Positions 1 to 64,000 of a stretch of 64,000 nt of DNA are shown here, piece after piece (position 1 is the stretch's first letter; the number at the start of each line of letters is the position of its first letter). The stretch is from positions 62,001 through 126,000 of the IMG/VR virus record IMGVR_UViG_3300036820_000003. The stretch is one strand, 5' to 3'. Both the position numbers and the translations under genes were made by a program. The notes below the pieces were generated by a model. It was not told the origin of the DNA and did no database searches. It saw only the letters and a list, made by a program, of their open reading frames with translations. This DNA is from a virus.

Positions 1-81
1 CCGTGTCGGATGCGCGCTGCACCCTATGACCAGAGCGGCGATCGTGGCCGCGCCGAGGATTGACGTCCCGAGCTTGCGCAT
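1..81 (-). CDS. Lipoprotein, N-terminal fragment (cut by window edge)
   Basis: The ATG at 81 follows an AAGGGAGGGAAAG ribosome site. The 27 visible residues are a lipoprotein signal: MRKLG, then a hydrophobic stretch (SILGAATIAALVIG) and Cys21 in the lipobox V-I-G-C, followed by SAHPTR. The mature protein should be anchored to the outer face of the host membrane. Small phage lipoproteins of actinobacteria often act in superinfection exclusion, but the body of the gene lies outside the window, so its role cannot be judged. Confidence 0.7.
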   Translation of the reverse strand, partial: MRKLGTSILGAATIAALVIGCSAHPTR

Positions 82-122
82 GGTGCTTTCCCTCCCTTGA
101 AGTGCGCCCGTGCGCACTGCTA

Positions 123-153
123 GGCATGCGTCCGGGTTTGGGGGACGCATGCC
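123..153. terminator. Hairpin between small leftward genes
   Basis: A perfect 11-bp inverted repeat (GGCATGCGTCC at 123-133, GGACGCATGCC at 143-153) with a 9-nt loop separates the 126-aa gene from the lipoprotein gene. There is no T-tract on the minus strand, so it may be a weak terminator, a processing site or a structured leader of the lipoprotein gene. Confidence 0.45.
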
Positions 154-173
154 AAGCGGCATGTAGGGTGCTG

Positions 174-554
174 CTATTCGCATTGATCGCAGGTACCCGC
201 TATGGGGAGCACGATGTGATGCACGTGGCAACGCGCGCCGTGCTTTGCCTGCGCTTCCGCGCGCTTGGCTATCTGCATAGTGGTCGCGCGCACCGCGAGG
301 AAATCCTCGGAGTAGTTCTCTGGCCATTCCTTGCGCACTATCGTTTCCTTGACCACTAGCTTTACGTGGCCACGGTGTTGTTGGGTGCCGTTGGCGTACT
401 CGCGTGGCTCGTTGTCCGCGTACTCGCCTTTAAGACCCCTACGGGTGTGGGAGTCGTCATTGCACTTGCGCCACGTCTGGACCGGGTTGCCCCGGTTCTT
501 CTGGCCTTTGCGCTTTGACTTGCTTCCCTTACCGCGCTTGGCAGGCCTAAGCAT
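174..554 (-). CDS. Small basic protein of unknown function (126 aa)
   Basis: I do not recognise a family. The N-terminal third is very Lys/Arg-rich (KRGKGSKSKRKGQKNRG). The C-terminal part is His/Cys-containing (HGARCHVHHIV, then CDQC near the end), which could bind a metal. The start codon overlaps the end of the upstream 72-aa gene by 8 bp, so translation is probably coupled. Function unknown; nucleic-acid binding is a guess from charge. Confidence 0.55.
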   Translation of the reverse strand: MLRPAKRGKGSKSKRKGQKNRGNPVQTWRKCNDDSHTRRGLKGEYADNEPREYANGTQQHRGHVKLVVKETIVRKEWPENYSEDFLAVRATTMQIAKRAEAQAKHGARCHVHHIVLPIAGTCDQCE

Positions 555-765
555 CGGCTATGCCAAGCGCGGTCACGTACTGCGCATCGCACCAGTAGTA
601 GGTAAGCCCGTTGTCGCGATTGCGATTGATGAGCTTAGCCTCATAGCGCGAACGGGTGAGATGCCAGCGAGTCGCCACGGAGCCGTATCGACCGCGCATG
701 CTATGACCGCGCGTTAGCTGACCGGTCGCGATGCAATTCATAGCCCATTGCTGGTAAGAGAGCAT
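547..765 (-). CDS. Small hypothetical protein (72 aa)
   Basis: The ATG at 765 is chosen over one 18 bp upstream because it alone has a ribosome site (AAAGGA, 9 nt away). The protein begins MLSYQQWAMNCIATGQL and is rich in Arg, Tyr and Trp (RGRYGSVATRWHLTRSRYEAKL, in part). It has the look of small early-region actinophage proteins. No domain recognised. It is first in a leftward pair with the 126-aa gene. Confidence 0.55.
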   Translation of the reverse strand: MLSYQQWAMNCIATGQLTRGHSMRGRYGSVATRWHLTRSRYEAKLINRNRDNGLTYYWCDAQYVTALGIADA

Positions 766-1752
766 CTGTGTTTTTCCTTTCATGGTTACCCATAGTGCAG
801 GCCGGAGGATTGCTCATCCGGCATGCGCCACGGGTGAGGAATGAGAGGCATAGCTCCGCTACGCTACGGGAAAGGATTACCCGCGCAGTCATTCCCCACC
901 CATGCAAGGATAGGAAAGAAAGGCATCAATATGTCTAGGCGCGTTCGACCGCGCTTCCACCCCTCCCCTTTCAGGGTTGCCTTATTGCGTCACGCGCACT
1001 TTCATGCGCCCGCATGCACTCTTTTCAGCATGCTTTGGATTCCCTACCCACTACACCACACCAATGCCGAGTAATACCCCCGTAAAGCAAGGTAAAAGCC
1101 CGGTAAAGGCATCCGCAGCCTCTCGGTTCGCCGCCGTGAATTGCGCGAAACGCGCAGTGACAATTCTCGCACTTTCCCGCTATTGCTGACCGGTCACCAT
1201 TGCTGGTTTCGGCCCACTACCCTATTGCGTATCATCGCGCAAATAATCGGATCGGGTGTCTGCTTTACCTTTCGCAAGCCCATAGATGAAAGACATTGGG
1301 TGACCGCCATTCCGCCATACAGGCCGGCAGTTACAAGATCACCCGCACGCTATTCGGGGTTACTAAGGGTTGCCCAAATTCGTAGGCTAGCAACGCCGCG
1401 CGCAGTCTAGGACTGCGCACGTGGGATGGAATTTGTATGCCCTACGCGGAATTGACCCGCGCATGAATAGGGCAGAAGAATCGTATGCGCACCTCCGCCC
1501 GGTCAGCTTGCGCCGCCCGTTCGGTGGGGCATGGCTACAGTCAACCACACATGCGCGGAATTGCACCTAACGGCTAGGCCACGAACGTATAACGGGAAGG
1601 TAACGCTCATAAAGGGGTCTCACAGCCACGTAGGCGCATGCAGAAGTCTTCCCGTGTGATCCGCCTACGGTCTACCCATGCGCGCGTCCTAGACCCCTCC
1701 CAGAGTCAGCAAGGCGCATCTACAGGCCGTCCCAGAATGCGCCTGAGAGTAC

Positions 1753-1793
1753 GTGCGCGCCTGGTGAGCGAGTGCGCATCACCAGGCGCGCAC
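1753..1793. repeat. 15-bp perfect inverted repeat
   Basis: GTGCGCGCCTGGTGA at 1753-1767 is the exact reverse complement of 1779-1793, with an 11-nt loop. There is no T-tract on either side, so it is not an obvious intrinsic terminator. In a non-coding setting it could fold as part of a structured RNA. Confidence 0.7.
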
Positions 1794-1862
1794 GCCATTC
1801 GGTCGAATGCGCGGCGTGCGTCTAGGTGCCTTTGCGGAGCCCGCCGCCTAGCCTGCCTAGAT

Positions 1863-1893
1863 ACTAGGTAACCTAGTATCTAGGTAACCTAGT
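1863..1893. promoter_or_regulatory. Tandem CTAG palindromes (operator-like)
   Basis: ACTAGGT-A-ACCTAGT at 1863-1877 is a 7+1+7 palindrome. A second copy of its core, CTAGGT-A-ACCTAG, follows at 1880-1892, with centres 16-17 bp apart (about 1.5 helical turns). CTAG occurs eight times in 1822-1911 although this tetramer is usually rare in bacteria and their phages. The arrangement suggests two dimers of a regulator binding side by side. No regulator is identified. Confidence 0.5.
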
Positions 1894-1969
1894 GTTTGCA
1901 CATGCAACTAGTTTCAGATGCCAGCGAGCCGGCCGGCTTGGTAGGGAATTGCATTCACGATCATGAATT

Positions 1970-2030
1970 CAGCAATTTGTCAAGCGCCTATATACACATT
2001 CATAAATGCAGCGCATTGTCAAATGCCTAT
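1970..2030. repeat. 22-bp direct repeat containing TTGACA (minus strand)
   Basis: 1970-1991 and 2009-2030 share the pattern CAGC..(A)TTGTCAA.GCCTAT, 39 bp apart. Read on the minus strand both contain TTGACA. No acceptable -10 lies 16-18 bp from either, so I call these repeats rather than promoters. The surrounding 100 bp is much more AT-rich than the rest of the window. Confidence 0.5.
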
Positions 2031-2216
2031 GCCTGATTTGGAGGGATTTGGGGCATATGCCCGGTTTGAGTACGTTTGGGCGGGTTTGGGTGGTTTCACC
2101 AGCGGCCGGCCCCCAAACTCGCGCCCCCCGTTTTCACCTTTCATTTGCGTAAACAGCCCAATGGTATAGGCGTAAACACGTCGTTAGCAAGACTAATTGA
2201 CTGAGCGGTACAAAAA

Positions 2217-2251
2217 GATAACAGCAAGAAGAAACTCTTCTTGCTGTTATC
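2217..2251 (-). terminator. Rho-independent terminator, distal copy
   Basis: A perfect 15-bp stem (arms 2217-2231 and 2237-2251, 5-nt loop) is followed on the minus strand by TTTTTG. It is the second of two tandem terminators at the end of the long leftward operon and isolates it from the small left-end genes. Confidence 0.9.
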
Positions 2252-2344
2252 AGAACGCAAAAAATACCCTTCCCTCACCTCCCGAAAGTAATAGACCGTT
2301 CGGTCCAAAGCGTAAACACCCCCTCCGCCTCAACCCTCGCCCGC

Positions 2345-2376
2345 AAAAAAAGAGGCCGCCCTCCCCCGGACGACCT
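2345..2376 (-). terminator. Rho-independent terminator, proximal copy
   Basis: On the minus strand AGGTCGTCC (2376-2368) pairs with GGGCGGCCT (2361-2353), with two G-U pairs, and is followed by C and seven T (A-run 2345-2351). It lies about 60 bp after the last gene of the leftward operon, with a GCGTAAACAGC site between gene and hairpin. Confidence 0.85.
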
Positions 2377-2437
2377 CCTCCACCTGGAATCAAAATGCGT
2401 AAACAGCGCCAATTCACGTCACCTGACATCCAAAGTG

Positions 2438-2923
2438 TCATGCATTCCCATCCCCGTCCGACGTGATCGCCCTCAGCAGCTCAGCGTAACTCCCCTCCCA
2501 CCTCCACATAACCCCGGCCACCCTCCCGCACGCACACCAGATCCGAGCCTCAATTCCATTCACGCGCTCATCCTCGGCGAACGACCCGCCCCACTCCGTC
2601 CACACGGCGTCCGTCCAATCACATCGCTCCCAGTCCACCTCGCACCCGACCCCCGTCTCCAGACCCTGCGTCCACTCCGCAACGACTCCGAGCTGGAACT
2701 CAGTCGCGGCCGCCTCTCGAATGAACGCAGGCACATTCAGATGAGCCCCCAGCCCCATCCAGTCTCGATGACGATCCGCGTTGTAGTAACTCACTCCCGG
2801 CTCAACCGGCGTCCCTCGCTCCACAATCACCCGCAGCAAAGCCCTTCGGAACTCCGCCTTCCAACCCGACTCGCCCGCACCCGCACCCGCACCCGCACCC
2901 GCACCCGCACCCGCACCCGTCAC
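2438..2923 (-). CDS. Hypothetical protein with (Gly-Ala)n N-terminus (161 aa)
   Basis: The GTG at 2923 has a strong AAGGAGTGAGGG site. Residues 2-17 are a Gly-Ala repeat encoded by a hexanucleotide tandem array (plus-strand CACCCG units, 2878-2923), prone to slippage. The rest looks globular and Trp-rich (RHRDWMGLGAHLN, then CEVDWERCDWTDAVWTEWGG). It is the last gene of the long leftward operon. No family recognised. Confidence 0.65.
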   Translation of the reverse strand: MTGAGAGAGAGAGAGAGESGWKAEFRRALLRVIVERGTPVEPGVSYYNADRHRDWMGLGAHLNVPAFIREAAATEFQLGVVAEWTQGLETGVGCEVDWERCDWTDAVWTEWGGSFAEDERVNGIEARIWCACGRVAGVMWRWEGSYAELLRAITSDGDGNA

Positions 2924-2927
2924 ACCC

Positions 2928-3308
2928 TCACTCCTTCCACGTCCCTCGCAGCCTGGAAACCCCTCGCGTAAACAGCTCCGAATCGAACGCCGGGAAGCCC
3001 GAGCCTTCCCTCTCGGCCTCCCCGGCGCGTAAACAGCCCGACGTCACAGCTCCCCGGACCGCTTCCCTCAGCCTACACCACCCCCGCCCCCGACCCGTCA
3101 GCGGCCCCCCGGTAACCCACTTCCCCGAGGCACCCCCCCAGTCCTCGGCCGACATCTCCGCGATCATCTCCCACACCGGCATCGCGCCCGGACCGTCGCA
3201 CCCTTTCCGCCATCCGGTGTGCAAAGTCTCCGCCAGCAGACTCAACCGCTCCGACTCCTCCGCCCGGAAAACATCCGTTCGAAAACACTTTCGACCCGCC
3301 CGCCTCAT
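2928..3308 (-). CDS. Hypothetical protein (126 aa)
   Basis: The start at 3308 has GAGGAAATCGG upstream and overlaps the preceding stop as ATGA. A longer upstream frame is Gly/Arg-rich and lies over the neighbouring gene, so I reject it. Codons 5-14 contain a TCGAA-N6-TTCGA dyad (3279-3294), and GCGTAAACAGC sites lie at 2966 and 3027. Function unknown. Confidence 0.55.
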   Translation of the reverse strand: MRRAGRKCFRTDVFRAEESERLSLLAETLHTGWRKGCDGPGAMPVWEMIAEMSAEDWGGASGKWVTGGPLTGRGRGWCRLREAVRGAVTSGCLRAGEAEREGSGFPAFDSELFTRGVSRLRGTWKE

Positions 3309-3541
3309 CCGATTTCCTCGAAGACGATTCGCACGACTGGCAGCACGTTCGCCGACCCGATAAGGGGCTCCAGCCGCGTAAACAGCCCCTCCGCCACGCG
3401 ACCGTAAAACTCCCAGTGCGACCCCGCCCCCGCCTCCTTCTGTCGCGCGTACCGACCGCACTTCTCCGCCATCCCGTCCCCGCACAGTTCCAGATGCAGC
3501 GCGTCCGCGAGCGACTCCGTCCCGTCAGTTCCCCCCGCCAT
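3305..3541 (-). CDS. Hypothetical protein (78 aa)
   Basis: The start at 3541 overlaps the stop of the peptidyl-tRNA hydrolase gene (TGATG), indicating coupled translation. The protein begins MAGGTDGTESLADALHLEL and ends LPVVRIVFEEIG. A longer in-frame start would give a Gly/Arg-rich extension antiparallel in style to the upstream gene and is rejected. No family recognised. A GCGTAAACAGC site lies inside it at 3376. Confidence 0.6.
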   Translation of the reverse strand: MAGGTDGTESLADALHLELCGDGMAEKCGRYARQKEAGAGSHWEFYGRVAEGLFTRLEPLIGSANVLPVVRIVFEEIG

Positions 3542-3939
3542 CAGTAAAGCCTCAGCCGACCGGTCACCGCGTCCACAGTCGCGTCCCAGTCCGGTCCGAC
3601 AGCGCACGCCGTCACGGTCGGCACGCCCCCGAACTCCGTCAGCCCGGCGTCCACAATCACCTGCTGCGTCAGTCCCGCCGCTCGAGCGACCCGCGCCACC
3701 TCCAGCAGAGCCTCCTCGCTCTCCACCACGCAGACGATTTTCCGCATCCCGCCCTCCAGCCACGCGACCTCGGCCTCGCTGAACTCACGCTCTTCCCCTG
3801 TCACCCGTCGCGCGATCCACTCCATCGCGGCGTGCGCCCCCTGCGCGATCTCCTTCCCCCTCCGCATCTTCAGATCCTTCCGGATGACGATCACCTGCTT
3901 GACGTCCTGACGCACACAACTCGCGTCTTCACCTTCCAT
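3541..3939 (-). CDS. pth2: Peptidyl-tRNA hydrolase, Pth2 family
   Basis: 132 aa, close to the usual length of archaeal/eukaryotic-type Pth2. It shows the family signature: KQVIVIRKDLKMRRGKEIAQGAHA near residue 15 (shown in part), a central KIVCVVESEEAL strand-helix, AGLTQQVIVDAGLTEF, and the late TACAVGPD segment before GRLRLY. Pth2 cleaves peptidyl-tRNA to recycle tRNA. Here it is in a phage operon next to unknown small genes, in a genome that also carries tRNAs. Start chosen by GGAGCTGGAAG before ATG at 3939. It may rescue tRNA stalled during fast or leaderless translation (inference). Confidence 0.88.
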   Translation of the reverse strand: MEGEDASCVRQDVKQVIVIRKDLKMRRGKEIAQGAHAAMEWIARRVTGEEREFSEAEVAWLEGGMRKIVCVVESEEALLEVARVARAAGLTQQVIVDAGLTEFGGVPTVTACAVGPDWDATVDAVTGRLRLY

Positions 3940-4237
3940 CTTCCAGCTCCTTCCGAATTCCTTCGAGAACGCGATTCAGCAGCGGAAACATCTCACGACT
4001 CCCCAGTCCGTGCCCGTCGCCGTCCCCTTCAAGCACTTCCAGGATGTGCCGACCCACGGACTTCCGCCAGCCCTCGTCGCCCGCGCCCTGGAAAGTCGCC
4101 AGCGAGTTGAGCAACTCCCGCAGATCCCCCAGATTCCCGCAGCACGGCCCGACCTCCGACTCCTCTCCCTCTGCCGCCAGATGCAGCCACTCATCAGCGG
4201 TGAGGCCATACGTCCACACCGGGCTCGACTCTGACAT
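3929..4237 (-). CDS. Hypothetical acidic protein (102 aa)
   Basis: Start at 4237 (MSESSPVWTYGLTADEWLHL) has GGAAGGAAC upstream; the longer frame start has none. It contains a Cys-Cys pair (GPCCGNLGDLREL) and ends in a Glu-rich helix. It overlaps pth2 by 11 bp. The 46 bp before it contain the long form of the 16-bp dyad (4258-4286). Function unknown. Confidence 0.6.
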   Translation of the reverse strand: MSESSPVWTYGLTADEWLHLAAEGEESEVGPCCGNLGDLRELLNSLATFQGAGDEGWRKSVGRHILEVLEGDGDGHGLGSREMFPLLNRVLEGIRKELEDGR

Positions 4238-4283
4238 TCTGTTCCTTCCTCTCGACTGGAAAACATCCGCTCGAAAATGTTTT

Positions 4284-4631
4284 CTAACGTCCTCGCACCT
4301 TCCCGCATCCCCGACACGCAATCAGCTTTCCCAGTCGGAATCGCCAGGCGTGCCCGCGACACAGAAACAGTCGGTAATCAGCACCGCAGCGTCCGCAGCG
4401 CACACGAAGTCGCACGACGGAGGGCTTCCCGCAGACTCGGTAAACCCTTCGTCCGAGCAAAGCCGTTCCCACTCGCATCCACTTGCACTCACACGGCGGA
4501 GCCCCCTCCAGCTCCACCCCCGCAAGCACGTCAATCTCGACGTCGACGCCCGCGCCCGCACCTTCCACTTCCGTCACTTCCCTCGACTCTGCCGGTATTC
4601 CCTTCGAGACTGATCCGTCATAAAGCGCCAC
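4284..4631 (-). CDS. Putative zinc-ribbon protein (115 aa)
   Basis: Starts at GTG 4631 with GGAAGCGGGT upstream. It contains several paired cysteines (CECKW, then CGRCGADYRLFLC, and CRGCGK near the C-terminus) consistent with a zinc-binding fold. It overlaps the upstream 57-aa gene by 58 bp in another frame. Role unknown; small Cys-rich phage proteins often bind host proteins or nucleic acid. Confidence 0.55.
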   Translation of the reverse strand: MALYDGSVSKGIPAESREVTEVEGAGAGVDVEIDVLAGVELEGAPPCECKWMRVGTALLGRRVYRVCGKPSVVRLRVRCGRCGADYRLFLCRGHAWRFRLGKLIACRGCGKVRGR

Positions 4632-4747
4632 ACCCGCTTCCAGTTCGCCTCGCCCTCTCGCAGTCCGCGCGCCAGTCTGCGCAGCTCAGCCTGCGACATC
4701 TGCTCCAGTTCCTCGTCACCCGGAACCTCCGCACCTGCGCCTTTCAT
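4574..4747 (-). CDS. Small hypothetical protein (57 aa)
   Basis: Found by reading the gap: ATG at 4747 directly follows the stop of the upstream gene (TGAATG), with GGGGGTGA as ribosome site. The peptide begins MKGAGAEVPGDEELEQMSQA and continues as a charged amphipathic helix (ELRRLARGLREGEANWKRVW), ending RGK. No family recognised. It overlaps the start of the zinc-ribbon gene. Confidence 0.55.
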   Translation of the reverse strand: MKGAGAEVPGDEELEQMSQAELRRLARGLREGEANWKRVWRFMTDQSRREYRQSRGK

Positions 4748-5074
4748 TCAGTTCACCCCCGTCGTAGCCGGATTCGGAACGACCGAAACGAAGGAGTCGC
4801 CGTTTGGGCAGGTGTACACGCCGTCCTGAACGACTGGCGGATCGATCTCCAGAGAGTTGATGATCACCTGCTGTTCGATGTCGCTGTACGTGGACGTGTC
4901 ATTCCAGCAGATTCCGAGTCGAGCGACCTGGGCCGCCTTGCCGACGGAGCCGGTTGCACCCCTCGCACCAGGCGGTCCTTGCGGGCCGCGCGCACCCGCA
5001 TGTCCCAGAGCCACGCCCAGAGCCGCCCCTGCAACCGCGCAGGCGATGATGCACAGAATTCGCTCGGTCATCAT
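4748..5074 (-). CDS. Exported or membrane-anchored protein with collagen-like triplets
   Basis: 108 aa from ATG at 5074, preceded by GGGGAGGACG. Residues about 5-25 form a hydrophobic signal/anchor (ILCIIACAVAGAALGVALG). Then come short Gly-X-Y triplets (GPQGPPGARGATG) and a soluble domain with two Cys and a CPNGDSF motif. The topology puts the C-terminus outside the cell. It is adjacent to the duplicated membrane protein at 5071-5367 (4-bp overlap), suggesting joint action at the envelope. Function unknown. Confidence 0.65.
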   Translation of the reverse strand: MMTERILCIIACAVAGAALGVALGHAGARGPQGPPGARGATGSVGKAAQVARLGICWNDTSTYSDIEQQVIINSLEIDPPVVQDGVYTCPNGDSFVSVVPNPATTGVN

Positions 5075-5367
5075 CGTCCTCCCCTGTCTCTGAAGTCGAC
5101 GGGGGTGACAGCGTTGGTTCGAGCTGCAACGAACTGCGGCATCTGGGAGATCATCTTCGCGACGGGTACCTTGGCGAAGTACCCCGCGCCAAAGCACACG
5201 TTCATCATCACATACCAGAACGCCTCGGCTCCGGTCATCTCGGCCACCAGACCGAAGTCCACCATCGCCTTCTTAGCCGGAATCCTGGCTAGATATCCCG
5301 CTCCGAACGCGATGTTGCTCATCACGTACCAGAATGTTTCCGCTCCTGTGAGCTGGATCTTTCTCAT
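5071..5367 (-). CDS. Membrane-associated protein made of two ~39-aa repeats
   Basis: 98 aa with two tandem copies: TGAETFWYVMSNIAFGAGY.AR.P.KK and TGAEAFWYVMMNVCFGAGYFAKVP..K. Each hydrophobic segment could be a membrane hairpin or helix. The copies are alike in protein but clearly diverged in DNA, so the duplication is old. Ribosome site GGAAGGAAC precedes ATG at 5367. The FWYVM..N..FGAGY core is, I believe, also seen in small actinobacterial proteins of unknown role. Confidence 0.6.
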   Translation of the reverse strand: MRKIQLTGAETFWYVMSNIAFGAGYLARIPAKKAMVDFGLVAEMTGAEAFWYVMMNVCFGAGYFAKVPVAKMISQMPQFVAARTNAVTPVDFRDRGGR

Positions 5368-5386
5368 GTGTTCCTTCCTTCCGGAA

Positions 5387-5418
5387 GCGGGCTGTCGAAA
5401 ACACTTTCGACAGCCCGC
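5387..5418 (-). terminator. Large hairpin containing the 16-bp dyad
   Basis: Arms of 14 bp (GCGGGCTGTCGAAA and TTTCGACAGCCCGC) with a 4-nt loop sit between the beta-helix gene and the next gene. The centre is a perfect copy of the dispersed dyad. There is no T-tract, so it could be an attenuator, an mRNA-stabilising hairpin or a protein-binding site. Confidence 0.55.
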
Positions 5419-5434
5419 CCCTTCACGTCAGCCC

Positions 5435-6319
5435 TCACAGACCGTAACTGCACCCGGAGTCCACCGCCACCGCGCCCAGCGCCCCGGCCGTCGGCGAGTT
5501 CTCCGCGATCACGCCTCTCACACCGCTCGAGCCGCCTGACACGTGGAGAACGAGATGACTGTTCCCGTACGTCCAGCAGCCGTACCCGAAGTCCACCCCC
5601 GAGCTGTCGTCCACCCGGAATGAGGTGCCGTCGGCGTACATGCCTCCGGCAGCGCCCGCGATCACGCCTTCCGTCCCGCATCCGGCGAAAGCGATTCCCT
5701 CACATTCTTCCAGGACGTAGCCGGTTCCGGAGGAGTCGACCCCGCAGGCTCCCAGCCGAGAGTAGTTCATCTTCTGCAGGTGAAACCCCGACTTCGCGCA
5801 GGCGACGGCGTAGCAGCTGGCGAAGTCCACCGAGGTGCCGGCAGCGCCGCCCGGGACCCCCGTGAGATTGAAGCCGAACCCGCCCAGGGACTCACAGGTG
5901 ACTTTCTTGAAGCTGGACACGATGACATTCGCCTCGACGCCATGGATTCCGTCGCCTCCGAACTGCTGGATGACCACATCGTCAAAGATCAAGCCGAAGG
6001 TATTTGCAGCAGCGCTTCGAGCAAGCACAACTCCCGAAGCCGCGTCCGTCACGCCGGTCCCGGTCAGACCCACGCCTGCCAGGGTGAGTCGAGCGCCGTC
6101 GGTCATGCTGATCGCGGGAACCCCCGGCTCCGTCATCTGGATGACTGAACGGTAGGAGTTGACGCCCTCCACGGTGCAGGCCACCGGAGGTACCAGAGTG
6201 CGACTCACCGGGAACACCCCCACCGGAAGACTGCATCCGCCCTGATTCATCGCGGCTTGCAGCAGCGCGTAGTTATCGCCCGAGGAACTCAGTCCAGCGA
6301 GCACGGACACTGACGACAT
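5435..6319 (-). CDS. Putative right-handed beta-helix protein (pectate-lyase-like)
   Basis: 294 aa. The Gly/Val/Ser-rich sequence has short repeating turns (AISMTDGARLTLAGVGLTG, then VVIQQFGGDGIHGVEANVIV) typical of parallel beta-helices found in phage tailspikes and polysaccharide-active proteins. No catalytic site is recognised. ATG at 6319 has GAGGGGGAAAAG upstream. Unusually it is not in the tail module but in the leftward operon, after a glycosyltransferase and a small membrane protein, so it may act on a glycan or be an extra virion decoration (inference). Confidence 0.55.
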   Translation of the reverse strand: MSSVSVLAGLSSSGDNYALLQAAMNQGGCSLPVGVFPVSRTLVPPVACTVEGVNSYRSVIQMTEPGVPAISMTDGARLTLAGVGLTGTGVTDAASGVVLARSAAANTFGLIFDDVVIQQFGGDGIHGVEANVIVSSFKKVTCESLGGFGFNLTGVPGGAAGTSVDFASCYAVACAKSGFHLQKMNYSRLGACGVDSSGTGYVLEECEGIAFAGCGTEGVIAGAAGGMYADGTSFRVDDSSGVDFGYGCWTYGNSHLVLHVSGGSSGVRGVIAENSPTAGALGAVAVDSGCSYGL

Positions 6320-6506
6320 AGCTTTTCCCCCTCATCCTGCGCAGCGCCGGACGGAGTCGCACCAGCGCCATCACCGCCATGATAACAGTGATAACGGCGA
6401 TCACGTGACTCAAATCCGCGTAAGCCCCGGGAGTTCTCACCGTCGCAAACCCCGCGTGCAGTCCGGGGCTCACGTTCACATCTAGATACTGGTGCCAGCG
6501 CCCCAT
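6273..6506 (-). CDS. Small single-pass membrane protein (77 aa)
   Basis: One clear transmembrane helix (SHVIAVITVIMAVMALV, about residues 33-49) followed by an Arg-rich cytosolic tail (RLRPALRRMRGK). Start at 6506 has GGAAGGAAACC. It overlaps both the end of the GT2 gene (25 bp) and the start of the beta-helix gene (47 bp), showing tight coupling. It may assist the membrane glycosyltransferase. Confidence 0.65.
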   Translation of the reverse strand: MGRWHQYLDVNVSPGLHAGFATVRTPGAYADLSHVIAVITVIMAVMALVRLRPALRRMRGKSYVVSVRARWTEFLGR

Positions 6507-7786
6507 GAGGTTTCCTTCCTTTTCGCCGCGCGATACGCCGCGCGAATGTACACGTACTGACGAGCCAGGGAATAGGCCAGATCCGGCAGAATCAGCACCG
6601 TCGAGGCAATCGCCTTCCAGCCTGCTTTCCGAGCCTGGAACGCCTGTTCCAGAATCACGAGCGCGATCCCGATGAAGTAGTAAGGCGCGTTCACCGGATT
6701 AATCCCGCGCCAGCCGAACAAGTAGAACGACCAGCCGAGGTACACCAGCACCATCGGGGTGGCGAGCATCACAGCGTATGTCAGCACTTGACGAACAATC
6801 TGCTCGCGAGTCACTCGCGTCCAGCCGTACGCTCGCAGGGCGATGAGGGTGCCGTGCTGCCATCGTAGACGCTGGCTGTACCAGTCGCTCACGGTTTCCA
6901 TCACGTCGGTCAGCACCTGGCAGTTGGACGGCGCAACTGTCTTGACTCCGAGCTTCTTCAGTCGCAAGGTCAGCTCGTAGTCCTCGACAATCGAGCGCAC
7001 GTCGTAAACAGCTCCGTCGGGACGACTAGCGCAGACCTGGCGCATGACCCCAACCGGGATGGCCCATCCGGTTCCGCTCAGCACGTCGCACAGCGTCCTG
7101 CGATGCTGATGCCGAGCGAAGCGGGCGAACTCCGCGCGCTGCAACAGTCCCAGCAGGCCACCGCCCCTCCGCCCGTGGAAAGTCGCCCCCACTGCTCCGT
7201 ATCCAGCGTCCAGCCAGCGCAGGGCGTTCCGGATGAAGTTCGCGTCCGGAACCGAGTCGGCATCAAATCCGCATATCACGTCTTCGTCTTCCAGCCACGG
7301 CAGCAGCATCGCGAGACTGCGGTTCAAGTTACCCGCCTTGCGATCCTGATTCCCGATCGTGCACGTGATCGACACCGGGAAGCGCGCCGCCTCCTCGGCC
7401 AGCCCAGGGACGGCGTTGTCGGTGAGGACGTACACCTCATCTGGCTCGCGACTCTGAGTGAGCACCGCGCTGAGAGTCGCGCCCAGCTGCTCCACCTCGT
7501 TGTGAGCCGGAATCAGCACCACGACTTTTCGCGCACGCAGAGGTGACGGCGGCGGGAGAGGCTCACCCGGCACTGCGACTAGATCACAGCTGGTGACGCG
7601 CTCCCACGGCGCACGCTCCGTCACTCGCCTCCGACGCGGTAGCGTCGGAGCCGGAGCCTCCTCCCAGCGAGCACCTTCATCGAACAACTGCTCGAGCTGG
7701 TCAATCTCCGCCTTCACCTCGGGCGGGGGATGCGGCTCCGCGTACACCGGCATCTCAACAGTCGGATCCTGCTCTTCCGCGTTCAT
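6482..7786 (-). CDS. Processive family 2 glycosyltransferase, membrane-bound
   Basis: 434 aa from ATG at 7786 (GAGGAAGGAAAC site); a longer upstream frame reads through the next gene and is rejected. The catalytic core has VVVLIPAHNE, the DAD motif (ICGFDADS), VEDYEL and QRLRWQ, i.e. the D,D,D,QxxRW set of cellulose/hyaluronan-synthase-like enzymes, then two or three membrane helices (LTYAVMLATPMVLVYLGWSF, in part) and a basic C-terminus. It should make or extrude a polysaccharide from a sugar nucleotide. It may alter the host surface against superinfection. It lies with a beta-helix protein and a small membrane protein. Confidence 0.85.
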   Translation of the reverse strand: MNAEEQDPTVEMPVYAEPHPPPEVKAEIDQLEQLFDEGARWEEAPAPTLPRRRRVTERAPWERVTSCDLVAVPGEPLPPPSPLRARKVVVLIPAHNEVEQLGATLSAVLTQSREPDEVYVLTDNAVPGLAEEAARFPVSITCTIGNQDRKAGNLNRSLAMLLPWLEDEDVICGFDADSVPDANFIRNALRWLDAGYGAVGATFHGRRGGGLLGLLQRAEFARFARHQHRRTLCDVLSGTGWAIPVGVMRQVCASRPDGAVYDVRSIVEDYELTLRLKKLGVKTVAPSNCQVLTDVMETVSDWYSQRLRWQHGTLIALRAYGWTRVTREQIVRQVLTYAVMLATPMVLVYLGWSFYLFGWRGINPVNAPYYFIGIALVILEQAFQARKAGWKAIASTVLILPDLAYSLARQYVYIRAAYRAAKRKETSWGAGTSI

Positions 7787-7796
7787 GTTTCCTTCC

Positions 7797-8174
7797 TCAC
7801 AGCAGGCTCGGGTTGCGCCTTTGCTGTAAATACAGCATACCACGCCCAGCCGGCGCGAAGCGTCGGCCGAGGGCTCGGGGGGCTTCAATTGCAACTGGAA
7901 AACAGCCGCGTAAACAGCCACCCGCTTCTCGACTCCGGAGCATCCCAGCGAAAATCTCGTCCGGATCATCCACCGGATATGCCGGACTGACGGAGTATCC
8001 CCAGGCGGACGCCGCCATCCCCTCCAGAACTACCGGATCCTCCCGGGATCCGGCGTCCAGCTCCTCGCGCACTCGCCTGTCCATCCAGGTCACGGCCTCA
8101 ACCCAGCGTTCACTGGTGACGACTTCGAGGGGAGGAGAATCCGGGTCCGGCATCCCACGCCACAGCCAGCTCAT
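7797..8174 (-). CDS. Hypothetical protein (125 aa)
   Basis: Starts at 8174 with AAGGAGACTCGGA. N-terminal part is Trp/Glu-rich (SERWVEAVTWMDRRVREEL). Its last third contains the GCGTAAACAGC site (7908) and the CAATTG repeat (7877), so the C-terminal residues may reflect regulatory DNA rather than protein function. The phrase VEAVTW also occurs in the product of 9411-9698. No family recognised. Confidence 0.6.
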   Translation of the reverse strand: MSWLWRGMPDPDSPPLEVVTSERWVEAVTWMDRRVREELDAGSREDPVVLEGMAASAWGYSVSPAYPVDDPDEIFAGMLRSREAGGCLRGCFPVAIEAPRALGRRFAPAGRGMLYLQQRRNPSLL

Positions 8175-8196
8175 TCCGAGTCTCCTTCTTCCTCGC

Positions 8197-8463
8197 TCAG
8201 GTGAGCGGACGCGGGGACGGGGGGATGTGAGGAGGAGGAGGGACCTCCAACAGGGGAGCGGGGCTCGAAAGTGTATTCGAGTCCAGCATCACCTCCTCCG
8301 TCACCCGAATCAGCCTGATTCGAGTTCCGTTCCGGGTGGCGCGCGCGAGCGTCTCGTCGAAGCGCGTGCGAGCCCGTCGCTCCGACGAGCTGACCGGCAG
8401 GCGAATCAGCCGTCGCCATCCGCCGGGCACCTCCTCACGCAGCTCAAAGCGCTCAGTTCTCAT
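8197..8463 (-). CDS. Hypothetical protein, paralogue of the next gene upstream (88 aa)
   Basis: Begins MRTERFELREEVPGGW and contains RTRFDETLARATRNGTRI then RVTEEVML. The same order (FEIQQRF, a Trp/Arg strand, a basic helix, AVRVTEEVL) occurs in the C-terminal half of the product of 8453-8923, so the two are tandem paralogues. The genes overlap by 11 bp. The tail is Pro-rich. Function unknown. Confidence 0.6.
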   Translation of the reverse strand: MRTERFELREEVPGGWRRLIRLPVSSSERRARTRFDETLARATRNGTRIRLIRVTEEVMLDSNTLSSPAPLLEVPPPPHIPPSPRPLT

Positions 8464-8923
8464 ATTCCGTCAGCACCTCCTCCGTCACGCGCACCGCGCG
8501 CAGCGCTCCCGTTCCCGACCGCGCGAGCCAGCCCTCCGCCAGTTCCTCGCGAACGCGAGCCAGCTCTCGCAGGGCGTCCTCCGGCTTCCAGGTCACTGAG
8601 CGTGTGAAGGTGAACCACTCCCCGTCCGGTTCGAAGCGCTGCTGGATTTCGAAACGCGTCGAAAATGTTTTCGAACGAAGGACGCGCTCAGCCGCCTCGC
8701 GTATGCGAGTGAGCTCCTCCGGAGGCGTCGCCGAGGCGACGATCTGACGCGGGCAGATGTGAGATGCGGACCAGGTGATGAGATCCTCCAGCCAGGTAGC
8801 GTCACCGCGCGGATCTCCGAACACGTGAGTGACGCCGCACACCACGTGTCGCACCTCCACGTCGCCTTCGGCATTCAGACCTGTCACGTGGAAGGCGCGG
8901 AAGTTGACCGTCACAGGAACCAC
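8453..8923 (-). CDS. Hypothetical protein (156 aa) with duplicated C-terminal module
   Basis: GTG start at 8923, GAGG upstream. N-terminal half is beta-rich (VTVNFRAFHVTGLN). The C-terminal half (STRFEIQQRF to VRVTEEVL) resembles the neighbouring 88-aa protein. Contains the 16-bp dyad at 8659-8674. No known domain. Confidence 0.6.
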   Translation of the reverse strand: MVPVTVNFRAFHVTGLNAEGDVEVRHVVCGVTHVFGDPRGDATWLEDLITWSASHICPRQIVASATPPEELTRIREAAERVLRSKTFSTRFEIQQRFEPDGEWFTFTRSVTWKPEDALRELARVREELAEGWLARSGTGALRAVRVTEEVLTEYEN

Positions 8924-9189
8924 ACCTCGCCTTCCGTCTGACCCGCAGGGGTCGCGCGGGTGAGACGGAGCTGATCGCCGGAGGATAGCTCGGCTTCGAG
9001 TTTCCCGGCGCGAGACAGAGCACGATTAACCGCCTGGGTGATTCCCCAGCCGTTCAGCTCCTGCAGAGCCTGCAGACCGCGCAGACCCTCCCCGTCCAGC
9101 ACGACCGTCACGCGACGCTCGCGAGAGGAATCCCCGCCGTCGCCGCCGATCTGCTCGGACGGGAAATCGGGATCAGTACTTGCGATCAT
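8911..9189 (-). CDS. Ribbon-helix-helix-like small protein (92 aa)
   Basis: ATG at 9189 has GGGAGGAAC upstream. The middle reads RRVTVVLDGEGLRGLQAL then NGWGITQAVNRALSRAGKLE, a strand-helix-helix typical of CopG/RHH DNA-binding domains, with a short C-terminal beta extension (GDQLRLTRA). It could be a regulator recognising one of the dispersed palindromes in this arm, although nothing here proves it. Confidence 0.6.
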   Translation of the reverse strand: MIASTDPDFPSEQIGGDGGDSSRERRVTVVLDGEGLRGLQALQELNGWGITQAVNRALSRAGKLEAELSSGDQLRLTRATPAGQTEGEVWFL

Positions 9190-9418
9190 GCAGTTCCTCC
9201 CGGGCGGGATTCGATTGCATCTGCGTCCTTTCATCTTCGGGCGCTAGAATGATGCAGCAGCGCTCACCCGCAGGACCCGTCACGTCCAGCGTCCAGCCGT
9301 CCTCGCGAACTCGCATCTCCTCCCTGACGACCGTCACGTCGGAGGGAAGCACCGACTCCACGTAAACAGCTATTCGTCTAGCGAACTCGTAGTTCGGATC
9401 CGAATTCGGCTCAGGCAT
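9173..9418 (-). CDS. Hypothetical protein (81 aa)
   Basis: ATG at 9418. Sequence YEFARRIAVYVESVLPSDV followed by a beta-rich C-terminal half (DGWTLDVTGPAGERCCIIL). A one-mismatch GCGTAAACAGC site at 9360 lies in the codons for AVYVES. Overlaps both neighbours by a few bases. Function unknown. Confidence 0.6.
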   Translation of the reverse strand: MPEPNSDPNYEFARRIAVYVESVLPSDVTVVREEMRVREDGWTLDVTGPAGERCCIILAPEDERTQMQSNPAREELHDRKY

Positions 9419-9698
9419 CTGAATCTGACTCCTTGTCGGGGACGTTCCTCGAACCCTGGAAACGGGGCGCGTAAACAGCAGGCTGGAAGAAGAGGGACGG
9501 AGCGTCGAAAACAGTTTCGAAGTGGGGCGGGGCGAGGGTGAGCGTGAGACCGGTGATGCAGCCGAAGCGCAGGATGTCGGCGATGTTCGGATTCTGATTC
9601 GGAATTCCGAGCCAGGTGACGGCCTCGACGCGACGACCTCGGAATAGGGCTCCGGGACGGGGGACTGGACGAGGGATGTAGTTGAGAGTGAGCTGCAT
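9411..9698 (-). CDS. Hypothetical protein (95 aa)
   Basis: Start at 9698 (MQLTLNYIPRPVPRPG) overlaps the stop of the upstream 40-aa gene as TGATG. Contains RRVEAVTWLGIPNQNPN. The region holds a 16-bp dyad (9505) and a GCGTAAACAGC site (9469), which together shape its C-terminus. No family recognised. Confidence 0.55.
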   Translation of the reverse strand: MQLTLNYIPRPVPRPGALFRGRRVEAVTWLGIPNQNPNIADILRFGCITGLTLTLAPPHFETVFDAPSLFFQPAVYAPRFQGSRNVPDKESDSDA

Positions 9699-9820
9699 CA
9701 GCGAGTCGGACCCCCTAGGACGATTAGCGCGACTGTGATGAGCAGCTCCGTCAGCAAGAATCCGAGCATCAGCCACATGAGCGCCCAGGCCAGGACGTTG
9801 ACAACGCGCAGGATTCGCAT
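9698..9820 (-). CDS. Tiny single-pass membrane protein (40 aa)
   Basis: Read from the gap between genes: ATG at 9820, 40 codons, stop overlapping the next start (TGATG). The product is almost one hydrophobic helix (NVLAWALMWLMLGFLL and LLITVALIVLGG). It follows another small membrane protein gene immediately. Such tiny membrane peptides in phages often modulate host envelope or lysis; role here unknown. Confidence 0.55.
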   Translation of the reverse strand: MRILRVVNVLAWALMWLMLGFLLTELLITVALIVLGGPTR

Positions 9821-10035
9821 CACACGCATCCGGTCACCGCCAGCGCCCCGAGGGCCAGAATCAGGAACCACACCGCGAGAGTCACCGAGGCCCAGCGAAC
9901 CTGTGAGGAGTGACGCAGGGCGCGCGGGTAGCAGCGCAGCCAGTTGAGAGCGAAGATCACCCGGAAGCGGAAGTGAAGAACATGTGAACGGGTGAGGGAG
10001 CGCGGGAGGGGGGTTTTCGAACTAGTGTTCGGCAT
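9820..10035 (-). CDS. Small membrane protein (71 aa)
   Basis: ATG at 10035 with GAGGAGGCCGGA upstream. Basic N-terminal half, then a C-terminal transmembrane helix (VTLAVWFLILALGALAV). A LexA-box-like dyad (10017-10032) covers the first codons. The gene adjoins the 40-aa membrane protein gene. Confidence 0.6.
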   Translation of the reverse strand: MPNTSSKTPLPRSLTRSHVLHFRFRVIFALNWLRCYPRALRHSSQVRWASVTLAVWFLILALGALAVTGCV

Positions 10036-10205
10036 AATTCCGGCCTCCTCAAACGTCGACGCGGGACGTCCTTGTAGCCGAAAATCCGAGCGCGATCTTC
10101 CGAAGTCAGAGGGGCGGCCACTGTCTTGCGATAACGTCGCGCCGCGCGACGTTCGCTGATGCGAGTCGGGGTGATTCGCCACCAGACTTCACGCAGTACT
10201 GACAT
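9957..10205 (-). CDS. Small basic protein (82 aa)
   Basis: ATG at 10205 (MSVLREVWWRITPTRISERR), GGAG upstream. Strongly basic, with DRARIFGYKDVPRRRLRR. It overlaps the next gene by 79 bp in another frame, so its true end may be uncertain. No family recognised. Confidence 0.45.
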   Translation of the reverse strand: MSVLREVWWRITPTRISERRAARRYRKTVAAPLTSEDRARIFGYKDVPRRRLRRPELCRTLVRKPPSRAPSPVHMFFTSASG

Positions 10206-10404
10206 GCGCGGCTCCGGGAAGGATGACGGTCCAGCCGTCGCGCGAGGTGTGCCGGACGCTGACCTCGCCGCCCGCAGGGGAGCAAGTGACGACGGGGACG
10301 TCGATTCCCGGTCGCATGGCGGTGTTCACCATGTCGATGGCGGTGTCCTCGGGGATGTAAACTGCCATCGCCGTGACGGCCTGATCCGCGGTCATTTCAT
10401 TCAT
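10189..10404 (-). CDS. Hypothetical protein (71 aa)
   Basis: ATG at 10404 is preceded by four GGAA units, a very strong ribosome-binding stretch. Sequence MNEMTADQAVTAMAVYIPED, then a beta-rich end (GGEVSVRHTSRDGWTVILPG). It is the first gene after the terminator hairpins of the secreted-protein unit. Function unknown. Confidence 0.6.
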   Translation of the reverse strand: MNEMTADQAVTAMAVYIPEDTAIDMVNTAMRPGIDVPVVTCSPAGGEVSVRHTSRDGWTVILPGAAHVSTA

Positions 10405-10451
10405 TCCTTCCTTCCTTCCTTCCTTTTCCTCCGGGTTCGATTCCTCAAAGC

Positions 10452-10490
10452 CCCGCTGGGCGGACGACGGGCGGTCGAGTTCCCAGCGGG
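10452..10490 (-). terminator. Second hairpin after the secreted-protein gene
   Basis: CCCGCTGGG (10452-10460) and CCCAGCGGG (10482-10490) form a perfect 9-bp stem with a 21-nt loop. Together with the hairpin at 10500-10527 it forms a double stop after the secreted-protein gene. No T-tract. Confidence 0.5.
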
Positions 10491-10499
10491 ACGTTCAGG

Positions 10500-10527
10500 G
10501 TCCGACCGGGACCCGCCCCGGTCGGAC
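10500..10527 (-). terminator. Hairpin after the secreted-protein gene
   Basis: GTCCGACCGGG (10500-10510) and CCCGGTCGGAC (10517-10527) form an 11-bp perfect stem with a 6-nt loop, 8 bp after the stop codon of the secreted protein on the minus strand. GC-rich stems without long T-tracts are common as terminators in actinobacteria. Confidence 0.7.
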
Positions 10528-10535
10528 GTTGGGGG

Positions 10536-11510
10536 TTAGGAGGAGGCGCTGCCCTCGTTGATGCTGAAGGAGTTGCCGGTGATGGCGCTGGGCTCCATCG
10601 TGATCTGGCTCGCTCCGTTGATGGTGTTCGCCTGGACGAGCAGCTCGCCGCCGATCAGCCGATTACGGATGCTGCCGTTGTAGTTGTCAAAGGTCGCGTT
10701 GCTGAACGTGACCAGGGGGAGGTCTGCGGGTGCGGTCAGATTGGGCGCGTTGGTGTTGTCCGCCCCGATGGCCGCCTCGAAGAAGTTCTCGGCGTTGACC
10801 CGCTCGGTGTACTGCAACTCCTTGACGAAAGTGCCCGAGGTGTTGTAGATGTCCACCGTGTACTGGATGAAGTGACGCTTCCCGGCGGGGGAGTAGTACG
10901 CGTCGAGAGTTACGGTGTCCCCCACGACGAGCGAGGTCTCGTCGACCGACGGCTGGACCTGATTGCCGGTGAACACGTAAGTGTCCGGGTCGCTGCCGGT
11001 GGCGATGCTGTTGACCCCCGTGGCGGAAGCGCCCAGTTCAGCGCCCGCCAGCTGAACGGCGGAGCCGGAGCGCAGGTTCGTCGAGCCCGGGTCGGTGACG
11101 ATGACGCCATCCTGACTGCAAGGGTCGCTGCCGGTGGCGTTCTCAGTCAGATCGCCGTATGCGCCCAGCACCTCGAACTGACCGCCCAGGAACGTGACGC
11201 CGAGCTGCGCGGCCACGTTGTCGTCGTCGTCGCACAGCTCGACGCCGGTCGCGCCGGGATAGCTGCTGTCCAGGGCGTTGTTCAGATGCATCATCGCGGC
11301 AGTGATCTTGAATGTGGCGTGTGCGTCCCTGAGGTGCCAGTTGTCCCAGTGCTCCACGTACAGGCCGGCCTCACCGGTGACGTTGCTGCTAGGACCGACG
11401 ACGGGAGCCGCGCTGGCCGCCGGAGCGAGGAAAGCCGAACCGCCGAGAGCCGCGACTGCGACGCCGGAGGCGATCAGCCTTGAGCGCCTGTTGTTGTACT
11501 TGCTGGACAC
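10536..11510 (-). CDS. Secreted beta-rich protein with Sec signal peptide
   Basis: 324 aa. GTG at 11510 follows GGAAGGAC. The N-terminus is a Sec signal: basic KYNNRRSR, a hydrophobic core (LIASGVAVAALGGSAFL) and a signal-peptidase-I-like site PAASAA-AP near residue 35. The mature part is acidic, Asn/Thr/Gly-rich and beta-like, without recognised domain or anchor. It is a self-contained unit: a strong hairpin lies upstream (11575-11611) and two downstream. This is how morons are arranged. It may be released by infected cells or act at the host surface (inference). Confidence 0.75.
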   Translation of the reverse strand: MSSKYNNRRSRLIASGVAVAALGGSAFLAPAASAAPVVGPSSNVTGEAGLYVEHWDNWHLRDAHATFKITAAMMHLNNALDSSYPGATGVELCDDDDNVAAQLGVTFLGGQFEVLGAYGDLTENATGSDPCSQDGVIVTDPGSTNLRSGSAVQLAGAELGASATGVNSIATGSDPDTYVFTGNQVQPSVDETSLVVGDTVTLDAYYSPAGKRHFIQYTVDIYNTSGTFVKELQYTERVNAENFFEAAIGADNTNAPNLTAPADLPLVTFSNATFDNYNGSIRNRLIGGELLVQANTINGASQITMEPSAITGNSFSINEGSASS

Positions 11511-11532
11511 GGATGTCCTTCCTACGTTGGAA

Positions 11533-11552
11533 GGGCTTGCGGCCGCAAGCCC
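11533..11552. repeat. 20-bp perfect palindrome in the secreted-protein leader
   Basis: GGGCTTGCGG followed by CCGCAAGCCC, no spacer. It lies 23 bp upstream of the GTG start, just before the GGAAGGAC ribosome site. In RNA it would form a leader hairpin; in DNA it could be an operator. Confidence 0.6.
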
Positions 11553-11574
11553 ATGCGTAAAACCTACAGCATAC

Positions 11575-11611
11575 GACCGCGCGCCGCAACCTTTTGATGC
11601 GGTGCGCGGTC
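11575..11611 (-). terminator. Terminator after the VWA gene
   Basis: 13-bp arms (11575-11587 and 11599-11611) with one mismatch and a loop containing AAAAGG start 6 bp after the VWA stop codon. A TTTT follows about 20 nt further on the minus strand. It separates the RiPP/VWA transcription unit from the secreted protein. Confidence 0.7.
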
Positions 11612-11617
11612 AGTCGG

Positions 11618-12397
11618 CTATGCCTGAGTGGGAACCACCGCGAGCGCCATGTCCTCGGCTACCTCACGGTAGTTGGACACCCGGTCGAAGTAGTAGGCGT
11701 GAATCCAGGAGTGAGTCTTGGCGATTTCGACGTACTGGCTGTACGCCTCCTTGCCGGTGCCGTCGCCCAGGATGCCGACGGCCCACACCTCATCCCACTC
11801 GCCGTGGGAGCCGAGACCGTTCTTGAGCGTCGCCTGGGCGAGATACGCCTGGAATGCCTGCGCGTCGGCTAGCGCGCCGTCGGACAGGAGGATCCGAGCG
11901 CGAACCGGACGCTCGGCACGATGGGTGCTCCCGAACTCCGACATGTAGTGCGCGTCGCCGGCGCGGATAGCCGCCATGATCTCGGTTCCGCCCTGCGGCT
12001 TGCCGTCCTTGAAGTACTTAGCGACGAACGCCTGCATCTTCTCGTCGAAGTTGGAGGAGTTCAGATCGCCGTCGTCGTCCCCCTCCCCGATAGGGCAGAA
12101 GATGTTGCTGAACGGGTAGGTGTAGACTCCGCCCTTGTCGTCGTCGCCGTCGGACTGCTCGGCGGCAGCCTGGCTGTCCAGCTGCTCGAAGGGAATGATG
12201 ATCTCTCGCAGCGCCGCCACCTGCACATCGTAGGTGTTGACCGAGGAGTCGCTGGCCCAGGGCCAGCCTTCGGACTCCGACACGTCGAAGTAGATCTCCG
12301 GCTCTACCTCCCGAGGTCCGGTGAGCAGCGGTACGATGCGCTCGCGCGGAGTGCGATCCGGCCCGCCGGTCGGTGTTTCCGTTCTGGTGATTAGCAC
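11618..12397 (-). CDS. VWA-domain (MIDAS) protein
   Basis: 259 aa from GTG 12397 (GGAAGGAAGAGC site). It has the metal-ion-dependent adhesion site of von Willebrand A domains: DVSES (residues 38-42, DxSxS), a Thr in GGTEI (about 138) and an Asp in LLSDGAL (about 171). The order and the acidic insert resemble TerY-like cytosolic VWA proteins. No signal peptide. It is the gene after the FxsB-like maturase; VWA proteins recur in predicted actinobacterial conflict systems that also use Fxs RiPPs, so a shared system is plausible but not shown. Confidence 0.75.
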   Translation of the reverse strand: MLITRTETPTGGPDRTPRERIVPLLTGPREVEPEIYFDVSESEGWPWASDSSVNTYDVQVAALREIIIPFEQLDSQAAAEQSDGDDDKGGVYTYPFSNIFCPIGEGDDDGDLNSSNFDEKMQAFVAKYFKDGKPQGGTEIMAAIRAGDAHYMSEFGSTHRAERPVRARILLSDGALADAQAFQAYLAQATLKNGLGSHGEWDEVWAVGILGDGTGKEAYSQYVEIAKTHSWIHAYYFDRVSNYREVAEDMALAVVPTQA

Positions 12398-12479
12398 GCT
12401 CTTCCTTCCGTAAACCCTCTGTGTGGGGGCGTGTGCGTAAACAGCCTACAGCCGCCGACTTCGCGATGCAAGGGGCAGG

Positions 12480-13703
12480 CTAAGGGAGCGACGGCAGCGT
12501 GACGCCCGCCTCCTGCAGACGGGTTTTGATGTGATTGATCAGATGATACAGATCCCTGCAGTAAACGGACGGATTGTCGAATGATCCGACTCCGTTCTCG
12601 GTCGTCATGTAGCGATTCGGATAGTAGCCTCCTCCGCACACGTCGAAGACGGGACAAGTCTGGCAGACGGCTGACGGAGCGGGAGGCGTGTACCCCGGAT
12701 GGAGGGCTATCTGGTCAAGGGTGGAGGTTCGAACTGAGAGACCTGTGGCGGAGCCTCCGTCCGCTGTGGAGCGGAGAGCGTCCAGCAACTCGGCGGAGCC
12801 GTCGGCGTTCACCGCGAGGGAACGAGATCGAGGCGGAGGGCCGATGAAGCCGGCGCGCACATCGCGTCCCAGCAGACGACTGATGATGATGCGGAAGAGG
12901 CGGATCTGAGGGGCTCCCGGATCCAGGTACCAGGCGTCGAAAATATTTTCGAGCCAATCAGACGTCCCTGCGGCAGGAGGGCGATCCCATGTCTTCAGGC
13001 GAGGCAGCAGATCCAGCATCGGCGGGGACTGCGAGCGCAGGAACCTGTACGTCTCCACGGGATCGGAGTCGAGATTGACCACCGCCAGCAGACCCCCGTA
13101 ACTGGAAGTCCAGCGCGGGGAGCGCAGCAGGGCGAGGGCGTCCAGAACCTGAGACGTCGAGGAGGATCCGCTTTTGAAGGGACGATGCGAATTCTGGGCG
13201 TCGTTGCCGTCCAGGCTCACGCCGAAGCGAATCCCGGCTGGCGCGAGCGTCGTCAGCATGTCCTCGGTGAGGAGCGTCGCGTTGGTCTGCATGCTGAAGG
13301 TGAGAGTGGTTCCGGGGGGCGCCTCCGCTTTGAACGCGCTGACGATGTCGAGGATGCGAGCGGGACCCGCCAGCAGCGGCTCGCCTCCGTGCAGGATGAC
13401 GCGGAAGCGAGGGACGCTGTGGGAGCGCAGGTAGGTGCCCAGACGCGCCGCGAGGGTCAGGTAGATCGAGGGGGATATGAATCTGGGCTGGACGAGCCAG
13501 CTAGTATCCGCGAGGGAGTACATGTAGCAGTAATCGCAGTCCAGATTGCAGCGCGACGCTATCTTGAGCACAAGCTCGCTAAATATCGGAGTTGAAGGGG
13601 GTGTCGGGACTGATCTTCGACTGGAAGAGGGAATCAGGGGCTGAGTCGTTTTCGTCTCTGATCGCGTTGTTGAAGGGGTAGATATCCGGGCTGTCGCTTC
13701 CAC
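12480..13703 (-). CDS. FxsB-like radical SAM/SPASM peptide maturase
   Basis: 407 aa. The radical SAM triad CNLDCDYC is at residues 52-59, followed by the family phrase ADTSWLVQPR, HGGEPLLAG, QTNATLL, GVSLDG, and PPMLDLL. The C-terminus has SPASM-type cysteines (CQTCPVFDVCGGGYY, then PSVYCRDLYHLI). This layout is that of FxsB enzymes, which crosslink Phe side chains in FxSxx-COOH peptides to form cyclophanes. The GTG at 13703 has a strong GGAGGAG site but gives a Thr/Pro/Ser-rich N-terminus overlapping the precursor gene by 125 bp; a start at GTG 13571, coupled to the precursor stop, is the alternative. Partner: the 57-aa peptide at 13579-13752. Confidence 0.88.
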   Translation of the reverse strand: MEATARISTPSTTRSETKTTQPLIPSSSRRSVPTPPSTPIFSELVLKIASRCNLDCDYCYMYSLADTSWLVQPRFISPSIYLTLAARLGTYLRSHSVPRFRVILHGGEPLLAGPARILDIVSAFKAEAPPGTTLTFSMQTNATLLTEDMLTTLAPAGIRFGVSLDGNDAQNSHRPFKSGSSSTSQVLDALALLRSPRWTSSYGGLLAVVNLDSDPVETYRFLRSQSPPMLDLLPRLKTWDRPPAAGTSDWLENIFDAWYLDPGAPQIRLFRIIISRLLGRDVRAGFIGPPPRSRSLAVNADGSAELLDALRSTADGGSATGLSVRTSTLDQIALHPGYTPPAPSAVCQTCPVFDVCGGGYYPNRYMTTENGVGSFDNPSVYCRDLYHLINHIKTRLQEAGVTLPSLP

Positions 13704-13752
13704 AAGAGGTCTCCTCCAGGATGACGGCGAGGGGGGTGATGGCGATGGGCAT
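13579..13752 (-). CDS. RiPP precursor, FxSxx-COOH type, with three repeats
   Basis: 57 aa, ATG at 13752, GAAAGG site 10 nt upstream. Leader-like N-terminus MPIAITPLAVILEETSCGS. Then three repeats: SPD-IYPFNNAI (21-31), APD-SLFQSKI (38-47), SPD-TPFNSDI (48-57). The peptide ends exactly in F-N-S-D-I, the FxSxx-COOH signature of FxsA substrates of FxsB-type radical SAM enzymes. Usual FxsA peptides have one C-terminal site; here the motif recurs, suggesting up to three crosslinks (inference). It lies 24 bp after the phosphoesterase stop and overlaps the maturase gene. The repeats are in this frame only, which supports genuine coding. Confidence 0.85.
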   Translation of the reverse strand: MPIAITPLAVILEETSCGSDSPDIYPFNNAIRDENDSAPDSLFQSKISPDTPFNSDI

Positions 13753-13776
13753 GAGACGGCTGCCTTTCGTTGCGGG

Positions 13777-14580
13777 CTATCTGAGGGTGCGGGTGTCGAT
13801 GAGGCGGATGTTGGAGTCGTTGCCGTCGTAGTGCAGGCCGGTCACCAGGACGGGAGGGGCGTTGACCAGAGCGCGCTCGTGCAGCGTCTCGTGGAAGAGA
13901 TGATAGTGCCCGTGGAACACCCGGGTGACTTTGGTTCTGATGGCGATGTCCTGCAGGAGCCGGGAGTGCTGACGCGCGATGTGAATCATCGGCTTCCAGG
14001 ACTCGTGCGGGCGCGGGAGCGACGGGACCCAGCAGTCCGGCACGTCATGCGAGAGCAGCACGTCGGCCGGTCCGTCGGCGATGATTGAGTCGGCCTGCTC
14101 GCGGGTGATCTGCTCGTCCGGCCACCAGTCCACCCCCTCGGTTCGAGAGTGACGATCGACGCTGACCGCGCCTCCGACCGCGAGCCAGGTCTTCGAATTC
14201 CAGTTCCAACGAGTGCCGCGAGGGAGATAGCTGATCGCTTGGAATCCGCGCAGTCGCAGCGGGTAGTCGTGAGGCTGCTCGTAAGCTGCGAGCAGCTCTT
14301 GGATTTCGGGCCACCACTCGTGATTCCCGTCGATCCACCACAGCTCCATCCCGAGTTCGACCAGAGCGTTGTCGAGCTGCTGGATGGGCATGAGCCCGGC
14401 GGTCCAAGCGGCGGGCTCCATCAGCTTGAATCCGAAGTCGCCCAGCTGGATGACGATCTTCCGAGTCTCCCCGGCCTGGGCGAACTGGCCGTCGAGAGCC
14501 TCCAGGGCGTGCAGGGTCCACTTCAGATTCCCGTGCACGTCGCCGAGGAGTCCCACGAACTCGGGATCCTTGTCTTCCAT
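13777..14580 (-). CDS. Calcineurin-like metallophosphoesterase
   Basis: 267 aa; ATG at 14580 with tandem GGAAGGACGGAAGGAC. All metal-binding blocks are present: GDVHGN near the N-terminus, GDFG, DGNHEWW, LLSHD and HGHYH. These coordinate two metal ions for phosphomono- or diester hydrolysis. It is upstream of the RiPP precursor in the same operon. Phage members of this superfamily can act on DNA ends, cyclic nucleotides or caps; substrate unknown here. Confidence 0.85.
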   Translation of the reverse strand: MEDKDPEFVGLLGDVHGNLKWTLHALEALDGQFAQAGETRKIVIQLGDFGFKLMEPAAWTAGLMPIQQLDNALVELGMELWWIDGNHEWWPEIQELLAAYEQPHDYPLRLRGFQAISYLPRGTRWNWNSKTWLAVGGAVSVDRHSRTEGVDWWPDEQITREQADSIIADGPADVLLSHDVPDCWVPSLPRPHESWKPMIHIARQHSRLLQDIAIRTKVTRVFHGHYHLFHETLHERALVNAPPVLVTGLHYDGNDSNIRLIDTRTLR

Positions 14581-14602
14581 TCGTCCTTCCGTCCTTCCGT
14601 GG

Positions 14603-14629
14603 GAGGGGGCGGGCTGCGCCCGCCCCCTC
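14603..14629 (-). promoter_or_regulatory. Leader hairpin of the phosphoesterase gene
   Basis: Perfect 12-bp arms (GAGGGGGCGGGC and GCCCGCCCCCTC) with a 3-nt loop lie between the first and second operon genes, 22 bp before the phosphoesterase start. It is followed (upstream on the minus strand) by a TATAGT box and by 20 bp of alternating purine-pyrimidine (14640-14659). It may be an attenuator that sets the ratio of first to later genes. Confidence 0.5.
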
Positions 14630-14664
14630 ACTATATACCCGCGTGCGCGCGTGCGCGCGGGGGA

Positions 14665-15387
14665 TCAGGCGTCGGAGTCGGAGCCGGGAATCAGCCTCGA
14701 GCGCAGGGTGCGCGGGATGCTCGGGGTGACCTTGACGGACGCGATGGTCGCGCCGTGCTCCAGACGCAGACGTGCGACGGCCGTGGCGACGGCCGCCGCA
14801 GCTCGCTCCTTGGCGACCTGCTCGCGCTGGGCTTGGCCGTAGTCGGACGGGAAGGCCGTCAGCGGCACGTCAAGCTCATGAGTCGTGATGACCCGGACGC
14901 GCATGACGGCGAGGGGAGCGGAGGGGGCTGACGAGGCGGATTCAGGCTTCAGGATGCTGATCAGTTCCTTGCGCAGGTGAGCGGGAATCTCGTAATCGTC
15001 GATCCTCTCGCTGCTCAGATAGCCGATCATGCCGCTCCGCCAGGCCTCCCCCTGCGCGCGGAAGGCGCTGAGCCGGGTCTCCAGGACGGCGGACGTGTCA
15101 TCCGCTCCGGCGGGGGGCAGGGGGACGTCGTAGACTGCCTGCTGACGGATGTGCTCCTCATCGAACTGGCTGTTGCGTCCCGGGATGCGCGGGACGCCGC
15201 GCGCTCGCAGCCAGTCGTTGGTGCCTTCGTGACACGGACCCGGGCCGCCGAAGTACACGCGCATCTTGTGCGCGTAGCGCGCCACCTCCACTCTCCAGGT
15301 GATCTGCCGGACGCGCTCCGCGTCGAGGGCGGACTGCAGCTCCTCCTGACGGGAAGGGCGGGGCGGGGATTCAATTGTCTCGGTCAT
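14665..15387 (-). CDS. First gene of the leftward operon, unknown function
   Basis: 240 aa; ATG at 15387 (MTETIESPPRPSRQEELQSA) after GGAAGGAACGCA. A helical charged N-terminal region is followed by ARYAHKMRVYFGGPGPCHEG and a C-terminal beta/alpha part with a long Ala-rich helix (VAKERAAAAVATAVARLRLE). No domain recognised. It is the promoter-proximal gene, so it is likely expressed early. Confidence 0.7.
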   Translation of the reverse strand: MTETIESPPRPSRQEELQSALDAERVRQITWRVEVARYAHKMRVYFGGPGPCHEGTNDWLRARGVPRIPGRNSQFDEEHIRQQAVYDVPLPPAGADDTSAVLETRLSAFRAQGEAWRSGMIGYLSSERIDDYEIPAHLRKELISILKPESASSAPSAPLAVMRVRVITTHELDVPLTAFPSDYGQAQREQVAKERAAAAVATAVARLRLEHGATIASVKVTPSIPRTLRSRLIPGSDSDA

Positions 15388-15424
15388 TGCGTTCCTTCCG
15401 GGTGCTTGCGTTTGCCGCACTTTT

Positions 15425-15453
15425 AGTGTACTGGCGGGGAGGTGGCGCGTAAA
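15425..15453 (-). promoter_or_regulatory. Leftward promoter with overlapping GCGTAAACAGC operator
   Basis: On the minus strand TTTACG (15453-15448) and TACACT (15430-15425) are 17 bp apart; transcription would start near 15418, about 30 nt before the first gene of the operon. The -35 hexamer lies inside the GCGTAAACAGC element at 15447-15457, so a protein bound there would block RNA polymerase. It is the only copy of the element with a good -10 at the right distance. Confidence 0.65.
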
Positions 15454-15472
15454 CAGCTTTGACGGGGTTGAG

Positions 15473-15502
15473 TTGCGGGGATGGGGTGCGCTGGTGTATG
15501 CT
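15473..15502 (+). promoter_or_regulatory. Rightward promoter for the tRNA region
   Basis: TTGCGG (15473-15478), 18-bp spacer, TATGCT (15497-15502). It is divergent from the leftward promoter 20 bp away and would transcribe the structured leader and the three tRNAs. Confidence 0.5.
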
Positions 15503-15601
15503 TTTAGTAGCAGGCGGGCGGGTTGAGGTTGCCCCCCACCTATGGTGACTTACCCGTGAGCGTGGTTAGGCGCTCCCGGCTGAGGACCGGTCCGTCTGCA
15601 G

Positions 15602-15643
15602 CTGACCGTCGTCGGTCTTCGGGGTTTTCCCGATGACGGTCAG
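15602..15643 (+). promoter_or_regulatory. Strong hairpin just upstream of the initiator tRNA
   Basis: CTGACCGTCGTCGG and CCGATGACGGTCAG pair with one G-U, closing a loop of about 14 nt, and end 5 bp before the tRNA. It could be a processing signal for tRNA maturation or part of a small RNA transcribed from the promoter at 15473. Confidence 0.5.
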
Positions 15644-15647
15644 TCGA

Positions 15648-15721
15648 CGCGGGGTGGTGCAGTTAGGTGGCACGCTGGGCTCATAATCCAGAGGTCGGAG
15701 GTTCAAATCCTTCCCCCGCAA
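15648..15721 (+). tRNA. Initiator tRNA-fMet (CAT)
   Basis: Acceptor CGCGGGG pairs with CCCCGC and leaves C1 opposite A72, the mismatch that marks bacterial initiator tRNA. The anticodon stem has G29-G30-G31 before the CTCATAA loop (partner strand TCCAG, one G-U), also typical of initiators. D-stem GTGC/GCAC and T-loop TTCAAAT are intact. The 3' end is A-CTA, so CCA must be added. It is very similar to the Escherichia coli initiator. Phages more often carry elongator tRNAs. Confidence 0.9.
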
Positions 15722-15746
15722 CTAGGTTGACAACTGAATACGTCAG

Positions 15747-15828
15747 GCCAGGTTGCCCGAGTGACCAAAGGGAGCGGACTGTAAATCCGTCGACGTAGTC
15801 TACCCAGGTTTGAATCCTGGACCTGGCA
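15747..15828 (+). tRNA. tRNA-Tyr (GTA)
   Basis: Acceptor arms GCCAGGT and ACCTGGC pair fully; anticodon GTA at 15781-15783 in loop CTGTAAA; long variable arm as expected for bacterial tRNA-Tyr; T-loop TTTGAAT. No encoded CCA. Confidence 0.92.
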
Positions 15829-15906
15829 CGAGGGTCATCTCGCTAGAGCTCTGACACCAGTGTCAAGCAGGCCCCTGATCGTTCAAGTCGAGGCAGAAGC
15901 CTGCCT

Positions 15907-15977
15907 GCGGATGTAGCTCAATGGCAGAGTTCCAGCTTCCCAAGCTGGTTACGCGGGTTCGATTCCCGTCATCCGCT
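15907..15977 (+). tRNA. tRNA-Gly (CCC)
   Basis: Acceptor GCGGATG pairs with CATCCGC; anticodon stem CCAGC/GCTGG encloses loop TTCCCAA, anticodon CCC; T-loop TTCGATT. No encoded CCA. Glycine is abundant in the phage proteins, though GGG codons as such were not counted. Confidence 0.92.
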
Positions 15978-15995
15978 CGGAAAGGAAGGTGGAAG

Positions 15996-16229
15996 ATGAC
16001 AGCGGGCAAGAAGAAGTCGAACCTGCATCGCAAGGAGTCGCGCGCGGGTCGCTGGAAGTCGGGTCAGGAGCGCAAGCGGGCTCGTCGGGAGAGGCAGGCG
16101 GCTGCCGCCGCTCGGAATAAAGCGACTCGCGCGGCTGGCGGGATGACGCCGTGGGATGCGGCGTGCGCGGCGGCTCGGGTGCGTCGGGCGGCTCGCAGGT
16201 CGGCGGCGGCGGCGGTGGGGGGTGCTTGA
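15996..16229 (+). CDS. Very basic small protein (77 aa)
   Basis: ATG at 15996, 18 bp after tRNA-Gly, with GGAAGGTGGAAG. The N-terminal 35 residues are Lys/Arg-rich (TAGKKKSNLHRKESRAGRWK) and the rest alternates Arg and Ala. Probably a nucleic-acid-binding protein. The longer frame runs through the tRNA and is rejected. Confidence 0.6.
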   Translation: MTAGKKKSNLHRKESRAGRWKSGQERKRARRERQAAAAARNKATRAAGGMTPWDAACAAARVRRAARRSAAAAVGGA

Positions 16230-16428
16230 GTGGGCGCGAACCTGGGCGGTGGAACTGGGGCTCTACGGCAGGGAGCTGAGATACGGGGCGGCGGAACGTC
16301 GTCGGGTGTACGCTCCTCGACACTCCGGGGGGTGGAAGGGGGTCGGATGGAAGTGGAAGGTGACGCTGTGGATGATGGCGATATTGCTGGCGACGGCAGC
16401 GTCGTGGGCGTTGGCGATCGGCAGCTGA
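16219..16428 (+). CDS. Small membrane protein (69 aa), tentative
   Basis: Starts at a GTG (16219) overlapping the end of the preceding gene by 11 bp. A basic, aromatic first half is followed by one transmembrane helix (VTLWMMAILLATAASWALAI) at the very C-terminus. The ribosome site is weak; the clear helix is the main reason for the call. It overlaps the next gene in another frame. Confidence 0.45.
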   Translation, partial: GVLEWARTWAVELGLYGRELRYGAAERRRVYAPRHSGGWKGVGWKWKVTLWMMAILLATAASWALAIGS

Positions 16429-16808
16429 AGGAGCGACCTCCGGAGTTCCTGTGGGCGGCGGAGGTGGCGCGAATCGTCTGGGAGGCGAACAGGGCCATCC
16501 AGGTGCGCGACGGCGAGGAAGTTCCCGACGTTCCGTGGGATGCGGCGGAGTGGCATCGCAAGAAGGCTGTCATCTTCGGGGTCATGAAGATGCGCGACGG
16601 CTCAATCCGGGGTGCTCAGGAAGCGCACGTATTCTGGTGGGAGTACATGTCGTCAAAGGGCTGGGAGTGGGGCGAGGTGAAGGATCCCGGGATGCGGAGG
16701 CACCCTTTGCTGAAAGAGTGGGGCGAGCTGACGTCCAGGGAGCAGCTGGCTCAGAGAGCAAGCTGGGAGATCGTGCAGCTGGTGATGGCGTCGGAAGTAG
16801 AAGGATGA
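16347..16808 (+). CDS. RyR-domain-like protein (153 aa)
   Basis: ATG at 16347 has GGAAGGGGG upstream; the part before it in the same frame is Gly-rich and looks like the shadow of the membrane-protein gene. The C-terminal 110 residues (VPWDAAEWHRKK, GWEWGEVKDPGMRRHPLLKE, then ELTSREQLAQRASWEIVQLV) match the pattern of RyR-repeat domains, with a conserved GW..G and HP.L. Such domains occur in phage and bacterial proteins and are thought to bind modified nucleotides or metabolites. Confidence 0.55.
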   Translation: MEVEGDAVDDGDIAGDGSVVGVGDRQLKERPPEFLWAAEVARIVWEANRAIQVRDGEEVPDVPWDAAEWHRKKAVIFGVMKMRDGSIRGAQEAHVFWWEYMSSKGWEWGEVKDPGMRRHPLLKEWGELTSREQLAQRASWEIVQLVMASEVEG

Positions 16809-16814
16809 TATAGT
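16786..16814 (+). promoter_or_regulatory. Leaderless promoter before 16821
   Basis: TGGCGT (weak -35), 17-bp spacer, TATAGT (16809-16814), then 6 nt to the GTG start, so the transcript would begin at or next to the start codon. There is no ribosome-binding sequence. Confidence 0.5.
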
Positions 16815-16820
16815 CGCTAT

Positions 16821-17420
16821 GTGAGCGACGATGTGAGGGAGAGGATCTCAGCGCTGCGCGCTGAGGTCCTTTTGCTTGATGAGAGGCTCAGGGCGGCCGT
16901 AGCTCATCAATCGAAAACCAGTTCGAATGGAGGAGGGGGAGGAGGGGGAGGTAAGATCTCGCATTCTCCCCCGCCGTGGAACGCGGCGGCCGGACTGTGT
17001 CGGATGGATCTGCACGCGCTGGCGCGGGAGATCGAGCGAACGTGGAGATCGGAAGGGCGACTCAGGGTCAAGGCGCGCGGGGGTTCCGACGCGAACACGC
17101 GCGGGGCTCTGGAGGCGCTGGACGCGCTTTTGCTCGTAGTGCCGGGATGGCTGGTGGCGGACTCGATGCGTCAGCTTGCGAAGTGGGGTCTGCGAGCCGG
17201 GGTGATCCTGGGGGATCTGGAGCAGCCGCGTCGGCTGCCGGGGGATGTGGCGTGTCCTTATTGTTCCATGAAGACCTTGCGCATGTGGGCGGGAGCTGGC
17301 ATAGTTCGCTGTGTCAACCCCTCGTGCACGATGGAAGACGGCGGAAAGGCCGTCGCGACTCCGGAGTGGATCGACGGGGAGGGAATTCGACTGACATGGC
17401 AGGACGGGAGAGTGCTGTGA
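16821..17420 (+). CDS. Zinc-ribbon phage protein (199 aa)
   Basis: GTG start 6 nt after a TATAGT box. N-terminal coiled coil (RERISALRAEVLLLDERL), a Gly8 linker, a helical middle (DANTRGALEALDALLLVVPG) and a C-terminal ribbon with CPYCSMKTLR and CVNPSC, two Cys pairs for one zinc. This architecture is common in small actinophage proteins upstream of structural genes. The stop overlaps the next start as GTGA. Confidence 0.65.
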   Translation: MSDDVRERISALRAEVLLLDERLRAAVAHQSKTSSNGGGGGGGGKISHSPPPWNAAAGLCRMDLHALAREIERTWRSEGRLRVKARGGSDANTRGALEALDALLLVVPGWLVADSMRQLAKWGLRAGVILGDLEQPRRLPGDVACPYCSMKTLRMWAGAGIVRCVNPSCTMEDGGKAVATPEWIDGEGIRLTWQDGRVL

Positions 17421-17974
17421 CTCAAGGAGCGGGGGACGGGGGGGCTTCAATTGCAACTGTTCCTCCGGAAGGGGTTCGGGAGGGCGACTTCCGGATTGTG
17501 CGAGTGAGGGGAATCGGCGGATGGGGGATATCCGTCGGTCAGATGCTGAACGGAGAGCGACTCTCGTGGCACGATCACGCTGAAGTGTTCCTGGGAGTTG
17601 TCGGGAACGCGAATGCGACGGCGAGCGCGTATCCGGATCGTCGAGGAATCCAGCTGTATGAGAGAGCTGAGCAGGAAGTCTGGTCGACGGGGGTTATCGA
17701 GCTTTCGGACGCTCAGCGGACGGGAATCGTCAACTGGTGCCTGGGGCATCCCTGCGTCCAGTACGGCTGGCTGGACTACGCGGCGCTGATCCTGCATCGA
17801 CTGGGGATGAAGGATCCTGCTTTGCGACGCTATATCGCTGCATCGGGACACGATATCTGCTCGCAATATGCGTCGCTGGCGTATCTGCACGGGGGCGGAA
17901 TGGATCTTTTTCCGGGGGAGTGGGAAGGGTACGTGACTCCGGAGATGCTGGCCGGGAGGGTGGGACAGGCGTGA
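17417..17974 (+). CDS. Permuted papain-fold (YiiX/NlpC-like) cysteine hydrolase
   Basis: 185 aa; GTG at 17417 coupled to the upstream stop. A His in SWHDHAEVFLG comes before the Cys in GHDICSQYASLAY, the order of circularly permuted papain-fold enzymes. Between them lies WCLGHPCVQYGWLDYAALIL, typical of this group. Members cut amide or ester bonds in peptidoglycan peptides or lipids. No signal peptide. It is in the cargo region, not the lysis module. The N-terminal GGASIATVPPEG is encoded by the 26-bp repeat. Confidence 0.65.
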   Translation: MTQGAGDGGASIATVPPEGVREGDFRIVRVRGIGGWGISVGQMLNGERLSWHDHAEVFLGVVGNANATASAYPDRRGIQLYERAEQEVWSTGVIELSDAQRTGIVNWCLGHPCVQYGWLDYAALILHRLGMKDPALRRYIAASGHDICSQYASLAYLHGGGMDLFPGEWEGYVTPEMLAGRVGQA

Positions 17975-18291
17975 GCTGGGAGTCGCGTGAGCTGGGAGTC
18001 GTCGGATTTCAAGGAGACCGCTGGTCCACGGCCGACGCCGCGTGGCTGCTGGGAGTGGAGGAGCGGGATGTGCGAGATGCGATTCGGAGGGAGGGGGTGG
18101 AGGCTGTGGGAAAGAGAAAGTCGCTCTGGGGCGGCACGCGGCACGTTAGGGTTTTTCTCGCCGACGACATTCTGAGAGTTTTGGGGATGGGAGTTGAAAA
18201 ATTTTTTTGGAGGGCTGACCTGGGGTTACGCGGTTATTTTTTGGTTTTGCGTTGGCGGAAGGGAGTTTGGTGCTATGTTATGGCATACTAA
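17971..18291 (+). CDS. Small protein with helix-turn-helix-like N-terminus (106 aa)
   Basis: GTG at 17971 overlaps the preceding stop (GTGA). RWSTADAAWLLGVEERDVRDAI resembles a helix-turn-helix of the excisionase/MerR type, and a beta wing may follow (GTRHVRVFLADDILRVLG). The last 25 residues are hydrophobic and AT-rich in DNA, possibly an accidental extension. It could be a regulator. Confidence 0.5.
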   Translation: MSWESRELGVVGFQGDRWSTADAAWLLGVEERDVRDAIRREGVEAVGKRKSLWGGTRHVRVFLADDILRVLGMGVEKFFWRADLGLRGYFLVLRWRKGVWCYVMAY

Positions 18292-18292
18292 A

Positions 18293-18427
18293 GCCAGCGG
18301 GGGTTTCATCTCCTGATGCGACTGGCTGGAGTGATCCAGTCCCGCCAGGAAGATTCACCCTGACCCTGTGAATTGGAACGGAAACCGGGACGCCACGCTC
18401 CTACGGGAGCTGACACCGGAGATCTGA
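18293..18427 (+). promoter_or_regulatory. Structured 5' leader before the secreted LysM gene (riboswitch candidate)
   Basis: The 135 nt contain several hairpins: CATC-TCCT-GATG, GACTGG...CCAGTC, ATTCAC...GTGAAT, GCTCC-TAC-GGGAGC, and an enclosing CCGG...CCGG. A possible promoter lies upstream (TTGGCG, 16 bp, TATGTT near 18253-18280). Actinobacterial LysM/Rpf cell-wall hydrolase genes are often controlled by the ydaO (c-di-AMP) riboswitch, but I cannot match its conserved core here. No clear ribosome site precedes the ATG except GGAGAT. Confidence 0.45.
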
Positions 18428-19138
18428 ATGAACGTGAGGCCCAAGGTCTCAACGGTCGCGTCCGTCGCATTCGTCACGGGAGCCCTGCTAGCCGGGGTTG
18501 CGACCAGCGCATCAGCAAGCTCAGTTGCTAAGACTCAACCCGCTCGCGTCGGAATGCACGCGACGCTCATCGCGGAAGTGACACGCGCGACTGTCACGGG
18601 GAGTCGGGAGTATCGAGTGATCGGGGGCGACACGCTCTCCGAAATCAGTCGGAAGGAATACGGAACCGGCGGATGCTGGCGCGGCATCTGGACGGCGAAT
18701 TCATCCTCGATATCTGATCCCAATCTCATCTACGTCGGTCAGGAACTCACGATTCCCGGCGAGTGCGACAGAGGTGACGGGGGGGGCGTCCGGACTGTCT
18801 CCAAGGTGACGCCTGTGCCCGCGCCCGCGCCCGCGCCCGCGCCCTCTTCCGGAAGCGGGGGATTCTACGATGACGTCCTCAGCTACGGACAGATCGAGGA
18901 GCTGTGGGACGACGCCGGGGGGCCGGGATGGGCGGCTGCGGAGTCAGCTTCGATAGCCGAGTGCGAGAGCGGCGGGAATCGATTCGCGTACAATCCCTCG
19001 GGGGCGACCGGGATCTGGCAGATCCTCGGTCAGGTGACGGACTTCGGTCGGAGTCTCGACGACCCGTGGGTGAACGCAGCGAACGCAGTTTCGAAATTCA
19101 GGGCCTCGGGAGACACATTCGCTCAGTGGGTTTGCTAG
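18428..19138 (+). CDS. Secreted LysM and Rpf/transglycosylase-like cell-wall hydrolase
   Basis: 236 aa. Sec signal peptide (VASVAFVTGALLAGVATSASA). A LysM domain follows at about 60-115 (EYRVIGGDTLSEISRKEYGT to LIYVGQELTIPG), then an Ala-Pro repeat linker encoded by a GCCCGC array, and a C-terminal lysozyme-like domain with catalytic-type Glu in SIAECESGGNRF and YNPSGATGIWQIL. It should bind and cut peptidoglycan outside the cell. The architecture equals host resuscitation-promoting-factor-type proteins, so it may have been captured from a host. It is far from the lysis cassette. Confidence 0.85.
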   Translation: MNVRPKVSTVASVAFVTGALLAGVATSASASSVAKTQPARVGMHATLIAEVTRATVTGSREYRVIGGDTLSEISRKEYGTGGCWRGIWTANSSSISDPNLIYVGQELTIPGECDRGDGGGVRTVSKVTPVPAPAPAPAPSSGSGGFYDDVLSYGQIEELWDDAGGPGWAAAESASIAECESGGNRFAYNPSGATGIWQILGQVTDFGRSLDDPWVNAANAVSKFRASGDTFAQWVC

Positions 19139-19160
19139 CCGCGCGGGATGGGGGTACACT
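19132..19160 (+). promoter_or_regulatory. Promoter with leader hairpin
   Basis: TTGCTA (19132-19137), 17 bp, TACACT (19155-19160). The leader contains GTGTCCCCG...CGGGGTAGGACAC, a stem-loop ending just before the CGGAGGTGTC ribosome site of the gene at 19205. The -35 overlaps the stop codon of the LysM gene. Confidence 0.6.
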
Positions 19161-19204
19161 TAGGTGTGTCCCCGTCCCTGCGGGGTAGGACACCCGGAGG
19201 TGTC

Positions 19205-19534
19205 ATGAGAAACTGGCTAAGGGACACGCTAGCCCGAATCGAGCAGAAGGTGGACAAAATCATGTCGCAGCAGGATGACATCAACGCGGACGTGGCAGGC
19301 ATCCAGACGGCGATCGCCGGACTGACCGCCGCTGACGCTCAGCTCGCCACGGACGTGACGGCTATCCAGGCGGCACTCGCGGCGCTTCCCCCGGAGGTGG
19401 ACACGTCGGCGCTTGACGCGGCGGTGGCGTCGCTGGGATCGACCTCGACCGCGTTCACGACGGCAGTCGGCTCGGTCACGGCGCTGGTGCCGGGCGGGAC
19501 GGCCGCGACTACGCCGGTGACGCCGGCATCGTAG
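19205..19534 (+). CDS. Small coiled-coil protein (109 aa)
   Basis: ATG at 19205 with CGGAGGTGTC. N-terminus RNWLRDTLARIEQKVDKIM is amphipathic, followed by heptad-like Ala/Asp-rich segments (VAGIQTAIAGLTAADAQLA). The tail is Thr/Pro/Ala-rich and low in complexity. Own promoter at 19132-19160. The pattern recalls small Streptomyces-phage proteins predicted to be trimeric coiled coils. Function unknown. Confidence 0.65.
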   Translation: MRNWLRDTLARIEQKVDKIMSQQDDINADVAGIQTAIAGLTAADAQLATDVTAIQAALAALPPEVDTSALDAAVASLGSTSTAFTTAVGSVTALVPGGTAATTPVTPAS

Positions 19535-19584
19535 GGGCGGCCGTGGTATACTTGGGTTATAGTATGCCAACGGAAGGATGTTAC

Positions 19585-19728
19585 ATGGACGTCAAGAGCC
19601 ACGCCAACGGAAACGGCCCGGCATTGCTGAGCTTCGCCAACGGAAATGGGAGGGACGTTGTGAGCAAGACGCAGCGTGACTCCGGATTCTGGATCAGGGA
19701 TGTCCACTGGTGGGTGATGGTGTTATGA
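19585..19728 (+). CDS. Small peptide A, C-terminal VHWWVMVL (47 aa)
   Basis: ATG at 19585 after GGAAGGATGTTAC. Contains ANGNGP and ANGNG repeats and ends FWIRDVHWWVMVL. The stop overlaps the next start (ATGA). The same NGNGP and VHWW-MV features occur in the next peptide, so the pair is paralogous. A TGGTATACT/TATAGT region at 19544-19562 may be its promoter. No family known to me; a peptide toxin, signal or RiPP-like precursor are possibilities. Confidence 0.6.
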   Translation: MDVKSHANGNGPALLSFANGNGRDVVSKTQRDSGFWIRDVHWWVMVL

Positions 19729-19865
19729 GCCCTGCGTTCCAGTACGAAGGGATTCGCGGAGGAGCTAGTACACCGGATCCTCGGAGTATGAACAACGGGA
19801 ACGGACCGATCCAATCGCCTGGAATCCCGGATGAGTTCCGGGTTCACTGGTGGCTGATGGTCTAG
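19725..19865 (+). CDS. Small peptide B, C-terminal VHWWLMV (46 aa)
   Basis: ATG overlaps the stop of peptide A. Begins MSPAFQYEGIRGGASTPD, has NNGNGPIQ in the middle and ends EFRVHWWLMV. It shares the NGNGP core and Trp-rich tail with peptide A although the rest differs, so the tail is under selection. A terminator-like hairpin follows at 19875. Confidence 0.6.
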   Translation: MSPAFQYEGIRGGASTPDPRSMNNGNGPIQSPGIPDEFRVHWWLMV

Positions 19866-19874
19866 TTCGTGCCA

Positions 19875-19910
19875 GCCCGTCTCATTTGGCATTTGACAAG
19901 TGAGGCGGGC
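19875..19910 (+). terminator. Terminator after the small peptide pair, containing the next promoter
   Basis: GCCCGTCTCATTT (19875-19887) pairs with AAGTGAGGCGGGC (19898-19910), 11 Watson-Crick pairs of 13, followed by TTTGG. The -35 of the next promoter (TTGACA, 19893-19898) lies in the loop, an economical arrangement that ends one unit and starts the next. Confidence 0.65.
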
Positions 19911-19921
19911 TTTGGTATGCT
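19893..19921 (+). promoter_or_regulatory. Leaderless promoter for the hypermodification cluster
   Basis: TTGACA (19893-19898), 17 bp, TATGCT (19916-19921), 6 nt, GTG at 19928. No ribosome site is present. It probably drives 19928-23701 as one unit, since those genes overlap or abut. Confidence 0.75.
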
Positions 19922-19927
19922 CGGAAT

Positions 19928-20641
19928 GTGACGGATGACAAGATTGTCTCGGTTCCGGTCGGGGAACTCAAGTTCTGGCCGGGGAATCCTCGAGTGGGTG
20001 ACCTGGACGCGATCCGGGAGTCGATTGAGGCGCACGGGGTGTACAAGCCTCTGCTGGTGCATCGAGGGACCGGACGAGTCATGGTCGGAAACAATACCCT
20101 GAAGGCCGCCGTGGAACTGGGGATGGAGCGAGTCCCGGTGGTGTACAAGGACGTCGACGATGATGTGGCGCGTCGCATCATGCTGGTCGACAATCGGACG
20201 TCGGATCGCTCGGACTACGACGAGGAACTGCTGCGAGCGGCGCTGCTGGCGGTGGCCGACGATTTCTCCGGGACGGGTTATCACGACGACGACGAGGACG
20301 TCGCGGCGCTGCTGGCCATTGTGATGGCGGCGGACGAGTACAGCTTCGCGGGAGGGGCTGACGAGGAGGAAGTGCTGCTCCTCGACGAGGTGCGAACCGG
20401 AGCTGACTGGGCCGAGCTGCCCCAGCAGGAGGCCGCTCGGGCGGAACGGCAGGCTCAGCAGACTCCCTCGGCCGTCAAGGGGCTGCGCGAGATCATGCTG
20501 GTGTATCCGGTGGACGAGCATCGCGAGATGATTTCCGTGTTGGAAGGGCTCAAGCGGGTGTGGGGGGATCTGCGATATCCGCAGATTGTGGCGCGGGCTC
20601 TGCGGGAGGCGGCCGAGCGCGGCGGCGTGGTAGGCTTGTAA
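19928..20641 (+). CDS. ParB/Spo0J-like domain protein
   Basis: 237 aa. N-terminal ParBc-type domain: VSVPVGELKFWPGNPRVGD, AIRESIEAHGVYKPLLV, and the helix GNNTLKAAVELGMERVPVVY in place of the usual GNHR. The C-terminal half is acidic and then helical. Leaderless GTG start. ParB-like proteins are recurrent partners in predicted phage base-modification clusters, where they may act as nucleotide-using or DNA-tethering factors. Confidence 0.8.
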   Translation: MTDDKIVSVPVGELKFWPGNPRVGDLDAIRESIEAHGVYKPLLVHRGTGRVMVGNNTLKAAVELGMERVPVVYKDVDDDVARRIMLVDNRTSDRSDYDEELLRAALLAVADDFSGTGYHDDDEDVAALLAIVMAADEYSFAGGADEEEVLLLDEVRTGADWAELPQQEAARAERQAQQTPSAVKGLREIMLVYPVDEHREMISVLEGLKRVWGDLRYPQIVARALREAAERGGVVGL

Positions 20642-20642
20642 G

Positions 20643-21566
20643 GTGCAAGCTACGGTGCCTGACGACAGGCTGATGGCGGATTATTTTTCGTTCCATCGGA
20701 TTCAGATTGCGAATAGGGACGTCGATCCCGTTTACCCCGTCTTGAAGGCGGTGGGGGACAGGCTGTCGTTGAGCACCGAGGATCGCCTGCGTCTGGTATT
20801 CCTGCATGTGGCCTACTACGACATCGGGTCCGCGCTGACGGCGTTCGAGATAACGGGGGACGTGCACTACTGGTTCAAGTGCACCGAGACTAAACTGCCG
20901 TGCGGAACGGAACGTCGTAGGCATCGCATGGGCGACAACCTGCGCAATCACCTAGCATCTTTGCAGACTAGGGCGTTCGGCTGGCAAGGACTGGAACCGT
21001 GGCTCACGCACGGTCTGGACGATGACGCCCGAGGTAATTGGAAAACGGTGTCAGAGCGACTCATGCAGGTGGACGGAAACGGTCGCTGGGCGGCATTCAA
21101 GACCTGCGAGATGCTCAGGGAAGTGTGCGGGCTGCCGTTGGAGGCCCCGGACATGGGACACGCGAACAGTTCGGGTCCTCGCAAGGGACTGGGGTTGCTG
21201 TTTGCGGAGGCGCGAGTGGCGGGGAACTCGGCTGAGGTGATAGCGGGATTGGATAGGCTGTCGGTTAGGCTGGTCGAGGAGCTGCGGGGGGCCGGGGCCG
21301 AGGCGTCGCTTGCGACCGCGGAGACGACGCTGTGCGACTTTCACAGTATGTGGAATGGCCGGTACTATCCGGGGCTTGATATCGATGTGATGCACGAGCA
21401 GATCGCGATGTCCCCGATGAGCCCGGAGATGCGACGTGAGGCCTATCTGGCGCGCGAGGCGGCGCTGCCCCTGGCTTACCTCGGTGAAGAGGGCGGCTGG
21501 CAGGGCGTCGACGTCAAGCGGAAGCGGATTTACCGGATGACGGGGGAGATTGTCACTCGTGGCTGA
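20643..21566 (+). CDS. Alpha-glutamyl/putrescinyl thymine pyrophosphorylase-like transferase
   Basis: 307 aa. The order of conserved blocks (YFSFHRIQIANRDVDPVYPVL, shown in part as YFSFHRIQIANRDVD; FLHVAYYDIGSALTAF; GTERRRHRMG; GNGRWAAFKTCEML; DMGHANSSGPRKGLGLL) fits, from memory, the aGPT-pyrophosphorylase family described by Iyer and Aravind. These DNA-glycosylase-fold enzymes displace a (pyro)phosphate from phosphorylated 5-hydroxymethyl-dU in DNA with an amine. The kinase needed to make that substrate is encoded at 23743. A GTG start 6 nt after TAGGCT could be leaderless. Confidence 0.7.
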   Translation: MQATVPDDRLMADYFSFHRIQIANRDVDPVYPVLKAVGDRLSLSTEDRLRLVFLHVAYYDIGSALTAFEITGDVHYWFKCTETKLPCGTERRRHRMGDNLRNHLASLQTRAFGWQGLEPWLTHGLDDDARGNWKTVSERLMQVDGNGRWAAFKTCEMLREVCGLPLEAPDMGHANSSGPRKGLGLLFAEARVAGNSAEVIAGLDRLSVRLVEELRGAGAEASLATAETTLCDFHSMWNGRYYPGLDIDVMHEQIAMSPMSPEMRREAYLAREAALPLAYLGEEGGWQGVDVKRKRIYRMTGEIVTRG

Positions 21567-22434
21567 TGTGGGGGGCTGGACGTTCGGGGCGGAGCTGGAA
21601 TGGCCGGATGTGGACCGGCGGGCCGAGCTGGGGGGAGGCTGGGCGTGGTCGGTGACGGACTACACCGTCGTCAACTCGGACGGGACCGCCAACGATCCGC
21701 GCGGTGAGCTGAATCGCTGGGGCGGGGAGCTGAACACGCCGGTTTGCGGATCGGTCGAGGAGCTGGGCGAGCGCGCGGGAGAGATGCGGGCGCAGTTGAA
21801 GCCTGGTCACAACTACCGGTCGAATCTCCACATTCACGTGGCGGCTCCGGAATTTGCGGACGTCGAAAATCTGAAGAGAATCGCTGAATTCTCGCGTCGG
21901 GAGCTGCCAGGGGCGCTCAAGATGATGGACCCGCTGAACGGGCTTTTCTCGGGTCTGACGGACGAGGCGGAAGTGGCGGGGGCGCGGAAGCGAATGGCGC
22001 ACTCGGAGCGGAGTCGTCACTATTTTGTGTCGGATGCTCGGCACGCTCGTCGGATGGAGGCTCGGGGGATTGAGGAGATGCTGCGAGCCGAGGTTCCGAT
22101 GAGTCGCGAAGGGGCTCCGTGCTGGGCGCTGGCGTCGCGGGAAGCCGTCAATTTGCGTTCGATGCGGAAACACGGGACGATCGAGCTGCGCTGTTTCGCG
22201 GCGGACGGATCGGGCGAGAACGTGTGGGCGGCGGCGAGCTTCAGTCGGGACTGGCTGGCGACGGCGCTTGAGGGAGGCGAGGTGTTCGAGCTTCCCTACT
22301 TCTACTCGCTGCCGATTCAGCCTGCTTTCGAGCTGAAGCTCGAAAGAGGCTGGGAGTGGACGAACCTCAAGCACAATCGTCGGAACGTGGTGCGCGGACG
22401 GCTGGCTGAGATGAGGGGCCTGTGCGAATCGTAG
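21559..22434 (+). CDS. Amidoligase-like enzyme (COOH-NH2 ligase)
   Basis: 291 aa; GTG at 21559 overlaps the previous stop. It begins with TFGAELEWPDVD, the GxE(x)E motif of the glutamine-synthetase-like amidoligase family, then RSNLHIHVAAPEF and a late HGTIELRCFAADGS, which carries the second metal/nucleotide-binding Glu-Arg pair. Such enzymes join a carboxylate and an amine using ATP. In this cluster it could extend or cap an amino-acid adduct on thymine (inference). Confidence 0.7.
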   Translation: MADVGGWTFGAELEWPDVDRRAELGGGWAWSVTDYTVVNSDGTANDPRGELNRWGGELNTPVCGSVEELGERAGEMRAQLKPGHNYRSNLHIHVAAPEFADVENLKRIAEFSRRELPGALKMMDPLNGLFSGLTDEAEVAGARKRMAHSERSRHYFVSDARHARRMEARGIEEMLRAEVPMSREGAPCWALASREAVNLRSMRKHGTIELRCFAADGSGENVWAAASFSRDWLATALEGGEVFELPYFYSLPIQPAFELKLERGWEWTNLKHNRRNVVRGRLAEMRGLCES

Positions 22435-22862
22435 CCGTCTGCACGGGGAACGTCGCCCGGAGCCCCGCCCTGGAGTGCCTGCTGCAGGAAGGGCTGGCGG
22501 GGGTGGAAGTGCGCTCGGCGGGGGTGGGCGACAAGGCCGTCGCCGGGCTGCGGATGAAGCCCTACATGCGGATGATCCTGGGGAGAGAGGGTTTCGGCGA
22601 CTTCGCGGAATCCCATCGCTCGTTCGTGCTGCGAGGCGAGGAAGCGATCGCACCGGATCTTTTCGTCGCGGTGAGCCGAGTGCACGTGCGGAAGCTTGGC
22701 GGGATGTTTCCCGAGGTGCCGGTTCTCTTGTGCGATCCGATTATCCCGGATCCGGCTTTCGGCGGGCTGGATGCCTACGAGGAAGCGTGGAACTTGATTC
22801 AGACGGCCTCGGATGATATGATTCGCAGAATCGAATCCGAGGACTGGGGGAGCTGCGAGTGA
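22422..22862 (+). CDS. Low-molecular-weight phosphatase-fold protein
   Basis: 146 aa; GTG start overlapping the amidoligase end. CTGNVARSP at residues 7-15 is the C-x4-(x)-R-S phosphate loop of LMW phosphatases/arsenate reductases, and DPIIPDPAFGGLDAYEE supplies the general-acid Asp. It could remove a phosphate from a protein, sugar or modified nucleotide. Its place inside the cluster suggests a role in the DNA modification chemistry or in regenerating an intermediate. Confidence 0.75.
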   Translation: MRIVAVCTGNVARSPALECLLQEGLAGVEVRSAGVGDKAVAGLRMKPYMRMILGREGFGDFAESHRSFVLRGEEAIAPDLFVAVSRVHVRKLGGMFPEVPVLLCDPIIPDPAFGGLDAYEEAWNLIQTASDDMIRRIESEDWGSCE

Positions 22863-23701
22863 AGATTCTGGTGGTGGGGGCGGGAATCGCCGGGTCGTGC
22901 GTGGCTCGACTGGGGTCCGAGCGCGGTCACGAGATGAGGGTGATCGCGCGAGGCGATGAGCCGGATTCGCTCGCGGCGACGGCGGTGCTGCGTCGAGGTT
23001 ATCACTCAGGGGGGTCGCTTGAGTCCTGGGACTACGCGATCCAGTGCTATGAGCGCTGGGGCGTTCGAATGGCGAGAGGCGGGGCGGTTTCCAGCTATCG
23101 GAGACTGCTGGCGGAACCTCGTGCTGATGCGGACTGGACCCTGATTGATCCGGCTGCCCCCCTGGTGCAGGCCGATGTGAAAAGGGAAGTGGTGTCGGCG
23201 CATGGCGGCCGGGTGTGGTTCGGACCGGGGGCGGGGGAGGCGGGGGACGCCGTTGTGGTGGCCTGTGGCGCTCGCGGCGGGCTGTTGCGGCCGGCGGGCG
23301 CTGTTGGCGGCGCGATCGTTACCTATGGCGTTACGTGGGTCCACGCGCCGGAGGCTTTGAAGGAGCCCGAGGTTATGAGGGTGTATCAGTACGCCCCTTA
23401 TCGAACTCTGCTGGCGGGTGTGGCCGGAGGAAAGGCGCGCGTCGGTAGTTCCTCGGCTGCGGGAGAGGAAAAGGCGGTGGAGCAGGGGCGGAAGATGCTC
23501 CAGACCGCGTGGGATCTGGGCTGGCTGACGACTCTTGACGAGTGGGAAATGCGAGTGGGGGCGCGTCTGAAGAGTCAGGAAGTCTGGTGGCGCGAAGGCG
23601 ACGGTCACTGGGAAATCGGCGGATTTCATCGAACGGGGTACGCTTTGGCTCCCGGGGCCGCTCGCGATGTGCTGGACGACATCGAGAAGTCAGCTCTGTG
23701 A
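22859..23701 (+). CDS. FAD-dependent oxidoreductase, DAO type
   Basis: 280 aa; overlaps the previous gene by 4 bp (GTGA). Rossmann dinucleotide loop GAGIAGS near residue 7, then the conserved second strand and a C-terminal substrate region (VGARLKSQEVWW, HRTGYALAPGAARDVLDD). DAO-family flavoenzymes oxidise amines of amino acids. In thymidine hypermodification pathways a flavoenzyme works on an amino-acid adduct, which fits the neighbours. It is shorter than free-standing amino-acid oxidases. Confidence 0.75.
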   Translation: MKILVVGAGIAGSCVARLGSERGHEMRVIARGDEPDSLAATAVLRRGYHSGGSLESWDYAIQCYERWGVRMARGGAVSSYRRLLAEPRADADWTLIDPAAPLVQADVKREVVSAHGGRVWFGPGAGEAGDAVVVACGARGGLLRPAGAVGGAIVTYGVTWVHAPEALKEPEVMRVYQYAPYRTLLAGVAGGKARVGSSSAAGEEKAVEQGRKMLQTAWDLGWLTTLDEWEMRVGARLKSQEVWWREGDGHWEIGGFHRTGYALAPGAARDVLDDIEKSAL

Positions 23702-23707
23702 TTTGAT

Positions 23708-23736
23708 TTGACAGGCTCTTTTTTTTACGCTAGATT
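23708..23736 (+). promoter_or_regulatory. Leaderless promoter for kinase-dioxygenase unit
   Basis: TTGACA (23708-23713), 17 bp containing a T8 tract, TAGATT (23731-23736), 6 nt, ATG at 23743. No ribosome site. The T8 and adjacent sequence may also weaken upstream transcription. Confidence 0.8.
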
Positions 23737-23742
23737 TTGCTT

Positions 23743-24315
23743 ATGGATCTCGTTTATCTGGCCGGGGCTCCCGCCGTCGGCAAGTCGACTCTGATGGCCA
23801 GGCTGACTGAGGGCGCTGAGCGGGTGGCTCGAGCTGACGTGAAGCTGGTGCCCTACGACGAGCTGAGGGTTGCGGGCGAGGTTGTCGGGGCGGAGATCGG
23901 GAAGCGTCGGGTGAACTTCCCGGGGACTGATTCGCTTGCGATGAACGCTCTGCCGAACGTCGCTAAATGGCTCGACGCGAAGATGTTCGACGTGGTGTGC
24001 GCGGAGGGGGATCGTCTGACGCACGTGCGATTCTTTGGCTCGGCGGCGGACGCCGGGTACTCGGTGCACGTTTTCCTGCTGCGAGCGCCAATGTCGGTGC
24101 TGGATCGGCGATGCGAGGCGCGAGGGTCGAACCAGAGTCGGAGCTGGCGGCTCAGCCGGGTGACTCTGGGCGAGCGGGTGGCGGCCTGGGCCGAGGCCGA
24201 GGACAGGATCTCGATGCACTACCTCGATTCTCAGAGACCTGTCACGGAGCTGGCCGAGGAAGTGCGACGGGCTGTGCCCGCGATGGAGATTCTGCGTGAG
24301 CGGGTGGCTGGCTGA
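23743..24315 (+). CDS. P-loop kinase, 5-hydroxymethyl-dU DNA kinase-like
   Basis: 190 aa, ATG exactly where the leaderless transcript should begin. Walker A GAPAVGKST at residues 9-17; then EIGKRRVNFPGTDSLAMNAL, CAEGDRLTHVRFF, and SVLDRRCEARGSNQSRSW. The block order (R..F.GTD.L.M, EGDRL, RR..RG..Q..W) fits phage DNA kinases that phosphorylate hydroxymethyl-dU in DNA. It would supply the substrate of the transferase at 20643. The stop overlaps the dioxygenase start (TGATG). Confidence 0.75.
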   Translation: MDLVYLAGAPAVGKSTLMARLTEGAERVARADVKLVPYDELRVAGEVVGAEIGKRRVNFPGTDSLAMNALPNVAKWLDAKMFDVVCAEGDRLTHVRFFGSAADAGYSVHVFLLRAPMSVLDRRCEARGSNQSRSWRLSRVTLGERVAAWAEAEDRISMHYLDSQRPVTELAEEVRRAVPAMEILRERVAG

Positions 24316-25574
24316 TGGCTGCCGCCGCTGTTGTGAGGACCCCGGGAGTGCGACTGGGCTATCGAGTTGCGGACTCCATTATCGAGCGCGACATTGAAGG
24401 TCGGACCTTGGGGGAGGACGACTACGACTGGCTTCTCACGGGCGGACCGCTGATGGTCAGGAGTCCGGAGGGGGCTCCGGTGGCGTGCTATCTGCCAGGG
24501 GTTTTGAAGGGCGTCATGGCCGAGGTCGACGCTTACCGGCTGCTGCATCCCCTGCACACGATGATGACGAACAATCGAGGCAAGGCGTCGGGTACGCGAC
24601 GGATCGCCCGGGGGGACGGGGACGGGACGAGGAGCGACTCCGTCTCGATGTCGAGTCCCACTATCGGGTCGGCGGATCCAGGGTCGGTGTACCGCTACTG
24701 TCGCATGACGGAGTGGACCGGGGCGCATCTGCCGGAGTGGGAGGCGCTGGCTCCCCTGTTCCGGGTGATTGCGAGTCATCTTGAAGAGCGAGTTCCGGAG
24801 CGATACAACGCCCAGATGGAGTACGTCCGGAAGACGAATGAAGCGTGGGTGGTGCCGGGAACGCCGTTCACGACGATCACGGTGAATAACAGTTACTCCA
24901 CCGGGGTGCACAAGGATCAGGGCGATCTGGAGGCCGGGTTCTCGACGCTGGCGTGCGTGCGTCGCGGCGAGTACTCGGGCGGCGTGCTGGTCATGCCGCA
25001 GTATAGGTTCGGCGTGGACATGCAAGACGGTGATCTTTTGCTGATGGACGCGCACCAGTGGCACGGGAACACGCGAATGACGTGCGCCTGCGGCGAGCGG
25101 ATTTTCAATCGATTCTGCGGGGTATGCGGCGCGGAGCGGATTTCGCTGGTGTGCTACTATCGGACTCGGATGGCGGAATGCGGGAGCCCTGCGGACGAGC
25201 TGGAAAGAGCGCAGGTAAACACCGAGAAGCGATCCCAGCCGCGCGTCGGACAGGATATCATTGACGCTGCCGCGTCAGTGATGCCGATTCCGATTGCAAA
25301 TCCTGACCCCGCCCCTGATGACGGGGGGGCTTCAATTGCAACTGTGCCTGCGGCGCCGATTGTCGACGAACTTGAGGCTCCCGCCAAGAGGCGCGGTCGT
25401 CCCAAGAAGCAGGTCGGGGTGCTCGACGTTGAGGTTGAGGTTGAGGCCGCGAAGCCGGAACCTGTCGTCAAGCGTCGGGGTCGGCCGCGCAAGGTCGCTG
25501 AGCCTGATAAGATCGCAGTGGCCAAGGCCGATTTGATGAAGTTTGATCCCGTGACCGGTGAGCCTTTGGAGTGA
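24315..25574 (+). CDS. TET/JBP-like 2-oxoglutarate/Fe(II) DNA dioxygenase with AT-hooks
   Basis: 419 aa. Core: PFTTITVNNSY, VHKDQGDLEAGFSTLACV with the HxD iron ligands (about 198 and 200), GEYSGGVLVMPQYRFGVDM, DAHQWHGN with the distal His, a small Cys-rich insert (CACGERIFNRFCGVCG), and ISLVCYYRTRM with the 2-oxoglutarate Arg. This is the TET/JBP phage group. The tail has two AT-hooks (KRRGRPKK and KRRGRPRK) that should bind DNA. If it hydroxylates thymine it would make the hydroxymethyl-dU used by the kinase; 5-methylcytosine is the alternative substrate. Confidence 0.82.
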   Translation: MAAAAVVRTPGVRLGYRVADSIIERDIEGRTLGEDDYDWLLTGGPLMVRSPEGAPVACYLPGVLKGVMAEVDAYRLLHPLHTMMTNNRGKASGTRRIARGDGDGTRSDSVSMSSPTIGSADPGSVYRYCRMTEWTGAHLPEWEALAPLFRVIASHLEERVPERYNAQMEYVRKTNEAWVVPGTPFTTITVNNSYSTGVHKDQGDLEAGFSTLACVRRGEYSGGVLVMPQYRFGVDMQDGDLLLMDAHQWHGNTRMTCACGERIFNRFCGVCGAERISLVCYYRTRMAECGSPADELERAQVNTEKRSQPRVGQDIIDAAASVMPIPIANPDPAPDDGGASIATVPAAPIVDELEAPAKRRGRPKKQVGVLDVEVEVEAAKPEPVVKRRGRPRKVAEPDKIAVAKADLMKFDPVTGEPLE

Positions 25575-25577
25575 GGA

Positions 25578-26120
25578 GTGAGTGGAATGGGTCGTCGAAC
25601 CGAAACGATGGAACGCGACGCTAAGATGTACTTGCGTCACACCAACAACATCCCGCACGACGCGATCGCGGCTGAGTTCGGGGTGTCGCTTGCTACTGTC
25701 GCGACGGGGATTCGACGGGCCATCCAGGACACCTTCAGGCTGTCGGCTGAGGAAGAGCGCCAGGTCGTGGACGATAGACTTTTGTATTTGGAGCGTCGTC
25801 TGCGGGTGATGGCCTCCAATAAGCACTATCGCGTTTCGGTTTCAGGGAAGGTCGTCGTCGATCCGATGACCGGGGAGCCGTTGCTGGACGACGAGCCGGA
25901 GTATCGGGCTCTGATGGCCATCTCGAAGATCGAGGGGCAGCGCAGCAAGCTTCTCGGACTCGACATGCCGGTGCGTCATCGAGTCGAGATCACCGACAAG
26001 ATGGACGAGGAGATCGAGAAGCTCGCGATGGAGCTTTCGATCCACGGCGCTGGCGAGAAGGTAGAGCCGGAGCTGCCGGTGGGGACGGGAGTCGTTGATG
26101 GTGACGGTAGCGACTCCTGA
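25578..26120 (+). CDS. Putative terminase small subunit
   Basis: 180 aa directly before terL. N-terminal helix-turn-helix (NNIPHDAIAAEFGVSLATVATG) for DNA binding, a coiled middle (EEERQVVDDRLLYLERRL) for oligomerisation, and an acidic tail. GTG at 25578 has GGAGTGAGGA upstream. It should recognise the packaging site and load the large subunit. Confidence 0.7.
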   Translation: MSGMGRRTETMERDAKMYLRHTNNIPHDAIAAEFGVSLATVATGIRRAIQDTFRLSAEEERQVVDDRLLYLERRLRVMASNKHYRVSVSGKVVVDPMTGEPLLDDEPEYRALMAISKIEGQRSKLLGLDMPVRHRVEITDKMDEEIEKLAMELSIHGAGEKVEPELPVGTGVVDGDGSDS

Positions 26121-27792
26121 TCCTGGGGGGGAAGAGCCGGAGAAAGGCGATCTGCCTCCGGATTGGCGGGATCTCAGTCCCGAGGCCAAGAAGGCCCTGC
26201 TGCATAAGCTCAAAGGGAAACACATCTCTTTGGGACTGGGCGGACCGCGCAAGTGGCGGGCTCTGGCGCGACCCAAGCAGCTGAGTCCAGATGATCCGGT
26301 GCATCATCTGCCGGACGGCAACGGGTTCGCCTGCGCGTGCGGGGCGCTGGATAGTAGCTTCAACATCTGGATGTTCATGGCCGGCCGAGGCTGCGGGAAG
26401 ACCTGGGCCGGATCCAACTGGATCATCGAGCAGGCGCTGAAAAACCCGGGGACCATGTGGGCCGTCGTGGCTCCCACCTTCCGCGACGTCCGAGTGACTT
26501 GCTTCGAGGGACCGTCTGGGATACGCCGTCAGCTAGAACCAGGTGAGGAAGACCAATGGCGACGCAACGAGTTGCGACTCGACCTGGTGAACGGCTCGAT
26601 TCTCTACGGGTACTCGGCTGACCAGCCTGAGCGACTTCGCGGGAGTAATCTTTCAGGTGCTTGGTGTGACGAGATGGGCTCGTGGCAATATGAGGAGACC
26701 TGGTACGAAGGGCTGGTTCCCGCTCTGCGTATTGGCGAGCATCCCCGTGTGATGGTAACCACCACTCCTCGTCCCACCAAGCTGGTGCGCGATCTGTACG
26801 GACGTCGCGACGGGACGGTCCACATCACCACCGCCTCGACCTGGGAGAACGCCGCAAACCTTTCCGCCGCAGCTCTTGACGAACTACGTCGTCGGTACGA
26901 GGGAACGCGCCTGGGTCGTCAGGAGCTTGAAGGCGAGCTGCTGGAGGACCTTGAGGGGGCTTTGTGGAAGCGATCCGACATCGACGCCGCGCGAGTGCGG
27001 CTGGGGGATGTGCCGGATCTGATCCGGGTGGTTGTCGGGATTGACCCGGCTGTCACCTCGACCGAAGAGAGTGACGAGACCGGAATCATCGTCGCGGGGG
27101 ATGACGGGCATGGTCACGGCTACGTGCTGGCGGACTACAGTATGAAAGGGTCGCCTGAGGCGTGCATGCGGGAGGCCGTCCGGGCATACAAGCGTCACGG
27201 GGCTGACTGCATTGTCGCGGAGGTGAACAACGGCGGTGACTTCATCGGAGCGGTGGTTCGTGCAGTTGACCCGGATGTGCCATATCACACCGTGCGAGCT
27301 AGCAGGGGTAAAGCTCTCCGAGCTGAGCCTGTTTCTGCTCTTGCTGAGCAACGGAGACTTCACCACGTAGGCAACCTGCCCGAGCTGGAAGATCAATTGT
27401 GCGCCTACGTGCCCGGAATAGGCGACTCGCCTGACCGGATGGACGCGCTGGTCTGGGCGGTCTTCGAGCTCAAGGGATTGAGTCAGGCCTCGTGGCTGTC
27501 GGCCTACGGAGCCTGTCGCTGCTCGGGATGCGACCACGTGTACACCTCGCATCTTAAGGAGTGCCCGCGCTGCCGGACGGCGAATCCGGCGGAGGCTGAG
27601 CGGATTGCGGCTCGGGAGCGAGATGAGCCGACGGAGGAGGAGCCTGTCGTGGGCGGCTGGGCGTCGGTTTATCACCTGCGTCGCTGCGAGCGAGGGCACG
27701 CCTACCCCGAGAAAATGGGGGCCGGGGGATGCCCGCGCTGCCGATCGGACGGACTGGGTTTTTTGAAGTCGGCCGGTCGCGCTGTGCGTTGA
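26098..27792 (+). CDS. terL: Terminase large subunit
   Basis: 564 aa; ATG at 26098 overlaps the small subunit. ATPase: Walker A GRGCGKTWAG, Walker B-like GAWCDEM, motif III VTTTPRPTK. Nuclease: GIDPAVTS, VAEVNNGGDF and DRMDALVWAVFEL with acidic residues for metal binding. The C-terminus adds two or three zinc-ribbon-like CxxC pairs (CRCSGCDHVY, CPRCRTAN, CPRCRSDG), which is longer than usual and may help bind portal or DNA. Confidence 0.95.
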   Translation: MVTVATPDPGGEEPEKGDLPPDWRDLSPEAKKALLHKLKGKHISLGLGGPRKWRALARPKQLSPDDPVHHLPDGNGFACACGALDSSFNIWMFMAGRGCGKTWAGSNWIIEQALKNPGTMWAVVAPTFRDVRVTCFEGPSGIRRQLEPGEEDQWRRNELRLDLVNGSILYGYSADQPERLRGSNLSGAWCDEMGSWQYEETWYEGLVPALRIGEHPRVMVTTTPRPTKLVRDLYGRRDGTVHITTASTWENAANLSAAALDELRRRYEGTRLGRQELEGELLEDLEGALWKRSDIDAARVRLGDVPDLIRVVVGIDPAVTSTEESDETGIIVAGDDGHGHGYVLADYSMKGSPEACMREAVRAYKRHGADCIVAEVNNGGDFIGAVVRAVDPDVPYHTVRASRGKALRAEPVSALAEQRRLHHVGNLPELEDQLCAYVPGIGDSPDRMDALVWAVFELKGLSQASWLSAYGACRCSGCDHVYTSHLKECPRCRTANPAEAERIAARERDEPTEEEPVVGGWASVYHLRRCERGHAYPEKMGAGGCPRCRSDGLGFLKSAGRAVR

Positions 27793-27817
27793 CAAGTCGA
27801 GCGAAGTTTGCTAGACT
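27789..27817 (+). promoter_or_regulatory. Leaderless promoter before 27824
   Basis: TTGACA (27789-27794) overlapping the terL stop codon, 17 bp, TAGACT (27812-27817), 6 nt, ATG at 27824. No ribosome site. It would drive the small genes before the portal and possibly the portal itself. Confidence 0.8.
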
Positions 27818-27823
27818 TGCGGA

Positions 27824-28081
27824 ATGGACAGCCTCTCAGAAGAAGAACGCGAAGCCGCCCGACGTGTTTTCGGGGATGGAAGTCAAGTCTGCTCCTTCTG
27901 CGGAGGCTTCCATCTAAGGGCATGTCCCAGGGTCGCCGAGTTCGAGCTTTACGAGGCGCACGGCGAGGTGGCGGGATCGATCAAGAGAGTGCGATTCTGG
28001 GCCGCTGGCGAGTGGGACGAGAGGTGCGTCGTGTGGCCCGAGGCGATGGCTGAAGGCGAGGAGGAGTCGAATGGAAGCTGA
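27824..28081 (+). CDS. Small zinc-binding-type protein (85 aa)
   Basis: Leaderless ATG. The N-terminal half has CSFCGGFHLRACPR, a C-x2-C...H...C arrangement suited to one zinc, and the rest is beta-like (FELYEAHGEVAGSIKRVRFW). It overlaps the next gene by 11 bp. Role unknown; position before the portal suggests head assembly or regulation. Confidence 0.7.
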   Translation: MDSLSEEEREAARRVFGDGSQVCSFCGGFHLRACPRVAEFELYEAHGEVAGSIKRVRFWAAGEWDERCVVWPEAMAEGEEESNGS

Positions 28082-28262
28082 GAGCGCAGGTGCGGGTGCG
28101 GGCGAGTTCATTCCGGCTCTTCAAACCGGGGCGATCGCTCTGCACGAGAACATGATGTCGTTTATCGCGGCGGGATTCACTCGTGAGGAAAGCCTGCGGA
28201 TCGTCATGATGATGCTAGCCGAGGCGATCCGGAAGGGTGACGGAACGGGGGGAAGCGGATGA
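28071..28262 (+). CDS. Small helical protein (63 aa)
   Basis: ATG after GGAGGAGTCGA. Two helices (IPALQTGAIALHENMMSFIA and EESLRIVMMMLAEAIRKG). The stop overlaps the next start (ATGA). Common as an unannotated gene before portal genes of actinophages. Function unknown. Confidence 0.65.
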   Translation: MEAESAGAGAGEFIPALQTGAIALHENMMSFIAAGFTREESLRIVMMMLAEAIRKGDGTGGSG

Positions 28263-28594
28263 GCGCTACCGGCGCGGTTCCCATCTCCCGGCTGTCTTTG
28301 CAGTATCTGACCGTGCCGGTGCAGGCGTTCAAGTCCGGAACTGCGTACGATCCGACTGCGGATGTGGTTCAGTTCGCCTTCGTCGACAATGTGGGCTCGG
28401 TTCCCACGTCGGGGATGTGGGTGAGCGGGTCGTGGATCTCTCTTCCGAACTACTCTTATCCTTGGGCGGCGCAGTGCCTGGTCGGTCCCGGAGGATCGAC
28501 GGCTCCGTCTACGGGGACGTACACGGTGTGGGTGCAGATCTTCGACAATCCTGAGATTCCGGTGCTCATCGCCGGGCAGATGCAGGTCAGTTGA
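28259..28594 (+). CDS. Small beta-rich structural-type protein (111 aa)
   Basis: Coupled start (ATGA). Sequence TVPVQAFKSGTAYDPTADVV and WVSGSWISLPNYSYPWAAQC then YTVWVQIFDNPEIPVLIAG looks like an immunoglobulin-type beta sandwich. It lies 13 bp before the portal gene. Likely a minor virion protein. Confidence 0.65.
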   Translation: MSATGAVPISRLSLQYLTVPVQAFKSGTAYDPTADVVQFAFVDNVGSVPTSGMWVSGSWISLPNYSYPWAAQCLVGPGGSTAPSTGTYTVWVQIFDNPEIPVLIAGQMQVS

Positions 28595-28607
28595 TTGGAG
28601 GTGCGGG

Positions 28608-31600
28608 ATGGCTGGACGTAATTCAACATTGATGGCGGCGAAGTACGTGCCGGGCGGGGCTCGTCCGACCGCCGCACCTCAGGGAGCCGGGGCTCCCTAC
28701 TACGGGATGCTAAGCCCCTTGGCAAATCAGCTGGCGAATGAGCGCGGGTATTGCCTCGGTCCAGACACGCAAGTGCTGTGCTCGGATTTCCAGTGGCGGC
28801 CGGTGATCAGTCTTGCTGAAGGTGACCAGATCATTGGGTTCGATGAATTCCCGGAGCCACACAGCAAGCGTAAGTTCCGTATGTCAACAGTACTCAGCTG
28901 CCCGATCGTGGAACTACCCTCCTACCGGATCACGTTCACTGATGGTCGGCAGGTCACGGCTTCAGCTGAGCACATGTGGCTGGATGGACGATGCAGTCGT
29001 TGGTTGAAGACGAAGAATCTACGTCCTGGTTACAGGATCATGCACCTAGGCACCCCCTGGAAGCAAGACAGGTCGTGGGGCGGAGGCTGGCTTGCAGGGG
29101 CATTTGATGGTGAGGCTAACTTTGCTACTCATTCTGAGAACAGCCATTGCGGTTGGCACATCCAGTTCTCTCAGAACGCTGGAAGTGTCCTCGATCTGGC
29201 AGAACGACTCCTCAAGGAACGCGGGTATGAGACTCGGGTTAAGGCTCCTCAAGATGGTCGAGCAGTTCACCGTCTACTCATTACCGGCGTAGAGGACTGC
29301 TTCCGATTCCTCGGTTCGTGTCAGCCGGTTCGACTGCTGGACAATTCGGCTGCGTGGATCGAAGGTCAGAGCGGCAAGAAGTCCCGTGGAACTGCACGCG
29401 GTCGGGTGTACAACGCTGTCGTAGAGAGCGTTGAGTACCTGGGTGAGCAGGACGTGGTAGCTATCTCCACGTCCACCCGGACGCTGTTCGCCGAAGGTCT
29501 GTACTCGCACAACTCGAACAGCTACGGCCCGTTTCTGCCGAGGCCCGCTCGTACTTTTACAGAGGGTGCGTTCGGGCCGTTCAGTCCGATCCTGCCGGTG
29601 CCGCTGGATGCTCCGGCTGTTGAAGACGGTCAGCCGGATCCTCGACTATGGGAGTACCCGGTCGGGTGGAACCTGCCGGTGGGGCAGCCGGGGACCGAGG
29701 GACTCAAGCTCGTCGACTTCGCTACTCTCAAGACGCTTAGTGACACTTATTCGGTCGCGCGTAGTTGCATCGACCGTCGCAAGTACGAGGTCTGCGGACT
29801 GGACTGGGATATCGTCCCCACGCACGAGGCTTCGAAGGCGTATCAAGGGGACAGGAAAGCGATGCGCGACTTCGGGGAACGAGTCGCCAAGGCTAAGCGA
29901 TTCTTTCGGCATCCCGATCCGGACTATTTTACTTTCTCGGACTTTCTATCGGCTATGCTGGAGGAAGTGTTCGTTTACGACGCTTTGGCAATCGTCATGC
30001 GACCCAAGTGGGGCAAGGGAGTCGGGGCGGGGCTACTGGGTTCCGACCTGGACTGCCTGGAGCTGATCTCGGGTCCGACGATCCGACCTCTGGTCGGGCT
30101 GCACGGAGAGGTGCCGCGTCCGCCTGCTCCCGCGTACCAGCAGTACCTGTACGGCGTTCCGCGCTCGGACTACATGACGATGATCACCCAGCGAGACATC
30201 GACGAGGCCGGAATCGGCGGGTCGGAGCTGCAGAACTTCCGCACCGACCAGCTTATGTACCTGCGCACGACGCCGCGACGGGAAACGCCCTACGGGTTCT
30301 CGCTTACCGAGAAGGCGATCATCCCCATCCTGACCGGACTGCAGAAGCAGGCCTTCCAGTATGACTACTTCCGGGAGGGGACCGTCCCGGCGGTCTACAT
30401 CTCACCCGGGGATGCTTCTATCACCCCGAATCAAATCCGGGAGCTGCAGGACGCCCTTAACGCGATCGCCGGGGACGTGGCGTTCCATCACAAGATCATC
30501 GTTTTGCCACCCGGTTCCAAGACCATGCCGCAGAGGGACGCTCAGCTGGCGGATCAGTTCGACGAGATCGTCATGACCGAGGTCGCGATGGTCTACGACG
30601 TGGACCCGATGAGCCTGGGAATCGTCCCGAAAGTCGCGACTTCGGTGTCGCCTTTCGCCGCGAAGGAGATGGCGCAGGCGTCGGCGTCGGTTCATCAGAG
30701 GACGTCGACTAAGCCTCTGTTGTCTTTTATCACCGACATCTTCAACAACATCCTGCATCGCGTGTGCGGTCAGGACGACATGAAGTTCACCTTCGAGGGG
30801 ATGTCGGAGACCTCGGACGCGGCTGCGACGACTGACCTGGTGGTCAAGCAGGTCCAGTACGGAATCCGGTCGGTCGACGAGGGTCGGGCCGAGCTGGAGC
30901 TGCCGCCGTGGAACATGCCCGAGACCTCGGGTCCTGTCGTGTTCACGCAGATGGGACCGGTCCCGTTCGAGATGGCACCGCAGCTGCTGATGCAACAGCA
31001 GCAGGGCGCGGGTGGGAGCGGAGGGGGAGCCAAGGCCGGGGGAGGGAATTCTTCCGGATCGGGGAAGCGAACGCGGGCTACTTCGACGACTGGTCGCGGT
31101 GATCAGTACGGCGGGCCGGGAGTTCCCCGGCACGGGAACCTGCCGGCTCCTTCTTCGACTCGGATTTCTTCGGACGTTCCGCCGGAGCGGAAGAAGACCC
31201 CGGCTCACGACGCGGCCGAGGGGGCGATGTCGACCGGGAGTTCGAAGCCGGGGGGCGGCCGGGTCGGGGCCTCCAAGGCGGCGGCGGCCGAGCTGGAGGC
31301 GCTTGGTCGTCACTTGCGGAAGGGTCGGGACATTCGCACCTGGAAGGCGGTCAACGTTCCCGGGGCAATTGTCGAAGCGATAGCCGAGGACCTGCAAAAG
31401 GGCCTCTCGTTCGACGAGGCAGTCGGATCTATTCCCGTGTTCGGCGTGGAATGGGTGACCGGAGACACGCTCCCAAAAGCCCGAGGGGTCACTGAGTGGC
31501 CCGGCTGGAAGCACGATCTAGGGTTGGTCGCGGCTTACACCGACCTGCTGCGGAGGATGTTTTCCAAGGCTGACGGGCAAGCCGGGAAGATCCGTGGCGA

Positions 31601-32957
31601 GTACGCGCACTCGGTGGTGTCATACACGCCGGGCATGTTCGACGGGATGATTGCGGATCATCTGCAGGAAAAGGTGGCGGGAGCGCTTGAGCCGCTGGCG
31701 CGGGAGGCCTGGAAGCTCGGCTACGGGAGCGCGCTGGAGCTAATAGGCGACCGGTCGGTTAGCTTCGGGTCGAATCCGGATGCGTTCGTCGGGACGGAGG
31801 TGCGACATTGGGCCGAGACGATTGCGCGGACCGGTCTTAAGGACGCCGCGCGCCGGGCGGAGGTTATCGCCCGGACCGAGGTGGCTCGCGGAGTGAGCGC
31901 CGGAGCGATGCAGGCGTATGCGGATGCCGGGATTTCGTACAAGCACCTGCTCCTGGCTCCGGATGACGCCTGCGAGAAGTGCGTCGATGCTGATGAGGAA
32001 GTAATTCCCCTGCACGCTCCGTTCGGGACGGGGGATGTCGCTCCTCCGTTTCACCCGCAGTGTCGCTGCGGAGTGGCCCCGTCCGGAGTGGACGTGACGC
32101 CTCCGCAGGGGCACCTCGGGAAGTCGGAGTCAGAGAGGAAGCCCGACGTCGCTTTTCTTCTCATCCGCACTCGTAATTCCGAGGGGAAGCGTCGCTACCT
32201 GCTGCAGAAGCGAGGCGAGGAAGCCTCGCACCCTGGGACCTGGGGGCTGTTCGGCGGGAAGGGGCATCCGGGGGAGACCCCGTGGGAGACGGCTTGCCGG
32301 GAGGCGGGGGAGGAAACCGGGGGACTGCCGAAGGATCTTGTCCCTCGGGGCGTCATGTTCACGCCCGGTGACAAGCGAGACTGCTGGACCTACGTGTGCG
32401 ACGTGGCGGAGGAGTTCAGTCCGGGTGGCGGGGTCACCCCCTGGGAGTCGGCGAGCTGGGGCTGGTTCAGTCGGGACGACGTGTCGGGACTGGAGCTGCA
32501 TCCCAAATTCGCGGAAACGTGGGACGTGTACGTCGGGGAAGTGCTCGGCAAATCGAAGAAGAGGGTGCTGGTCTCCGGTCAGGAGATCTACCCGTCGGAC
32601 TCGGAGACCGGCGAAGACGATGAGTGGCCTGCGAGCGGCGGGGGCGGGGAGTACCCGCACTCGCACGACGTGGACGGGACTCCGGTGGCTCCGGGCGGGA
32701 AGCCCGGGTCGGAGCCTCCGCGCTGGGACGGTGATGAAGCTGAACCCTATGTGCAGATGCCGGGTGGTCCCGGAGGAGCAGCCGGGCGTGCCCCGGATTC
32801 GCCCGCCGGAGGCGGGAGTTGCGACTCGACGTGTGATGATCCCGGTCATGCTCACTCGACTCCGATTGACGGGAACGTTCCGGACGACGAGGATGACGCT
32901 CGTCAGCCGTTCGTGAGGGGGCGACCTCCGAATGCTATCGGAAAAGGCCGCTCGTGA
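28608..32957 (+). CDS. Portal-MuF-NUDIX fusion protein interrupted by an intein
   Basis: 1449 aa with strong GGAGGTGCGGG site. Parts: short N-extein (1-48); intein (49-302); portal (about 303-820, with RSCIDRRKYEVCGLDWDIVP, YGFSLTEKAIIPI, VYDVDPMSLGIVPK); a Gly/Gln/Ser-rich linker; a MuF-like minor head domain (RRAEVIARTEVARGVSAGAM, then CEKCVDADEEVIPLH, PPFHPQCRCG at about 1150); a NUDIX hydrolase (GGKGHPGETPWETACREAG, then EETG, about 1212-1236) with an intact Nudix box; and an acidic, His-containing tail. Splicing is needed for a working portal. MuF fused to portal is known; a catalytic NUDIX appended to it is unusual. Confidence 0.9.
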   Translation: MAGRNSTLMAAKYVPGGARPTAAPQGAGAPYYGMLSPLANQLANERGYCLGPDTQVLCSDFQWRPVISLAEGDQIIGFDEFPEPHSKRKFRMSTVLSCPIVELPSYRITFTDGRQVTASAEHMWLDGRCSRWLKTKNLRPGYRIMHLGTPWKQDRSWGGGWLAGAFDGEANFATHSENSHCGWHIQFSQNAGSVLDLAERLLKERGYETRVKAPQDGRAVHRLLITGVEDCFRFLGSCQPVRLLDNSAAWIEGQSGKKSRGTARGRVYNAVVESVEYLGEQDVVAISTSTRTLFAEGLYSHNSNSYGPFLPRPARTFTEGAFGPFSPILPVPLDAPAVEDGQPDPRLWEYPVGWNLPVGQPGTEGLKLVDFATLKTLSDTYSVARSCIDRRKYEVCGLDWDIVPTHEASKAYQGDRKAMRDFGERVAKAKRFFRHPDPDYFTFSDFLSAMLEEVFVYDALAIVMRPKWGKGVGAGLLGSDLDCLELISGPTIRPLVGLHGEVPRPPAPAYQQYLYGVPRSDYMTMITQRDIDEAGIGGSELQNFRTDQLMYLRTTPRRETPYGFSLTEKAIIPILTGLQKQAFQYDYFREGTVPAVYISPGDASITPNQIRELQDALNAIAGDVAFHHKIIVLPPGSKTMPQRDAQLADQFDEIVMTEVAMVYDVDPMSLGIVPKVATSVSPFAAKEMAQASASVHQRTSTKPLLSFITDIFNNILHRVCGQDDMKFTFEGMSETSDAAATTDLVVKQVQYGIRSVDEGRAELELPPWNMPETSGPVVFTQMGPVPFEMAPQLLMQQQQGAGGSGGGAKAGGGNSSGSGKRTRATSTTGRGDQYGGPGVPRHGNLPAPSSTRISSDVPPERKKTPAHDAAEGAMSTGSSKPGGGRVGASKAAAAELEALGRHLRKGRDIRTWKAVNVPGAIVEAIAEDLQKGLSFDEAVGSIPVFGVEWVTGDTLPKARGVTEWPGWKHDLGLVAAYTDLLRRMFSKADGQAGKIRGEYAHSVVSYTPGMFDGMIADHLQEKVAGALEPLAREAWKLGYGSALELIGDRSVSFGSNPDAFVGTEVRHWAETIARTGLKDAARRAEVIARTEVARGVSAGAMQAYADAGISYKHLLLAPDDACEKCVDADEEVIPLHAPFGTGDVAPPFHPQCRCGVAPSGVDVTPPQGHLGKSESERKPDVAFLLIRTRNSEGKRRYLLQKRGEEASHPGTWGLFGGKGHPGETPWETACREAGEETGGLPKDLVPRGVMFTPGDKRDCWTYVCDVAEEFSPGGGVTPWESASWGWFSRDDVSGLELHPKFAETWDVYVGEVLGKSKKRVLVSGQEIYPSDSETGEDDEWPASGGGGEYPHSHDVDGTPVAPGGKPGSEPPRWDGDEAEPYVQMPGGPGGAAGRAPDSPAGGGSCDSTCDDPGHAHSTPIDGNVPDDEDDARQPFVRGRPPNAIGKGRS
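28752..29513 (+). mobile_element. Intein in the portal gene (254 aa)
   Basis: Begins with Cys49 in CLGPDTQVLC and ends ...LYSHN followed by Ser, the canonical splice junctions. Hint blocks: PVISLAEGDQIIGFDE, the TxxH-like TASAEHMW, and AISTSTRTLFAEGLYSHN at the end. GWLAGAFDGEANF is a LAGLIDADG-type homing motif; I see only one clear copy, and 254 aa is short for a full homing intein, so the endonuclease may be degenerate or minimal. Codon use is less GC-rich than in the exteins, consistent with transfer. Confidence 0.9.
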
Positions 32958-33378
32958 TCTGTGGGATCCTAATCCGGTGGAGGCGCTGCACGTCCACGGG
33001 ATGATGATGCAGAACTTCCCCGGGGAGGCGCTCGACTGGGTGCTGCGGACTCGCTGGATCGGCCCGATGGCCGTCCCGTGGGAGCGGATCGATCGAGATG
33101 ATCAGGAAAAGTGGGCGGCGTCGCATCAGCCGGGGAAAGTGGCGTCGTTTCGAAAGATGATCGCGAACGGGGAGGGCGTTCATCCCTGCGTGCTGGTGCA
33201 GCCTCCCGATTCGGATCGGGCTGTCATCGTCGACGGTCATCATCGCGCGATGGCTTGGGCTCAATGTGGAAAGCCGGTGCGAGGTTACGTCGGATTTGTG
33301 CGTCGGGGAGATGTTCAGGCCGCGTTGGAGACTCACTCGTCGCAAATGCACTCAGGGTCGAGTCCTAGCAATCGCTAA
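32932..33378 (+). CDS. ParB/Srx-like nuclease-domain protein
   Basis: 148 aa overlapping the portal gene by 26 bp. MAVPWERIDRDDQEKW, then GKVASFRKMIANGEGVHPCV and VIVDGHHRAMAWAQCGKPV give the ParBc core with the (D)GHHR motif. Proteins of this type often sit next to, or are fused with, MuF domains in actinophages. It may modify or cut DNA during packaging, or use a nucleotide. No signal for export. Confidence 0.75.
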   Translation: MLSEKAARDLWDPNPVEALHVHGMMMQNFPGEALDWVLRTRWIGPMAVPWERIDRDDQEKWAASHQPGKVASFRKMIANGEGVHPCVLVQPPDSDRAVIVDGHHRAMAWAQCGKPVRGYVGFVRRGDVQAALETHSSQMHSGSSPSNR

Positions 33379-33407
33379 TTGACAATGCGAGATACTCGTG
33401 CTAGGAT
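33379..33407 (+). promoter_or_regulatory. Leaderless promoter for the Lsr2-like gene
   Basis: TTGACA (33379-33384), 17 bp, TAGGAT (33402-33407), 6 nt, ATG at 33414. It begins 1 bp after the preceding stop codon. No ribosome site. Confidence 0.8.
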
Positions 33408-33413
33408 CGTCAC

Positions 33414-33797
33414 ATGGCGAAAAAGATGAGTGTCGAACTGATCGACGACATTGACGGATCCGAGGCGTGCGAGAGCATTCGATTCTCGATTGACGGCGGC
33501 GTCTATGAAATCGATCTGAATGCCGTGCACGCGAGTGAAATGCGCGCGGCCTTCGAGGAATATGTCAAGGCCGGGCGCAGAGGATCGGCTATCCGGGCTG
33601 CGGCTCCCATCTCGACGGGGGATCGCGGAGGATCGCGTCGTCGGGCGGCTGATCCGCACAACGCGGTGGTGCGCGCGTGGGCGGCCGAGAAGGGACTGGC
33701 GTGCAACACGCACGGCAGGATTCCCGAGCACATTCTAGTTCTATTCAATAACATGAACAAGGATAGAGATAGGGATACGGAACATGGCGAACAGTGA
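33414..33797 (+). CDS. lsr2: Lsr2-like nucleoid-associated protein
   Basis: 127 aa. N-terminal dimerisation domain: MAKKMSVELIDDIDGSEACE, IRFSIDGGVYEIDLNAVHA, MRAAFEEYVKAGRR. C-terminal DNA-binding domain: NAVVRAWAAEKGLACNTHGR followed by IPEHILVLF. The AT-hook-like RGR of host Lsr2 is HGR here, so the first Arg is replaced by His. Lsr2 silences AT-rich foreign DNA in actinobacteria; a phage copy could interfere with, or recruit, host silencing. It has its own promoter, so it can be expressed apart from the late genes around it. Confidence 0.9.
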   Translation: MAKKMSVELIDDIDGSEACESIRFSIDGGVYEIDLNAVHASEMRAAFEEYVKAGRRGSAIRAAAPISTGDRGGSRRRAADPHNAVVRAWAAEKGLACNTHGRIPEHILVLFNNMNKDRDRDTEHGEQ

Positions 33798-34266
33798 CAT
33801 CTACGAGGCGAACTCGGGACTTATCTCAGTCGCCTCCACGGGCGGGACTGTCCCCGTCATGTACGTGCAGGCCCCTGCTACGAAGCGAACCTGGATCGTC
33901 GGGGTTCGGGTCGGAATCGGCGTGACGGCGGCTGCGGCGGGGAACTCGATCCTTTTCGCGATGGCGCGCTCGACGGTGGGCACGGCGGGAGGGACCTACG
34001 AGCCGCTGGCCGCGCACGACTCCTCGGCTGGCTCGGCGCTGACGCAGGCGTACGTCTCCTCGTTCGGAAACGCCCCGACTCCGACGACTGCCGGGCTTTT
34101 CCTGTGGCAGCAGGAGCTGCCGCAGACGACCGGGTCGGCCTGGGAGGAGTTCCCGCCCTTGGGGTATGAATGGGGGATCCCGGCGGGCGGCACGGTGGCC
34201 TGTTTCGCGATTCCCTCAGTGAACACCTCGACCCCGGTGCAGTTCCAGCTTATCGTCAGTGAGTAA
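33784..34266 (+). CDS. Putative virion protein (160 aa)
   Basis: ATG overlaps the Lsr2 gene end. Ala/Gly/Thr-rich beta protein (KRTWIVGVRVGIGVTAAAAG, PTTAGLFLWQQELP, IPAGGTVACFAIPSV). Its style resembles head-decoration or fibre-associated proteins. No known domain. Confidence 0.65.
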   Translation: MANSDIYEANSGLISVASTGGTVPVMYVQAPATKRTWIVGVRVGIGVTAAAAGNSILFAMARSTVGTAGGTYEPLAAHDSSAGSALTQAYVSSFGNAPTPTTAGLFLWQQELPQTTGSAWEEFPPLGYEWGIPAGGTVACFAIPSVNTSTPVQFQLIVSE

Positions 34267-34304
34267 TCTGTCTGTCTAGCTAGTTTTCGGGAGGCGACGG
34301 CCTG

Positions 34305-36002
34305 ATGTCCTACCAGTCCGTCGTCCTCGCCGACAACCCCACGTTCCTGTGGCTGCTGGCGGATACGTCAGGGGTAGTGGCGGCTGACGCCACCGGCAAC
34401 GGGAACATCGGAAATTACACCGGCGGATACACGCAAGGGGTTCCGGGTCCACCTGGAGTGGACGCCAACGCCGTCTTGCTGAACGGCAGCACCGGATTCG
34501 TCTACACGAACTCGAACTACTACTCGTCGGCTTTCTCCGCCGAAATCTGGTTCAACAGCACGTCGCCAGACGGCGGCACTATCATGCAAGGCAACGCCTG
34601 GCTCGCCATTCTCGGCGACGACGGCAAGATCACCTACGTCGTCTACAACGGAGCAGTGCTTATCTCCTGCGAGTCATCTGGCTCGTACGGAGACGGGAAC
34701 TGGCATTACGTCGCGGTCACCTACGACGGCAGCCTGAACGCCGTACTGTACGTCGACGGGGTCGAAGTCGCGTCTGCCGTTGTCACGCCCAGTATGGCGA
34801 ACTCACCCGGCAGCCCGGTCTACTCGACCGGGTACGGCTCGCAGTCTGTCAGCACCAGTGATCTGCTGGCCGGGACGGTTTCGGCTTTCGCCGACTACCC
34901 GTACGCGCTGACGTCGGGTCAGGTGACGACTCACTACGACGCCGCCATTCCTCCTAGCGGATCCGCAGAGGGTCAGGCCCAGCCCCTGACGGCTCGGGTT
35001 TGGGGGAGGCGGACCGAAGGTCGGGGCAACTGGCGGGGAAATTCCGTCAATGCCGTACTCGGAATTCGCGGATCTTTCCAGCCTCGCGCAACTGTCCCGA
35101 CATCGCGTCGTTCCGGGACTCGGTCTGCCTGGCGAGAAGTGCGGGGAGCGTTCCCGTTGCTCGGCAAGCCGGTGGTCGGGGGGACTGTCCGACGGCGCAG
35201 TGCGACTCGCGTTGCATGGAAGTCGGTTAAAGGGACGCTTCCCCCGGCGATCGGCAAGCCCGCGACTGGCGGTTTTGTCGAGCGACGTCGCGCTGCCCGA
35301 GGCGCGTGGAATCGGGTTCTGGGACCGTTTCCCCTGCTCGGGAGAGCTGAGAGAGGCGGGGTCGTTGTTCCTCGCCATAGTCAGCGAGCAGTCTGGCGCG
35401 GGGTTCGGGGGACGCTGCCTCCCGCGATCGGGATACCTTTCGTCGGCGGATTCGTAACCCGTCGGAATGGCGTGCGCGGGATGTCCGCGCACGTGGCGGG
35501 AGCTCACAACGCCACTGCCGTCCCGGCAAGCCCTCTTGTCGGCGGTTTCGTCGCGCGAAGACGATACGTGCGCGGGTCGTCGCGCGGAGCTGACGTTCCA
35601 GTAATTCGTGGCAGGGCTGTTACCGGAGGCGTTGTCTGCCCGCGACGAGGAACTTCGATACGCGGATCCTGGGGGGGAGTCAACGGTCCGGAGATTCGCG
35701 GAGTCGCGAATATCGGAGGATGCGTAGCACGTCATCCTCGTATCCCCCGTGTTCCGTGCTGGCGCGGAACGATTGTCCGAACCGTCAACGTCATCCCGCC
35801 GAGAGGAACCGTTCCGCCTCGGGTGTTCGTGATGAGACGACGAGGGGTCGGAGTGGTGTGGCGGGGAGTTGTGCCCGTCGGTGTGAATCAAGTGATCGTG
35901 TTCGGTCCGGCGATGCAGATAGTGCTCGGGCCTTTGGGACTGGACTGGCAGACGGGGGCGGTGGGATTCGACTGGCAGACAGGAGTCGTCGGAGTCTGGT
36001 GA
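34305..36002 (+). CDS. LamG-domain virion protein with Arg-rich repeats (565 aa)
   Basis: Residues 1-215 are a LamG/concanavalin-like domain (AEIWFNSTSPDGGTIM, GNWHYVAVTYDGSLNAVLYV). From about 225 on, at least seven degenerate repeats of about 30 residues follow, with the pattern G.P..GG.V.RR...R..W..V.G (for example GKPVVGGTVRRRS, GKPATGGFVERRR, GIPFVGGFVTRRN). This half is extremely basic. The LamG part suggests glycan binding; the basic part could bind nucleic acid, teichoic acid or acidic virion proteins. Similar LamG folds recur in the tail protein at 53968. Confidence 0.75.
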   Translation: MSYQSVVLADNPTFLWLLADTSGVVAADATGNGNIGNYTGGYTQGVPGPPGVDANAVLLNGSTGFVYTNSNYYSSAFSAEIWFNSTSPDGGTIMQGNAWLAILGDDGKITYVVYNGAVLISCESSGSYGDGNWHYVAVTYDGSLNAVLYVDGVEVASAVVTPSMANSPGSPVYSTGYGSQSVSTSDLLAGTVSAFADYPYALTSGQVTTHYDAAIPPSGSAEGQAQPLTARVWGRRTEGRGNWRGNSVNAVLGIRGSFQPRATVPTSRRSGTRSAWREVRGAFPLLGKPVVGGTVRRRSATRVAWKSVKGTLPPAIGKPATGGFVERRRAARGAWNRVLGPFPLLGRAERGGVVVPRHSQRAVWRGVRGTLPPAIGIPFVGGFVTRRNGVRGMSAHVAGAHNATAVPASPLVGGFVARRRYVRGSSRGADVPVIRGRAVTGGVVCPRRGTSIRGSWGGVNGPEIRGVANIGGCVARHPRIPRVPCWRGTIVRTVNVIPPRGTVPPRVFVMRRRGVGVVWRGVVPVGVNQVIVFGPAMQIVLGPLGLDWQTGAVGFDWQTGVVGVW

Positions 36003-36004
36003 GG

Positions 36005-36274
36005 CTAGGGCAGCTCAATCCAGAGTTTTTTCACGACTTCATCGGCTTCGTCACGATCCAGTATCATCGTGATGGTGATCTTTGTGGTACCATCATCTTG
36101 CTGCTCCAGATTGTAGGAGTTCGGTCGTTTGAGGAAAGCCAGGATCTCCAGGTCCTGGCGAATCGATCCGAGCGAATCGCGTATGTTGCTCAGATTGATT
36201 TGCCCCGGATCAACATGCTTGATCGTGGAGCGTATGTCATCCAGACGGGTGATGGCGTCATTGTAGTAGGGCAT
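36005..36274 (-). CDS. Small antisense-oriented gene between structural genes (89 aa)
   Basis: Natural-looking composition (RLDDIRSTIKHVDPGQINLS, SLGSIRQDLEILAFLKR, TKITITMILDRDEADEVV), lower GC than its neighbours, helical then beta. It stops 2 bp from the end of the convergent gene. TATAAT lies 5 nt upstream of its ATG, fitting a leaderless transcript. Function unknown; a moron is likely. Confidence 0.65.
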   Translation of the reverse strand: MPYYNDAITRLDDIRSTIKHVDPGQINLSNIRDSLGSIRQDLEILAFLKRPNSYNLEQQDDGTTKITITMILDRDEADEVVKKLWIELP

Positions 36275-36279
36275 GGCTA

Positions 36280-36285
36280 ATTATA
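36280..36285 (-). promoter_or_regulatory. TATAAT box of the small leftward gene
   Basis: Perfect TATAAT on the minus strand 5 nt before the ATG at 36274. The -35 at 17 bp distance is poor (TGGTGT). It lies in front of the true start of the rightward protease gene (GTG 36324). Confidence 0.55.
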
Positions 36286-36323
36286 GCAAGGATGATGGCT
36301 GCACACCACTTGGAGGGATTGCT

Positions 36324-39300
36324 GTGGCAGCGACGTTGACTGACAGTGGTGAGCAGACTGCTCCTGTTTCATACTGGTCGTTCCCTATTGAGAAGACAGT
36401 GAAGACCGCCGACGGCGACTTGATCGTCTACGGTCGTGCGACTGACGGTTCGGTAGACTCCGACGGTCAGATCGTGGACCTGGACTGGTCCGGCAAGGCA
36501 CTGGACGAGTGGGCTCCCATCGGGAACGTGCGAGTCCAGCACCAGGCCCAGCGGGATCCGGCCGGCAAGGCGATCGAGATCGTCCATCAGGCTGACTCGC
36601 ACTGGGTGAAAAGCCTGATCGTCGAGCCGGTGGCGAAGAGACTTGTCGAGAAGGGCGTGCTGACCGCCTACTCGGTCGGCATCGCGCGTCCTGTCATCGA
36701 GCCGGATGTGACCGGCAAGGCGCGCGGCGGGATTATCCGAGGCGGGACGCTGGTGGAGCTATCGCTGGTGGATCGTCCTGCGAACAAGAACTGCGGCATT
36801 CAGCTGGTGAAGTCAGCTGACGGCGGCGAAGCCGAGGTCGTCTGCAAGGTGTGGGGTGACGAGGAGATCCTCACAAAGGACGGAGGCGGCGGGGTTCAGG
36901 GGACGATGCCGACTCCGACGTCCGTTGACGACGACGATCTCCCGGACTATGACAAACCGTCGCCCGAGGGGACTGCGCCGACTGATCCGACTGACGGAGG
37001 GCTGACCGGAAAGTCCGCTGATGTTCGCTACAGCTCGGTCTCGGTGGAGCTGCCGGGGGACGTTTCGGTCGCGTTCAGTCCCGCAGATCTGGCGAAAATG
37101 AACACCTTCGCCCAGGAGCTTGGCGCCGAGCTGGCTGAACTTGGACAGGTAGCCTTCGCTGAGGAGAAGTTCCTGGGGAAGGGTCATCGCAAGTTCAGCG
37201 CACGTCGAAGGAAGGAACTAGCCGGGGGCGGGAACGCTCTTCCGGATGGATCGTATCCGATTCCGGATAAGGACGCGCTGAGGCGAGCCGCTATTCTCGC
37301 GCGGAGTGGTCATGGGAATGTTTCGGCCGCTCGGAGGCTGATTTCAAGGAGAGCAAAGGAGCTGGGAGTGTCCAATCCGCTTAGTTCGAACGATGCCGAG
37401 AAGAGCGAGGGGGATGTGACTCCCAGCCCGATCGCAGTCGAGGACGTGTCCAAGGGCATGTGCTCGGAATGCAAGAAGCCGATGTCCAAGTGCTCGTGCA
37501 GCACCGCCGACATGAGCAAGAGCGACGTGGAAGCTGACTCCGAAAAGGGCATCGCCCAGATGAATCACGACGACATGGACACCGACAGCGGCGAGGACTC
37601 CGACTCCGGTGCGGACAAGTCCGAGAATGCTGCCGTCGAGGAAGGGTCAGAGAAGTCGTCCAAGCCGAAGAAGGGCGGAAAGGGCGGAAAGGGCGGGAAG
37701 TCGATGCCGCCCTGGATGAAGGACAAGGAAAAGGACGGGGACTCCGATTCCGACGATGACAAGAAGTCCGACAAGGCCGCTCCGACTGACGGGGTGCGGG
37801 GTATGACCTCGGATCCGCTGCCAGTGCATCGTGAGCCGGACGGGCTGGCGATCGAGTCGATGGAAGCGGACGCGGGACTGCCGACGGTTCCGGACTCCTC
37901 GGTGTCGGGAGTCGGGAAGTCTGACGGGGCCGGGGCCGGGGCCGAGTTCACCGAGATGGACACGGCGCTGCGGCTGAAGACAGTGGGAGTGGCGTATACG
38001 CTGGGGGCTCTGCACGACATGTGCTGCCCGGCGTTCGCTCCGGGGGACGTCGCGAAGGGACACCCGGGAGCGTCGTTCTCGGGGATTGACCTGATGTTCT
38101 TCGCGCAGAAGGCGATGGACGCCGCGTCGGTTGCAACCGGTGCGACGATGCAGGAGGCGGCTCGGGCTTCGCGTCTGTGGACGCACGCGCAGACTCTCAA
38201 GAGTCTTACGGACGCGGACGCGCTGGAACTGCAGACGGAGGCGCACAAGGCCTTCCGTGATGCTAATCCCGGGGTCGGCTCGGCTCCCACCCCGGGGCAT
38301 ATCTCGGCTGGCAGCTTCAAGAGGCCCGCGATTACCGCCGGGCACGCGGCCGACAGCCCCGGGCACGACGGACCGCACACCGCGACGATCCCGCCGGAGG
38401 GCGGGATTCACGCAGAGAGCTTCGGGAGAGGATTCATCTCGGAGGGGCACGCGGCTGATTCGCCTGCTAACAAGGGAGTCGGGGTGCCGACGTCGGTGGA
38501 TTACGTCCCGACGATCCGAGAGAACGCCCGGGCCGCGATGCGCGCGATGCACGATCACGTCGCGCAGACCTTCCCCGACGTTTGCCCGATGGAAATGTCG
38601 GGTGATGAGCGGACGGTCATGTCGCGTCCGGTGCCGGTTCCCGGCGGGACCCCGGCGACTCAGGCGGCGCGAATCGGGCAGGTCGGCAAGTCCGAAGACG
38701 GGGTGGATGTGACAGTCGGGAAGGAGACTGAGCACCCGACCGACGTTATGAAGGGACTGGTCGACGCCGACGTCGAAAAAGCCGCGAAGAAGATGCGTCG
38801 GAAGCTCGGCAAGAAGGTTCTGTCGGGTAAGATGACCGTAGACGAGGCTCGCGCCCAGATCGGGCGGAGGATCGCTCAGAAGGCCGGCGGCCAGACGATG
38901 ATCTCCTCCCCCTCGATGGGCGGTGGCGGCATGAAGTCCGAGACAGAAGCAGCTCCGGTGGTGCCGGAAGTTGTCAAGTCCATCGGGTACGCCGCTCCCT
39001 CACCAATCAATGTGTACCCGTCCGCGCCCGCTCCCGCGACTGCGGTGATCGACGCGGATGTCGTGAAGTCGGCTGTCGAGGCTGCGGTGGCACCGCTGCT
39101 GGAGAAGATGGCCGCGGATCGAGAGGCCTTTCAAGAGCGGATTGCCGCGCTTGAGGGAATGCCCGACCCGAACGTGACGGCGTTCCGGGGAATGGCGTAC
39201 GCGAGCAAGAGTATGAGTGCGCGCCCGGCGGGCGCGAATATGGATGAACTCCGAGGTCGGACTCAGGCCATGATGCTAAGCCAGGCCGAACAGGAATGGC

Positions 39301-39374
39301 GCAGCGCCGACAATCCCATTCAGCGGGAAGCTGCGTGGGCGTCGATGATGGAACTCCGAGGATTCAAGAAATGA
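36324..39374 (+). CDS. XkdF-like prohead protease fused to acidic scaffold
   Basis: 1016 aa from GTG 36324, which has a perfect GGAGGGATTGCT site; an ATG at 36273 would add 17 residues without a good site and would overlap the start of the opposite gene. Protease (about 15-170): DGDLIVYGRATDGSVDSDGQ, NVRVQHQAQ with the putative His, GVLTAYSVGIARPVIE with the Ser, and LVELSLVDRPANK. Then about 800 residues of acidic, Lys/Ser/Asp-rich, helical scaffold with repeated KSD motifs and Cys-rich MCSECKKPMSKCSCS. It cleaves head proteins during maturation. The scaffold is unusually long. Confidence 0.82.
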   Translation: MAATLTDSGEQTAPVSYWSFPIEKTVKTADGDLIVYGRATDGSVDSDGQIVDLDWSGKALDEWAPIGNVRVQHQAQRDPAGKAIEIVHQADSHWVKSLIVEPVAKRLVEKGVLTAYSVGIARPVIEPDVTGKARGGIIRGGTLVELSLVDRPANKNCGIQLVKSADGGEAEVVCKVWGDEEILTKDGGGGVQGTMPTPTSVDDDDLPDYDKPSPEGTAPTDPTDGGLTGKSADVRYSSVSVELPGDVSVAFSPADLAKMNTFAQELGAELAELGQVAFAEEKFLGKGHRKFSARRRKELAGGGNALPDGSYPIPDKDALRRAAILARSGHGNVSAARRLISRRAKELGVSNPLSSNDAEKSEGDVTPSPIAVEDVSKGMCSECKKPMSKCSCSTADMSKSDVEADSEKGIAQMNHDDMDTDSGEDSDSGADKSENAAVEEGSEKSSKPKKGGKGGKGGKSMPPWMKDKEKDGDSDSDDDKKSDKAAPTDGVRGMTSDPLPVHREPDGLAIESMEADAGLPTVPDSSVSGVGKSDGAGAGAEFTEMDTALRLKTVGVAYTLGALHDMCCPAFAPGDVAKGHPGASFSGIDLMFFAQKAMDAASVATGATMQEAARASRLWTHAQTLKSLTDADALELQTEAHKAFRDANPGVGSAPTPGHISAGSFKRPAITAGHAADSPGHDGPHTATIPPEGGIHAESFGRGFISEGHAADSPANKGVGVPTSVDYVPTIRENARAAMRAMHDHVAQTFPDVCPMEMSGDERTVMSRPVPVPGGTPATQAARIGQVGKSEDGVDVTVGKETEHPTDVMKGLVDADVEKAAKKMRRKLGKKVLSGKMTVDEARAQIGRRIAQKAGGQTMISSPSMGGGGMKSETEAAPVVPEVVKSIGYAAPSPINVYPSAPAPATAVIDADVVKSAVEAAVAPLLEKMAADREAFQERIAALEGMPDPNVTAFRGMAYASKSMSARPAGANMDELRGRTQAMMLSQAEQEWRSADNPIQREAAWASMMELRGFKK

Positions 39375-39401
39375 TGAGATTTTTGATTGATTGGAGACGT
39401 C

Positions 39402-41231
39402 ATGGCTGACGTTCTAACGGAGAGCGCTGTCTCTCCCGGGGATCTGAGCGCCCCCGCTCGCGAGGGCGAAGCGCTTATGAACCGGTATAATTCGACCGGG
39501 GACGTGCTCAAGTCCCGGATGCCCGAGCTGGTCAAGGGGGCCGGGTTCGCTTCTGGTCTTAATGCGCCTTTGTCGGACCCGATGCAGATCATGACCAAGG
39601 CGCATCAGGCGACGCTGGACCTGCGGACGGAAACGTGGCGCGGGTTCAACGACAGGGCCTCGGTCGTCAAGGGCATGAACGGCGATTTTCTGTCGCAGCG
39701 GGGATACCTGAAGACCGCGCTCAACGCGCCTTCGGTGTCGGAGCAGCTCCAGCAGCTGATGAAGATGATCCCCGGCGGGGCGGACGCCGCTAAGAGTTTT
39801 ACGGCCGGGAACCTGGGGATCGGTTCAGTTTCGGGCCTGGTGCCCTTCGACCTGCTCGCGCCCTCTCGTCTCATCTACCCCGTCTACACCGTCTTCCGGA
39901 ACAAGCTGCCCCGGCCTCCTGGTCAGGGCACCGCCCGGCAGGCGAAGGTCTTCACCGGCGTGTCCGGTTCGCAGACCGGCGGGCAGGGGATCATCGACAT
40001 CTCGATTCCCGAGCTTGTGCAGGCGAACGGATCGCTGAGTCCCTCCGCGTGGCCGCTCAACCTGCCGCCTTCGGGGTCGCAGACTGAGGTCGATCTGAAC
40101 ATCCCGTATCGGTTCTTCGGGCTGACGGAGAGTCTTTCCTGGCTGGCGCAGTTCGCGGGGCAGGGATTCGAGGACATCTCGGCGCTTGCCAACCTGATTC
40201 TCCTGCAGGAGATGATGATGGGCGAGGAGTACCAGCTCCTGGCCGGTACTTCGACTGCCCTCTCGGTGCCCGGGGCTCCGACGCTGACCGCGCGGACGGC
40301 CGGCTCGAACGAGACCGCGATCTCATCGGCCGGCTCGGCGACGTACGTCGCGGTCACGGCGACGAACTACTTCGGCGAGACCACGGCCGTCAACTACACG
40401 ACGACCGTGACCCCCACCACGGGTCAGGTCATCGACGTGACCATCTCCCCGTCGCAGGGCGCTCAGTCGTACAACATCTACGTCGGGACTACCAGCACCA
40501 ACGCCGGGACGTTCCGGATGGCCACTGGCGTCGGCGGAGTTCGATTCACGCTTCAGGGGACCGTCCCGTCCTCTGGCGCGAACGCTCCTCTGACTGACAC
40601 GGGGACCGGATCGAACACGAGGCTTGAGGGTCTTATCCCGACGATTACCGGGAAAAGTGCCACGACCTCAGTCTACCCCGGGGGCTGGCAGGGCGGGTAC
40701 TCCAACCCCTCGGTCGGGACGCACCTGAGTTACAACGCACTCTACACGGCGCTGGACGCCCTGTGGGAGTCGGTGTACGTGACGCCCGGCGCGTTCCGGG
40801 CGGACCCGGCGGAGATCGTCGGCGATGGCGGCGACATCATGCGGCTGTCGACGGACGTCATCAACCAGGGGGCGGCTACCAACTACCGGCTCTGGCTGGA
40901 CCAGGCGGACGTGTCGGGAGTGCGCGTCGGCGCGGCGGTGTCGGAGTTCCAGAACCCGATCACCCGCAGTGTTCTGAAGCTGGTGGTGCACCCCTGGATG
41001 ACGCAGGGCACCGCGATGCTGATGACGTATCAGCTCCCGCAGACGTGGACGAATGTCGCGAATGCATGGGAAATGACCTGCGTGCAGGACTACGTGTCGC
41101 TTGCATGGCCTGTGATCGACGCCACCTTCCGCTACAGTATTTTCCTGTACGCAGCTCTGTGTGGATACGCTCCATATTACTCGGGTATCTTGCAGGGCTT
41201 GCAAATCTCGGATACGACGCCCTACTCTTGA
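39402..41231 (+). CDS. Major capsid protein with inserted beta-sandwich
   Basis: 609 aa; ATG at 39402 after TTGGAGACGTC. Position after protease/scaffold and features such as RLIYPVYTVFRNKLPRPPG, NIPYRFFGLTESLSWLAQFA and the late VLKLVVHPWMTQGTAMLMTY fit HK97-fold capsid proteins of actinophages. Residues about 285-405 (PGAPTLTARTAG to GANAPLTDTGTG) are a Thr/Ala/Gly-rich immunoglobulin/FN3-like insertion with an SYNIYVGTTSTNAGT strand. It probably projects from the capsid surface and could bind glycans. Confidence 0.85.
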   Translation: MADVLTESAVSPGDLSAPAREGEALMNRYNSTGDVLKSRMPELVKGAGFASGLNAPLSDPMQIMTKAHQATLDLRTETWRGFNDRASVVKGMNGDFLSQRGYLKTALNAPSVSEQLQQLMKMIPGGADAAKSFTAGNLGIGSVSGLVPFDLLAPSRLIYPVYTVFRNKLPRPPGQGTARQAKVFTGVSGSQTGGQGIIDISIPELVQANGSLSPSAWPLNLPPSGSQTEVDLNIPYRFFGLTESLSWLAQFAGQGFEDISALANLILLQEMMMGEEYQLLAGTSTALSVPGAPTLTARTAGSNETAISSAGSATYVAVTATNYFGETTAVNYTTTVTPTTGQVIDVTISPSQGAQSYNIYVGTTSTNAGTFRMATGVGGVRFTLQGTVPSSGANAPLTDTGTGSNTRLEGLIPTITGKSATTSVYPGGWQGGYSNPSVGTHLSYNALYTALDALWESVYVTPGAFRADPAEIVGDGGDIMRLSTDVINQGAATNYRLWLDQADVSGVRVGAAVSEFQNPITRSVLKLVVHPWMTQGTAMLMTYQLPQTWTNVANAWEMTCVQDYVSLAWPVIDATFRYSIFLYAALCGYAPYYSGILQGLQISDTTPYS

Positions 41232-41283
41232 CGGAGAGTGACCATCCTCTTCCGCACGATTAGCCATTAACCTGGGGGTAGTG

Positions 41284-41289
41284 TAAACT
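41284..41289 (+). promoter_or_regulatory. Leaderless -10 of the homing endonuclease gene
   Basis: TAAACT (41284-41289), 6 nt, ATG at 41296; no ribosome site. The -35 at 17 bp is weak (TAGCCA). The endonuclease gene thus has its own expression signal. Confidence 0.45.
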
Positions 41290-41295
41290 ATCCTT

Positions 41296-42174
41296 ATGGG
41301 AACAAGCGATGGTGCAAAAAGAGGATGGTCAGAGGAACGTCGCCGTCGGCAGTCTGAGACTATGCGACGGAGAGCTCAGGATCCTGAGTACCGTTCACGT
41401 GTGGCAGACGGTGTGCGAAAGAAACAAGCAGAACGAACCCCCGAGGAACGTTCTGAATCTGCCCGTAAAACGCACACCGCTGATTCGGATGCGAAGCGAT
41501 CCGAATCGATGCGACAGACATGGGAAGAAACTGATCTCCGAGCAAGGCGAGCTGTAACTGAAGCCCTGCCTGAAGTTAAAGCGAAGCGCTCGGCTGCGGC
41601 CAGGGAGTCCAACAATCGACCCGGCCGCGCCGAGCACCAAGCAGATATAATGCGTGAAAAATTCGCTACAGATGAGGAATTCCGTGAACGTCACTCATCT
41701 GGTCTGAGAAGACTTATGGAAGATCCTGCGCAACGGAAATCTCGCTCGGACAGTATGCTGCGAGCCTGGCAGGAGAGCCCTGAGCTTTTTGAGGGGAGCC
41801 TGCGAGCCTTCCAAGAAGAATCACACAGCGAAGACGATCGAGCTAGGCGACGTAAGATCGGTGCTCGCAGGGCAGCCGCCTCGCCCCTCACTCCGTACGA
41901 GCACGCAGTCGTGCTTGTGCTAAATGAGCTGGAGACTCCCTACTTTATCCACAAAGTGATAGATGTCAACGAGTTTGACATCATCGTTCCATCACATAAG
42001 CTGAATATCGAAGTAGACGGTTCCAACCACGTAGGAGAAGCCGGGCGCAGCAAGGATGCGGCACGAGATATCCTCACATCTGAAAAAGGGTACACCGTAC
42101 TCCGGCTCCCTCACTCTGAGATCAAGTCGGGTGTCTTTATCGCCAAGCTCCGTGAGGCGCTCGGCATGACCTAG
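41296..42174 (+). mobile_element. Free-standing homing endonuclease, EDxHD/Vsr-like
   Basis: 292 aa. The N-terminal 180 residues are Arg/Glu-rich repeats of NUMOD3-like DNA-binding helices (EERRRRQSETMRRRAQDPEY, then further ...RS..MR.. units). The C-terminal domain has the Vsr/PD-(D/E)xK-type core: NEFDIIVPSHKLNIEVDGSN, H, and KDAARDILTSEKGYTVLRLP. This matches phage homing endonucleases of the EDxHD class. Lower GC than the flanking capsid genes, own promoter, and location directly after the capsid gene all fit an intronless mobile gene. Confidence 0.8.
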
Positions 42175-42187
42175 AAAGGATGACCAC

Positions 42188-42580
42188 GTGGCCATCTTCG
42201 CAAACGGACCGGACTTCCAGAGCAACTCTGCAAGCTCCGTCCCCTCGTACATCTTCCTCACTCGCGGGTTCGGCGGAACCGCCCTCGCGGCTGGCGTGAC
42301 GCTCAGGAACCCTACCATCGTCAACACCGGCTCCGCCGTGGTTTACGTCGGCAACGGGACTATCGCCTCGGTCGCTCACGGCACCGCCAACCTCGCCTAC
42401 CTGGTAGGCGCGGGTGTCGCGCTCCAGCCGGGTCAGCAGATGGTGATCTTCGGGACGGCGGTCGCCGGGACGGCGACGACTCCCGGACTGAACACCTTCG
42501 ACCTGTACGGGGCCACCAACGCAGTCGGCGTAAGCTCGACGGTAATCGGCGGCTACGCCACCCAGACGATCGTAAGCTAA
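42188..42580 (+). CDS. Putative head decoration-type protein (130 aa)
   Basis: GTG start after GAAAGGATGACC. All-beta sequence (TRGFGGTALAAGVTLRNPTI, SAVVYVGNGTIASV, LQPGQQMVIFGTA). It resembles the small Gly/Thr-rich proteins that follow capsid genes and coat the head. No enzyme motif. Confidence 0.65.
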   Translation: MAIFANGPDFQSNSASSVPSYIFLTRGFGGTALAAGVTLRNPTIVNTGSAVVYVGNGTIASVAHGTANLAYLVGAGVALQPGQQMVIFGTAVAGTATTPGLNTFDLYGATNAVGVSSTVIGGYATQTIVS

Positions 42581-42595
42581 GAAGGGAGCGGGGTC

Positions 42596-43123
42596 ATGGC
42601 TGTTCCTCACAACTCGGGAAACACCACCGGTGAGGATCCTCCGGTCATCGGCGATCCTCCCATCCAGGTATACATCCCGCCCAAGGTCGGCAACCCCCAT
42701 TGCGTTATCTTCAACAACGGGGCTAGTCCGGTCTATCTGGGCGGGACAGGCGTGTCCATCAACGGCGGACTGTACTTCCCGCCCAACGCGCAGCTCAGTC
42801 TCCCGTATATGCCCTACGGCATCTGGTCGGTGTCGGGCTACACGCTGGGCACCGCAGTCACCACGCTGTCCGCAAGCGTCACGGCAGGCGGAACGACCAT
42901 CGCCTGCGGAAGCCTCGCCTCGATGACCGTCGGATCGGCGGTGCAGATCGGCAACGCGAACGCACCGACTTCCTATGACATCGTGACGATCTCCGCTTTC
43001 GTGAACGCCGGAACGCTGACCACGACTTCCCCGACGCTGTACGATCACATCTCCGGCGGCACGGTGACGGTGGTGGCCAGCCAGACCGGATCGTCTTTGT
43101 CGGTCAACGTGGGAACGACGTGA
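42596..43123 (+). CDS. Putative virion beta protein (175 aa)
   Basis: ATG after AAGGGAGCGGGG. Pattern similar to the preceding protein (NPHCVIFNNGASPVYLGGTG, LYFPPNAQLSLPY), then a Thr/Ala-rich second domain with alternating strands. Probably a decoration or head-fibre protein; the PVYLGG phrase and the VVYVG of the neighbour suggest common descent. Confidence 0.6.
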   Translation: MAVPHNSGNTTGEDPPVIGDPPIQVYIPPKVGNPHCVIFNNGASPVYLGGTGVSINGGLYFPPNAQLSLPYMPYGIWSVSGYTLGTAVTTLSASVTAGGTTIACGSLASMTVGSAVQIGNANAPTSYDIVTISAFVNAGTLTTTSPTLYDHISGGTVTVVASQTGSSLSVNVGTT

Positions 43124-43126
43124 GCT

Positions 43127-43408
43127 ATGGCCTCGACTATTCAGCCGTTCACCGTCAGCGCGACTGCCGCAACTCTGATAACGACGCTGCCGCCCGGTCC
43201 GTCTAGCATCTACGTGTCAGCCGGACCGGGCACAGTCGGAATGTACCTCGGCCTGGGAACCGCGACATCCGCCTCAAACGGACTGTATATTCCCAGCGGA
43301 GGGCTCCCGTTCCACGTGGATCGATATGTCGGCCTCGGCGGGCGGGGGTTGTACGGAATCGCAGTGAGTGGTACAGTGACATCAGCTGTCGTCATTGTCT
43401 ACCCATAG
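43127..43408 (+). CDS. Putative virion beta protein (93 aa)
   Basis: Begins MASTIQPFTVSATAATLI and contains PGPSSIYVSAGPGTVGMYLG and GGLPFHVDRYVGLGGRGLYG. Third member of the run of small beta proteins after the capsid gene, with the same layout as the two before it but shorter. No ribosome site of note; probably coupled. Confidence 0.6.
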   Translation: MASTIQPFTVSATAATLITTLPPGPSSIYVSAGPGTVGMYLGLGTATSASNGLYIPSGGLPFHVDRYVGLGGRGLYGIAVSGTVTSAVVIVYP

Positions 43409-43417
43409 GAGTTGCAG

Positions 43418-43807
43418 ATGGGCCAGAGAGTCCAGCTACCGCCCGGATGCGCTGGATTCACGTGCGCGGACGGGTCTCGCTATTCGGCGGAGGCAGGGAC
43501 CTCGGTGGTGCTGGAAGATCACCACGCGAGGTCCCTGTCCAAGTCGCAGCATTCGGAAATCGGGCTGGTGAAGGCCTCCGAGGGATTCTCACTCGGAACT
43601 AAACGAGGACGACGCTGTGTCTCGTGCGCTCGACTGTGGCAGGCGTGGTCGCTGGAGTGCCCTCGCTGCGGAAGTCCGACTTCTGAAGAGGGACCCCGAA
43701 TCGAGGAGTTCGCGGCATCCGGGGAGAACGAGGCGACTGGCAGGGAGTCGGATGCTTCTGCAGCCAGCACTGGAAGCAATCTCTCCATCGCGGGGCGAAA
43801 CTCTTGA
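43418..43807 (+). CDS. Small protein with zinc ribbon (129 aa)
   Basis: ATG at 43418 with AGGAGTTGCAG. N-terminal half: LPPGCAGFTCADGSRYSAEA, a head-completion-like beta fold. Then RRCVSCARLWQAWSLECPRC gives two CxxC pairs for one zinc. The tail is acidic and Ser/Glu-rich. Likely a head-associated or regulatory protein. Confidence 0.6.
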   Translation: MGQRVQLPPGCAGFTCADGSRYSAEAGTSVVLEDHHARSLSKSQHSEIGLVKASEGFSLGTKRGRRCVSCARLWQAWSLECPRCGSPTSEEGPRIEEFAASGENEATGRESDASAASTGSNLSIAGRNS

Positions 43808-43889
43808 ACGGGCTGTTCTTGCACTGGGGAGTGGAGCATTCCACCCACAGCGGGATGAGTTCCATCTATTCCTTTCAAGCAGGGGAGGG

Positions 43890-43939
43890 TCCCGGCCCGC
43901 CAGCAGTCACGCGGCTCCGATAGGAGTGGCGGGCCGGGA
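43890..43939. terminator. Bidirectional terminator between convergent genes
   Basis: TCCCGGCCCGCCA (43890-43902) and TGGCGGGCCGGGA (43927-43939) form a perfect 13-bp stem with a 24-nt loop, between the ends of the rightward gene at 43807 and the leftward gene at 43970. No T-tract. Confidence 0.65.
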
Positions 43940-43969
43940 GTTCAGGGGGAGAGAGGCGGGGCGGGACGG

Positions 43970-44344
43970 CTAGTTGCGAACCGGGTAGATGCCGTCCTTG
44001 AAGTAGCGGGGGACCGTGTGGGACTCGATCCACTCGCCGCGTCTGTTAGCGACGACGAGACCTGCGGGGGAGACTGCGAACTCGGCGTCCCCCATGAGGA
44101 AGCGCATGTAGTTGGACGACAGGTCGTACTGGTCCACGTAATGCGAGGAGGCAGCCTGATTGAATCGGTAGACGGCGATGAACTCCTCGTCCACTTCCTG
44201 TCGCTTGCCAGGGACGTAAGACGGATATGACAATCTCAGCTCTCTGCGCTCGGCTTTGGCGCTGGTTCCGAATACGGGGAACAGCATCGCCGGGGGAGCG
44301 GAGTTAAGCACGATCTCGCTGTTGCGATCAGTAGATAGTGACAT
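43970..44344 (-). CDS. Leftward moron-like gene in the head module (124 aa)
   Basis: ATG at 44344 with AGGAAGGAAG. Sequence MSLSTDRNSEIVLNSAPPAM, YPSYVPGKRQEVDEEFIAVY and a C-terminal beta part (VSPAGLVVANRRGEWIESHT). It runs against the late genes, has its own promoter (44392-44420) and a terminator hairpin behind it. Function unknown. Confidence 0.7.
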   Translation of the reverse strand: MSLSTDRNSEIVLNSAPPAMLFPVFGTSAKAERRELRLSYPSYVPGKRQEVDEEFIAVYRFNQAASSHYVDQYDLSSNYMRFLMGDAEFAVSPAGLVVANRRGEWIESHTVPRYFKDGIYPVRN

Positions 44345-44391
44345 CGAGAGCACTTCCTTCCTAGTATTCCCTGCCCTTATGGGCATACCTA

Positions 44392-44420
44392 ATTATACCG
44401 CGCCGGAATGGCGCTTACAA
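44392..44420 (-). promoter_or_regulatory. Promoter of the leftward gene at 43970-44344
   Basis: On the minus strand TTGTAA (44420-44415), 17 bp, TATAAT (44397-44392). It gives a leader of about 40 nt with a ribosome site. It overlaps the upstream region of the divergent gene at 44433. Confidence 0.7.
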
Positions 44421-44432
44421 CCTGGAGGACTT

Positions 44433-45059
44433 ATGGGATTGTATGGCCGCAGCGACGTGATGAGCGTCTGCGTGCCCCTGACTGCCGGCGGTTGCGGAGT
44501 GACACACTCGCGACCCGTTATCGCAGGCGTTACGGAAGAAGAATGGAATCTTGAGGGAGTATGCGTCGTCTGCGCCGCCTCCCTGCGAGGTGATCCGCTC
44601 TGGGCCGCGATGCCCGCTGAAATCCCCGAGACGCCTGATGAGCGGACTAAGCGCGAGGACGCCGAAAAACGAGGCGAAAAGGCGCTCAAGAAAGCGCAAG
44701 AGCAGACAAACGTCAAGCTTGCGGAAGTAAGCGAACAGATCGTCCAGCTGCTGAAGGCGCAGCATAACGGGATACTGCCCGGTCAGGACGGAATTGCCGA
44801 GATAGTCGCGGCGGAGGTTGCCAAGGCACTGGCTCAGCAGACTGTCTACACCATGACCCAGGATTCCCCTGGCCTCGGTGATTTCTCTCCTGTCCTTGAA
44901 AGCGCGGGGGAACAGCAGTTGAGTCGATTGCATGTGCGGACACTCGGGAAAATGTGCCGAGAGCGCGGATTGGATTCAACAGGCGGTAAGACGGATTTGA
45001 TCGCTCGTCTGATCACGTATCCTGCGATTCCTGATGAGGTTGCGGCCGGGGGGTTCTGA
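44433..45059 (+). CDS. SAP-domain protein (208 aa)
   Basis: ATG at 44433 after CCTGGAGGACTT; the longer frame has no site. N-terminal part has CVPLTAGGCGVTHSRPVI and CVVCAASL, middle is a Lys/Glu coiled coil (REDAEKRGEKALKKAQEQTN), and the end is a SAP motif (LSRLHVRTLGKMCRERGLDS, then GGKTDLIARL) expected to bind DNA. In phage head modules such proteins are of unknown role; DNA binding in the capsid or at the connector is possible. Confidence 0.75.
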   Translation: MGLYGRSDVMSVCVPLTAGGCGVTHSRPVIAGVTEEEWNLEGVCVVCAASLRGDPLWAAMPAEIPETPDERTKREDAEKRGEKALKKAQEQTNVKLAEVSEQIVQLLKAQHNGILPGQDGIAEIVAAEVAKALAQQTVYTMTQDSPGLGDFSPVLESAGEQQLSRLHVRTLGKMCRERGLDSTGGKTDLIARLITYPAIPDEVAAGGF

Positions 45060-45467
45060 TTGGGCTCGGGCGGCGGATTCTGCTCTGCGTGCGGCGGCGC
45101 GAAGAGGGGAAGAGCCGCCCGGAGCCGTGCTGCGGTGGCGGTGCTGAACTGCTGCGTGTGCGCCGACGGGATGTGCGGCGAGCACGCGGTCTGGTCAGGT
45201 GGTCGTTACCTGTGCGTGAAATGTGCTAGAGTCGCTGGTATGAGGGTGAGGAGGAAACCGGATGACGATGCCGCCGTACGGTCCGGTGAGCCCGTATGTG
45301 AGCCCTCAGATGCTGATCTCAGCTCCGACGGGAATTTCGTGGAATACGATTCCACCCGGGTCGGGGGTGACCCCGGCCATGAGGCTCGCGGAACAGGCGA
45401 ATATCTGCAACCGAGCGACGTCGGAGGCGGACGGGTACATCAATCAGATCATCCGGGCGACGACTGA
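45060..45467 (+). CDS. Cys-rich zinc-finger-like protein (135 aa), end uncertain
   Basis: TTG start adjoining the preceding stop. FCSACGG, then NCCVCADGMCGEH and LCVKCARVAG form up to three metal-binding Cys/His clusters in the first 60 residues. The last 68 residues overlap the connector gene in another frame and look like an out-of-frame shadow, so a frame change or truncated original end is possible. Confidence 0.5.
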   Translation: MGSGGGFCSACGGAKRGRAARSRAAVAVLNCCVCADGMCGEHAVWSGGRYLCVKCARVAGMRVRRKPDDDAAVRSGEPVCEPSDADLSSDGNFVEYDSTRVGGDPGHEARGTGEYLQPSDVGGGRVHQSDHPGDD

Positions 45468-46464
45468 CACCGAGATCTACCACGGCCCTGGTGACTATCG
45501 GGTCAACATCCAGCAGTACACCGGCATCTGCCGGATCGTGCTGCAGCGCTGGCCGGTTATCTCCGTCAACTCGGTCAAGGTAGCGCCGAACGCGGTCTTT
45601 CCGAGACAATGGACCGAGGTGACTACGGGGTACTACGAGCCCGAATACCCGCCGTCCGGCATATTCGGTTCGGTCGTCCCGACGGGGTCGGGGGATGGCG
45701 GTCAGGCGATCATCATCTCTCCCGGATACGTCAACTGGTGTCTGGGTCGCTGGGGATACGTCATTCAGGTGCAGTACACGAACGGATGGCCGCACGCCGG
45801 GCTCGCCGCGAGCTGCCTGCCAGGAGACACGACGATTCAGGTAGACGACTGCACCGGATGGGCGATCCCGCAATTCGAGACGCAGGTAGTCGGGGCGACC
45901 GGTACTATCTTCGACGCGGCTCAGCAGGAAATCATCCAGGTGTCCGGGGCCTCGGTCGCATCGGGTCCGGGGGTGCTCACCCTTGCCTCGCCTTTGCAGT
46001 TCGCCCACGACTCGAACACCGGGATCATCGTTTCGACGGTGCCGCGCGACATCCAGTGGGCGGTGATCCTGCTGGCGTCGGCAGAGGCACTGGCCCGAGG
46101 GGCCACCTCCACCACGGTGCAGGAAGTCGCGGGACGCGCGCAGAATTCCTCGGAGCGCGGAGACTCACTCCGGCACGAGGCTCACAAGATCCTCAACACT
46201 TTCCGGCGGGTGATCTTATGCCGATCGTCGCCGCGCAGCAGGCTGTGCTCGGGATCCTGCAAGGATTGCCGATGCCGAACGGGAACTACCTGCTGGAAGT
46301 GTACATCACACCGCCGGATCCTGAAACCGACTATTCCAACCCGCATCTGTACATCTGGCCGACAAAGGGCTCGGAGTCGCGCAACTCGGAGTACGGGGGA
46401 GCGTTGCCTCGCAACACCGGAGTGGGGACGTACGCCGGGACCAAGGCGGTACGTCACACGCTAG
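45262..46464 (+). CDS. Head-tail connector protein with anomalous C-terminal extension
   Basis: 400 aa; ATG after GAGGAGGAAACCGG. Residues 1-315 read as a gp6-like connector with a helical start (AMRLAEQANICNRATSEADG), YRVNIQQYTGICRIVLQRWP and a beta insertion. After FRRVI (about 46209) the sequence turns into an Arg/Cys/Ser-rich string (CRSSPRSRLCSGSCKDCRC) overlapping the next gene by 247 bp. A TGA lies in the neighbouring frame at 46211-46213, exactly where a normal gene end would be expected. A recent frameshift, a sequencing error or deliberate recoding could explain this. Confidence 0.7.
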   Translation: MTMPPYGPVSPYVSPQMLISAPTGISWNTIPPGSGVTPAMRLAEQANICNRATSEADGYINQIIRATTDTEIYHGPGDYRVNIQQYTGICRIVLQRWPVISVNSVKVAPNAVFPRQWTEVTTGYYEPEYPPSGIFGSVVPTGSGDGGQAIIISPGYVNWCLGRWGYVIQVQYTNGWPHAGLAASCLPGDTTIQVDDCTGWAIPQFETQVVGATGTIFDAAQQEIIQVSGASVASGPGVLTLASPLQFAHDSNTGIIVSTVPRDIQWAVILLASAEALARGATSTTVQEVAGRAQNSSERGDSLRHEAHKILNTFRRVILCRSSPRSRLCSGSCKDCRCRTGTTCWKCTSHRRILKPTIPTRICTSGRQRARSRATRSTGERCLATPEWGRTPGPRRYVTR

Positions 46465-46730
46465 AAGGATTTCTGCGCTGGTACGCCAACAACGACGACG
46501 CCGACGCCGACAACTGGTTCCCTGGTCAGGTGGACGCCGTCATGATGGCGCTGCGAACGTGCACGGATCCGCTGGTGGTGGCGGATCCGTACACTGACGT
46601 CGAATCGACTCTGGTAGGGATCGGCGAGGAAATGATGTACGAGATCACCATCCGGGCGACTACAGACGAAGCCTACAACATGTACGACGCGCTGATAACC
46701 ATCCCTCTTTGGGAGATCATGCACTTCTAG
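46218..46730 (+). CDS. Tail terminator/head-closure-type protein (170 aa)
   Basis: ATG at 46218, near the expected end of the connector gene. IVAAQQAVLGILQGLPMPNG, YLLEVYITPPDPETDYSNPH, VRHTLEGFLRWYAN and YEITIRATTDEAYN fit small tail-completion proteins in this genome position. A longer upstream frame is a shadow of the connector gene. Confidence 0.65.
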   Translation: MPIVAAQQAVLGILQGLPMPNGNYLLEVYITPPDPETDYSNPHLYIWPTKGSESRNSEYGGALPRNTGVGTYAGTKAVRHTLEGFLRWYANNDDADADNWFPGQVDAVMMALRTCTDPLVVADPYTDVESTLVGIGEEMMYEITIRATTDEAYNMYDALITIPLWEIMHF

Positions 46731-46740
46731 GAGGGATGCA

Positions 46741-47007
46741 ATGCCCTACCAGCTCATTTTCCCTGATTACATCGATACCTCCACTCATAAGACTCTAGTC
46801 GTAACTCCCGGGAACACCTACAGTGTCGCTGTGGCTTCCGGTCGCATCGCCGCGACTCCGGCGTTGCCGAATGACGGACGACTGATAGTCGCCTCTGGTA
46901 TCATCAATCTCGAAGAAGAGGTTTTGCCCCAGCCGGGGAAACCGCCCGAAGTGGAAAAGCCCGCTGTGACTGTCTCGCAGACGGCTTCTAACAAGGAAGG
47001 GGCCTGA
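46741..47007 (+). CDS. Small hypothetical tail-region protein (88 aa)
   Basis: ATG after AGGAGGGATGCA. Beta-like first half (YQLIFPDYIDTSTHKTLVVT), Pro/Glu-rich second half. Lies between tail-completion and tail-tube genes. Position recalls small proteins of unknown role in other actinophages. Confidence 0.65.
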   Translation: MPYQLIFPDYIDTSTHKTLVVTPGNTYSVAVASGRIAATPALPNDGRLIVASGIINLEEEVLPQPGKPPEVEKPAVTVSQTASNKEGA

Positions 47008-47008
47008 T

Positions 47009-48346
47009 ATGCCCGGTGTCAACCCTGTTGTCGGAGTTCAGCCGTCGGCTGTCTCTCCTTCCGAGAGAAGCTGGGTGGGGGTCGCCCGCGAGCTGACGGC
47101 GGGAACCGCCGTGCTGCCGACCAACACGATTCCCATGGACTCGAAGTCGTACTCTCCCGAGGATACCATCAAGTTCCTGCCGGATGAGGCTATCCGAGGG
47201 CAGATGGCGCTGCTGTACAACGAGATCCTCGGCCCGGCGGACGGAACCTTTTCATTCGGCGGTCCCAACTTCCTCGACAGCTACGGATTCTTCCTCGACA
47301 ACATCTTCGGGGATCTTTCGTCAGCTTACAACGGCGTCTTCACCGGCACGACCGTGACGGTGACGTCCGGTCCCGCCGTCGGTGCGACGTCCGCGACGGT
47401 GACCAACGCCGTCGCCGGGACGTTCACAGCCGGGTCGTACATTCAGTTCGAGCCGTCCACGTCCTCTACTTCCGAAGTCGTCAAGGTGACCGGCACGACC
47501 GCCACGGTCATCTACTTCGGGAACAACCCGCTGCGGTTCGCTCACGGGGTCGGCGGGTCAATCTACACGGTCGGGGCGGGGACCGCGAACACGTTCACGC
47601 ACACGTTCGCTCTGCTGAACCAGACGCTGGGCTACGCGGGTCTCCCGGGAGCGCAGCCTCCGACTCACACCATCACCGACAACACCAACATCATCACCGG
47701 CACGGTGCAGACCTACGGTCCCGGCAACCCCTACGGCGCTCGCCAGTATCCGATGGCTTGCGTATCGGCTCTGGACTTCACCGGGAACGCCGAGCAGTTG
47801 ATCGACATCAAGGTGACGGGAAACAGCTGGCCGTCGGTTGTCCCGGCGACGGTCTCCACGAACGTCGTGTCGAACGTGATCCCGGTCGCCGCGTGGCGCT
47901 CGTCGGTGTACCTAGGCGGTACGGCCGTCGCCAACCAAGTGTACAACGTCGGCGAGTGGACTGTCAACCTCAAGCGCGAGCTGCACGTCTACTGGACCGC
48001 GCAGGCCGCGCAGACCCCGTTCATCATCGCCCGGGGGCCGTTCTCGGCCGCAGGATCAATGATGTTCTCGGTGGCCTCGGATGACACTGACCTGTACCTG
48101 TACATCGAGAACGTGCAGCCGCAGCTTTCCATCAACGTCAACAACGGGTTGTCGGGCACGAGTGCCATCTCGCTCACGTTCAACGCGCAGATCGCGGCGT
48201 TCATCAAGGGCAAGGTCACCCGAAACTCGGTGCTCATCGGCTACGACGACAGTTATGACTGCGTTGCGAACTCAGTGAACGTGGGCGGGTCGGGCGGCCT
48301 GGCTCCCATCTCGGTGACACTGATCAACGCGGTCCCGACGTACTAG
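47009..48346 (+). CDS. Major tail tube protein
   Basis: 445 aa, one base after the preceding gene. Typical tube-protein start (SWVGVARELTAGTAVLPTNT, then IPMDSKSYSPED) and late strands (CVSALDFTGNAEQLIDIKVT, GEWTVNLKRELHVYW). An inserted beta-rich segment (TGTTVTVTSGPAVGATSATV and following, about residues 110-175) is extra to the usual fold and may be displayed on the tail surface. Confidence 0.8.
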   Translation: MPGVNPVVGVQPSAVSPSERSWVGVARELTAGTAVLPTNTIPMDSKSYSPEDTIKFLPDEAIRGQMALLYNEILGPADGTFSFGGPNFLDSYGFFLDNIFGDLSSAYNGVFTGTTVTVTSGPAVGATSATVTNAVAGTFTAGSYIQFEPSTSSTSEVVKVTGTTATVIYFGNNPLRFAHGVGGSIYTVGAGTANTFTHTFALLNQTLGYAGLPGAQPPTHTITDNTNIITGTVQTYGPGNPYGARQYPMACVSALDFTGNAEQLIDIKVTGNSWPSVVPATVSTNVVSNVIPVAAWRSSVYLGGTAVANQVYNVGEWTVNLKRELHVYWTAQAAQTPFIIARGPFSAAGSMMFSVASDDTDLYLYIENVQPQLSINVNNGLSGTSAISLTFNAQIAAFIKGKVTRNSVLIGYDDSYDCVANSVNVGGSGGLAPISVTLINAVPTY

Positions 48347-48351
48347 CCTGA

Positions 48352-48379
48352 TTGACATCTGAATCTGTTATGATAGAAT
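48352..48379 (+). promoter_or_regulatory. Promoter before the tail-chaperone genes
   Basis: TTGACA (48352-48357), 16 bp, TAGAAT (48374-48379), just after the tail-tube stop. Unlike the leaderless family it has a 95-nt leader with two hairpins and a normal ribosome site. It allows separate control of chaperone and later tail genes. Confidence 0.7.
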
Positions 48380-48385
48380 TGAGTC

Positions 48386-48445
48386 GCGGGCTGCCTCCTT
48401 CGCACCGAACAGCCCGCAGCCCGGGACGGTGCCCCCCGTCCCGGG
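48386..48445 (+). terminator. Two leader hairpins (attenuator-like)
   Basis: Hairpin 1: GCGGGCTG/CAGCCCGC (48386-48393, 48410-48417). Hairpin 2: CCCGGGACGG/CCGTCCCGGG (48420-48429, 48436-48445), 10-bp perfect stem, followed by a T-rich stretch. They lie downstream of the promoter and upstream of the chaperone start, and can also terminate read-through from the tube gene, which must be made in large excess. Confidence 0.7.
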
Positions 48446-48477
48446 TCTAACCTTTGATTAGATCTTTTGGAGCGCGA

Positions 48478-48834
48478 ATGGCTATCGAGCATATTGAGCT
48501 TCCCAGCGGAGCCTGGGTTGACTATCGGAATGATCTGAAGGCCGGAGACAAGTTCGCAACGCAGGACGCGGTCGTACTCGAGTACGACGAATCGGACAAG
48601 CGCAAGATCCGAGGCGGGACGACGAACGTGATGCGCAACGCGCTGCTCGCTCGCATCATCACCGCGTGGTCCTTCCAGGGGATTCCCGTCCCCTCGCAGA
48701 ACATCGCCGGGATCGAGACCCTGGGTGAAACTCTCGACATCGACGATTATAATTTCCTCGCGGAGGCGGTTGCCCCTCTGCTGGACAAGGTGGCGTTCAC
48801 CTCGGCCCCAAACCAGCGGAAGTCAGGCAGCTAG
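48478..48834 (+). CDS. Tail assembly chaperone (short form)
   Basis: 118 aa; ATG at 48478 with TTTTGGAGCG. MAIEHIELPSGAWVDYRNDL, VTR-type core and EALAPLLDKV-like end are as expected for the G-type chaperone between tube and tape-measure genes. The stop at 48832 is bypassed by a -1 frameshift to make the long form. Confidence 0.8.
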   Translation: MAIEHIELPSGAWVDYRNDLKAGDKFATQDAVVLEYDESDKRKIRGGTTNVMRNALLARIITAWSFQGIPVPSQNIAGIETLGETLDIDDYNFLAEAVAPLLDKVAFTSAPNQRKSGS

Positions 48835-49064
48835 CCTCCGTCTTTTTTGGTAAAGGACGAGGCACGCTCCCTGACAGGCTCCCCCCGCTTGTCCTGCTGT
48901 TCCGCTGGTACGCCAAGTCCTACGGGTGGACTCCCGCGCAGGTGCTGGACCTGCCGGTGGATATTTTCGACTGGCTGCCCGCCATCGAGATGGCCCAGGC
49001 CGAGGCCGAGGCGATGGAACAGCGGAAAAACGACGCACAGAATCGAACTGCACGGAGGCGGTGA
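48478..49064 (+). CDS. Tail assembly chaperone, -1 frameshift long form
   Basis: The heptamer CCCAAAC (48807-48813) is in the exact X-XXY-YYZ phase (gcC CCA AAC) of the short form. After a -1 slip, reading goes through 48813-49064 without stop and adds 83 residues (PAEVRQLASVFFGKGRG, LVLLFRWYAKSYGWTPAQ, DIFDWLPAIEMAQAEAEAME), giving 195 aa. This is the classical lambda G/GT arrangement; the GT form recruits tube subunits to the tape measure. Confidence 0.85.
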
Positions 49065-49070
49065 GTTCGC

Positions 49071-49583
49071 ATGGCGAGTCCCGAGGCGCTGCTCCCCATT
49101 CTGCGGAAGCTGGAAGTCGCGACTCTGCGGACTTCGCCTTACATCGCCCAGCGAGTCGGGGACGACTTCCAGGACAAGGTCCGCGAGGTGCTGCATCGCT
49201 CCGAGCACCCCATGTTCACTCGCACTCCCGCCCCGGCGGGCGGACCCCCTGCGTTCATGACCGGCGAGCTATCCTACTCGATCTCGGTGCGGGTGAGCGG
49301 CGGCGCTTCAACCTCCCGTGCGTGGGTGGGTCCGAAGGATGTCATCTACGCCGGGGTGCAGGAGTACGGCGCTGTCATCAACGTCAAGCATACCACGGTG
49401 ACCAAGACCGGGAAGACGATCCCCGGGTTCATGCGCTGGTACGAAGACGGGTCATTCTGGTATAAGCGCCAGGTGCGAATCCCGGAGCGACCCTACATGC
49501 GGATCGCCCGGGACGAGGCGCTGACGGACGGATCGATGCATCGCTGGTTCCTGGACGCGTTCCTAGAGGCTCAGGGGAGGTGA
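49071..49583 (+). CDS. Minor tail / tail-completion protein (170 aa)
   Basis: ATG after GGAGGCGGTGAG. Contains LPILRKLEVATLRTSPYIAQ, PGFMRWYEDGSFWYKRQVRI and ERPYMRIARDEALTDGSM, the pattern of HK97 gp10-like proteins. Position between chaperone and tape measure is slightly unusual but occurs. Its stop lies inside the ribosome site of the tape-measure gene. Confidence 0.65.
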   Translation: MASPEALLPILRKLEVATLRTSPYIAQRVGDDFQDKVREVLHRSEHPMFTRTPAPAGGPPAFMTGELSYSISVRVSGGASTSRAWVGPKDVIYAGVQEYGAVINVKHTTVTKTGKTIPGFMRWYEDGSFWYKRQVRIPERPYMRIARDEALTDGSMHRWFLDAFLEAQGR

Positions 49584-49588
49584 TTTAA

Positions 49589-52500
49589 GTGGATCTTCCG
49601 GAGATCAGTCAGGAATTTGACGCTGACGTAACCAAGTACATCGCCGGTCTTGAAGAAATGATCGATATGGGTACGCGCTTCGTGTACCAATGCGAAAAAG
49701 ATGCGGCGGCAGTTGAAGAACTTGAACTGATGCTCGATCATCTCGATAGCAAGGTAATCGAGGTGATAACTCATTTCTCCAGCACCGGCGATACAATAGA
49801 TTCGGAACAGCTAGCAGCTATTGATGCCGCTCGCGAAGAACTCTCCTCCCTGGGGGATGAAGAGGAAATCGTCGCTGTAAAGGCGATGATGGCCCGAGCT
49901 GCTATAGGTGAGTTCGGCGAGGAGGTTCGAGGCCTCAACGACGAGGCGATGATCGCTCAAATGGCTGTTGAGGCACTTACCGGGAAAATGGCGGATTCTA
50001 CCGAGGCAGCCTCTAGAGAGGGCGCTGCTATCGCAGATTCCGCCGTGAAAATGACAGCTAAGGAACGAGCTGCAAAAGATCTAAAAGACGCGCTCGACAA
50101 TCTAGGGCTATCTGAGGAGGATGCCGCCAATCTATTCGAGCTTTCCGGGAATGCGATTTTCAAGCAGGGCGCGGCTGCGGAGGATAAAACTCAGAAGATC
50201 CGTGCTCTCATGGAAGAGAACGGAATTCTCACAGATGGCGAAGAGGATCTAAGTACGCAGATCGAGAACGCCGTTGACAAAATGCATCGAGCTGCCGCTG
50301 CGGCAGATGAGGACACGCAGGCAGTTGCTCGTTACGTTAGCGCGATGGAAGGCGCGACGTCCGGGACCGAGGACGCAGGAAACGCGGCGCAAGGCGCTGA
50401 GAAACGGATTCGTCTGCTCGGAACCGGATTCGCAGTCACCGGATATCAGCTGCATTGGCTGATTGCCGGGTCGGCCGAGTTCCTGGCAGTCTTCGTCCCC
50501 GCGATGATCGCGGCCGGGGCGGCGGCCGGGGCGATGGCTGAGGGCGTCGGCTGGATCAAGGACCGCCTGATGGCGACTTTCGAGACGACCGAGGCTACCT
50601 CCGCAATGATCGGCGAGACCACCGGCAACGTTCTCGGTCTCAAGGCATCGCTGCAGGAAACCCAGACTGCGGCCGATCCGCAGATCTGGGAGCTACTGGG
50701 GGCCGCCGTCAACGCCTGCAAGGAATCCTTCGGGGACTTCTGGTCACAGGGCGGGGCCGTGGTTCACATGCTGGACGACTTCGGAGCACACCTCGATCTT
50801 GTCCTCGGGCCGGGAGGGGTACTCGGGGGGCAGGCCGAGGGCGCGATCAAGGACATGGTCAACGACCTGAGGCTTTTCGGGCAGATTCTGGGGAACGTCG
50901 GGCACATCCTGCTGTCTCTTGCCACGGACATGCCCGGTCTGGCCGAGGTCATATTCGGGGTCATTTCAACTCTCACAGGGTTCCTGAACATCCTCCTGCA
51001 ATTCAAGGGCGTCGGTTACTTCGTCACAATCGCGATGGGACTTGAGGAGCTGGGTCGCTGGGGCGGGCTGCTCATGCGGATCTTCGCTCCGATGGTCGGA
51101 TTGTTCGGCAGACTGACGTCCCAGCTGGGTGCCGCGACAATGGCGATCGCCGGAACGGATGAGGAGATTCTCCTCATGGACGGCGAGCTCAACAGGCTGA
51201 GTGCGACAGCCCTCATCACAGGTGACGCTATGGTCACGGTCGGGGCGGAAGCCCAGGTGATGGGCGATGAGATGGCTACTGCAGGGGAAATGACCAAAAC
51301 CCTGCGAGGCACCTTCGCGATGCTGTTCACAACCGACATGGGCGGGTTCCTGCTGGGAGCGGCGGGGGCGACCGCTCTTGCGATCGCGCTGTCGAGATTG
51401 CAGACGGCGGCGCAGGCGGCTGTGGGCGGCATGATGAGCGGAATCGATTCGGACACCCCGATCAAGGCCTTCAGCCAGATGCTCAATCAGCTTCCCCAGA
51501 TGCAGCAGGCGGCCAACCAGGCGGCTCAGGCGCAGAATTACGTGTCCGATTCGTGGAAGAAGGGCACCGTCGACGCTCGCGACGCCGCTGGCGCGATCGC
51601 GTATCTGCGCAGCAACACCGGAGCGTACACCAATGCGGTCAACTTCCTGACCGGCAACCTCGCCAGCATGATGTCCGCGCAGTTCAAGGTCAACGGCACG
51701 ACCTACGGACTGGTGCAGGGAATGGCGCTGGCGACGGCTGCGGGCGTCCAGATGGGCCAGATGTTCAATCAGCAGGGCAATCTATCGGCTTTCGCCCTGC
51801 AGATGATCAAGAACCTCATCGTCGGCTATCAGGACATGGCTCAGACCGGCTCCGTCCTGTCCCAGGATATCAACGCCATCGACGTGCAGACCCTGATGCA
51901 GCAGACCGACGTGGACAAGCTGAATCAGGCGTGGGACTCCTTCCTGAGCACGGTGACAGGCGGGACCTCGTCGCTTGCCTCGCTGAACGACGACCTGGAG
52001 ACTATCGGAAACGTCACGACATCGCTGAACACCAAGGTGACCGCCTTCAGCCAGGAAAAGGGCGGCATCGTGATGACCACCAACCAGATCGCTAAGGCCT
52101 TGCAGTCCTTCGGCGGGCAGAGCGCCCAGATCTGGCAGAACTACGACTCAGCGGTCACTCAGGCCGGGCAGGTGACCGACTGGCTGCGCACGGCGGCGGC
52201 GGCCGGAGGCGTGACGGCTGCTCAATACGGCGAGTCCATCAAGGGCGTCGTCGCGGAACTGCTCCCGTACGCCAAGGAAAGTCGCACTGCGACTGCAGAG
52301 CTGGACGCGCTGGCTCAGCAGGCGGGCGGTCCGACGACGACCAGCTACCAGACGCTCGCTGCATGGGTCGGCAATACCAAAGAAGACCAGAAGGAGCTGA
52401 ACAGCACCGTCCAGCAGGCGACGCAGTTCATGTCCAACCTGGGAGCTGTGGCCGCCAACCTGTCCGACACGATGAACAGCGAGGTGGACAGCGCCATCGC

Positions 52501-53950
52501 GACCGGCGCTACCAACTTCCAGGGGATCGCCAAGGCGGCCCAGTCGTTTGCAAGTGAGCTGCGCAACGGGACTATCGACTCCACTCCGTTCAACAAGTCG
52601 CTGGTCAACATGGTCGGACAGCTGAAGGCAGCGGGCGAGCCGATCACTGATATCACCAAGGTGCTGGACATCATGGCCACGCGAGCCGGATACAGCGCCG
52701 CCCAGATCAAGCTGCTGAACGCCGAGATCGACCACATCCACAGCACTAAGGCAACAATCCAGGTTGTCACACAGGCTATCGGAGGCGTCGGACAGGCGGT
52801 CGGCGTCAGTCTCGGGTCCAGCGGAAGCGGAAGCGGAAGCGGAAGCGGCGGTCACTACAACATCTCCCGGGCAGCCGGCGGACGGGTTCCGGGAGGGTAC
52901 GGCGGCGGGGACGTCGTCCACGCGATGCTGGAGCCGGGCGAGGCCGTGGTCCCCAAGCATCTTGTCTCGTCGATCGCGCCTTTCCTCGGAAGTCACGGAG
53001 TCCCGGGCTTCGCGAAGGGGGGGTACGTGCCGGATAATTACCCGATCCATCTGCACCCGAAGGCCAGGAAAGCGGGGGAAACCCCGATGGAGCGGGTCAT
53101 CTCGCAGTGGTCGAAGGAGATCTGGGGGGATTATCTGCGGCAGTTCGGGGAGAAGGGACCGATATCGATCGCCAAGATGCGGGAGATCATGGGACCCGAA
53201 GTGTCGCCGAACGTAGGGCTGTGGGCGAATCCGCAGTACAAGCAGCTCCGTCTGGACGAGCGCCTGGAAATGGACCCGTACTATATCAAGGATCTGATGT
53301 ACAGCAAGGTGCTCGGTCAGGAAGGCTCGCTCAGGAAAAGCGAGGCTGCCCAGATCGCCAAGTATCGCGCGGACGAGCGGAAGGGCGATCCTTCTGAAAC
53401 CGCGTACTGGACCAGTAGGTACGAGCAGGACGCCAAGTACGACGTAACGCAGGAGTCGTACTACAAGAATCTGCTTAAGAGCACCACCAACAAGAAATTG
53501 CGAGACGACTATCTCAAAGACATCGCTCGCTATGCCAAGGACGCTGCTGAGTACGAAAAGAAGGCAGCCAACGAGAAGTACTACTACCGCAATGAGTACG
53601 AGGCGGACATCAAGGCGCTTGAGAAGACGGATGCCCGGAAACTCCTGGACTATCAGAGGGACGCAAGAAGCCTTCTCCGGGGGATGGGATACTCGCGAGG
53701 CGGTATGATCCCATTCGGCTCATACGACTCGGGAGGGTACCTGCCGGTCGGTCTCTCGATGGCGCTCAACAACACCGGTCGTCCGGAGCCTGTGGGCGGG
53801 GGCGGAGTCGGAGGCGGACCTGTACACGTGCATATGCACGTAGGCAGCCGGGAGATCGCCGAGGCGATCCTGCCCGATCTGGTGGCGTCAACAGCCCGGT
53901 ACAACACCCGGAATTCCGGGCGCAACACCGGACTGCTGAAGCCGAGTTAG
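49589..53950 (+). CDS. Tape measure protein
   Basis: 1453 aa; GTG preceded by GGAGGTGATTTAA, a near-perfect anti-16S match. N-terminal 270 residues are a charged coiled coil of lower GC and different codon use from the rest, suggesting mosaic exchange. Hydrophobic segments near 285-320 and 440-480 (LLSLATDMPGLAEVIFGVIS) and long Ala/Gln helices follow. A Gly-Ser repeat (about 1078-1090), GGRVPGGYGGGDVVHAMLEP and a Lys/Tyr-rich C-terminus end the protein. At the usual 0.15 nm per residue the tail would be about 215 nm. Confidence 0.92.
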   Translation: MDLPEISQEFDADVTKYIAGLEEMIDMGTRFVYQCEKDAAAVEELELMLDHLDSKVIEVITHFSSTGDTIDSEQLAAIDAAREELSSLGDEEEIVAVKAMMARAAIGEFGEEVRGLNDEAMIAQMAVEALTGKMADSTEAASREGAAIADSAVKMTAKERAAKDLKDALDNLGLSEEDAANLFELSGNAIFKQGAAAEDKTQKIRALMEENGILTDGEEDLSTQIENAVDKMHRAAAAADEDTQAVARYVSAMEGATSGTEDAGNAAQGAEKRIRLLGTGFAVTGYQLHWLIAGSAEFLAVFVPAMIAAGAAAGAMAEGVGWIKDRLMATFETTEATSAMIGETTGNVLGLKASLQETQTAADPQIWELLGAAVNACKESFGDFWSQGGAVVHMLDDFGAHLDLVLGPGGVLGGQAEGAIKDMVNDLRLFGQILGNVGHILLSLATDMPGLAEVIFGVISTLTGFLNILLQFKGVGYFVTIAMGLEELGRWGGLLMRIFAPMVGLFGRLTSQLGAATMAIAGTDEEILLMDGELNRLSATALITGDAMVTVGAEAQVMGDEMATAGEMTKTLRGTFAMLFTTDMGGFLLGAAGATALAIALSRLQTAAQAAVGGMMSGIDSDTPIKAFSQMLNQLPQMQQAANQAAQAQNYVSDSWKKGTVDARDAAGAIAYLRSNTGAYTNAVNFLTGNLASMMSAQFKVNGTTYGLVQGMALATAAGVQMGQMFNQQGNLSAFALQMIKNLIVGYQDMAQTGSVLSQDINAIDVQTLMQQTDVDKLNQAWDSFLSTVTGGTSSLASLNDDLETIGNVTTSLNTKVTAFSQEKGGIVMTTNQIAKALQSFGGQSAQIWQNYDSAVTQAGQVTDWLRTAAAAGGVTAAQYGESIKGVVAELLPYAKESRTATAELDALAQQAGGPTTTSYQTLAAWVGNTKEDQKELNSTVQQATQFMSNLGAVAANLSDTMNSEVDSAIATGATNFQGIAKAAQSFASELRNGTIDSTPFNKSLVNMVGQLKAAGEPITDITKVLDIMATRAGYSAAQIKLLNAEIDHIHSTKATIQVVTQAIGGVGQAVGVSLGSSGSGSGSGSGGHYNISRAAGGRVPGGYGGGDVVHAMLEPGEAVVPKHLVSSIAPFLGSHGVPGFAKGGYVPDNYPIHLHPKARKAGETPMERVISQWSKEIWGDYLRQFGEKGPISIAKMREIMGPEVSPNVGLWANPQYKQLRLDERLEMDPYYIKDLMYSKVLGQEGSLRKSEAAQIAKYRADERKGDPSETAYWTSRYEQDAKYDVTQESYYKNLLKSTTNKKLRDDYLKDIARYAKDAAEYEKKAANEKYYYRNEYEADIKALEKTDARKLLDYQRDARSLLRGMGYSRGGMIPFGSYDSGGYLPVGLSMALNNTGRPEPVGGGGVGGGPVHVHMHVGSREIAEAILPDLVASTARYNTRNSGRNTGLLKPS

Positions 53951-53967
53951 ACAACAGGAGGGGCGGG

Positions 53968-56900
53968 ATGACAACTGCGACGATCGTTCAGTCCGTCACA
54001 GGGGCGACGACGACGAACTACGGGATCGGCACGACTGCGATCACGACTCAGTTCGGTAATGCGATCGTCGCCTTCATCGGCTGGAACTGTGTCACACCGG
54101 GGAACTACGTGCCGACTCCGGCGGTGTCGGTGTCGGATAGCGCCGGGAACCTATGGCGACAGGTGGGGATCTCTGCCGGGGGAACTTCCGTCGCGTCGAC
54201 TAGATCGGCCGTGTGGATGACGGTCGGAGCCTCAAGCGTGGACTGGGTGTCGGTGGGGGTGGCAGGTTACACGTCCGCCGCCGCCTGGACGATCACAGAG
54301 ATCTCCGGCCTGGCGCAGATGATCCAGATGGACTACAGCGTCGGGACGAGCGGCACGACTGCGACCGCAAGTCTGACCGGAATCGCGTCCGGTGCTGATA
54401 TCGGGTTCATCGTCATGGGCGTGGGAAACGCCGCCGAGACCTTGTCTTCCGGTCCCTCGGGCTGGACGGCTCTGACCTCGTCCTCTTCCGGATCGGGGAC
54501 CACCGGGACTGTCGTCTTCCCCTACTGGAACCCGGGGGTGACGGCCGGGACCGCGACGCCGGGATTCACCTTGGGAACAGCCGCCCCGTACAGCTACGTG
54601 CTGTCCTGCATCGCGGTGAGCGCGTCGCCCCCCGCGCAGTACACCTTGAACTTCCCTCTTGTGCAGATAGAGACGGCCTTCGGGACGCAGCCCGGGGCGT
54701 ACTCGTCGTCAACGGACTTCACCTACTCAAGTGAGTACGTCAGCTGGACGGACATCAGCACTCGGGTGATCGGGCCGGCGGCGGAAGGACGCGTTTCCTG
54801 CGCCCGAGGTCGCCAGTACGAGCTGCAGCAAGAGGAAGCCGGCACGATGACGGTCTTCCTCAACAACTACGACGGAGCGTTCACCCCGTCGAATCCCGGT
54901 AGCCCATTCTACTCGAACGCGCTGAACGCGAACATGTCGTTCCAGTCGGGGGTGCCCCCCTGGATCACGCACGCGACGTCAGGGACTGCCAACATCACGC
55001 TGAGCCAGAGTTCAACTTACGCCTTCGCATCTGCTTTCGGCGCGTCGGCCACGTACTGCCTGGAGGTGGCAGTCGCGGCGGTGAGCACGACAGCGCCCGG
55101 CACGGAGTCCGAATTCGTTGCAGTCAACCCTAACTACCCGTACACGGCGTCCGCCTGGTTCTACACCGAGTCGCTGAACGTCACCGTCCAGATGACCGTG
55201 AACTGGTACAACTCCAGCCAGGGGCTCATATCCGGTTCCACTGGCAGCTCGACGCTTCTCACACTCGGAGTGTGGACGCAGTGCACGGTGACGGTCGCGT
55301 CGATTCCGTCAGGGGCCGTCTACGCGCGGATCATCCCGCAGGCGGTCGGGGTTTACGCCGGAGGCATCACCTTCTACGTTGCGGAGGCCGCTCTCGCAAC
55401 GGGGAGTTCCGTGGTCTCGACGGGACTCGTCGCACTGGAGACGCCGGTAAGGCTTTCGTGCTGGTGGCAGGGCGTCAAGTTCCCGTTGTGGATGGGATAC
55501 GTAGAACGCTGGCCGCAGATGTGGCCGGATATGCCGCAGTACGGATTCAGTCAGATCACGGCGACGGACGCGCTGTCCATCTGCTCAGCCGGGGCGATGA
55601 ACTCCGCGTTGGCATCAGACGTACTGGTGGACAATCCTTACGCCTATCTGCCGTGCAACGAGCAGTACACCTCGGCAACAGTCGGAGCGACCCCGTCCGA
55701 CCCGACTTTCTTCGCCGGCCAGCCGAACCTGGCCCCGGCGGACGCGAACGGGCTGATTGCGCTGAATAGAGCGAACTCGAATCAGGTGACCGGCACCTAC
55801 GCGGACGGGAACAACCAGCAGTGCAGCACGGGCCTCGCTATGAACTTCTTCGGGGACGACGGAACCGGCATGGGCGCGACCGGCTATTCCGGCGTGGTCC
55901 GGGGGCAGCGCGGTCCCTCTATGATCTACTCCGATCCTGGAATGGCCTCGATCACCAACTCCGCCAACGGATGGACGATGGAGTTCTGGGTCAACTGGAG
56001 CGGATCCGCGAACACCTTCGTCAGTTTCCTCACCGGATACGGCATCCCGTCCGCCTTCTGGACCCCGACTACCCTGAACAACAGCGGGGCTTGCATTAAC
56101 GTCGGACTGAACCCGCTGTTCGCAGGCGGTCTGAGCGTCGTAGTGGACAACACCTCAATCGGCCCTGCTCCTTTCTCTCCATCGAGCAGCCCGCAGCAGA
56201 TTGTCATAGTCTTCAATTCGATCAACTACAGCCTGTATATCAACGGGCAGTACATGCAGACATCCGTGCCGACCACGACTCAGCACAACCTCAGCGCTCT
56301 TGTCCTGGGACCGGGCCGGTACAGCTACGACTGCAACAACGAAGGGTCTCTCTACGAGGGTCAGAATTTCGCAGCCGGCCACCTGGCCGTGTACTCGTAT
56401 CCTTTGTCGCCTTCGCGTATCTTCGCCCATTACCAGACGGGGTCAACCGGCTGGTCGGGACCGACGGCGGCTTACCGATTCGCTCAGATTCTGACGTGGG
56501 CGCAACTGGGACTCAAGCGAGGCGGCTACTACGCCGGGAACGCGACCGGGAATCCCGAGATTACCTCGATGGGACCGGCGTACCAGCTGTCAGGATCATC
56601 GGCCTCGGACGCGATCAACAACACCGCGCAGTCCGAGGGCGGGCAGTACTTCGTCAAGGCGGACGGAACGATCACCTACCTGGAGAGGGTGATCGGATAT
56701 AACCAGACGTCAGTGCTGACCCTCGGGGATAACGCGACCAGCAACTCGGTCCCGCTGAACGGGAATCCGGGGTTCAACGAGCAGCCCGTCCCGTCGATCC
56801 TGCCATGGACCGTGGCGGGAAGCGGAGGCGTTAGTTACAGTTCGGCTCAGACCTACTCCGGATTCGGATCCGGGCTGCTGAGCCCGTCTGGCGGCGGCAG

Positions 56901-57732
56901 CGCGTTCCTGCTCTCTTCGACGGGCGGAATCACAGCGAACGCGGAGTATCTCGGCGGGGCGTGGGTGTACAGCCCCTCGGGATGGGGCAGCGTGCAGATC
57001 AACTTCAACTGGCTGCTCAACGGGGTGAAGATCGGATCCGGTACGCCGAACTACTACTCGGTTGCGGCTGCCTCGTGGACGTTCATAGCGACAGAGCAGT
57101 TCGCAATCGTCGGAGGGACCAACCAGGTTCAGCTGTCAGTCGGGGAGGCCGGAACCCCCGGGACCGCTAACACTCTCTACGTGGCCTACGGGGCGGTGTG
57201 GAACAAGTCGGAGGAGATCCCGTACGCCAAGGAAACCGAATTCGACTACGACAACACCTACCTGTACAATGAGGTGACCGCGACGCAGCAGGCCGGTCCG
57301 AATCAGCTTGTCGAATACGATTACCGATCGATCGCCTCGCAGTCCCAGTACTTCCGACGGAGCGCGCTTTCGTTCCAGTCGAACGTAGTCAGCCCGTATG
57401 ATGTGTCGGATATCACAACCTGGTCGGCAACTCAATTCTCGCAGCCATCACTGCACGTGGCGGTGGTCAAGGTCGACCTGGCGTCTAATCCCGTGATGGC
57501 GTTCACCTCCATCCTGGGCGTTGACATCGGTGATATCGTAAAAGTGAATCGCAGGCCGATCGGCGGCGCGGTTATCTCGGAACTGGGAATCGTGGAGCGG
57601 ATATCGATCGACGTCGGCGCTCAGTCGTTCGTGATGAGCCTGCAGATCAGCCCCTACACTCCGGGGAATGAAGTCCTCTGCGTGGACACGGCGGGTCAGA
57701 ACTTCCCGGTCAACTCGATTCTAGCCTGGTAG
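53968..57732 (+). CDS. Large minor tail protein with LamG-like domain (1254 aa)
   Basis: ATG after ACAGGAGGGGCGGG. N-terminal part: Thr/Ser/Gly-rich beta domains (IVQSVTGATTTNYGIGTTAI). Then a distal-tail-like segment (WTDISTRVIGPAAEGRVSCA, RGRQYELQQEEAGTMTVFLN), a carbohydrate-binding-like region, and a LamG segment (WTMEFWVNWSGSANTFVSF, INYSLYINGQYM). C-terminal residues (VLGVDIGDIVKVNRRPIGG-like) resemble a baseplate hub. It probably contacts the host surface. Confidence 0.75.
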   Translation: MTTATIVQSVTGATTTNYGIGTTAITTQFGNAIVAFIGWNCVTPGNYVPTPAVSVSDSAGNLWRQVGISAGGTSVASTRSAVWMTVGASSVDWVSVGVAGYTSAAAWTITEISGLAQMIQMDYSVGTSGTTATASLTGIASGADIGFIVMGVGNAAETLSSGPSGWTALTSSSSGSGTTGTVVFPYWNPGVTAGTATPGFTLGTAAPYSYVLSCIAVSASPPAQYTLNFPLVQIETAFGTQPGAYSSSTDFTYSSEYVSWTDISTRVIGPAAEGRVSCARGRQYELQQEEAGTMTVFLNNYDGAFTPSNPGSPFYSNALNANMSFQSGVPPWITHATSGTANITLSQSSTYAFASAFGASATYCLEVAVAAVSTTAPGTESEFVAVNPNYPYTASAWFYTESLNVTVQMTVNWYNSSQGLISGSTGSSTLLTLGVWTQCTVTVASIPSGAVYARIIPQAVGVYAGGITFYVAEAALATGSSVVSTGLVALETPVRLSCWWQGVKFPLWMGYVERWPQMWPDMPQYGFSQITATDALSICSAGAMNSALASDVLVDNPYAYLPCNEQYTSATVGATPSDPTFFAGQPNLAPADANGLIALNRANSNQVTGTYADGNNQQCSTGLAMNFFGDDGTGMGATGYSGVVRGQRGPSMIYSDPGMASITNSANGWTMEFWVNWSGSANTFVSFLTGYGIPSAFWTPTTLNNSGACINVGLNPLFAGGLSVVVDNTSIGPAPFSPSSSPQQIVIVFNSINYSLYINGQYMQTSVPTTTQHNLSALVLGPGRYSYDCNNEGSLYEGQNFAAGHLAVYSYPLSPSRIFAHYQTGSTGWSGPTAAYRFAQILTWAQLGLKRGGYYAGNATGNPEITSMGPAYQLSGSSASDAINNTAQSEGGQYFVKADGTITYLERVIGYNQTSVLTLGDNATSNSVPLNGNPGFNEQPVPSILPWTVAGSGGVSYSSAQTYSGFGSGLLSPSGGGSAFLLSSTGGITANAEYLGGAWVYSPSGWGSVQINFNWLLNGVKIGSGTPNYYSVAAASWTFIATEQFAIVGGTNQVQLSVGEAGTPGTANTLYVAYGAVWNKSEEIPYAKETEFDYDNTYLYNEVTATQQAGPNQLVEYDYRSIASQSQYFRRSALSFQSNVVSPYDVSDITTWSATQFSQPSLHVAVVKVDLASNPVMAFTSILGVDIGDIVKVNRRPIGGAVISELGIVERISIDVGAQSFVMSLQISPYTPGNEVLCVDTAGQNFPVNSILAW

Positions 57733-57748
57733 GGGGAGGGGGGAGGGA

Positions 57749-59572
57749 GTGCCTGTACAGCCTTCGAATTTCTTCTCCGGGCCATTGTCACCGCAGCAGC
57801 TCAATTACAACCTTTACAGCTTCGACGGCAACAACTTCGACGCGACCGGGATTTTGTTCCACTCGCATCGACCTCTGATGGCCGAGACCCTCATCGCCTC
57901 GGGCACGGCCTACACGCAGCTGTCGACTAACCCCGTGGACGTCGCCGGGGCGACCGGCTACACCGTGGTGGACACTTCGGCGTTGTTCGGCGTAGGGGCG
58001 GATCTGCCGGGAACCTATGCCTTCTACCATTTCCAGAATTACGTGTCCGCCTCGGCCGGGACGGCCGGGGGGTACGGAGGGCAGTGGCTGACGTGGGGAT
58101 TCCCTCTGCTAGGGGCCGTCGTGACGCCTCCCGGAGGAGTCGGGGCCGGGATGTACGTCAACAGCAGTTTCAACACGATGGGAGTGTTCCAGTACGGGGA
58201 CACTGCGCACGACAACGGCCCCTGGTACCTGGATCTCATTAACCCTGGCTGGGGATCGGTCAACACCTGGAAGCCGGGATTCTGGTGGCTGACCGCCAGC
58301 AACCCGGTGATGCAGGTGCAGACGAACGACAGTTCCGGTCTGACGACCCGACAGGGCTGGCTGTGGATGGCCGTCAACGAGCTTAACGGGGGCGTGGTCG
58401 GCTCCGTCCCGACTCCGCAGCTCTCGTGGCAGACTGTGACCTCGTCGGCCCTGAACTCCTCGGTCGGAAGCGTGCTGACCTTCCTCAACAACCCGCCCAC
58501 GCTGCGAGTTTCCACGACGACAGGACAGGTCGTACCGACTGCGACTCCCACGATTCTCCAGTTCACCGGGACTCCCACTCAGGATAACTACGCAGGATGG
58601 TCCACGTCTGCGAGCAACTACACCGCTCAGCTTCCGGGTTTGTACCTGTTCTGCCCGACTACGGTGTGGGGGACCGTCAGCTCATCAGGAGTCCGGTACA
58701 GCGGGCTTCAGGTGGCGGCCGGAGGAACGACCATCAGCCATCAAGGTCCGGCCTATGCCGCGACGCCGGTCGGACCGGGAGTCTCGGGAGTCGGGATGAC
58801 CGGAACCTCGGTCGTGCGAATTCTGAATCTCAACGTCGGAGACAAGGTCGCGTTCTACGGGGTTCAGAACAGCGGGGGGAACATGCCGCTGTACACCGGA
58901 CAGGCGAGCCGGGGGATCGGCTGCTACATGAACCCGATCGCGCCATCCGGATCCGTTTTCACCTACGGCTACCCGAACACGGGCTTCCGCTTCCAGGCGG
59001 GGCTGCTATCGGGGACGGCGCTGCTGGCGGCTCTCAACACCCATCTTGGGACTGACTTGCAGTTCCTGATGAACAAGCCGTACTTCACAGGGTACCAGTC
59101 CACCGCCCAGGCGAATCTCGGGACGACCGGCACGTTCAACAAAGTGACGATCGACACGCTGGGAGCCTTGCCACGCGGCGGGAACGGCGACAACTACGGC
59201 GGCTGGTCGACAGGAAACAACTGGTACGCGTCGCAGCTGGCGGGCTGGTATCTGGTGATCGCCGACTTGTACGCAACTCCGCCAGCGTCCGGGACGCTAG
59301 GGACGATCACCGGAGGGATCTTCGTCTCATCCAGCGGGAGCGTGTCCCCGATCAACACTCCCGATCAGTTCCAGAAGGTGCACTATCCGGTTGCGACGGG
59401 CGGTCCCCCGCCCGGAGTGACCTGCATCGGAGCTTACTACCTGCTCCCAGGCGAGACCGTTTACCCGGCGATCGCGTTCCAGGGGTGGGGGGCGTCGGCC
59501 GGAACGTACGTGAGCACAAGCACCGCGACAACTGTGCACAGTCAGTTCAGCTGCTTCTGGGTGGCGGAGTGA
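57749..59572 (+). CDS. Minor tail/fibre-type protein (607 aa)
   Basis: GTG after GGGGGAGGGA. Two similar C1q/TNF-like beta segments: PTILQFTGTPTQDNYAGWST ... YTAQLPGLYLFCPTTVWGTV and the later GTFNKVTIDTLGALPRGGNG ... YASQLAGWYLVIADLYATPP. The repeat of a jelly-roll-like unit suggests a trimeric receptor-binding tip. Last gene of the tail module. Confidence 0.7.
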   Translation: MPVQPSNFFSGPLSPQQLNYNLYSFDGNNFDATGILFHSHRPLMAETLIASGTAYTQLSTNPVDVAGATGYTVVDTSALFGVGADLPGTYAFYHFQNYVSASAGTAGGYGGQWLTWGFPLLGAVVTPPGGVGAGMYVNSSFNTMGVFQYGDTAHDNGPWYLDLINPGWGSVNTWKPGFWWLTASNPVMQVQTNDSSGLTTRQGWLWMAVNELNGGVVGSVPTPQLSWQTVTSSALNSSVGSVLTFLNNPPTLRVSTTTGQVVPTATPTILQFTGTPTQDNYAGWSTSASNYTAQLPGLYLFCPTTVWGTVSSSGVRYSGLQVAAGGTTISHQGPAYAATPVGPGVSGVGMTGTSVVRILNLNVGDKVAFYGVQNSGGNMPLYTGQASRGIGCYMNPIAPSGSVFTYGYPNTGFRFQAGLLSGTALLAALNTHLGTDLQFLMNKPYFTGYQSTAQANLGTTGTFNKVTIDTLGALPRGGNGDNYGGWSTGNNWYASQLAGWYLVIADLYATPPASGTLGTITGGIFVSSSGSVSPINTPDQFQKVHYPVATGGPPPGVTCIGAYYLLPGETVYPAIAFQGWGASAGTYVSTSTATTVHSQFSCFWVAE

Positions 59573-59581
59573 GGTGATCAA

Positions 59582-59899
59582 ATGAGCCAGGTGAATCTTG
59601 ACGACGGATATGTGCGAGTCAGCCGGGGAACTCGTCGCTGGGCGATGCTGCTTCTTATCCTCGTGCTGGTGATGGGGGCTGCGGCAGTGCTATCCAGCTA
59701 CATCGAGTGGAATCATTACATCAGCACGCAGCGAGCGCAGGGGGCGGCAATCGACGCCCGTCTCTGCGCGACTCTTGACAAGCTCGCGTCTCTGAAGCCT
59801 CCTTCGGGGAGCGCCGCGGACAACCCGTCCCGAGCGTACGAGCAGAAGCTCTCGGAGACCCTCGCGCAGCTGCGACCTGACATCGGGTGCGGGAAATGA
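59582..59899 (+). CDS. Membrane protein, lysis-cassette type (105 aa)
   Basis: ATG after GAGGTGATCAA. One transmembrane helix near 22-42 (RWAMLLLILVLVMGAAAVLS), then an extracytoplasmic-like helical domain ending ...RPDIGCGK. Stop overlaps the next start (ATGA). Position and topology fit a holin partner or spanin-like factor. Confidence 0.65.
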   Translation: MSQVNLDDGYVRVSRGTRRWAMLLLILVLVMGAAAVLSSYIEWNHYISTQRAQGAAIDARLCATLDKLASLKPPSGSAADNPSRAYEQKLSETLAQLRPDIGCGK

Positions 59900-60240
59900 A
59901 CCCGGCTTGGGTGTCGGCCGTGGTCGCGCTGTCGGTCGCCATCGCAGCGCTTCTGATCTGGCTGACACGCATCCTGTGGCGAGTGTACCAGAAAATGGAC
60001 TCGTTTCTCGAGGACTGGAACGGCAGTCCCGCAACTCCGGGTCATCCGGCCCGGCCCGGCGTGATGGAGCGGCTGGTGGACCTGGAGACAACCACATGCA
60101 GTTACCGGGATCGATTCGACAGCCAGGATCACGAGCTTGCCGCCATCAAATCCGAGGTGACCTACAACTCCGGGCACAGTCTCAAGGATACGGTGCGCGC
60201 CATCAAATTGCTAGTCGATAAGATCGGCCCGACTAACTAG
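59896..60240 (+). CDS. Holin-like membrane protein (114 aa)
   Basis: ATG at 59896, coupled to the previous stop. N-terminal transmembrane helix (VSAVVALSVAIAALLIWLTR), then a charged coiled coil (RLVDLETTTCSYRDRFDSQD). It resembles the DUF2746-type proteins found beside actinophage lysins and thought to help form holes. Confidence 0.65.
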   Translation: MNPAWVSAVVALSVAIAALLIWLTRILWRVYQKMDSFLEDWNGSPATPGHPARPGVMERLVDLETTTCSYRDRFDSQDHELAAIKSEVTYNSGHSLKDTVRAIKLLVDKIGPTN

Positions 60241-60248
60241 GAGAGGAT

Positions 60249-60743
60249 ATGACGGAGACCGAGCCAGCGCCCGCGCCCGTCCCGCGTCACCCGCACTTCG
60301 GGTTCAGTCACGGGCTGGCGGTCCACAAGCACACAATCGATCACATGCCGATCGGAACGGCTTACCAGCGGTTCAACAAGAGATGCGCACTATGGATAAC
60401 GAAAAACGTCGGGAGCATGACCGCGTTCTGGCTTTTCACTGTGCTCAGCGCGTTCGTGGCACCGTCGTGCCTGTTCGCGGCGGGGTACATTCACTGGCAC
60501 GTGTTCATCACGTCTTTCGGATTCGAGCTCCTCGCGACGCTGATTCTCTCAACCTGGCTGGAACTCGCCCTGATGCCCGCGATCATGGTGGGAACCAACC
60601 TCGCCGCCGCAGCCTCGGATGCTCGAGCCGCGAAGCAGTTCGAAGACCTCGAGCAGGTAAAAGACTGGCTGGACACCCGCACCGAAGGTGGTCTGAAAGA
60701 GGTGCTTGACCAGATTGCCCTCATCAACTCGAAGTTGAGTTAG
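60249..60743 (+). CDS. DUF1003-like two-helix membrane protein (164 aa)
   Basis: ATG after AGGAGAGGAT. Two hydrophobic segments (MTAFWLFTVLSAFVAPSCLF and FGFELLATLILSTWLELALM) followed by the DUF1003-like phrase PAIMVGTNLAAAASDARAAK and a coiled tail. Such proteins occur as holin-like or membrane proteins in actinophages. The gene ends 4 bp into the opposite heptose kinase gene. Confidence 0.7.
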   Translation: MTETEPAPAPVPRHPHFGFSHGLAVHKHTIDHMPIGTAYQRFNKRCALWITKNVGSMTAFWLFTVLSAFVAPSCLFAAGYIHWHVFITSFGFELLATLILSTWLELALMPAIMVGTNLAAAASDARAAKQFEDLEQVKDWLDTRTEGGLKEVLDQIALINSKLS

Positions 60744-61729
60744 TACCAGATCTCGTGCTCGATGTTGAGGATGACGCGAGTCCCCTGAGGATCGATCTTG
60801 ATCGGCATCTCCCTCATGTCGCTGAGTGCCGCTCGAATAGCCTTATGACGTTCTTGCGGTGCCAGGACGAGCAGGAATCCGCCGCCGCCTGCTCCGGTGA
60901 TCTTCGCTCCCGACGCTCCGGCTCCGAGAGACCGGGAAATCCAGTTGTCGATCTGCGAGCTGGAGATACTCGAAGCGAGGTTTCGCTTGATCTCCCAGCT
61001 CCCTCGAACCGAGTTGCCGACTGCCTCAACGCGACCGGCTAGCAGCTGCCTGGTTCCAAAATACGCGAGTCCTCGCAGGTCCTTGAGCTTTTCTACAGTT
61101 GAATCTATGTTCGATTTCTGTTCGGCTAGAATGGGATCCGCACTCCGGGTGATCCCGGTGTAGAAGAGAAGCATCTGACGTTGCAGTTCCCTGCGATCCC
61201 AGTACGGGAAGATAACATTGTTAAAGGACACTCCCTCATTCGAGAAATTCAGGCTTCGGATGCCGCCAAGCGCCGTGATGTACTGATCCTGGCGTCCGAT
61301 GGGCTTGCCGCATCGATCGATCTCTATCTCGCACGCCATGGATGCGAGATCCTCGACCGGAACTTGCCGACCCTTGTAGGAGTACAGCGCGTTCAGCAGT
61401 CCGACGGTGACGGCTGAAGACGAGCCGAGCCCGGTGCCGGACGCCGGGATGTCCGCCAGGGTGGTGATCTCGATACCGGAGGTGACCCCCGTCATGAGCA
61501 TCGCCTCGCGGATGAGATCGTGCTGGATGTCCTCCACTCGGGAGACGACTTCGCGCGTGGTGTAGTTGAGGTGAATGTTGGAGTCGAAACGCTGATTGAC
61601 TATGACGTACACGTATTTGTCGATCGCTACGCTGAGCGTCCGTCCGCCGCCGTGCTTGAGATAGAAGTCCGGCAGGTCGGTACCGCCGCCGAGAAGTCCG
61701 ACGCGAAGAGGAGTCTGGGTGATGATCAT
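60740..61729 (-). CDS. hddA: D-glycero-D-manno-heptose 7-phosphate kinase-like (GHMP family)
   Basis: 329 aa; ATG at 61729 overlaps the transferase stop (ATGA). GHMP kinase motifs: TPLRVGLLGGGTDLPDFYLK near the N-terminus, the phosphate loop ASGTGLGSSSAVTVGLLNAL, and GAKITGAGGGGFLLVL. The GGTD.P.F pattern is typical of the sugar 1-kinases HddA and related. It would phosphorylate heptose 7-phosphate at C1. Third gene of the heptose operon. Confidence 0.85.
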   Translation of the reverse strand: MIITQTPLRVGLLGGGTDLPDFYLKHGGGRTLSVAIDKYVYVIVNQRFDSNIHLNYTTREVVSRVEDIQHDLIREAMLMTGVTSGIEITTLADIPASGTGLGSSSAVTVGLLNALYSYKGRQVPVEDLASMACEIEIDRCGKPIGRQDQYITALGGIRSLNFSNEGVSFNNVIFPYWDRRELQRQMLLFYTGITRSADPILAEQKSNIDSTVEKLKDLRGLAYFGTRQLLAGRVEAVGNSVRGSWEIKRNLASSISSSQIDNWISRSLGAGASGAKITGAGGGGFLLVLAPQERHKAIRAALSDMREMPIKIDPQGTRVILNIEHEIWY

Positions 61730-62415
61730 CTCGGGGAGTGCTCCTTCCATTCCAGTAGTGCTCTATAGTACCCCTCGAACGTGCCGACGTCCCGGAAATA
61801 GGATTCGATTGGAACGACACGGGCGCGGTTAACGAGTCGGGGAAGCAGATCGTGCCCGATGTCTACGGGCCGGCCGGAGGGAATTTCCTCGAGGATCGCC
61901 GGACCGAACGCGTAGATCCCGGAATTGGACAAGTCCGACATGGGACGCTCGGGCCGTTCAACGTAGGACGTGAGGGTGCGATCAGGGCCTACCTGCATGC
62001 TCCCCCTACGGGACTGGTGGGACACGAGCGTCGCGATCGGGGAGTGCTCGCGATGATCCTGGATAAGGGTTCGCAGGCTGAAGCTGGTCAGCCCGTCCGA
62101 ATTGACGGCGAGGAAGAAATCTTCATCCTTGATGAAGTTCCCGTGCGCGAGGATAGTTCCCGCGCTGCCGAGGAGATCGGTCTCGTGCATGAGGTGAACC
62201 TGGGGCGGGGCTGCCCGTCTTTCGATTCGATCCTGCACGAGCAGCGCGTGGTGATGGGTGTTGACAAGGACCTCGTCCACCCCGGCGGCGTAGAGATTGT
62301 CCAGCCAGCGGTCTAGCATCGTACGGCCAGCGACGCTGATGAGGCACTTGGGAGTCGCGTCCGTCAGAGGTCGCAGCCGGGATCCTGTCCCGGCTGCGAA
62401 CAGGAAGGCCTTCAG
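61726..62415 (-). CDS. hddC: Sugar-1-phosphate nucleotidyltransferase, HddC-like, CTG start
   Basis: 229 aa if translation starts at CTG 62415, which overlaps the gmhA stop (CTGA) and follows TGAGGCGATCTT. Only this start includes the essential nucleotide-binding signature FLFAAGTGSRLRPLTDATPK; the first ATG, 32 codons later, would remove it, and a stop codon lies four codons upstream. Then DEVLVNTHHHA, LGSAGTILAHG, FFLAVNSDGL and YFRDVGTFEGYYRAL follow the family pattern. It should make the NDP-heptose (GDP in known HddC). A cytosolic enzyme in the same operon as the isomerase and kinase. Confidence 0.82.
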   Translation of the reverse strand: MKAFLFAAGTGSRLRPLTDATPKCLISVAGRTMLDRWLDNLYAAGVDEVLVNTHHHALLVQDRIERRAAPPQVHLMHETDLLGSAGTILAHGNFIKDEDFFLAVNSDGLTSFSLRTLIQDHREHSPIATLVSHQSRRGSMQVGPDRTLTSYVERPERPMSDLSNSGIYAFGPAILEEIPSGRPVDIGHDLLPRLVNRARVVPIESYFRDVGTFEGYYRALLEWKEHSPR

Positions 62416-63035
62416 AAGATCGCCTCAGATATATCGACATCGCCGAAATTCGACTGCCGGATGAACTGAGCGAGCGAATGCGCGATAGACTGGTGCACAT
62501 CCTCGACTACGCCGTAGTTATCGCAGTCCACGTGAATCGAAAGCTCCGCGAGCCTAGCCGCGTCGCCGCCGGTGAATCCGGTGAGGGCTATGGTGGGCAT
62601 ACCGTAGCTCCTCGCCCAGCTGAGCGCGCTAGCGATATTCTGGGATCGGCCAGATGAAGAGATCGCGATCAGCACGTCGTCAGGAGTCGCCTGGGACGTC
62701 AGCTGATACGAGAAGATATAATCGTACCCGACATCGTTGGCGATAGCAGTGATAAGCTCGGTGTTCACACTGAGACTAGTGACGCGGGGGAGCAACCCGG
62801 TGTCGTCGCGGGTGCCTTTGGCGTGATCGCACGTGAAGTGGTTGGCGATGGAGGCCGAGCCTCCGTTGCCGCAGGTGAAAACCCGGGAGCCCTCGCTGTA
62901 GGCCTGGAGCAGGATGCCCGCCGCGCGCTTCAGGGTCGCGATATTGACGGACTTCCAGGCGCGCTGGAGTTCCTCGTGGTAGTCTGCGAAGTACAGGCCC
63001 GCGTGTCCGTACGAACGCTGGGGGAAGCTGCTCAT
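62412..63035 (-). CDS. gmhA: Phosphoheptose isomerase-like SIS protein
   Basis: 207 aa, leaderless ATG. SIS domain with VFTCGNGGSASIANHFTCDH, SLSVNTELITAIANDVGYDY, and DDVLIAISSSGRSQNIASAL followed by a C-terminal helix (VEDVHQSIAHSLAQFI). This is the GmhA pattern: conversion of sedoheptulose 7-phosphate to heptose 7-phosphate. It begins the three-gene operon gmhA-hddC-hddA. The bisphosphate phosphatase step (GmhB) is not needed in the GDP route if the kinase makes the 1,7-bisphosphate and a phosphatase is supplied; none is seen here. Confidence 0.85.
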   Translation of the reverse strand: MSSFPQRSYGHAGLYFADYHEELQRAWKSVNIATLKRAAGILLQAYSEGSRVFTCGNGGSASIANHFTCDHAKGTRDDTGLLPRVTSLSVNTELITAIANDVGYDYIFSYQLTSQATPDDVLIAISSSGRSQNIASALSWARSYGMPTIALTGFTGGDAARLAELSIHVDCDNYGVVEDVHQSIAHSLAQFIRQSNFGDVDISEAIF

Positions 63036-63041
63036 AAGGGA

Positions 63042-63070
63042 AGTCTAGCAGGGCGGGAGGGGACGCGCAA
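63042..63070 (-). promoter_or_regulatory. Leaderless promoter of the heptose operon
   Basis: On the minus strand TTGCGC (63070-63065), 17 bp, TAGACT (63047-63042), 6 nt, ATG at 63035. Its -35 overlaps the start codon region of the opposite lysin gene, so the two transcripts may interfere. Confidence 0.75.
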
Positions 63071-63846
63071 TGCTAACGATGTACGACTCGATTTCAGTTG
63101 ACGTGATTCCGGAGGGGGCCGGTGCGGTCGCCGGGTACGTGAACGGGTCATGGGCCACCTTCGCCTCGCTGGCCGAGAAGTTCCCGCGAGCGCTGCTGCT
63201 GAGCGTCACCGTGAACGGGGAGGCGGAAGTGATTGCGGACGTGGTGGACGTGGAAACGGGGGCCTACACGACGGCGCAGGGCGTGGCGTGGGCCGCCAGG
63301 CGGGCCGGGGAGGGGGCCTGGAGGCCCTGTGTGTACGCTAGCGCCTCGGGTATGGGCGGGGTGCTGGCGGGGCTTGCAGCGGGCGGCTGGAACCTGGATG
63401 CCTTTAGATTCTGGTCGGCTCACTACGGGGTCGGCGCTCATATCTGCGGACCCGGGTCGTGCGGGGCTGTGGAGAGGGGGATGGACGGAACGCAGTGGAC
63501 GGACGCTGCGGGAGGCGCTAACCTGGATGAGAGCCTGCTACTGGATGATTTCTTCGGAGGTGGAGACATGTCGCTGATCGCCGCTGGCGCGGAGTACATG
63601 GTCGGTTCGATTCCGGCCGGGAGTTCAACCGGGATGTGGCTGTTCGCAGACCCGACGGTGCACGGGAAGACCCAGCAGATGATCCGGGTGGCCGTGCACT
63701 CCGCATCGAAGGGGTACTCCCAGGTGATCGAGGTGGCGGTGAACGGGACCACATCGATCGCGTTCACGGAGAAGGACGTGGACGGCGTGTCGCTGGCACG
63801 ACACGACGGATCTTCGAATTGGATGCCGGTTGCCTTCCACTTCTGA
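63070..63846 (+). CDS. GH25-like lysin candidate (258 aa)
   Basis: ATG with GGGAGGGG site. N-terminal TIM-barrel-like domain: MYDSISVDVIPEGAGAVAGY, FPRALLLSVTVNG, VVDVETGAYTTAQGVAWAAR, RFWSAHYGVGAH, and DGTQWTDAAG; the family is the GH25/DUF1906-like group common in actinophages and hosts. C-terminal 85 residues form a beta domain (SSTGMWLFADPTVHGKTQQM) that may bind the wall. It lies by the holin-like genes, separated only by the leftward heptose operon. Confidence 0.72.
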   Translation: MLTMYDSISVDVIPEGAGAVAGYVNGSWATFASLAEKFPRALLLSVTVNGEAEVIADVVDVETGAYTTAQGVAWAARRAGEGAWRPCVYASASGMGGVLAGLAAGGWNLDAFRFWSAHYGVGAHICGPGSCGAVERGMDGTQWTDAAGGANLDESLLLDDFFGGGDMSLIAAGAEYMVGSIPAGSSTGMWLFADPTVHGKTQQMIRVAVHSASKGYSQVIEVAVNGTTSIAFTEKDVDGVSLARHDGSSNWMPVAFHF

Positions 63847-63858
63847 GCGTGCTAGGAT
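63830..63858 (+). promoter_or_regulatory. Leaderless promoter of the GT17 gene
   Basis: TTGCCT (63830-63835), 17 bp, TAGGAT (63853-63858), 5 nt, GTG at 63864. It starts inside the lysin coding end. Confidence 0.65.
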
Positions 63859-63863
63859 TAGCT

Positions 63864-64000
63864 GTGCGCTATGACGTTTTCATGTTCAACAACGAGCTTG
63901 ACGTGCTGGAAATGCGACTCACCGAGCTGCAGGAAATCGAAGATCTGCGACACGTGCTGATCGAGGCCCCGATCAATCATCAGGGACGGGAAAAGGAACT
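63864..64000 (+). CDS. Family 17 glycosyltransferase, N-terminal fragment
   Basis: 45 residues before the window edge: YDVFMFNNELDVLEMRLTEL, then HVLIEAPINHQGREKEL. This is the signature start of GT17 enzymes (YD.F.F.NELD.LE.RL, followed by ..VEA...GK.K). GT17 enzymes transfer hexose or N-acetylglucosamine. Next to a heptose-nucleotide operon it may be part of a glycosylation island. Leaderless GTG start. Confidence 0.85.
   Translation, partial: MRYDVFMFNNELDVLEMRLTELQEIEDLRHVLIEAPINHQGREKE

Follow-up and report, generated by a model that had tools for sequence, protein, structure and literature searches.

The VMAP ternary conflict systems of actinobacteria are linked to peptides ending in FxSxx and a radical SAM enzyme, and a toxin or signal function has been proposed for these peptides (PMC7159879). 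Two described enzymes bear on the chemistry that may be involved. MscB (IPR026335) joins C4 of a phenylalanine to the β-carbon of a serine (PMC11002830), and ChlB is called a "multiple cyclophane synthase" in a title within the reference list of PMC12636437; that article describes the native Chl enzyme as a radical SAM-HExxH fusion. Triceptide RiPP systems are known from bacteria; here we describe one in phages that yielded no integrase and whose enzymes form a phage-specific clade. Considered as a whole, with its role included, the gene pair is likely to represent a lineage of Fxs (triceptide) RiPP machinery that belongs to phages and makes a multi-cyclophane peptide.

The window, that is, the entire 64,000-nucleotide stretch analysed, comprises bases 62001–126000 of a 129,940-bp IMG/VR virus record that contains terminase, portal and head genes, the terminase and portal marking it as a tailed phage. 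Scans of the larger ORFs of the record gave no integrase among the matches listed (best 25 families each), so that lytic growth is likely, if not proven. Both GC content and the bacteria in which relatives of its FxsB occur suggest an actinobacterium as the host. Elsewhere on the plus strand, positions 19928–25574 encode an amino acid:DNA transferase (20643–21566), an FAD oxidoreductase (22859–23701), a Tet/JBP oxygenase (24315–25574) and a ParB-N protein; together with C5-methylase and Lar-like genes found at other places in the record, these probably constitute a DNA hypermodification pathway. The genes of interest lie on the minus strand in an apparent four-gene unit that begins with a gene of no assigned function (14665–15420), continues with a metallophosphoesterase gene (13777–14631) and ends with an fxsA-like precursor gene (57 aa, ATG start; 13579–13752) and an fxsB-like radical SAM/SPASM peptide maturase gene (407 aa from a GTG; 12480–13703). 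The metallophosphoesterase gene is directly upstream of the precursor gene, at a distance of 24 nt, and is kept without fxs in a syntenic relative. Upstream of the unit stands the 11-bp motif GCTGTTTACGC (15447–15457, minus strand), whose next copy is found only at 12435–12445. Between positions 2147 and 15457 of the window this promoter- or stoperator-like motif occurs 14 times if one mismatch is allowed, where 0.46 occurrences would be expected; the exact copies number nine, every one on the minus strand, and several stand just upstream of minus-strand genes. A simple scan returned no sigma-70 promoter, and no Rfam family was matched within 11400–15700.

The precursor frame reads MPIAITPLAVILEETSCGSDSPDIYPFNNAIRDENDSAPDSLFQSKISPDTPFNSDI. 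It contains the leader motif TPLAVIL (residues 6–12; 13717–13737, minus strand), common to the precursors of two related phages and many bacterial FxsA, and three core-like motifs on the same strand: FNNAI (residues 27–31; 13660–13674), FQSKI (residues 43–47; 13612–13626) and FNSDI (residues 53–57; 13582–13596), the last of which forms the C terminus and carries the FxSxx-COOH signature that the first-pass annotation had read there. The three-repeat architecture proposed in that annotation holds as to the number of motifs; they are unevenly spaced (F27, F43, F53), the first is FNN and not FxS, and the similarity of the repeats taken alone is weak evidence (p about 0.04). The peptide and enzyme frames overlap by 125 nt. 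GC content at codon positions 1, 2 and 3 of the 57-aa frame is 0.47, 0.43 and 0.79, and within the overlap third-position GC is 0.756 in this frame versus 0.439 in that of the enzyme, which indicates that the peptide frame carries the coding signal in the shared stretch. Among the 505 window ORFs of 30–150 aa, an FxSxx end is present in five, the leader pattern [ST][AP]Lxx[ILV][ILVAPT] in seven and three Fx[SN] motifs in two, and only the 57-aa ORF combines all three features. When its letters are shuffled, the same features arise in 0.8%, 0.9% and 0.7% of cases, respectively, and all together in 0/200,000. The precursor model TIGR04268 gave no match to the peptide at E up to 10; the same model barely exceeds its cut-off with a bacterial control (28.1 vs 28), and its lack of matches in 10 actinobacterial genomes carries no weight.

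For comparison we used 41 distinct bacterial precursors adjoining fxsB. A TPLxx[IVL] leader is present in 17 of them versus 15 of 1991 other ORFs of the same stretches (0.75%), an enrichment whose p-value is inflated by the relatedness of the 41 precursors to one another. A single Fx[SN] core-like motif is found in 37/41, which agrees with the earlier statement that FxsA peptides have one core, except that one bacterial precursor, the only clear double-core case in the set, contains two identical GNFNSFI cores. Because of this precursor and of the description of ChlB, by title, as a multiple cyclophane synthase, several cores in one peptide are not unprecedented. A second candidate double-core precursor was rejected as a seeming upstream extension of the frame, and at a further bacterial locus five successive single-core precursor genes precede fxsB.

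The enzyme matches the NCBIfam FxsB model (TIGR04269) with an E-value of 6e-95 and 318 bits, better than YhhB, XyeB or any other NCBIfam model but below the curated cut-off of 370. Of the two HMM families suggested at first for verification, that of the maturase gives a match and that of the precursor does not. The enzymes of the phage relatives score 310 and 337 bits. Seven cysteines, C18, C22, C25, C313, C316, C322 and C348, corresponding to the radical SAM CxxxCxxC motif and the SPASM domain, are invariant among 14 homologues, and the window enzyme keeps all of them. Its AlphaFold2 model (pLDDT 88.9) has as its best solved structural match ChlB bound to its leader (TM 0.90, about 35% identity), and sequence comparison likewise gives ChlB as the best-matching solved protein (E 1e-60). 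A maximum-likelihood tree groups the enzymes of the three large phages together (100/99) and all four viral enzymes in a wider clade (85/92); the viral clade is contained, with nearly all actinobacterial FxsB, in a node supported at 97/93, with the Chloroflexota and YhhB/XyeB-like sequences outside. The first-pass assignment of the overlapping radical SAM/SPASM enzyme to the FxsB type is borne out by this position, within and not outside the FxsB clade. Judged by sequence, the pair nests in that clade and would work like FxsA/FxsB; since the curated cut-offs are not reached, we regard it as a variant and not as a standard member. The first usable start of the enzyme is the GTG at 13703, 7 nt after a Shine-Dalgarno-like GGAGGAG (13711–13717, minus strand) that lies within the precursor coding sequence, and a start at the next in-frame GTG (13571) loses a conserved Glu. 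With the usable start, the frame that encodes about 40 of the enzyme's residues is devoid of coding signal, so that the N-terminal residues in the overlap are either overprinted or not translated.

The initial annotators knew of no phage with this pair, a view corrected by a profile scan of viral contigs. Two large contigs, L093 (101 kb) and L094 (132 kb), encode FxsB proteins 50% identical to that of the window, and belong to phages whose terminases are, respectively, 77% and 46% identical to the window phage's and whose portal proteins are also related. The L093 precursor (MSINTSL...FNS...FVS...TPLERIL...TFSAALPG) is multi-core and ends in FSAALPG. That of L094 (L094:1027-1386) consists of two tandem leader-core modules, NTPLGKI...YNSFSADI followed by GTPLGKI...SSFTSYNGFNNNR, and ends in FNNNR; the occurrence of TPLGKI twice in one precursor is an unusual RiPP design. 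A third, 17.8-kb viral contig, L247, encodes an FxsB 41% identical to that of the window, followed by a 34-aa peptide that contains SALDRIL and ends in FQAA. The architecture of the 57-aa frame recurs in the relatives, but the precursors of the nearest ones are much diverged. Phage cores vary widely, and FxSxx-COOH is not kept in any of these three precursors. No useful PDB match was obtained for the phage precursors, the similarity of the L247 peptide to EF-hand proteins looking like chance, and two additional viral contigs were set aside as their enzymes are more distant and YhhB/XyeB-like. None of the 50,697 phages in INPHARED encodes a close relative, that is, no cultured phage in that collection has the cassette, and no paper on a phage-borne cyclophane RiPP was found in the open-access literature searched. 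Only the precursor and the enzyme recur in the relatives, where the other neighbours seen in the window do not surround fxsB. Because the L093 cassette is far from the genes that adjoin the cassette in the window, the pair appears to behave as an accessory cassette travelling within this phage group. The comparison of portal genes revealed a separate feature: the window portal protein (28608–32957) has an insert of about 254 aa (residues about 48–302) that is missing in relatives, whose matches run over 1–49 and then from 303 onward. The insert starts with CLGPDTQVL, ends at SHN|S, includes a LAGLIDADG-like stretch and is probably an intein; similar gaps are seen in the terminase and portal of the L093 phage.

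Genes that accompany bacterial FxSxx modules were sought around the phage cassettes. The HExxH partner (TIGR04267) is missing from the records of the three large phages, the window's included, and from L247, all of which may be incomplete; the adjoining genes that were inspected included none recognisable as a transporter or peptidase, and neither an AP-ATPase, a MoxR nor any other linked conflict-system gene was recognised beside the window cassette. The gene adjoining fxsB (11618–12397) is vWA-like, with MIDAS-like residues (DxSxS, T, D) and no database family match. Bacterial FxSxx modules adjoin vWA proteins, and this gene was considered as a part of the Fxs module and rejected: copies 62–65% identical are present in five other viral contigs without fxs genes nearby, and its single-sequence model is too poor to judge by. 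A protein with a signal-peptide-like N terminus and no family matches is encoded at 10536–11510, and similar-looking secreted proteins precede fxs in L094.

We propose that the FxsB-like enzyme would recognise the TPLAVIL leader of the 57-aa peptide and, with SAM and [4Fe-4S] clusters, join a Phe ring carbon to the β-carbon of residue i+2, leader-guided Phe(i)-to-(i+2) C–C bond formation being the most likely chemistry. Up to three crosslinks could be introduced, F27–N29, F43–S45 and F53–S55, and the product would be a rigid multi-cyclophane peptide. The modified peptide would act inside the infected cell, the most likely location, since the searches gave neither an HExxH partner nor, among the neighbours inspected, a recognisable transporter or peptidase. 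During infection, the peptide is probably produced as a weapon or signal; as to its role, we tentatively favour takeover of the host or blocking of host defence, a possibility arrived at by elimination only.

A more specific variant of counter-defence is mimicry, whereby the peptide would imitate a host FxSxx peptide and jam a host Fxs/VMAP system through competition for the receptor or peptidase of that system. Apart from the known coupling of FxSxx peptides and radical SAM enzymes to VMAP systems in actinobacteria (PMC7159879), this idea draws on the FNSDI terminus, which ends exactly like the host cores FNSAL and FNSSI, and on what seem to be further protective genes of the phage (Tet/JBP, ADDT, C5-methylase and Lar-like genes). 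The lack of FxSxx-COOH in the other phage precursors, which terminate in FSAALPG, FNNNR and FQAA, speaks against a strict mimic and also weakens the notion of a decoy for host Fxs systems, raised in the first-pass annotation; we consider mimicry unlikely. The broader scenario, in which an apparently lytic actinophage lineage has long kept its own FxsB and multi-core precursors and multi-cyclophane peptides serve as RiPP counter-defence effectors that defeat or subvert host Fxs-type conflict systems, is similarly doubtful. Superinfection exclusion or inter-phage competition, with the modified peptide directed against a second phage or adjacent cells, is compatible with the compactness of the two-gene cassette and with its different locations in the genomes of related phages, as would be expected of accessory genes, but the cassette has no conserved immunity or export gene next to it and nothing specific favours this function, which makes it an improbable one as well.

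Far less probable is that the pair is a bacterial passenger, a recent capture of a host fxs operon without phage function. FxsB is common in some actinobacteria (71/399 genomes of one order), but the phage enzymes form a clade of their own on a long stem, are 50% identical to each other versus 29–44% to the bacterial copies, and show the branching order of the phage terminases, with no bacterial FxsB found inside the phage clade. It is just as hard to sustain that the 57-aa ORF arose by chance and that the enzyme has a different substrate. Although the frame has no HMM match and many overlapping frames in GC-rich DNA are spurious, its GC3 pattern, its leader and C-terminal motifs and its adjacency to fxsB all argue otherwise, as do the similar peptides that abut fxsB in three other viral contigs.

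Should the multi-cyclophane peptides indeed be produced in the course of infection, they would constitute ribosomal, enzyme-crosslinked phage effectors and would offer a direct route to the function of the widespread actinobacterial FxSxx peptides. The phage precursors hold several cores, and in one case even two leader-core modules, and the pairs provide compact one-enzyme, multi-core substrates for cyclophane chemistry.

Among known systems, ChlA/ChlB (PDB 9gm3, 9gmc) is the best solved match by both sequence and fold and, going by the title cited above, also forms several cyclophanes per precursor, whereas the phage enzyme corresponds to the radical SAM part alone, at about 35% identity, of what is natively, as PMC12636437 describes it, an HExxH fusion. 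With MscB the phage pair shares the predicted Phe(i)-to-Ser(i+2) crosslink; MscB is bacterial, and the likeness concerns the described chemistry. The VMAP-associated FxSxx modules (PMC7159879) likewise combine a peptide with a radical SAM/SPASM enzyme, but the phage cassette has no TIGR04267 peptidase match, AP-ATPase or MoxR, and its adjoining vWA-like gene occurs in other phages without fxs. Actinobacterial FxsA/FxsB (TIGR04268/TIGR04269) resembles the phage pair in the adjacency of precursor and enzyme, in the TPLxxI leader of many precursors, in FxSxx-COOH and in clade membership. The phage pair differs in an enzyme that scores under the cut-off, in a precursor that TIGR04268 does not match and that has three cores instead of one, and in the lack of a detected HExxH partner or recognised linked conflict genes.

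Follow-up and report, generated by a model that had tools for sequence, protein, structure and literature searches.

The window analyzed here, a stretch of 64,000 nucleotides from a soil phage, comprises positions 62,001–126,000 of a 129,940-base virus record of IMG/VR (IMGVR_UViG_3300036820_000003), which is possibly incomplete. A single open reading frame without internal stop codons encodes an N-extein, an intein, a portal, a MuF region and a NUDIX domain (Table 1). The first-pass annotation of the DNA had described such a frame of 1449 codons with a 254-aa intein and a full Nudix box, and the uninterrupted ORF as well as the Pfam and PHROG matches bore this description out. Without the intein, the product comprises 1195 aa (about 128 kDa). 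The Pfam model Phage_portal spanned residues 428–763 with 44.6 bits (cut-off 39.1), and the portal family PHROG 2662 matched with an E-value of 3.8e-60. Phage_Mu_F covered the core of the MuF region (residues 1062–1156, E 6e-8), which was mostly helical in an AlphaFold2 model. The NUDIX model spanned residues 1180–1296 (E 2.5e-14), and PHROG 1198 (MutT/NUDIX) matched with an E-value of 1.9e-12. Since these three curated domains all exceeded the Pfam cut-offs within one frame and relatives with 58–75% identity showed the identical domain order, the fusion is not due to chance. Virion or packaging domains and effector-type domains thus share one polypeptide, as in polyvalent proteins; in several relatives (L002, L005, L024–L028 and others; L numbers denote portal loci from IMG/VR) a ParB-like domain is included as well.

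Table 1. Coordinates of features in the window (positions refer to the 64,000-nucleotide stretch).
Feature	Position	Strand	Remarks
Amino acid:DNA transferase (PF18724)	20643–21566		hypermodification cluster
FAD oxidoreductase	22859–23701		hypermodification cluster
Tet/JBP oxygenase (Tet_JBP)	24315–25574		hypermodification cluster
Terminase large subunit	26095–27792	+	PHROG 979, 1.4e-34; upstream of portal
ORF of N-extein, intein, portal, MuF and NUDIX	28608–32957	+	ATG to TGA, 1449 aa
Intein	28752–29513	+	residues 49–302, 254 aa; empty sites in L003, L004, L005
Portal domain	29514–31097	+	residues 303 to about 830; PF04860, 1.4e-11; PHROG 2662
MuF (minor head) region	31353–32090	+	about residues 916–1161; PF04233; family HMM 2e-81
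NUDIX domain, RenU-like	32136–32552	+	residues 1177–1315; PF00293; VIA-align Z 19.9 to 6uuf
Nudix box GKGHPGETPWETACREAGEETG	32256–32321	+	residues 1217–1238
Gly/Pro-rich tail past NUDIX	32553–32957	+	read from sequence and relatives
ParB/sulfiredoxin-fold domain, DGHHR motif	32932–33378	+	own ORF, +1 frame; PHROG 1033, 3.7e-7
Prohead-protease-like N-terminus with long scaffold-like tail	36273–39374	+	PHROG head maturation protease, residues 44–103

The Gly/Pro-rich tail carries a conserved patch (YPHxH...GG...PPRWDGDE) and bridges to a ParB-like domain in relatives. In the window, this domain, which was missing from the first list of domains, lies on an ORF overlapping the end of the portal ORF by 26 nt. 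In most relatives (L002/L003, L005, L022, L024–L028 and many others), the DGHHR domain continues the polypeptide past NUDIX. Its AlphaFold2 model (pLDDT 90.7) matched sulfiredoxin (Z 8.4) and the ParB-like PadC (Z 8.3), and nearly every listed match belonged to the ParB/sulfiredoxin/free-serine-kinase/SbnI group. A mere sequencing error could have split the ORF, but this explanation is not favored: locus L048, too, encodes ParB on an ORF of its own, complete with a start. ParB-like DNases of polyvalent proteins are discussed by Iyer et al. 2017 (PMC5512222).

Two further genes lie just past the portal gene, encoding an Lsr2-like DNA-bridging protein (33414–33797) and a LamG/concanavalin-like protein (34305–36002). 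The prohead-protease-like product comprises 1033 aa with a very long acidic/lysine-rich tail. ORF 39387–41231 matched only PHROG 13692 of unknown function (4e-66), and a major capsid gene was not identified in the window. A radical SAM protein (12480–13703) and a family-2 glycosyltransferase (6482–7969), both on the minus strand, are encoded farther from the hypermodification cluster. The Lsr2-like protein and the kinship of the intein suggest an actinobacterial host. When genome contigs were searched for prophages with a profile of the portal alignment, no relative was found.

Inteins in the portal gene

The intein begins with Cys49 and ends with His301-Asn302, followed by Ser303 at position +1. 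Intein-free relatives carry the empty site ERGY/SNSYGPF (L004 and L005) or ERGY/ANTYGPF (L003), and the 254 extra residues of the window protein, C49–N302, fall exactly between Y and S of the former. The junction GY-SN named in the first-pass annotation was therefore exact. With a Cys start, a His-Asn end, Ser at +1 and precise absence from homologues, the insertion has the features of a Hint intein, and the precursor is predicted to lose it by splicing. One LAGLIDADG-like motif was found, at residue 162 in the intein region; the Pfam model LAGLIDADG_3 matched residues 160–235 below threshold only. The intein model rSAM_Rv matched with 6e-13, and the nearest known inteins, at 37% identity (E 5e-37), are those of a terminase-like mycobacteriophage protein. 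Both portal inteins (PORT) and terminase inteins are on record in mycobacteriophages (Kelley et al. 2016, PMC5050341). The window intein is inserted in the N-terminal arm of the portal and resembles those of the terminase-like protein.

In locus L005, a portal polypeptide of 2184 aa (7836–14387) contains two inteins at sites that differ from that of the window, and portal inteins at several other positions were observed in L093, L095, L099, L104 and L107. The portal gene is a repeated intein target at several places in this portal family. Intein-splicing matches inside or directly past the MuF region in L097 (7836–13094, with an additional Hint_2 match) and L106 (10315–14229) indicate that MuF, too, is probably hit by inteins. 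An ORF upstream of the portal gene in L077 (1083–2018) contains a sequence similar to the window intein and ends with LFSS, not with a clear His-Asn. No link between the intein and the NUDIX question was visible.

Active site, lineages and exchange of the NUDIX domain

The Nudix box (G1217-x5-E1223-x7-R1231-E1232-xx-E1235-E1236-x-G1238) retains every catalytic residue; the two U positions of the consensus GX5EX7REUXEEXGU are occupied by Ala and Gly and not by I, L or V. The dN/dS ratio of the NUDIX domain was 0.24 between the window and L002 and ranged from 0.04 to 0.35 over 14 pairs (Nei-Gojobori); in the distant pairs, synonymous sites were close to saturation. Thus, the active site is intact and under purifying selection. 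A chance in-frame passenger was considered as an explanation of the NUDIX domain and is ruled out by this selection and by the conservation of the box.

In the AlphaFold2 model of MuF and NUDIX, the NUDIX part had pLDDT values of mostly 78–94. The Nudix fold was confirmed by VIA-align, with RenU (6uuf) as the best match (Z 19.9), at 30% identity and with an rmsd of 2.6 over 140 residues. The NadM ADP-ribose pyrophosphatase (Z 16.0) and NrtR with bound ADP-ribose (Z 15.9) followed, and MutT, NudI, RppH and Dcp2 chains were also among the matches; since NadM, NrtR, NudI, Dcp2 and Ap4A hydrolases were tied within about one Z unit, nothing finer than the first rank of RenU is claimed. RenU also ranked first by sequence (6e-12 as compared to 1e-7 for the next, a gap of about four orders of magnitude), and the C-terminal segment LPLHPGFxxxW, with the motif LHPxFxxxW, is common to both domains.

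IMG/VR was scanned with the protein, the NUDIX alignment and the portal alignment, and loci were annotated with HMMs built for this analysis. NUDIX was found nearby in 48 of 85 non-redundant portal loci (44 of them within the portal polypeptide) and the ParB-like domain in 65 of the 85; these counts are not frequencies, as similarity of portal and NUDIX governed which loci were retrieved, and many of the contigs are incomplete. The Nudix box was intact in 47 of the 48 loci. The fusion is therefore not peculiar to the window phage, as it had been treated at first, but widespread in the portal family, and its class had been predicted (PMC9503650). The domain orders varied: portal-MuF-NUDIX-ParB, portal-NUDIX-MuF, portal-x-NUDIX-ParB, portal-x-ParB-NUDIX, portal-MuF-ParB-NUDIX, or NUDIX on the next ORF (L098, L099 and L106). 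Two NUDIX lineages were distinguished, which are 25% identical as profiles: lineage A, the group of the window, and lineage B, with the phages Sonali and Mufasa8 and most others. The nearest solved relative is RenU for lineage A, while those of lineage B are 3r03, BdRppH, DR1025-type enzymes and NudG. Lineage B appears closer to MutT/NudG/RppH-type enzymes, so that a single substrate common to the whole family is doubtful.

In a tree of 81 portal rows, the NUDIX state (A, B or none) changed at least 14 times, and for lineage B the starred branches by themselves require at least 8 changes; this was a quick tree with some long branches, on which gains and losses are inseparable. Locus L040, which adjoins the clade of the window, has a lineage B NUDIX after ParB. 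Four loci lacking NUDIX (L058, L075, L093 and L097) encode after ParB a 2H phosphoesterase in which both HxT motifs are present, and L077 retains a remnant of one; among them, L075 is placed among portals with lineage B NUDIX. None of the NUDIX-bearing loci has the 2H enzyme. Thus, this slot is a cassette site at which NUDIX of lineage A, NUDIX of lineage B and the 2H enzyme are exchanged among phage lineages. Acb1, a phage enzyme of the 2H type, destroys cyclic-nucleotide immune signals (PMC9117128).

NUDIX also occurs on other head proteins. In L089 (7944–12137), MuF is followed by NUDIX, with an internal insertion and assigned to lineage A by inspection, and by an ADP-ribosyltransferase (PF03496, 8.7e-19). 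Among proteins outside this portal family, gp52 of Streptomyces phage Gilgamesh joins NUDIX to a prohead protease. NUDIX also lies inside a Pam4 protein that bears the annotation capsid maturation protease, and within a 553-aa protein encoded between the portal region and the major capsid gene in Pantoea phage PdC23. An internal head protein is the factor common to these carriers. Two MuF proteins with other domains were observed. That of L092 (10827–15368) comprises 1514 aa and has an alpha/beta hydrolase domain as well as weak PI3/PI4-kinase and intein-splicing matches; in that of L008 (11150–12958), visual inspection revealed a zincin-like HELAH motif close to the C-terminus.

Predicted substrate and role of NUDIX in the head

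Since RenU clearly leads the solved relatives, ADP-ribose-type nucleotides are the best-supported substrate prediction for lineage A. Nudix specificity drifts easily, and 30% identity to RenU is too low to fix the substrate. A proline about 16 residues past the Nudix box marks one subfamily of ADP-ribose pyrophosphatases. It is missing from the window NUDIX; because RenU also seems to lack it (in the aligned part of 6uuf), this was not taken as evidence against ADP-ribose. ADP-ribose, FAD and NADH are hydrolysed by RenU of M. smegmatis, whereas NAD+ is not and NTPs are poor substrates (PMC4401782). Of the substrates proposed at first, ADP-ribose-type compounds gained from this relationship and from the pairing of NUDIX with an ADP-ribosyltransferase in L089, which was counted toward ADP-ribose-type chemistry, while RNA caps and modified dNTPs were weakened by the poor activity of RenU on NTPs.

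An NTP-type substrate, i.e., RNA 5' ends or caps, or damaged or modified dNTPs tied to hypermodification, was weighed separately. MutT, NudI, RppH and Dcp2 are among the fold matches, and the hypermodification cluster on which the first-pass annotation drew is real (20643–25574). However, the DNA polymer is the substrate of both the Tet/JBP and the amino acid:DNA transferase enzymes, so that no pool of modified dNTPs is expected from them and this part of the proposal lost ground. Moreover, an enzyme bound to the head would be badly placed for work on the dNTP pool, and RenU, clearly first among the relatives, disfavors NTPs (PMC4401782). An NTP-type substrate is accordingly regarded as improbable.

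The location of the domain is predicted by homology. Since the C-terminal part of solved portals faces the head interior, the MuF-NUDIX part would lie inside the head. By homology, the portal would form a dodecameric ring at one vertex, presenting 12 copies of NUDIX. An active NUDIX inside the head is considered very probable. Splicing of the intein would leave a portal extended at its C-terminus by MuF, by an active Nudix hydrolase of the RenU type and usually by a ParB-like domain, with MuF-NUDIX(-ParB) hanging inside the head as packaged enzymatic cargo. In some relatives the cargo is carried on a separate MuF ORF, which makes attachment to the portal one of several routes into the head.

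The portal ring stays in the head and cannot be ejected, so a delivered NUDIX would require cleavage. T4 Alt is a head protein that is packaged and injected. Since, in addition, DdrB of phage P1 is a processed head protein (PMC5512222), the prohead protease encoded downstream is the natural candidate and would most likely free the MuF/NUDIX part during maturation. Some freed copies may then exit with the DNA into the host and, early in infection, hydrolyse ADP-ribose, NADH or related NDP-X compounds, including host defence signals or their products. That this entire sequence, from packaging and release to early action on ADP-ribose-type nucleotides, takes place is put at about an even chance. 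The window NUDIX is the only one in the 130-kb record, and neither Macro nor NADAR genes were found in this possibly incomplete record, so no wider NAD counter-defence set backs a counter-defence role.

The domain might instead act in the producing cell during head assembly, trimming ADP-ribose, NADH and similar compounds or late defence signals while bound to the portal or procapsid, and merely be carried along afterwards. Its carrier is a structural protein made late, with the portal gene beside terL, and a ring-attached domain could act without release or ejection. A 12-copy ring would, however, be an odd carrier for a cytoplasmic enzyme, and the repeated use of internal head proteins (portal, MuF and prohead protease) points to packaging as the purpose; action at the assembly stage is therefore judged rather unlikely. 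Even less credence is given to a nucleotide-binding or merely structural module of the portal/MuF assembly in which catalysis is irrelevant. Such a module would agree with the insertions in the box of L053 and inside the domain of L089 and with Nudix domains elsewhere that serve as sensors, e.g., NrtR. Conservation of the catalytic box in all but one of the NUDIX-bearing loci, across both lineages, argues against it, as does the dispensability of the domain, which may be absent, reside on another ORF (L098, L099, L106) or be replaced by 2H; this reading is very unlikely.

Packaged delivery, if it holds, would allow nucleotide signals to be neutralised by a particle-borne enzyme before any phage gene is expressed. 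A broader and tentative proposal, which we would not expect to hold in full, is that the head contains a fixed internal cartridge site for interchangeable nucleotide-destroying enzymes (RenU-like or MutT-like Nudix, 2H, sometimes ADP-ribosyltransferase). These might be swapped as hosts change their nucleotide immune signals, so that the virion would bring the antidote.

Comparison with known systems

The closest functional reference, RenU, differs from the window NUDIX in that it is a free-standing cellular redox enzyme encoded beside pknG and not a virion protein (PMC4401782). The likeness to RenU connects a predicted virion domain with an actinobacterial enzyme that has been characterised, and it provides a definite substrate prediction. 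Arthrobacter phages Sonali and Mufasa8, which have been isolated, combine portal, full-box NUDIX and MuF in one protein (gp3, annotated as portal/MuF fusion or MutT/NUDIX hydrolase), as does the window phage. In contrast to the window phage, NUDIX lies between portal and MuF, belongs to lineage B with 25–28% identity to that of the window, and is accompanied by neither an intein nor a ParB-like domain. With Gilgamesh, these isolates make the idea of packaged cargo directly testable, and the portal family, in which related portals carry NUDIX of lineage A or B, 2H or neither, is a ready comparative set.

The MuF polymorphic toxins (e.g., Apk2, PMC12226406) likewise have MuF followed by a C-terminal nucleotide-acting enzyme. 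In the window, MuF is fused to a portal and the cargo is a Nudix domain; the ORFs following NUDIX are ParB-like and Lsr2-like, with no known immunity family recognised. To our knowledge, the Nudix hydrolase family is not known to act as toxins. The polyvalent proteins of Iyer et al. 2017 (PMC5512222) resemble the window protein as long, virion-linked multidomain proteins with MuF or portal, ParB-like, 2H and ART domains; in the available part of that text, NUDIX is named once, as neighbour or fusion partner of InPase domains, and the order portal-MuF-NUDIX-ParB is not described.

Nudix domains fused to portal, MuF and a capsid-processing serine peptidase, and probably injected, were predicted by Iyer et al. 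2022 (PMC9503650). The likeness lies in the fusion partners and in the proposed packaging into the head and injection against NAD/ADP-ribose-based defence. The clades described there are T4 NudE-like and NadM-like, whereas the domain of the window is RenU-like, and the available part of that survey does not describe portal, MuF and NUDIX in one chain, the ParB-like neighbour, the intein or the swapping with 2H. PHROGs portal family 15528 already includes a NUDIX stretch. Thus, Nudix-portal/MuF fusions were already known as predictions (PMC9503650), and portal inteins are on record as such (PMC5050341). What appears to be new, as judged from sequences and models, is the joining of portal, MuF, NUDIX and ParB in this order in a large family of uncultivated phages, the link to RenU, the exchange of two NUDIX lineages and a 2H enzyme at one place, and the presence of an intein within that portal gene.
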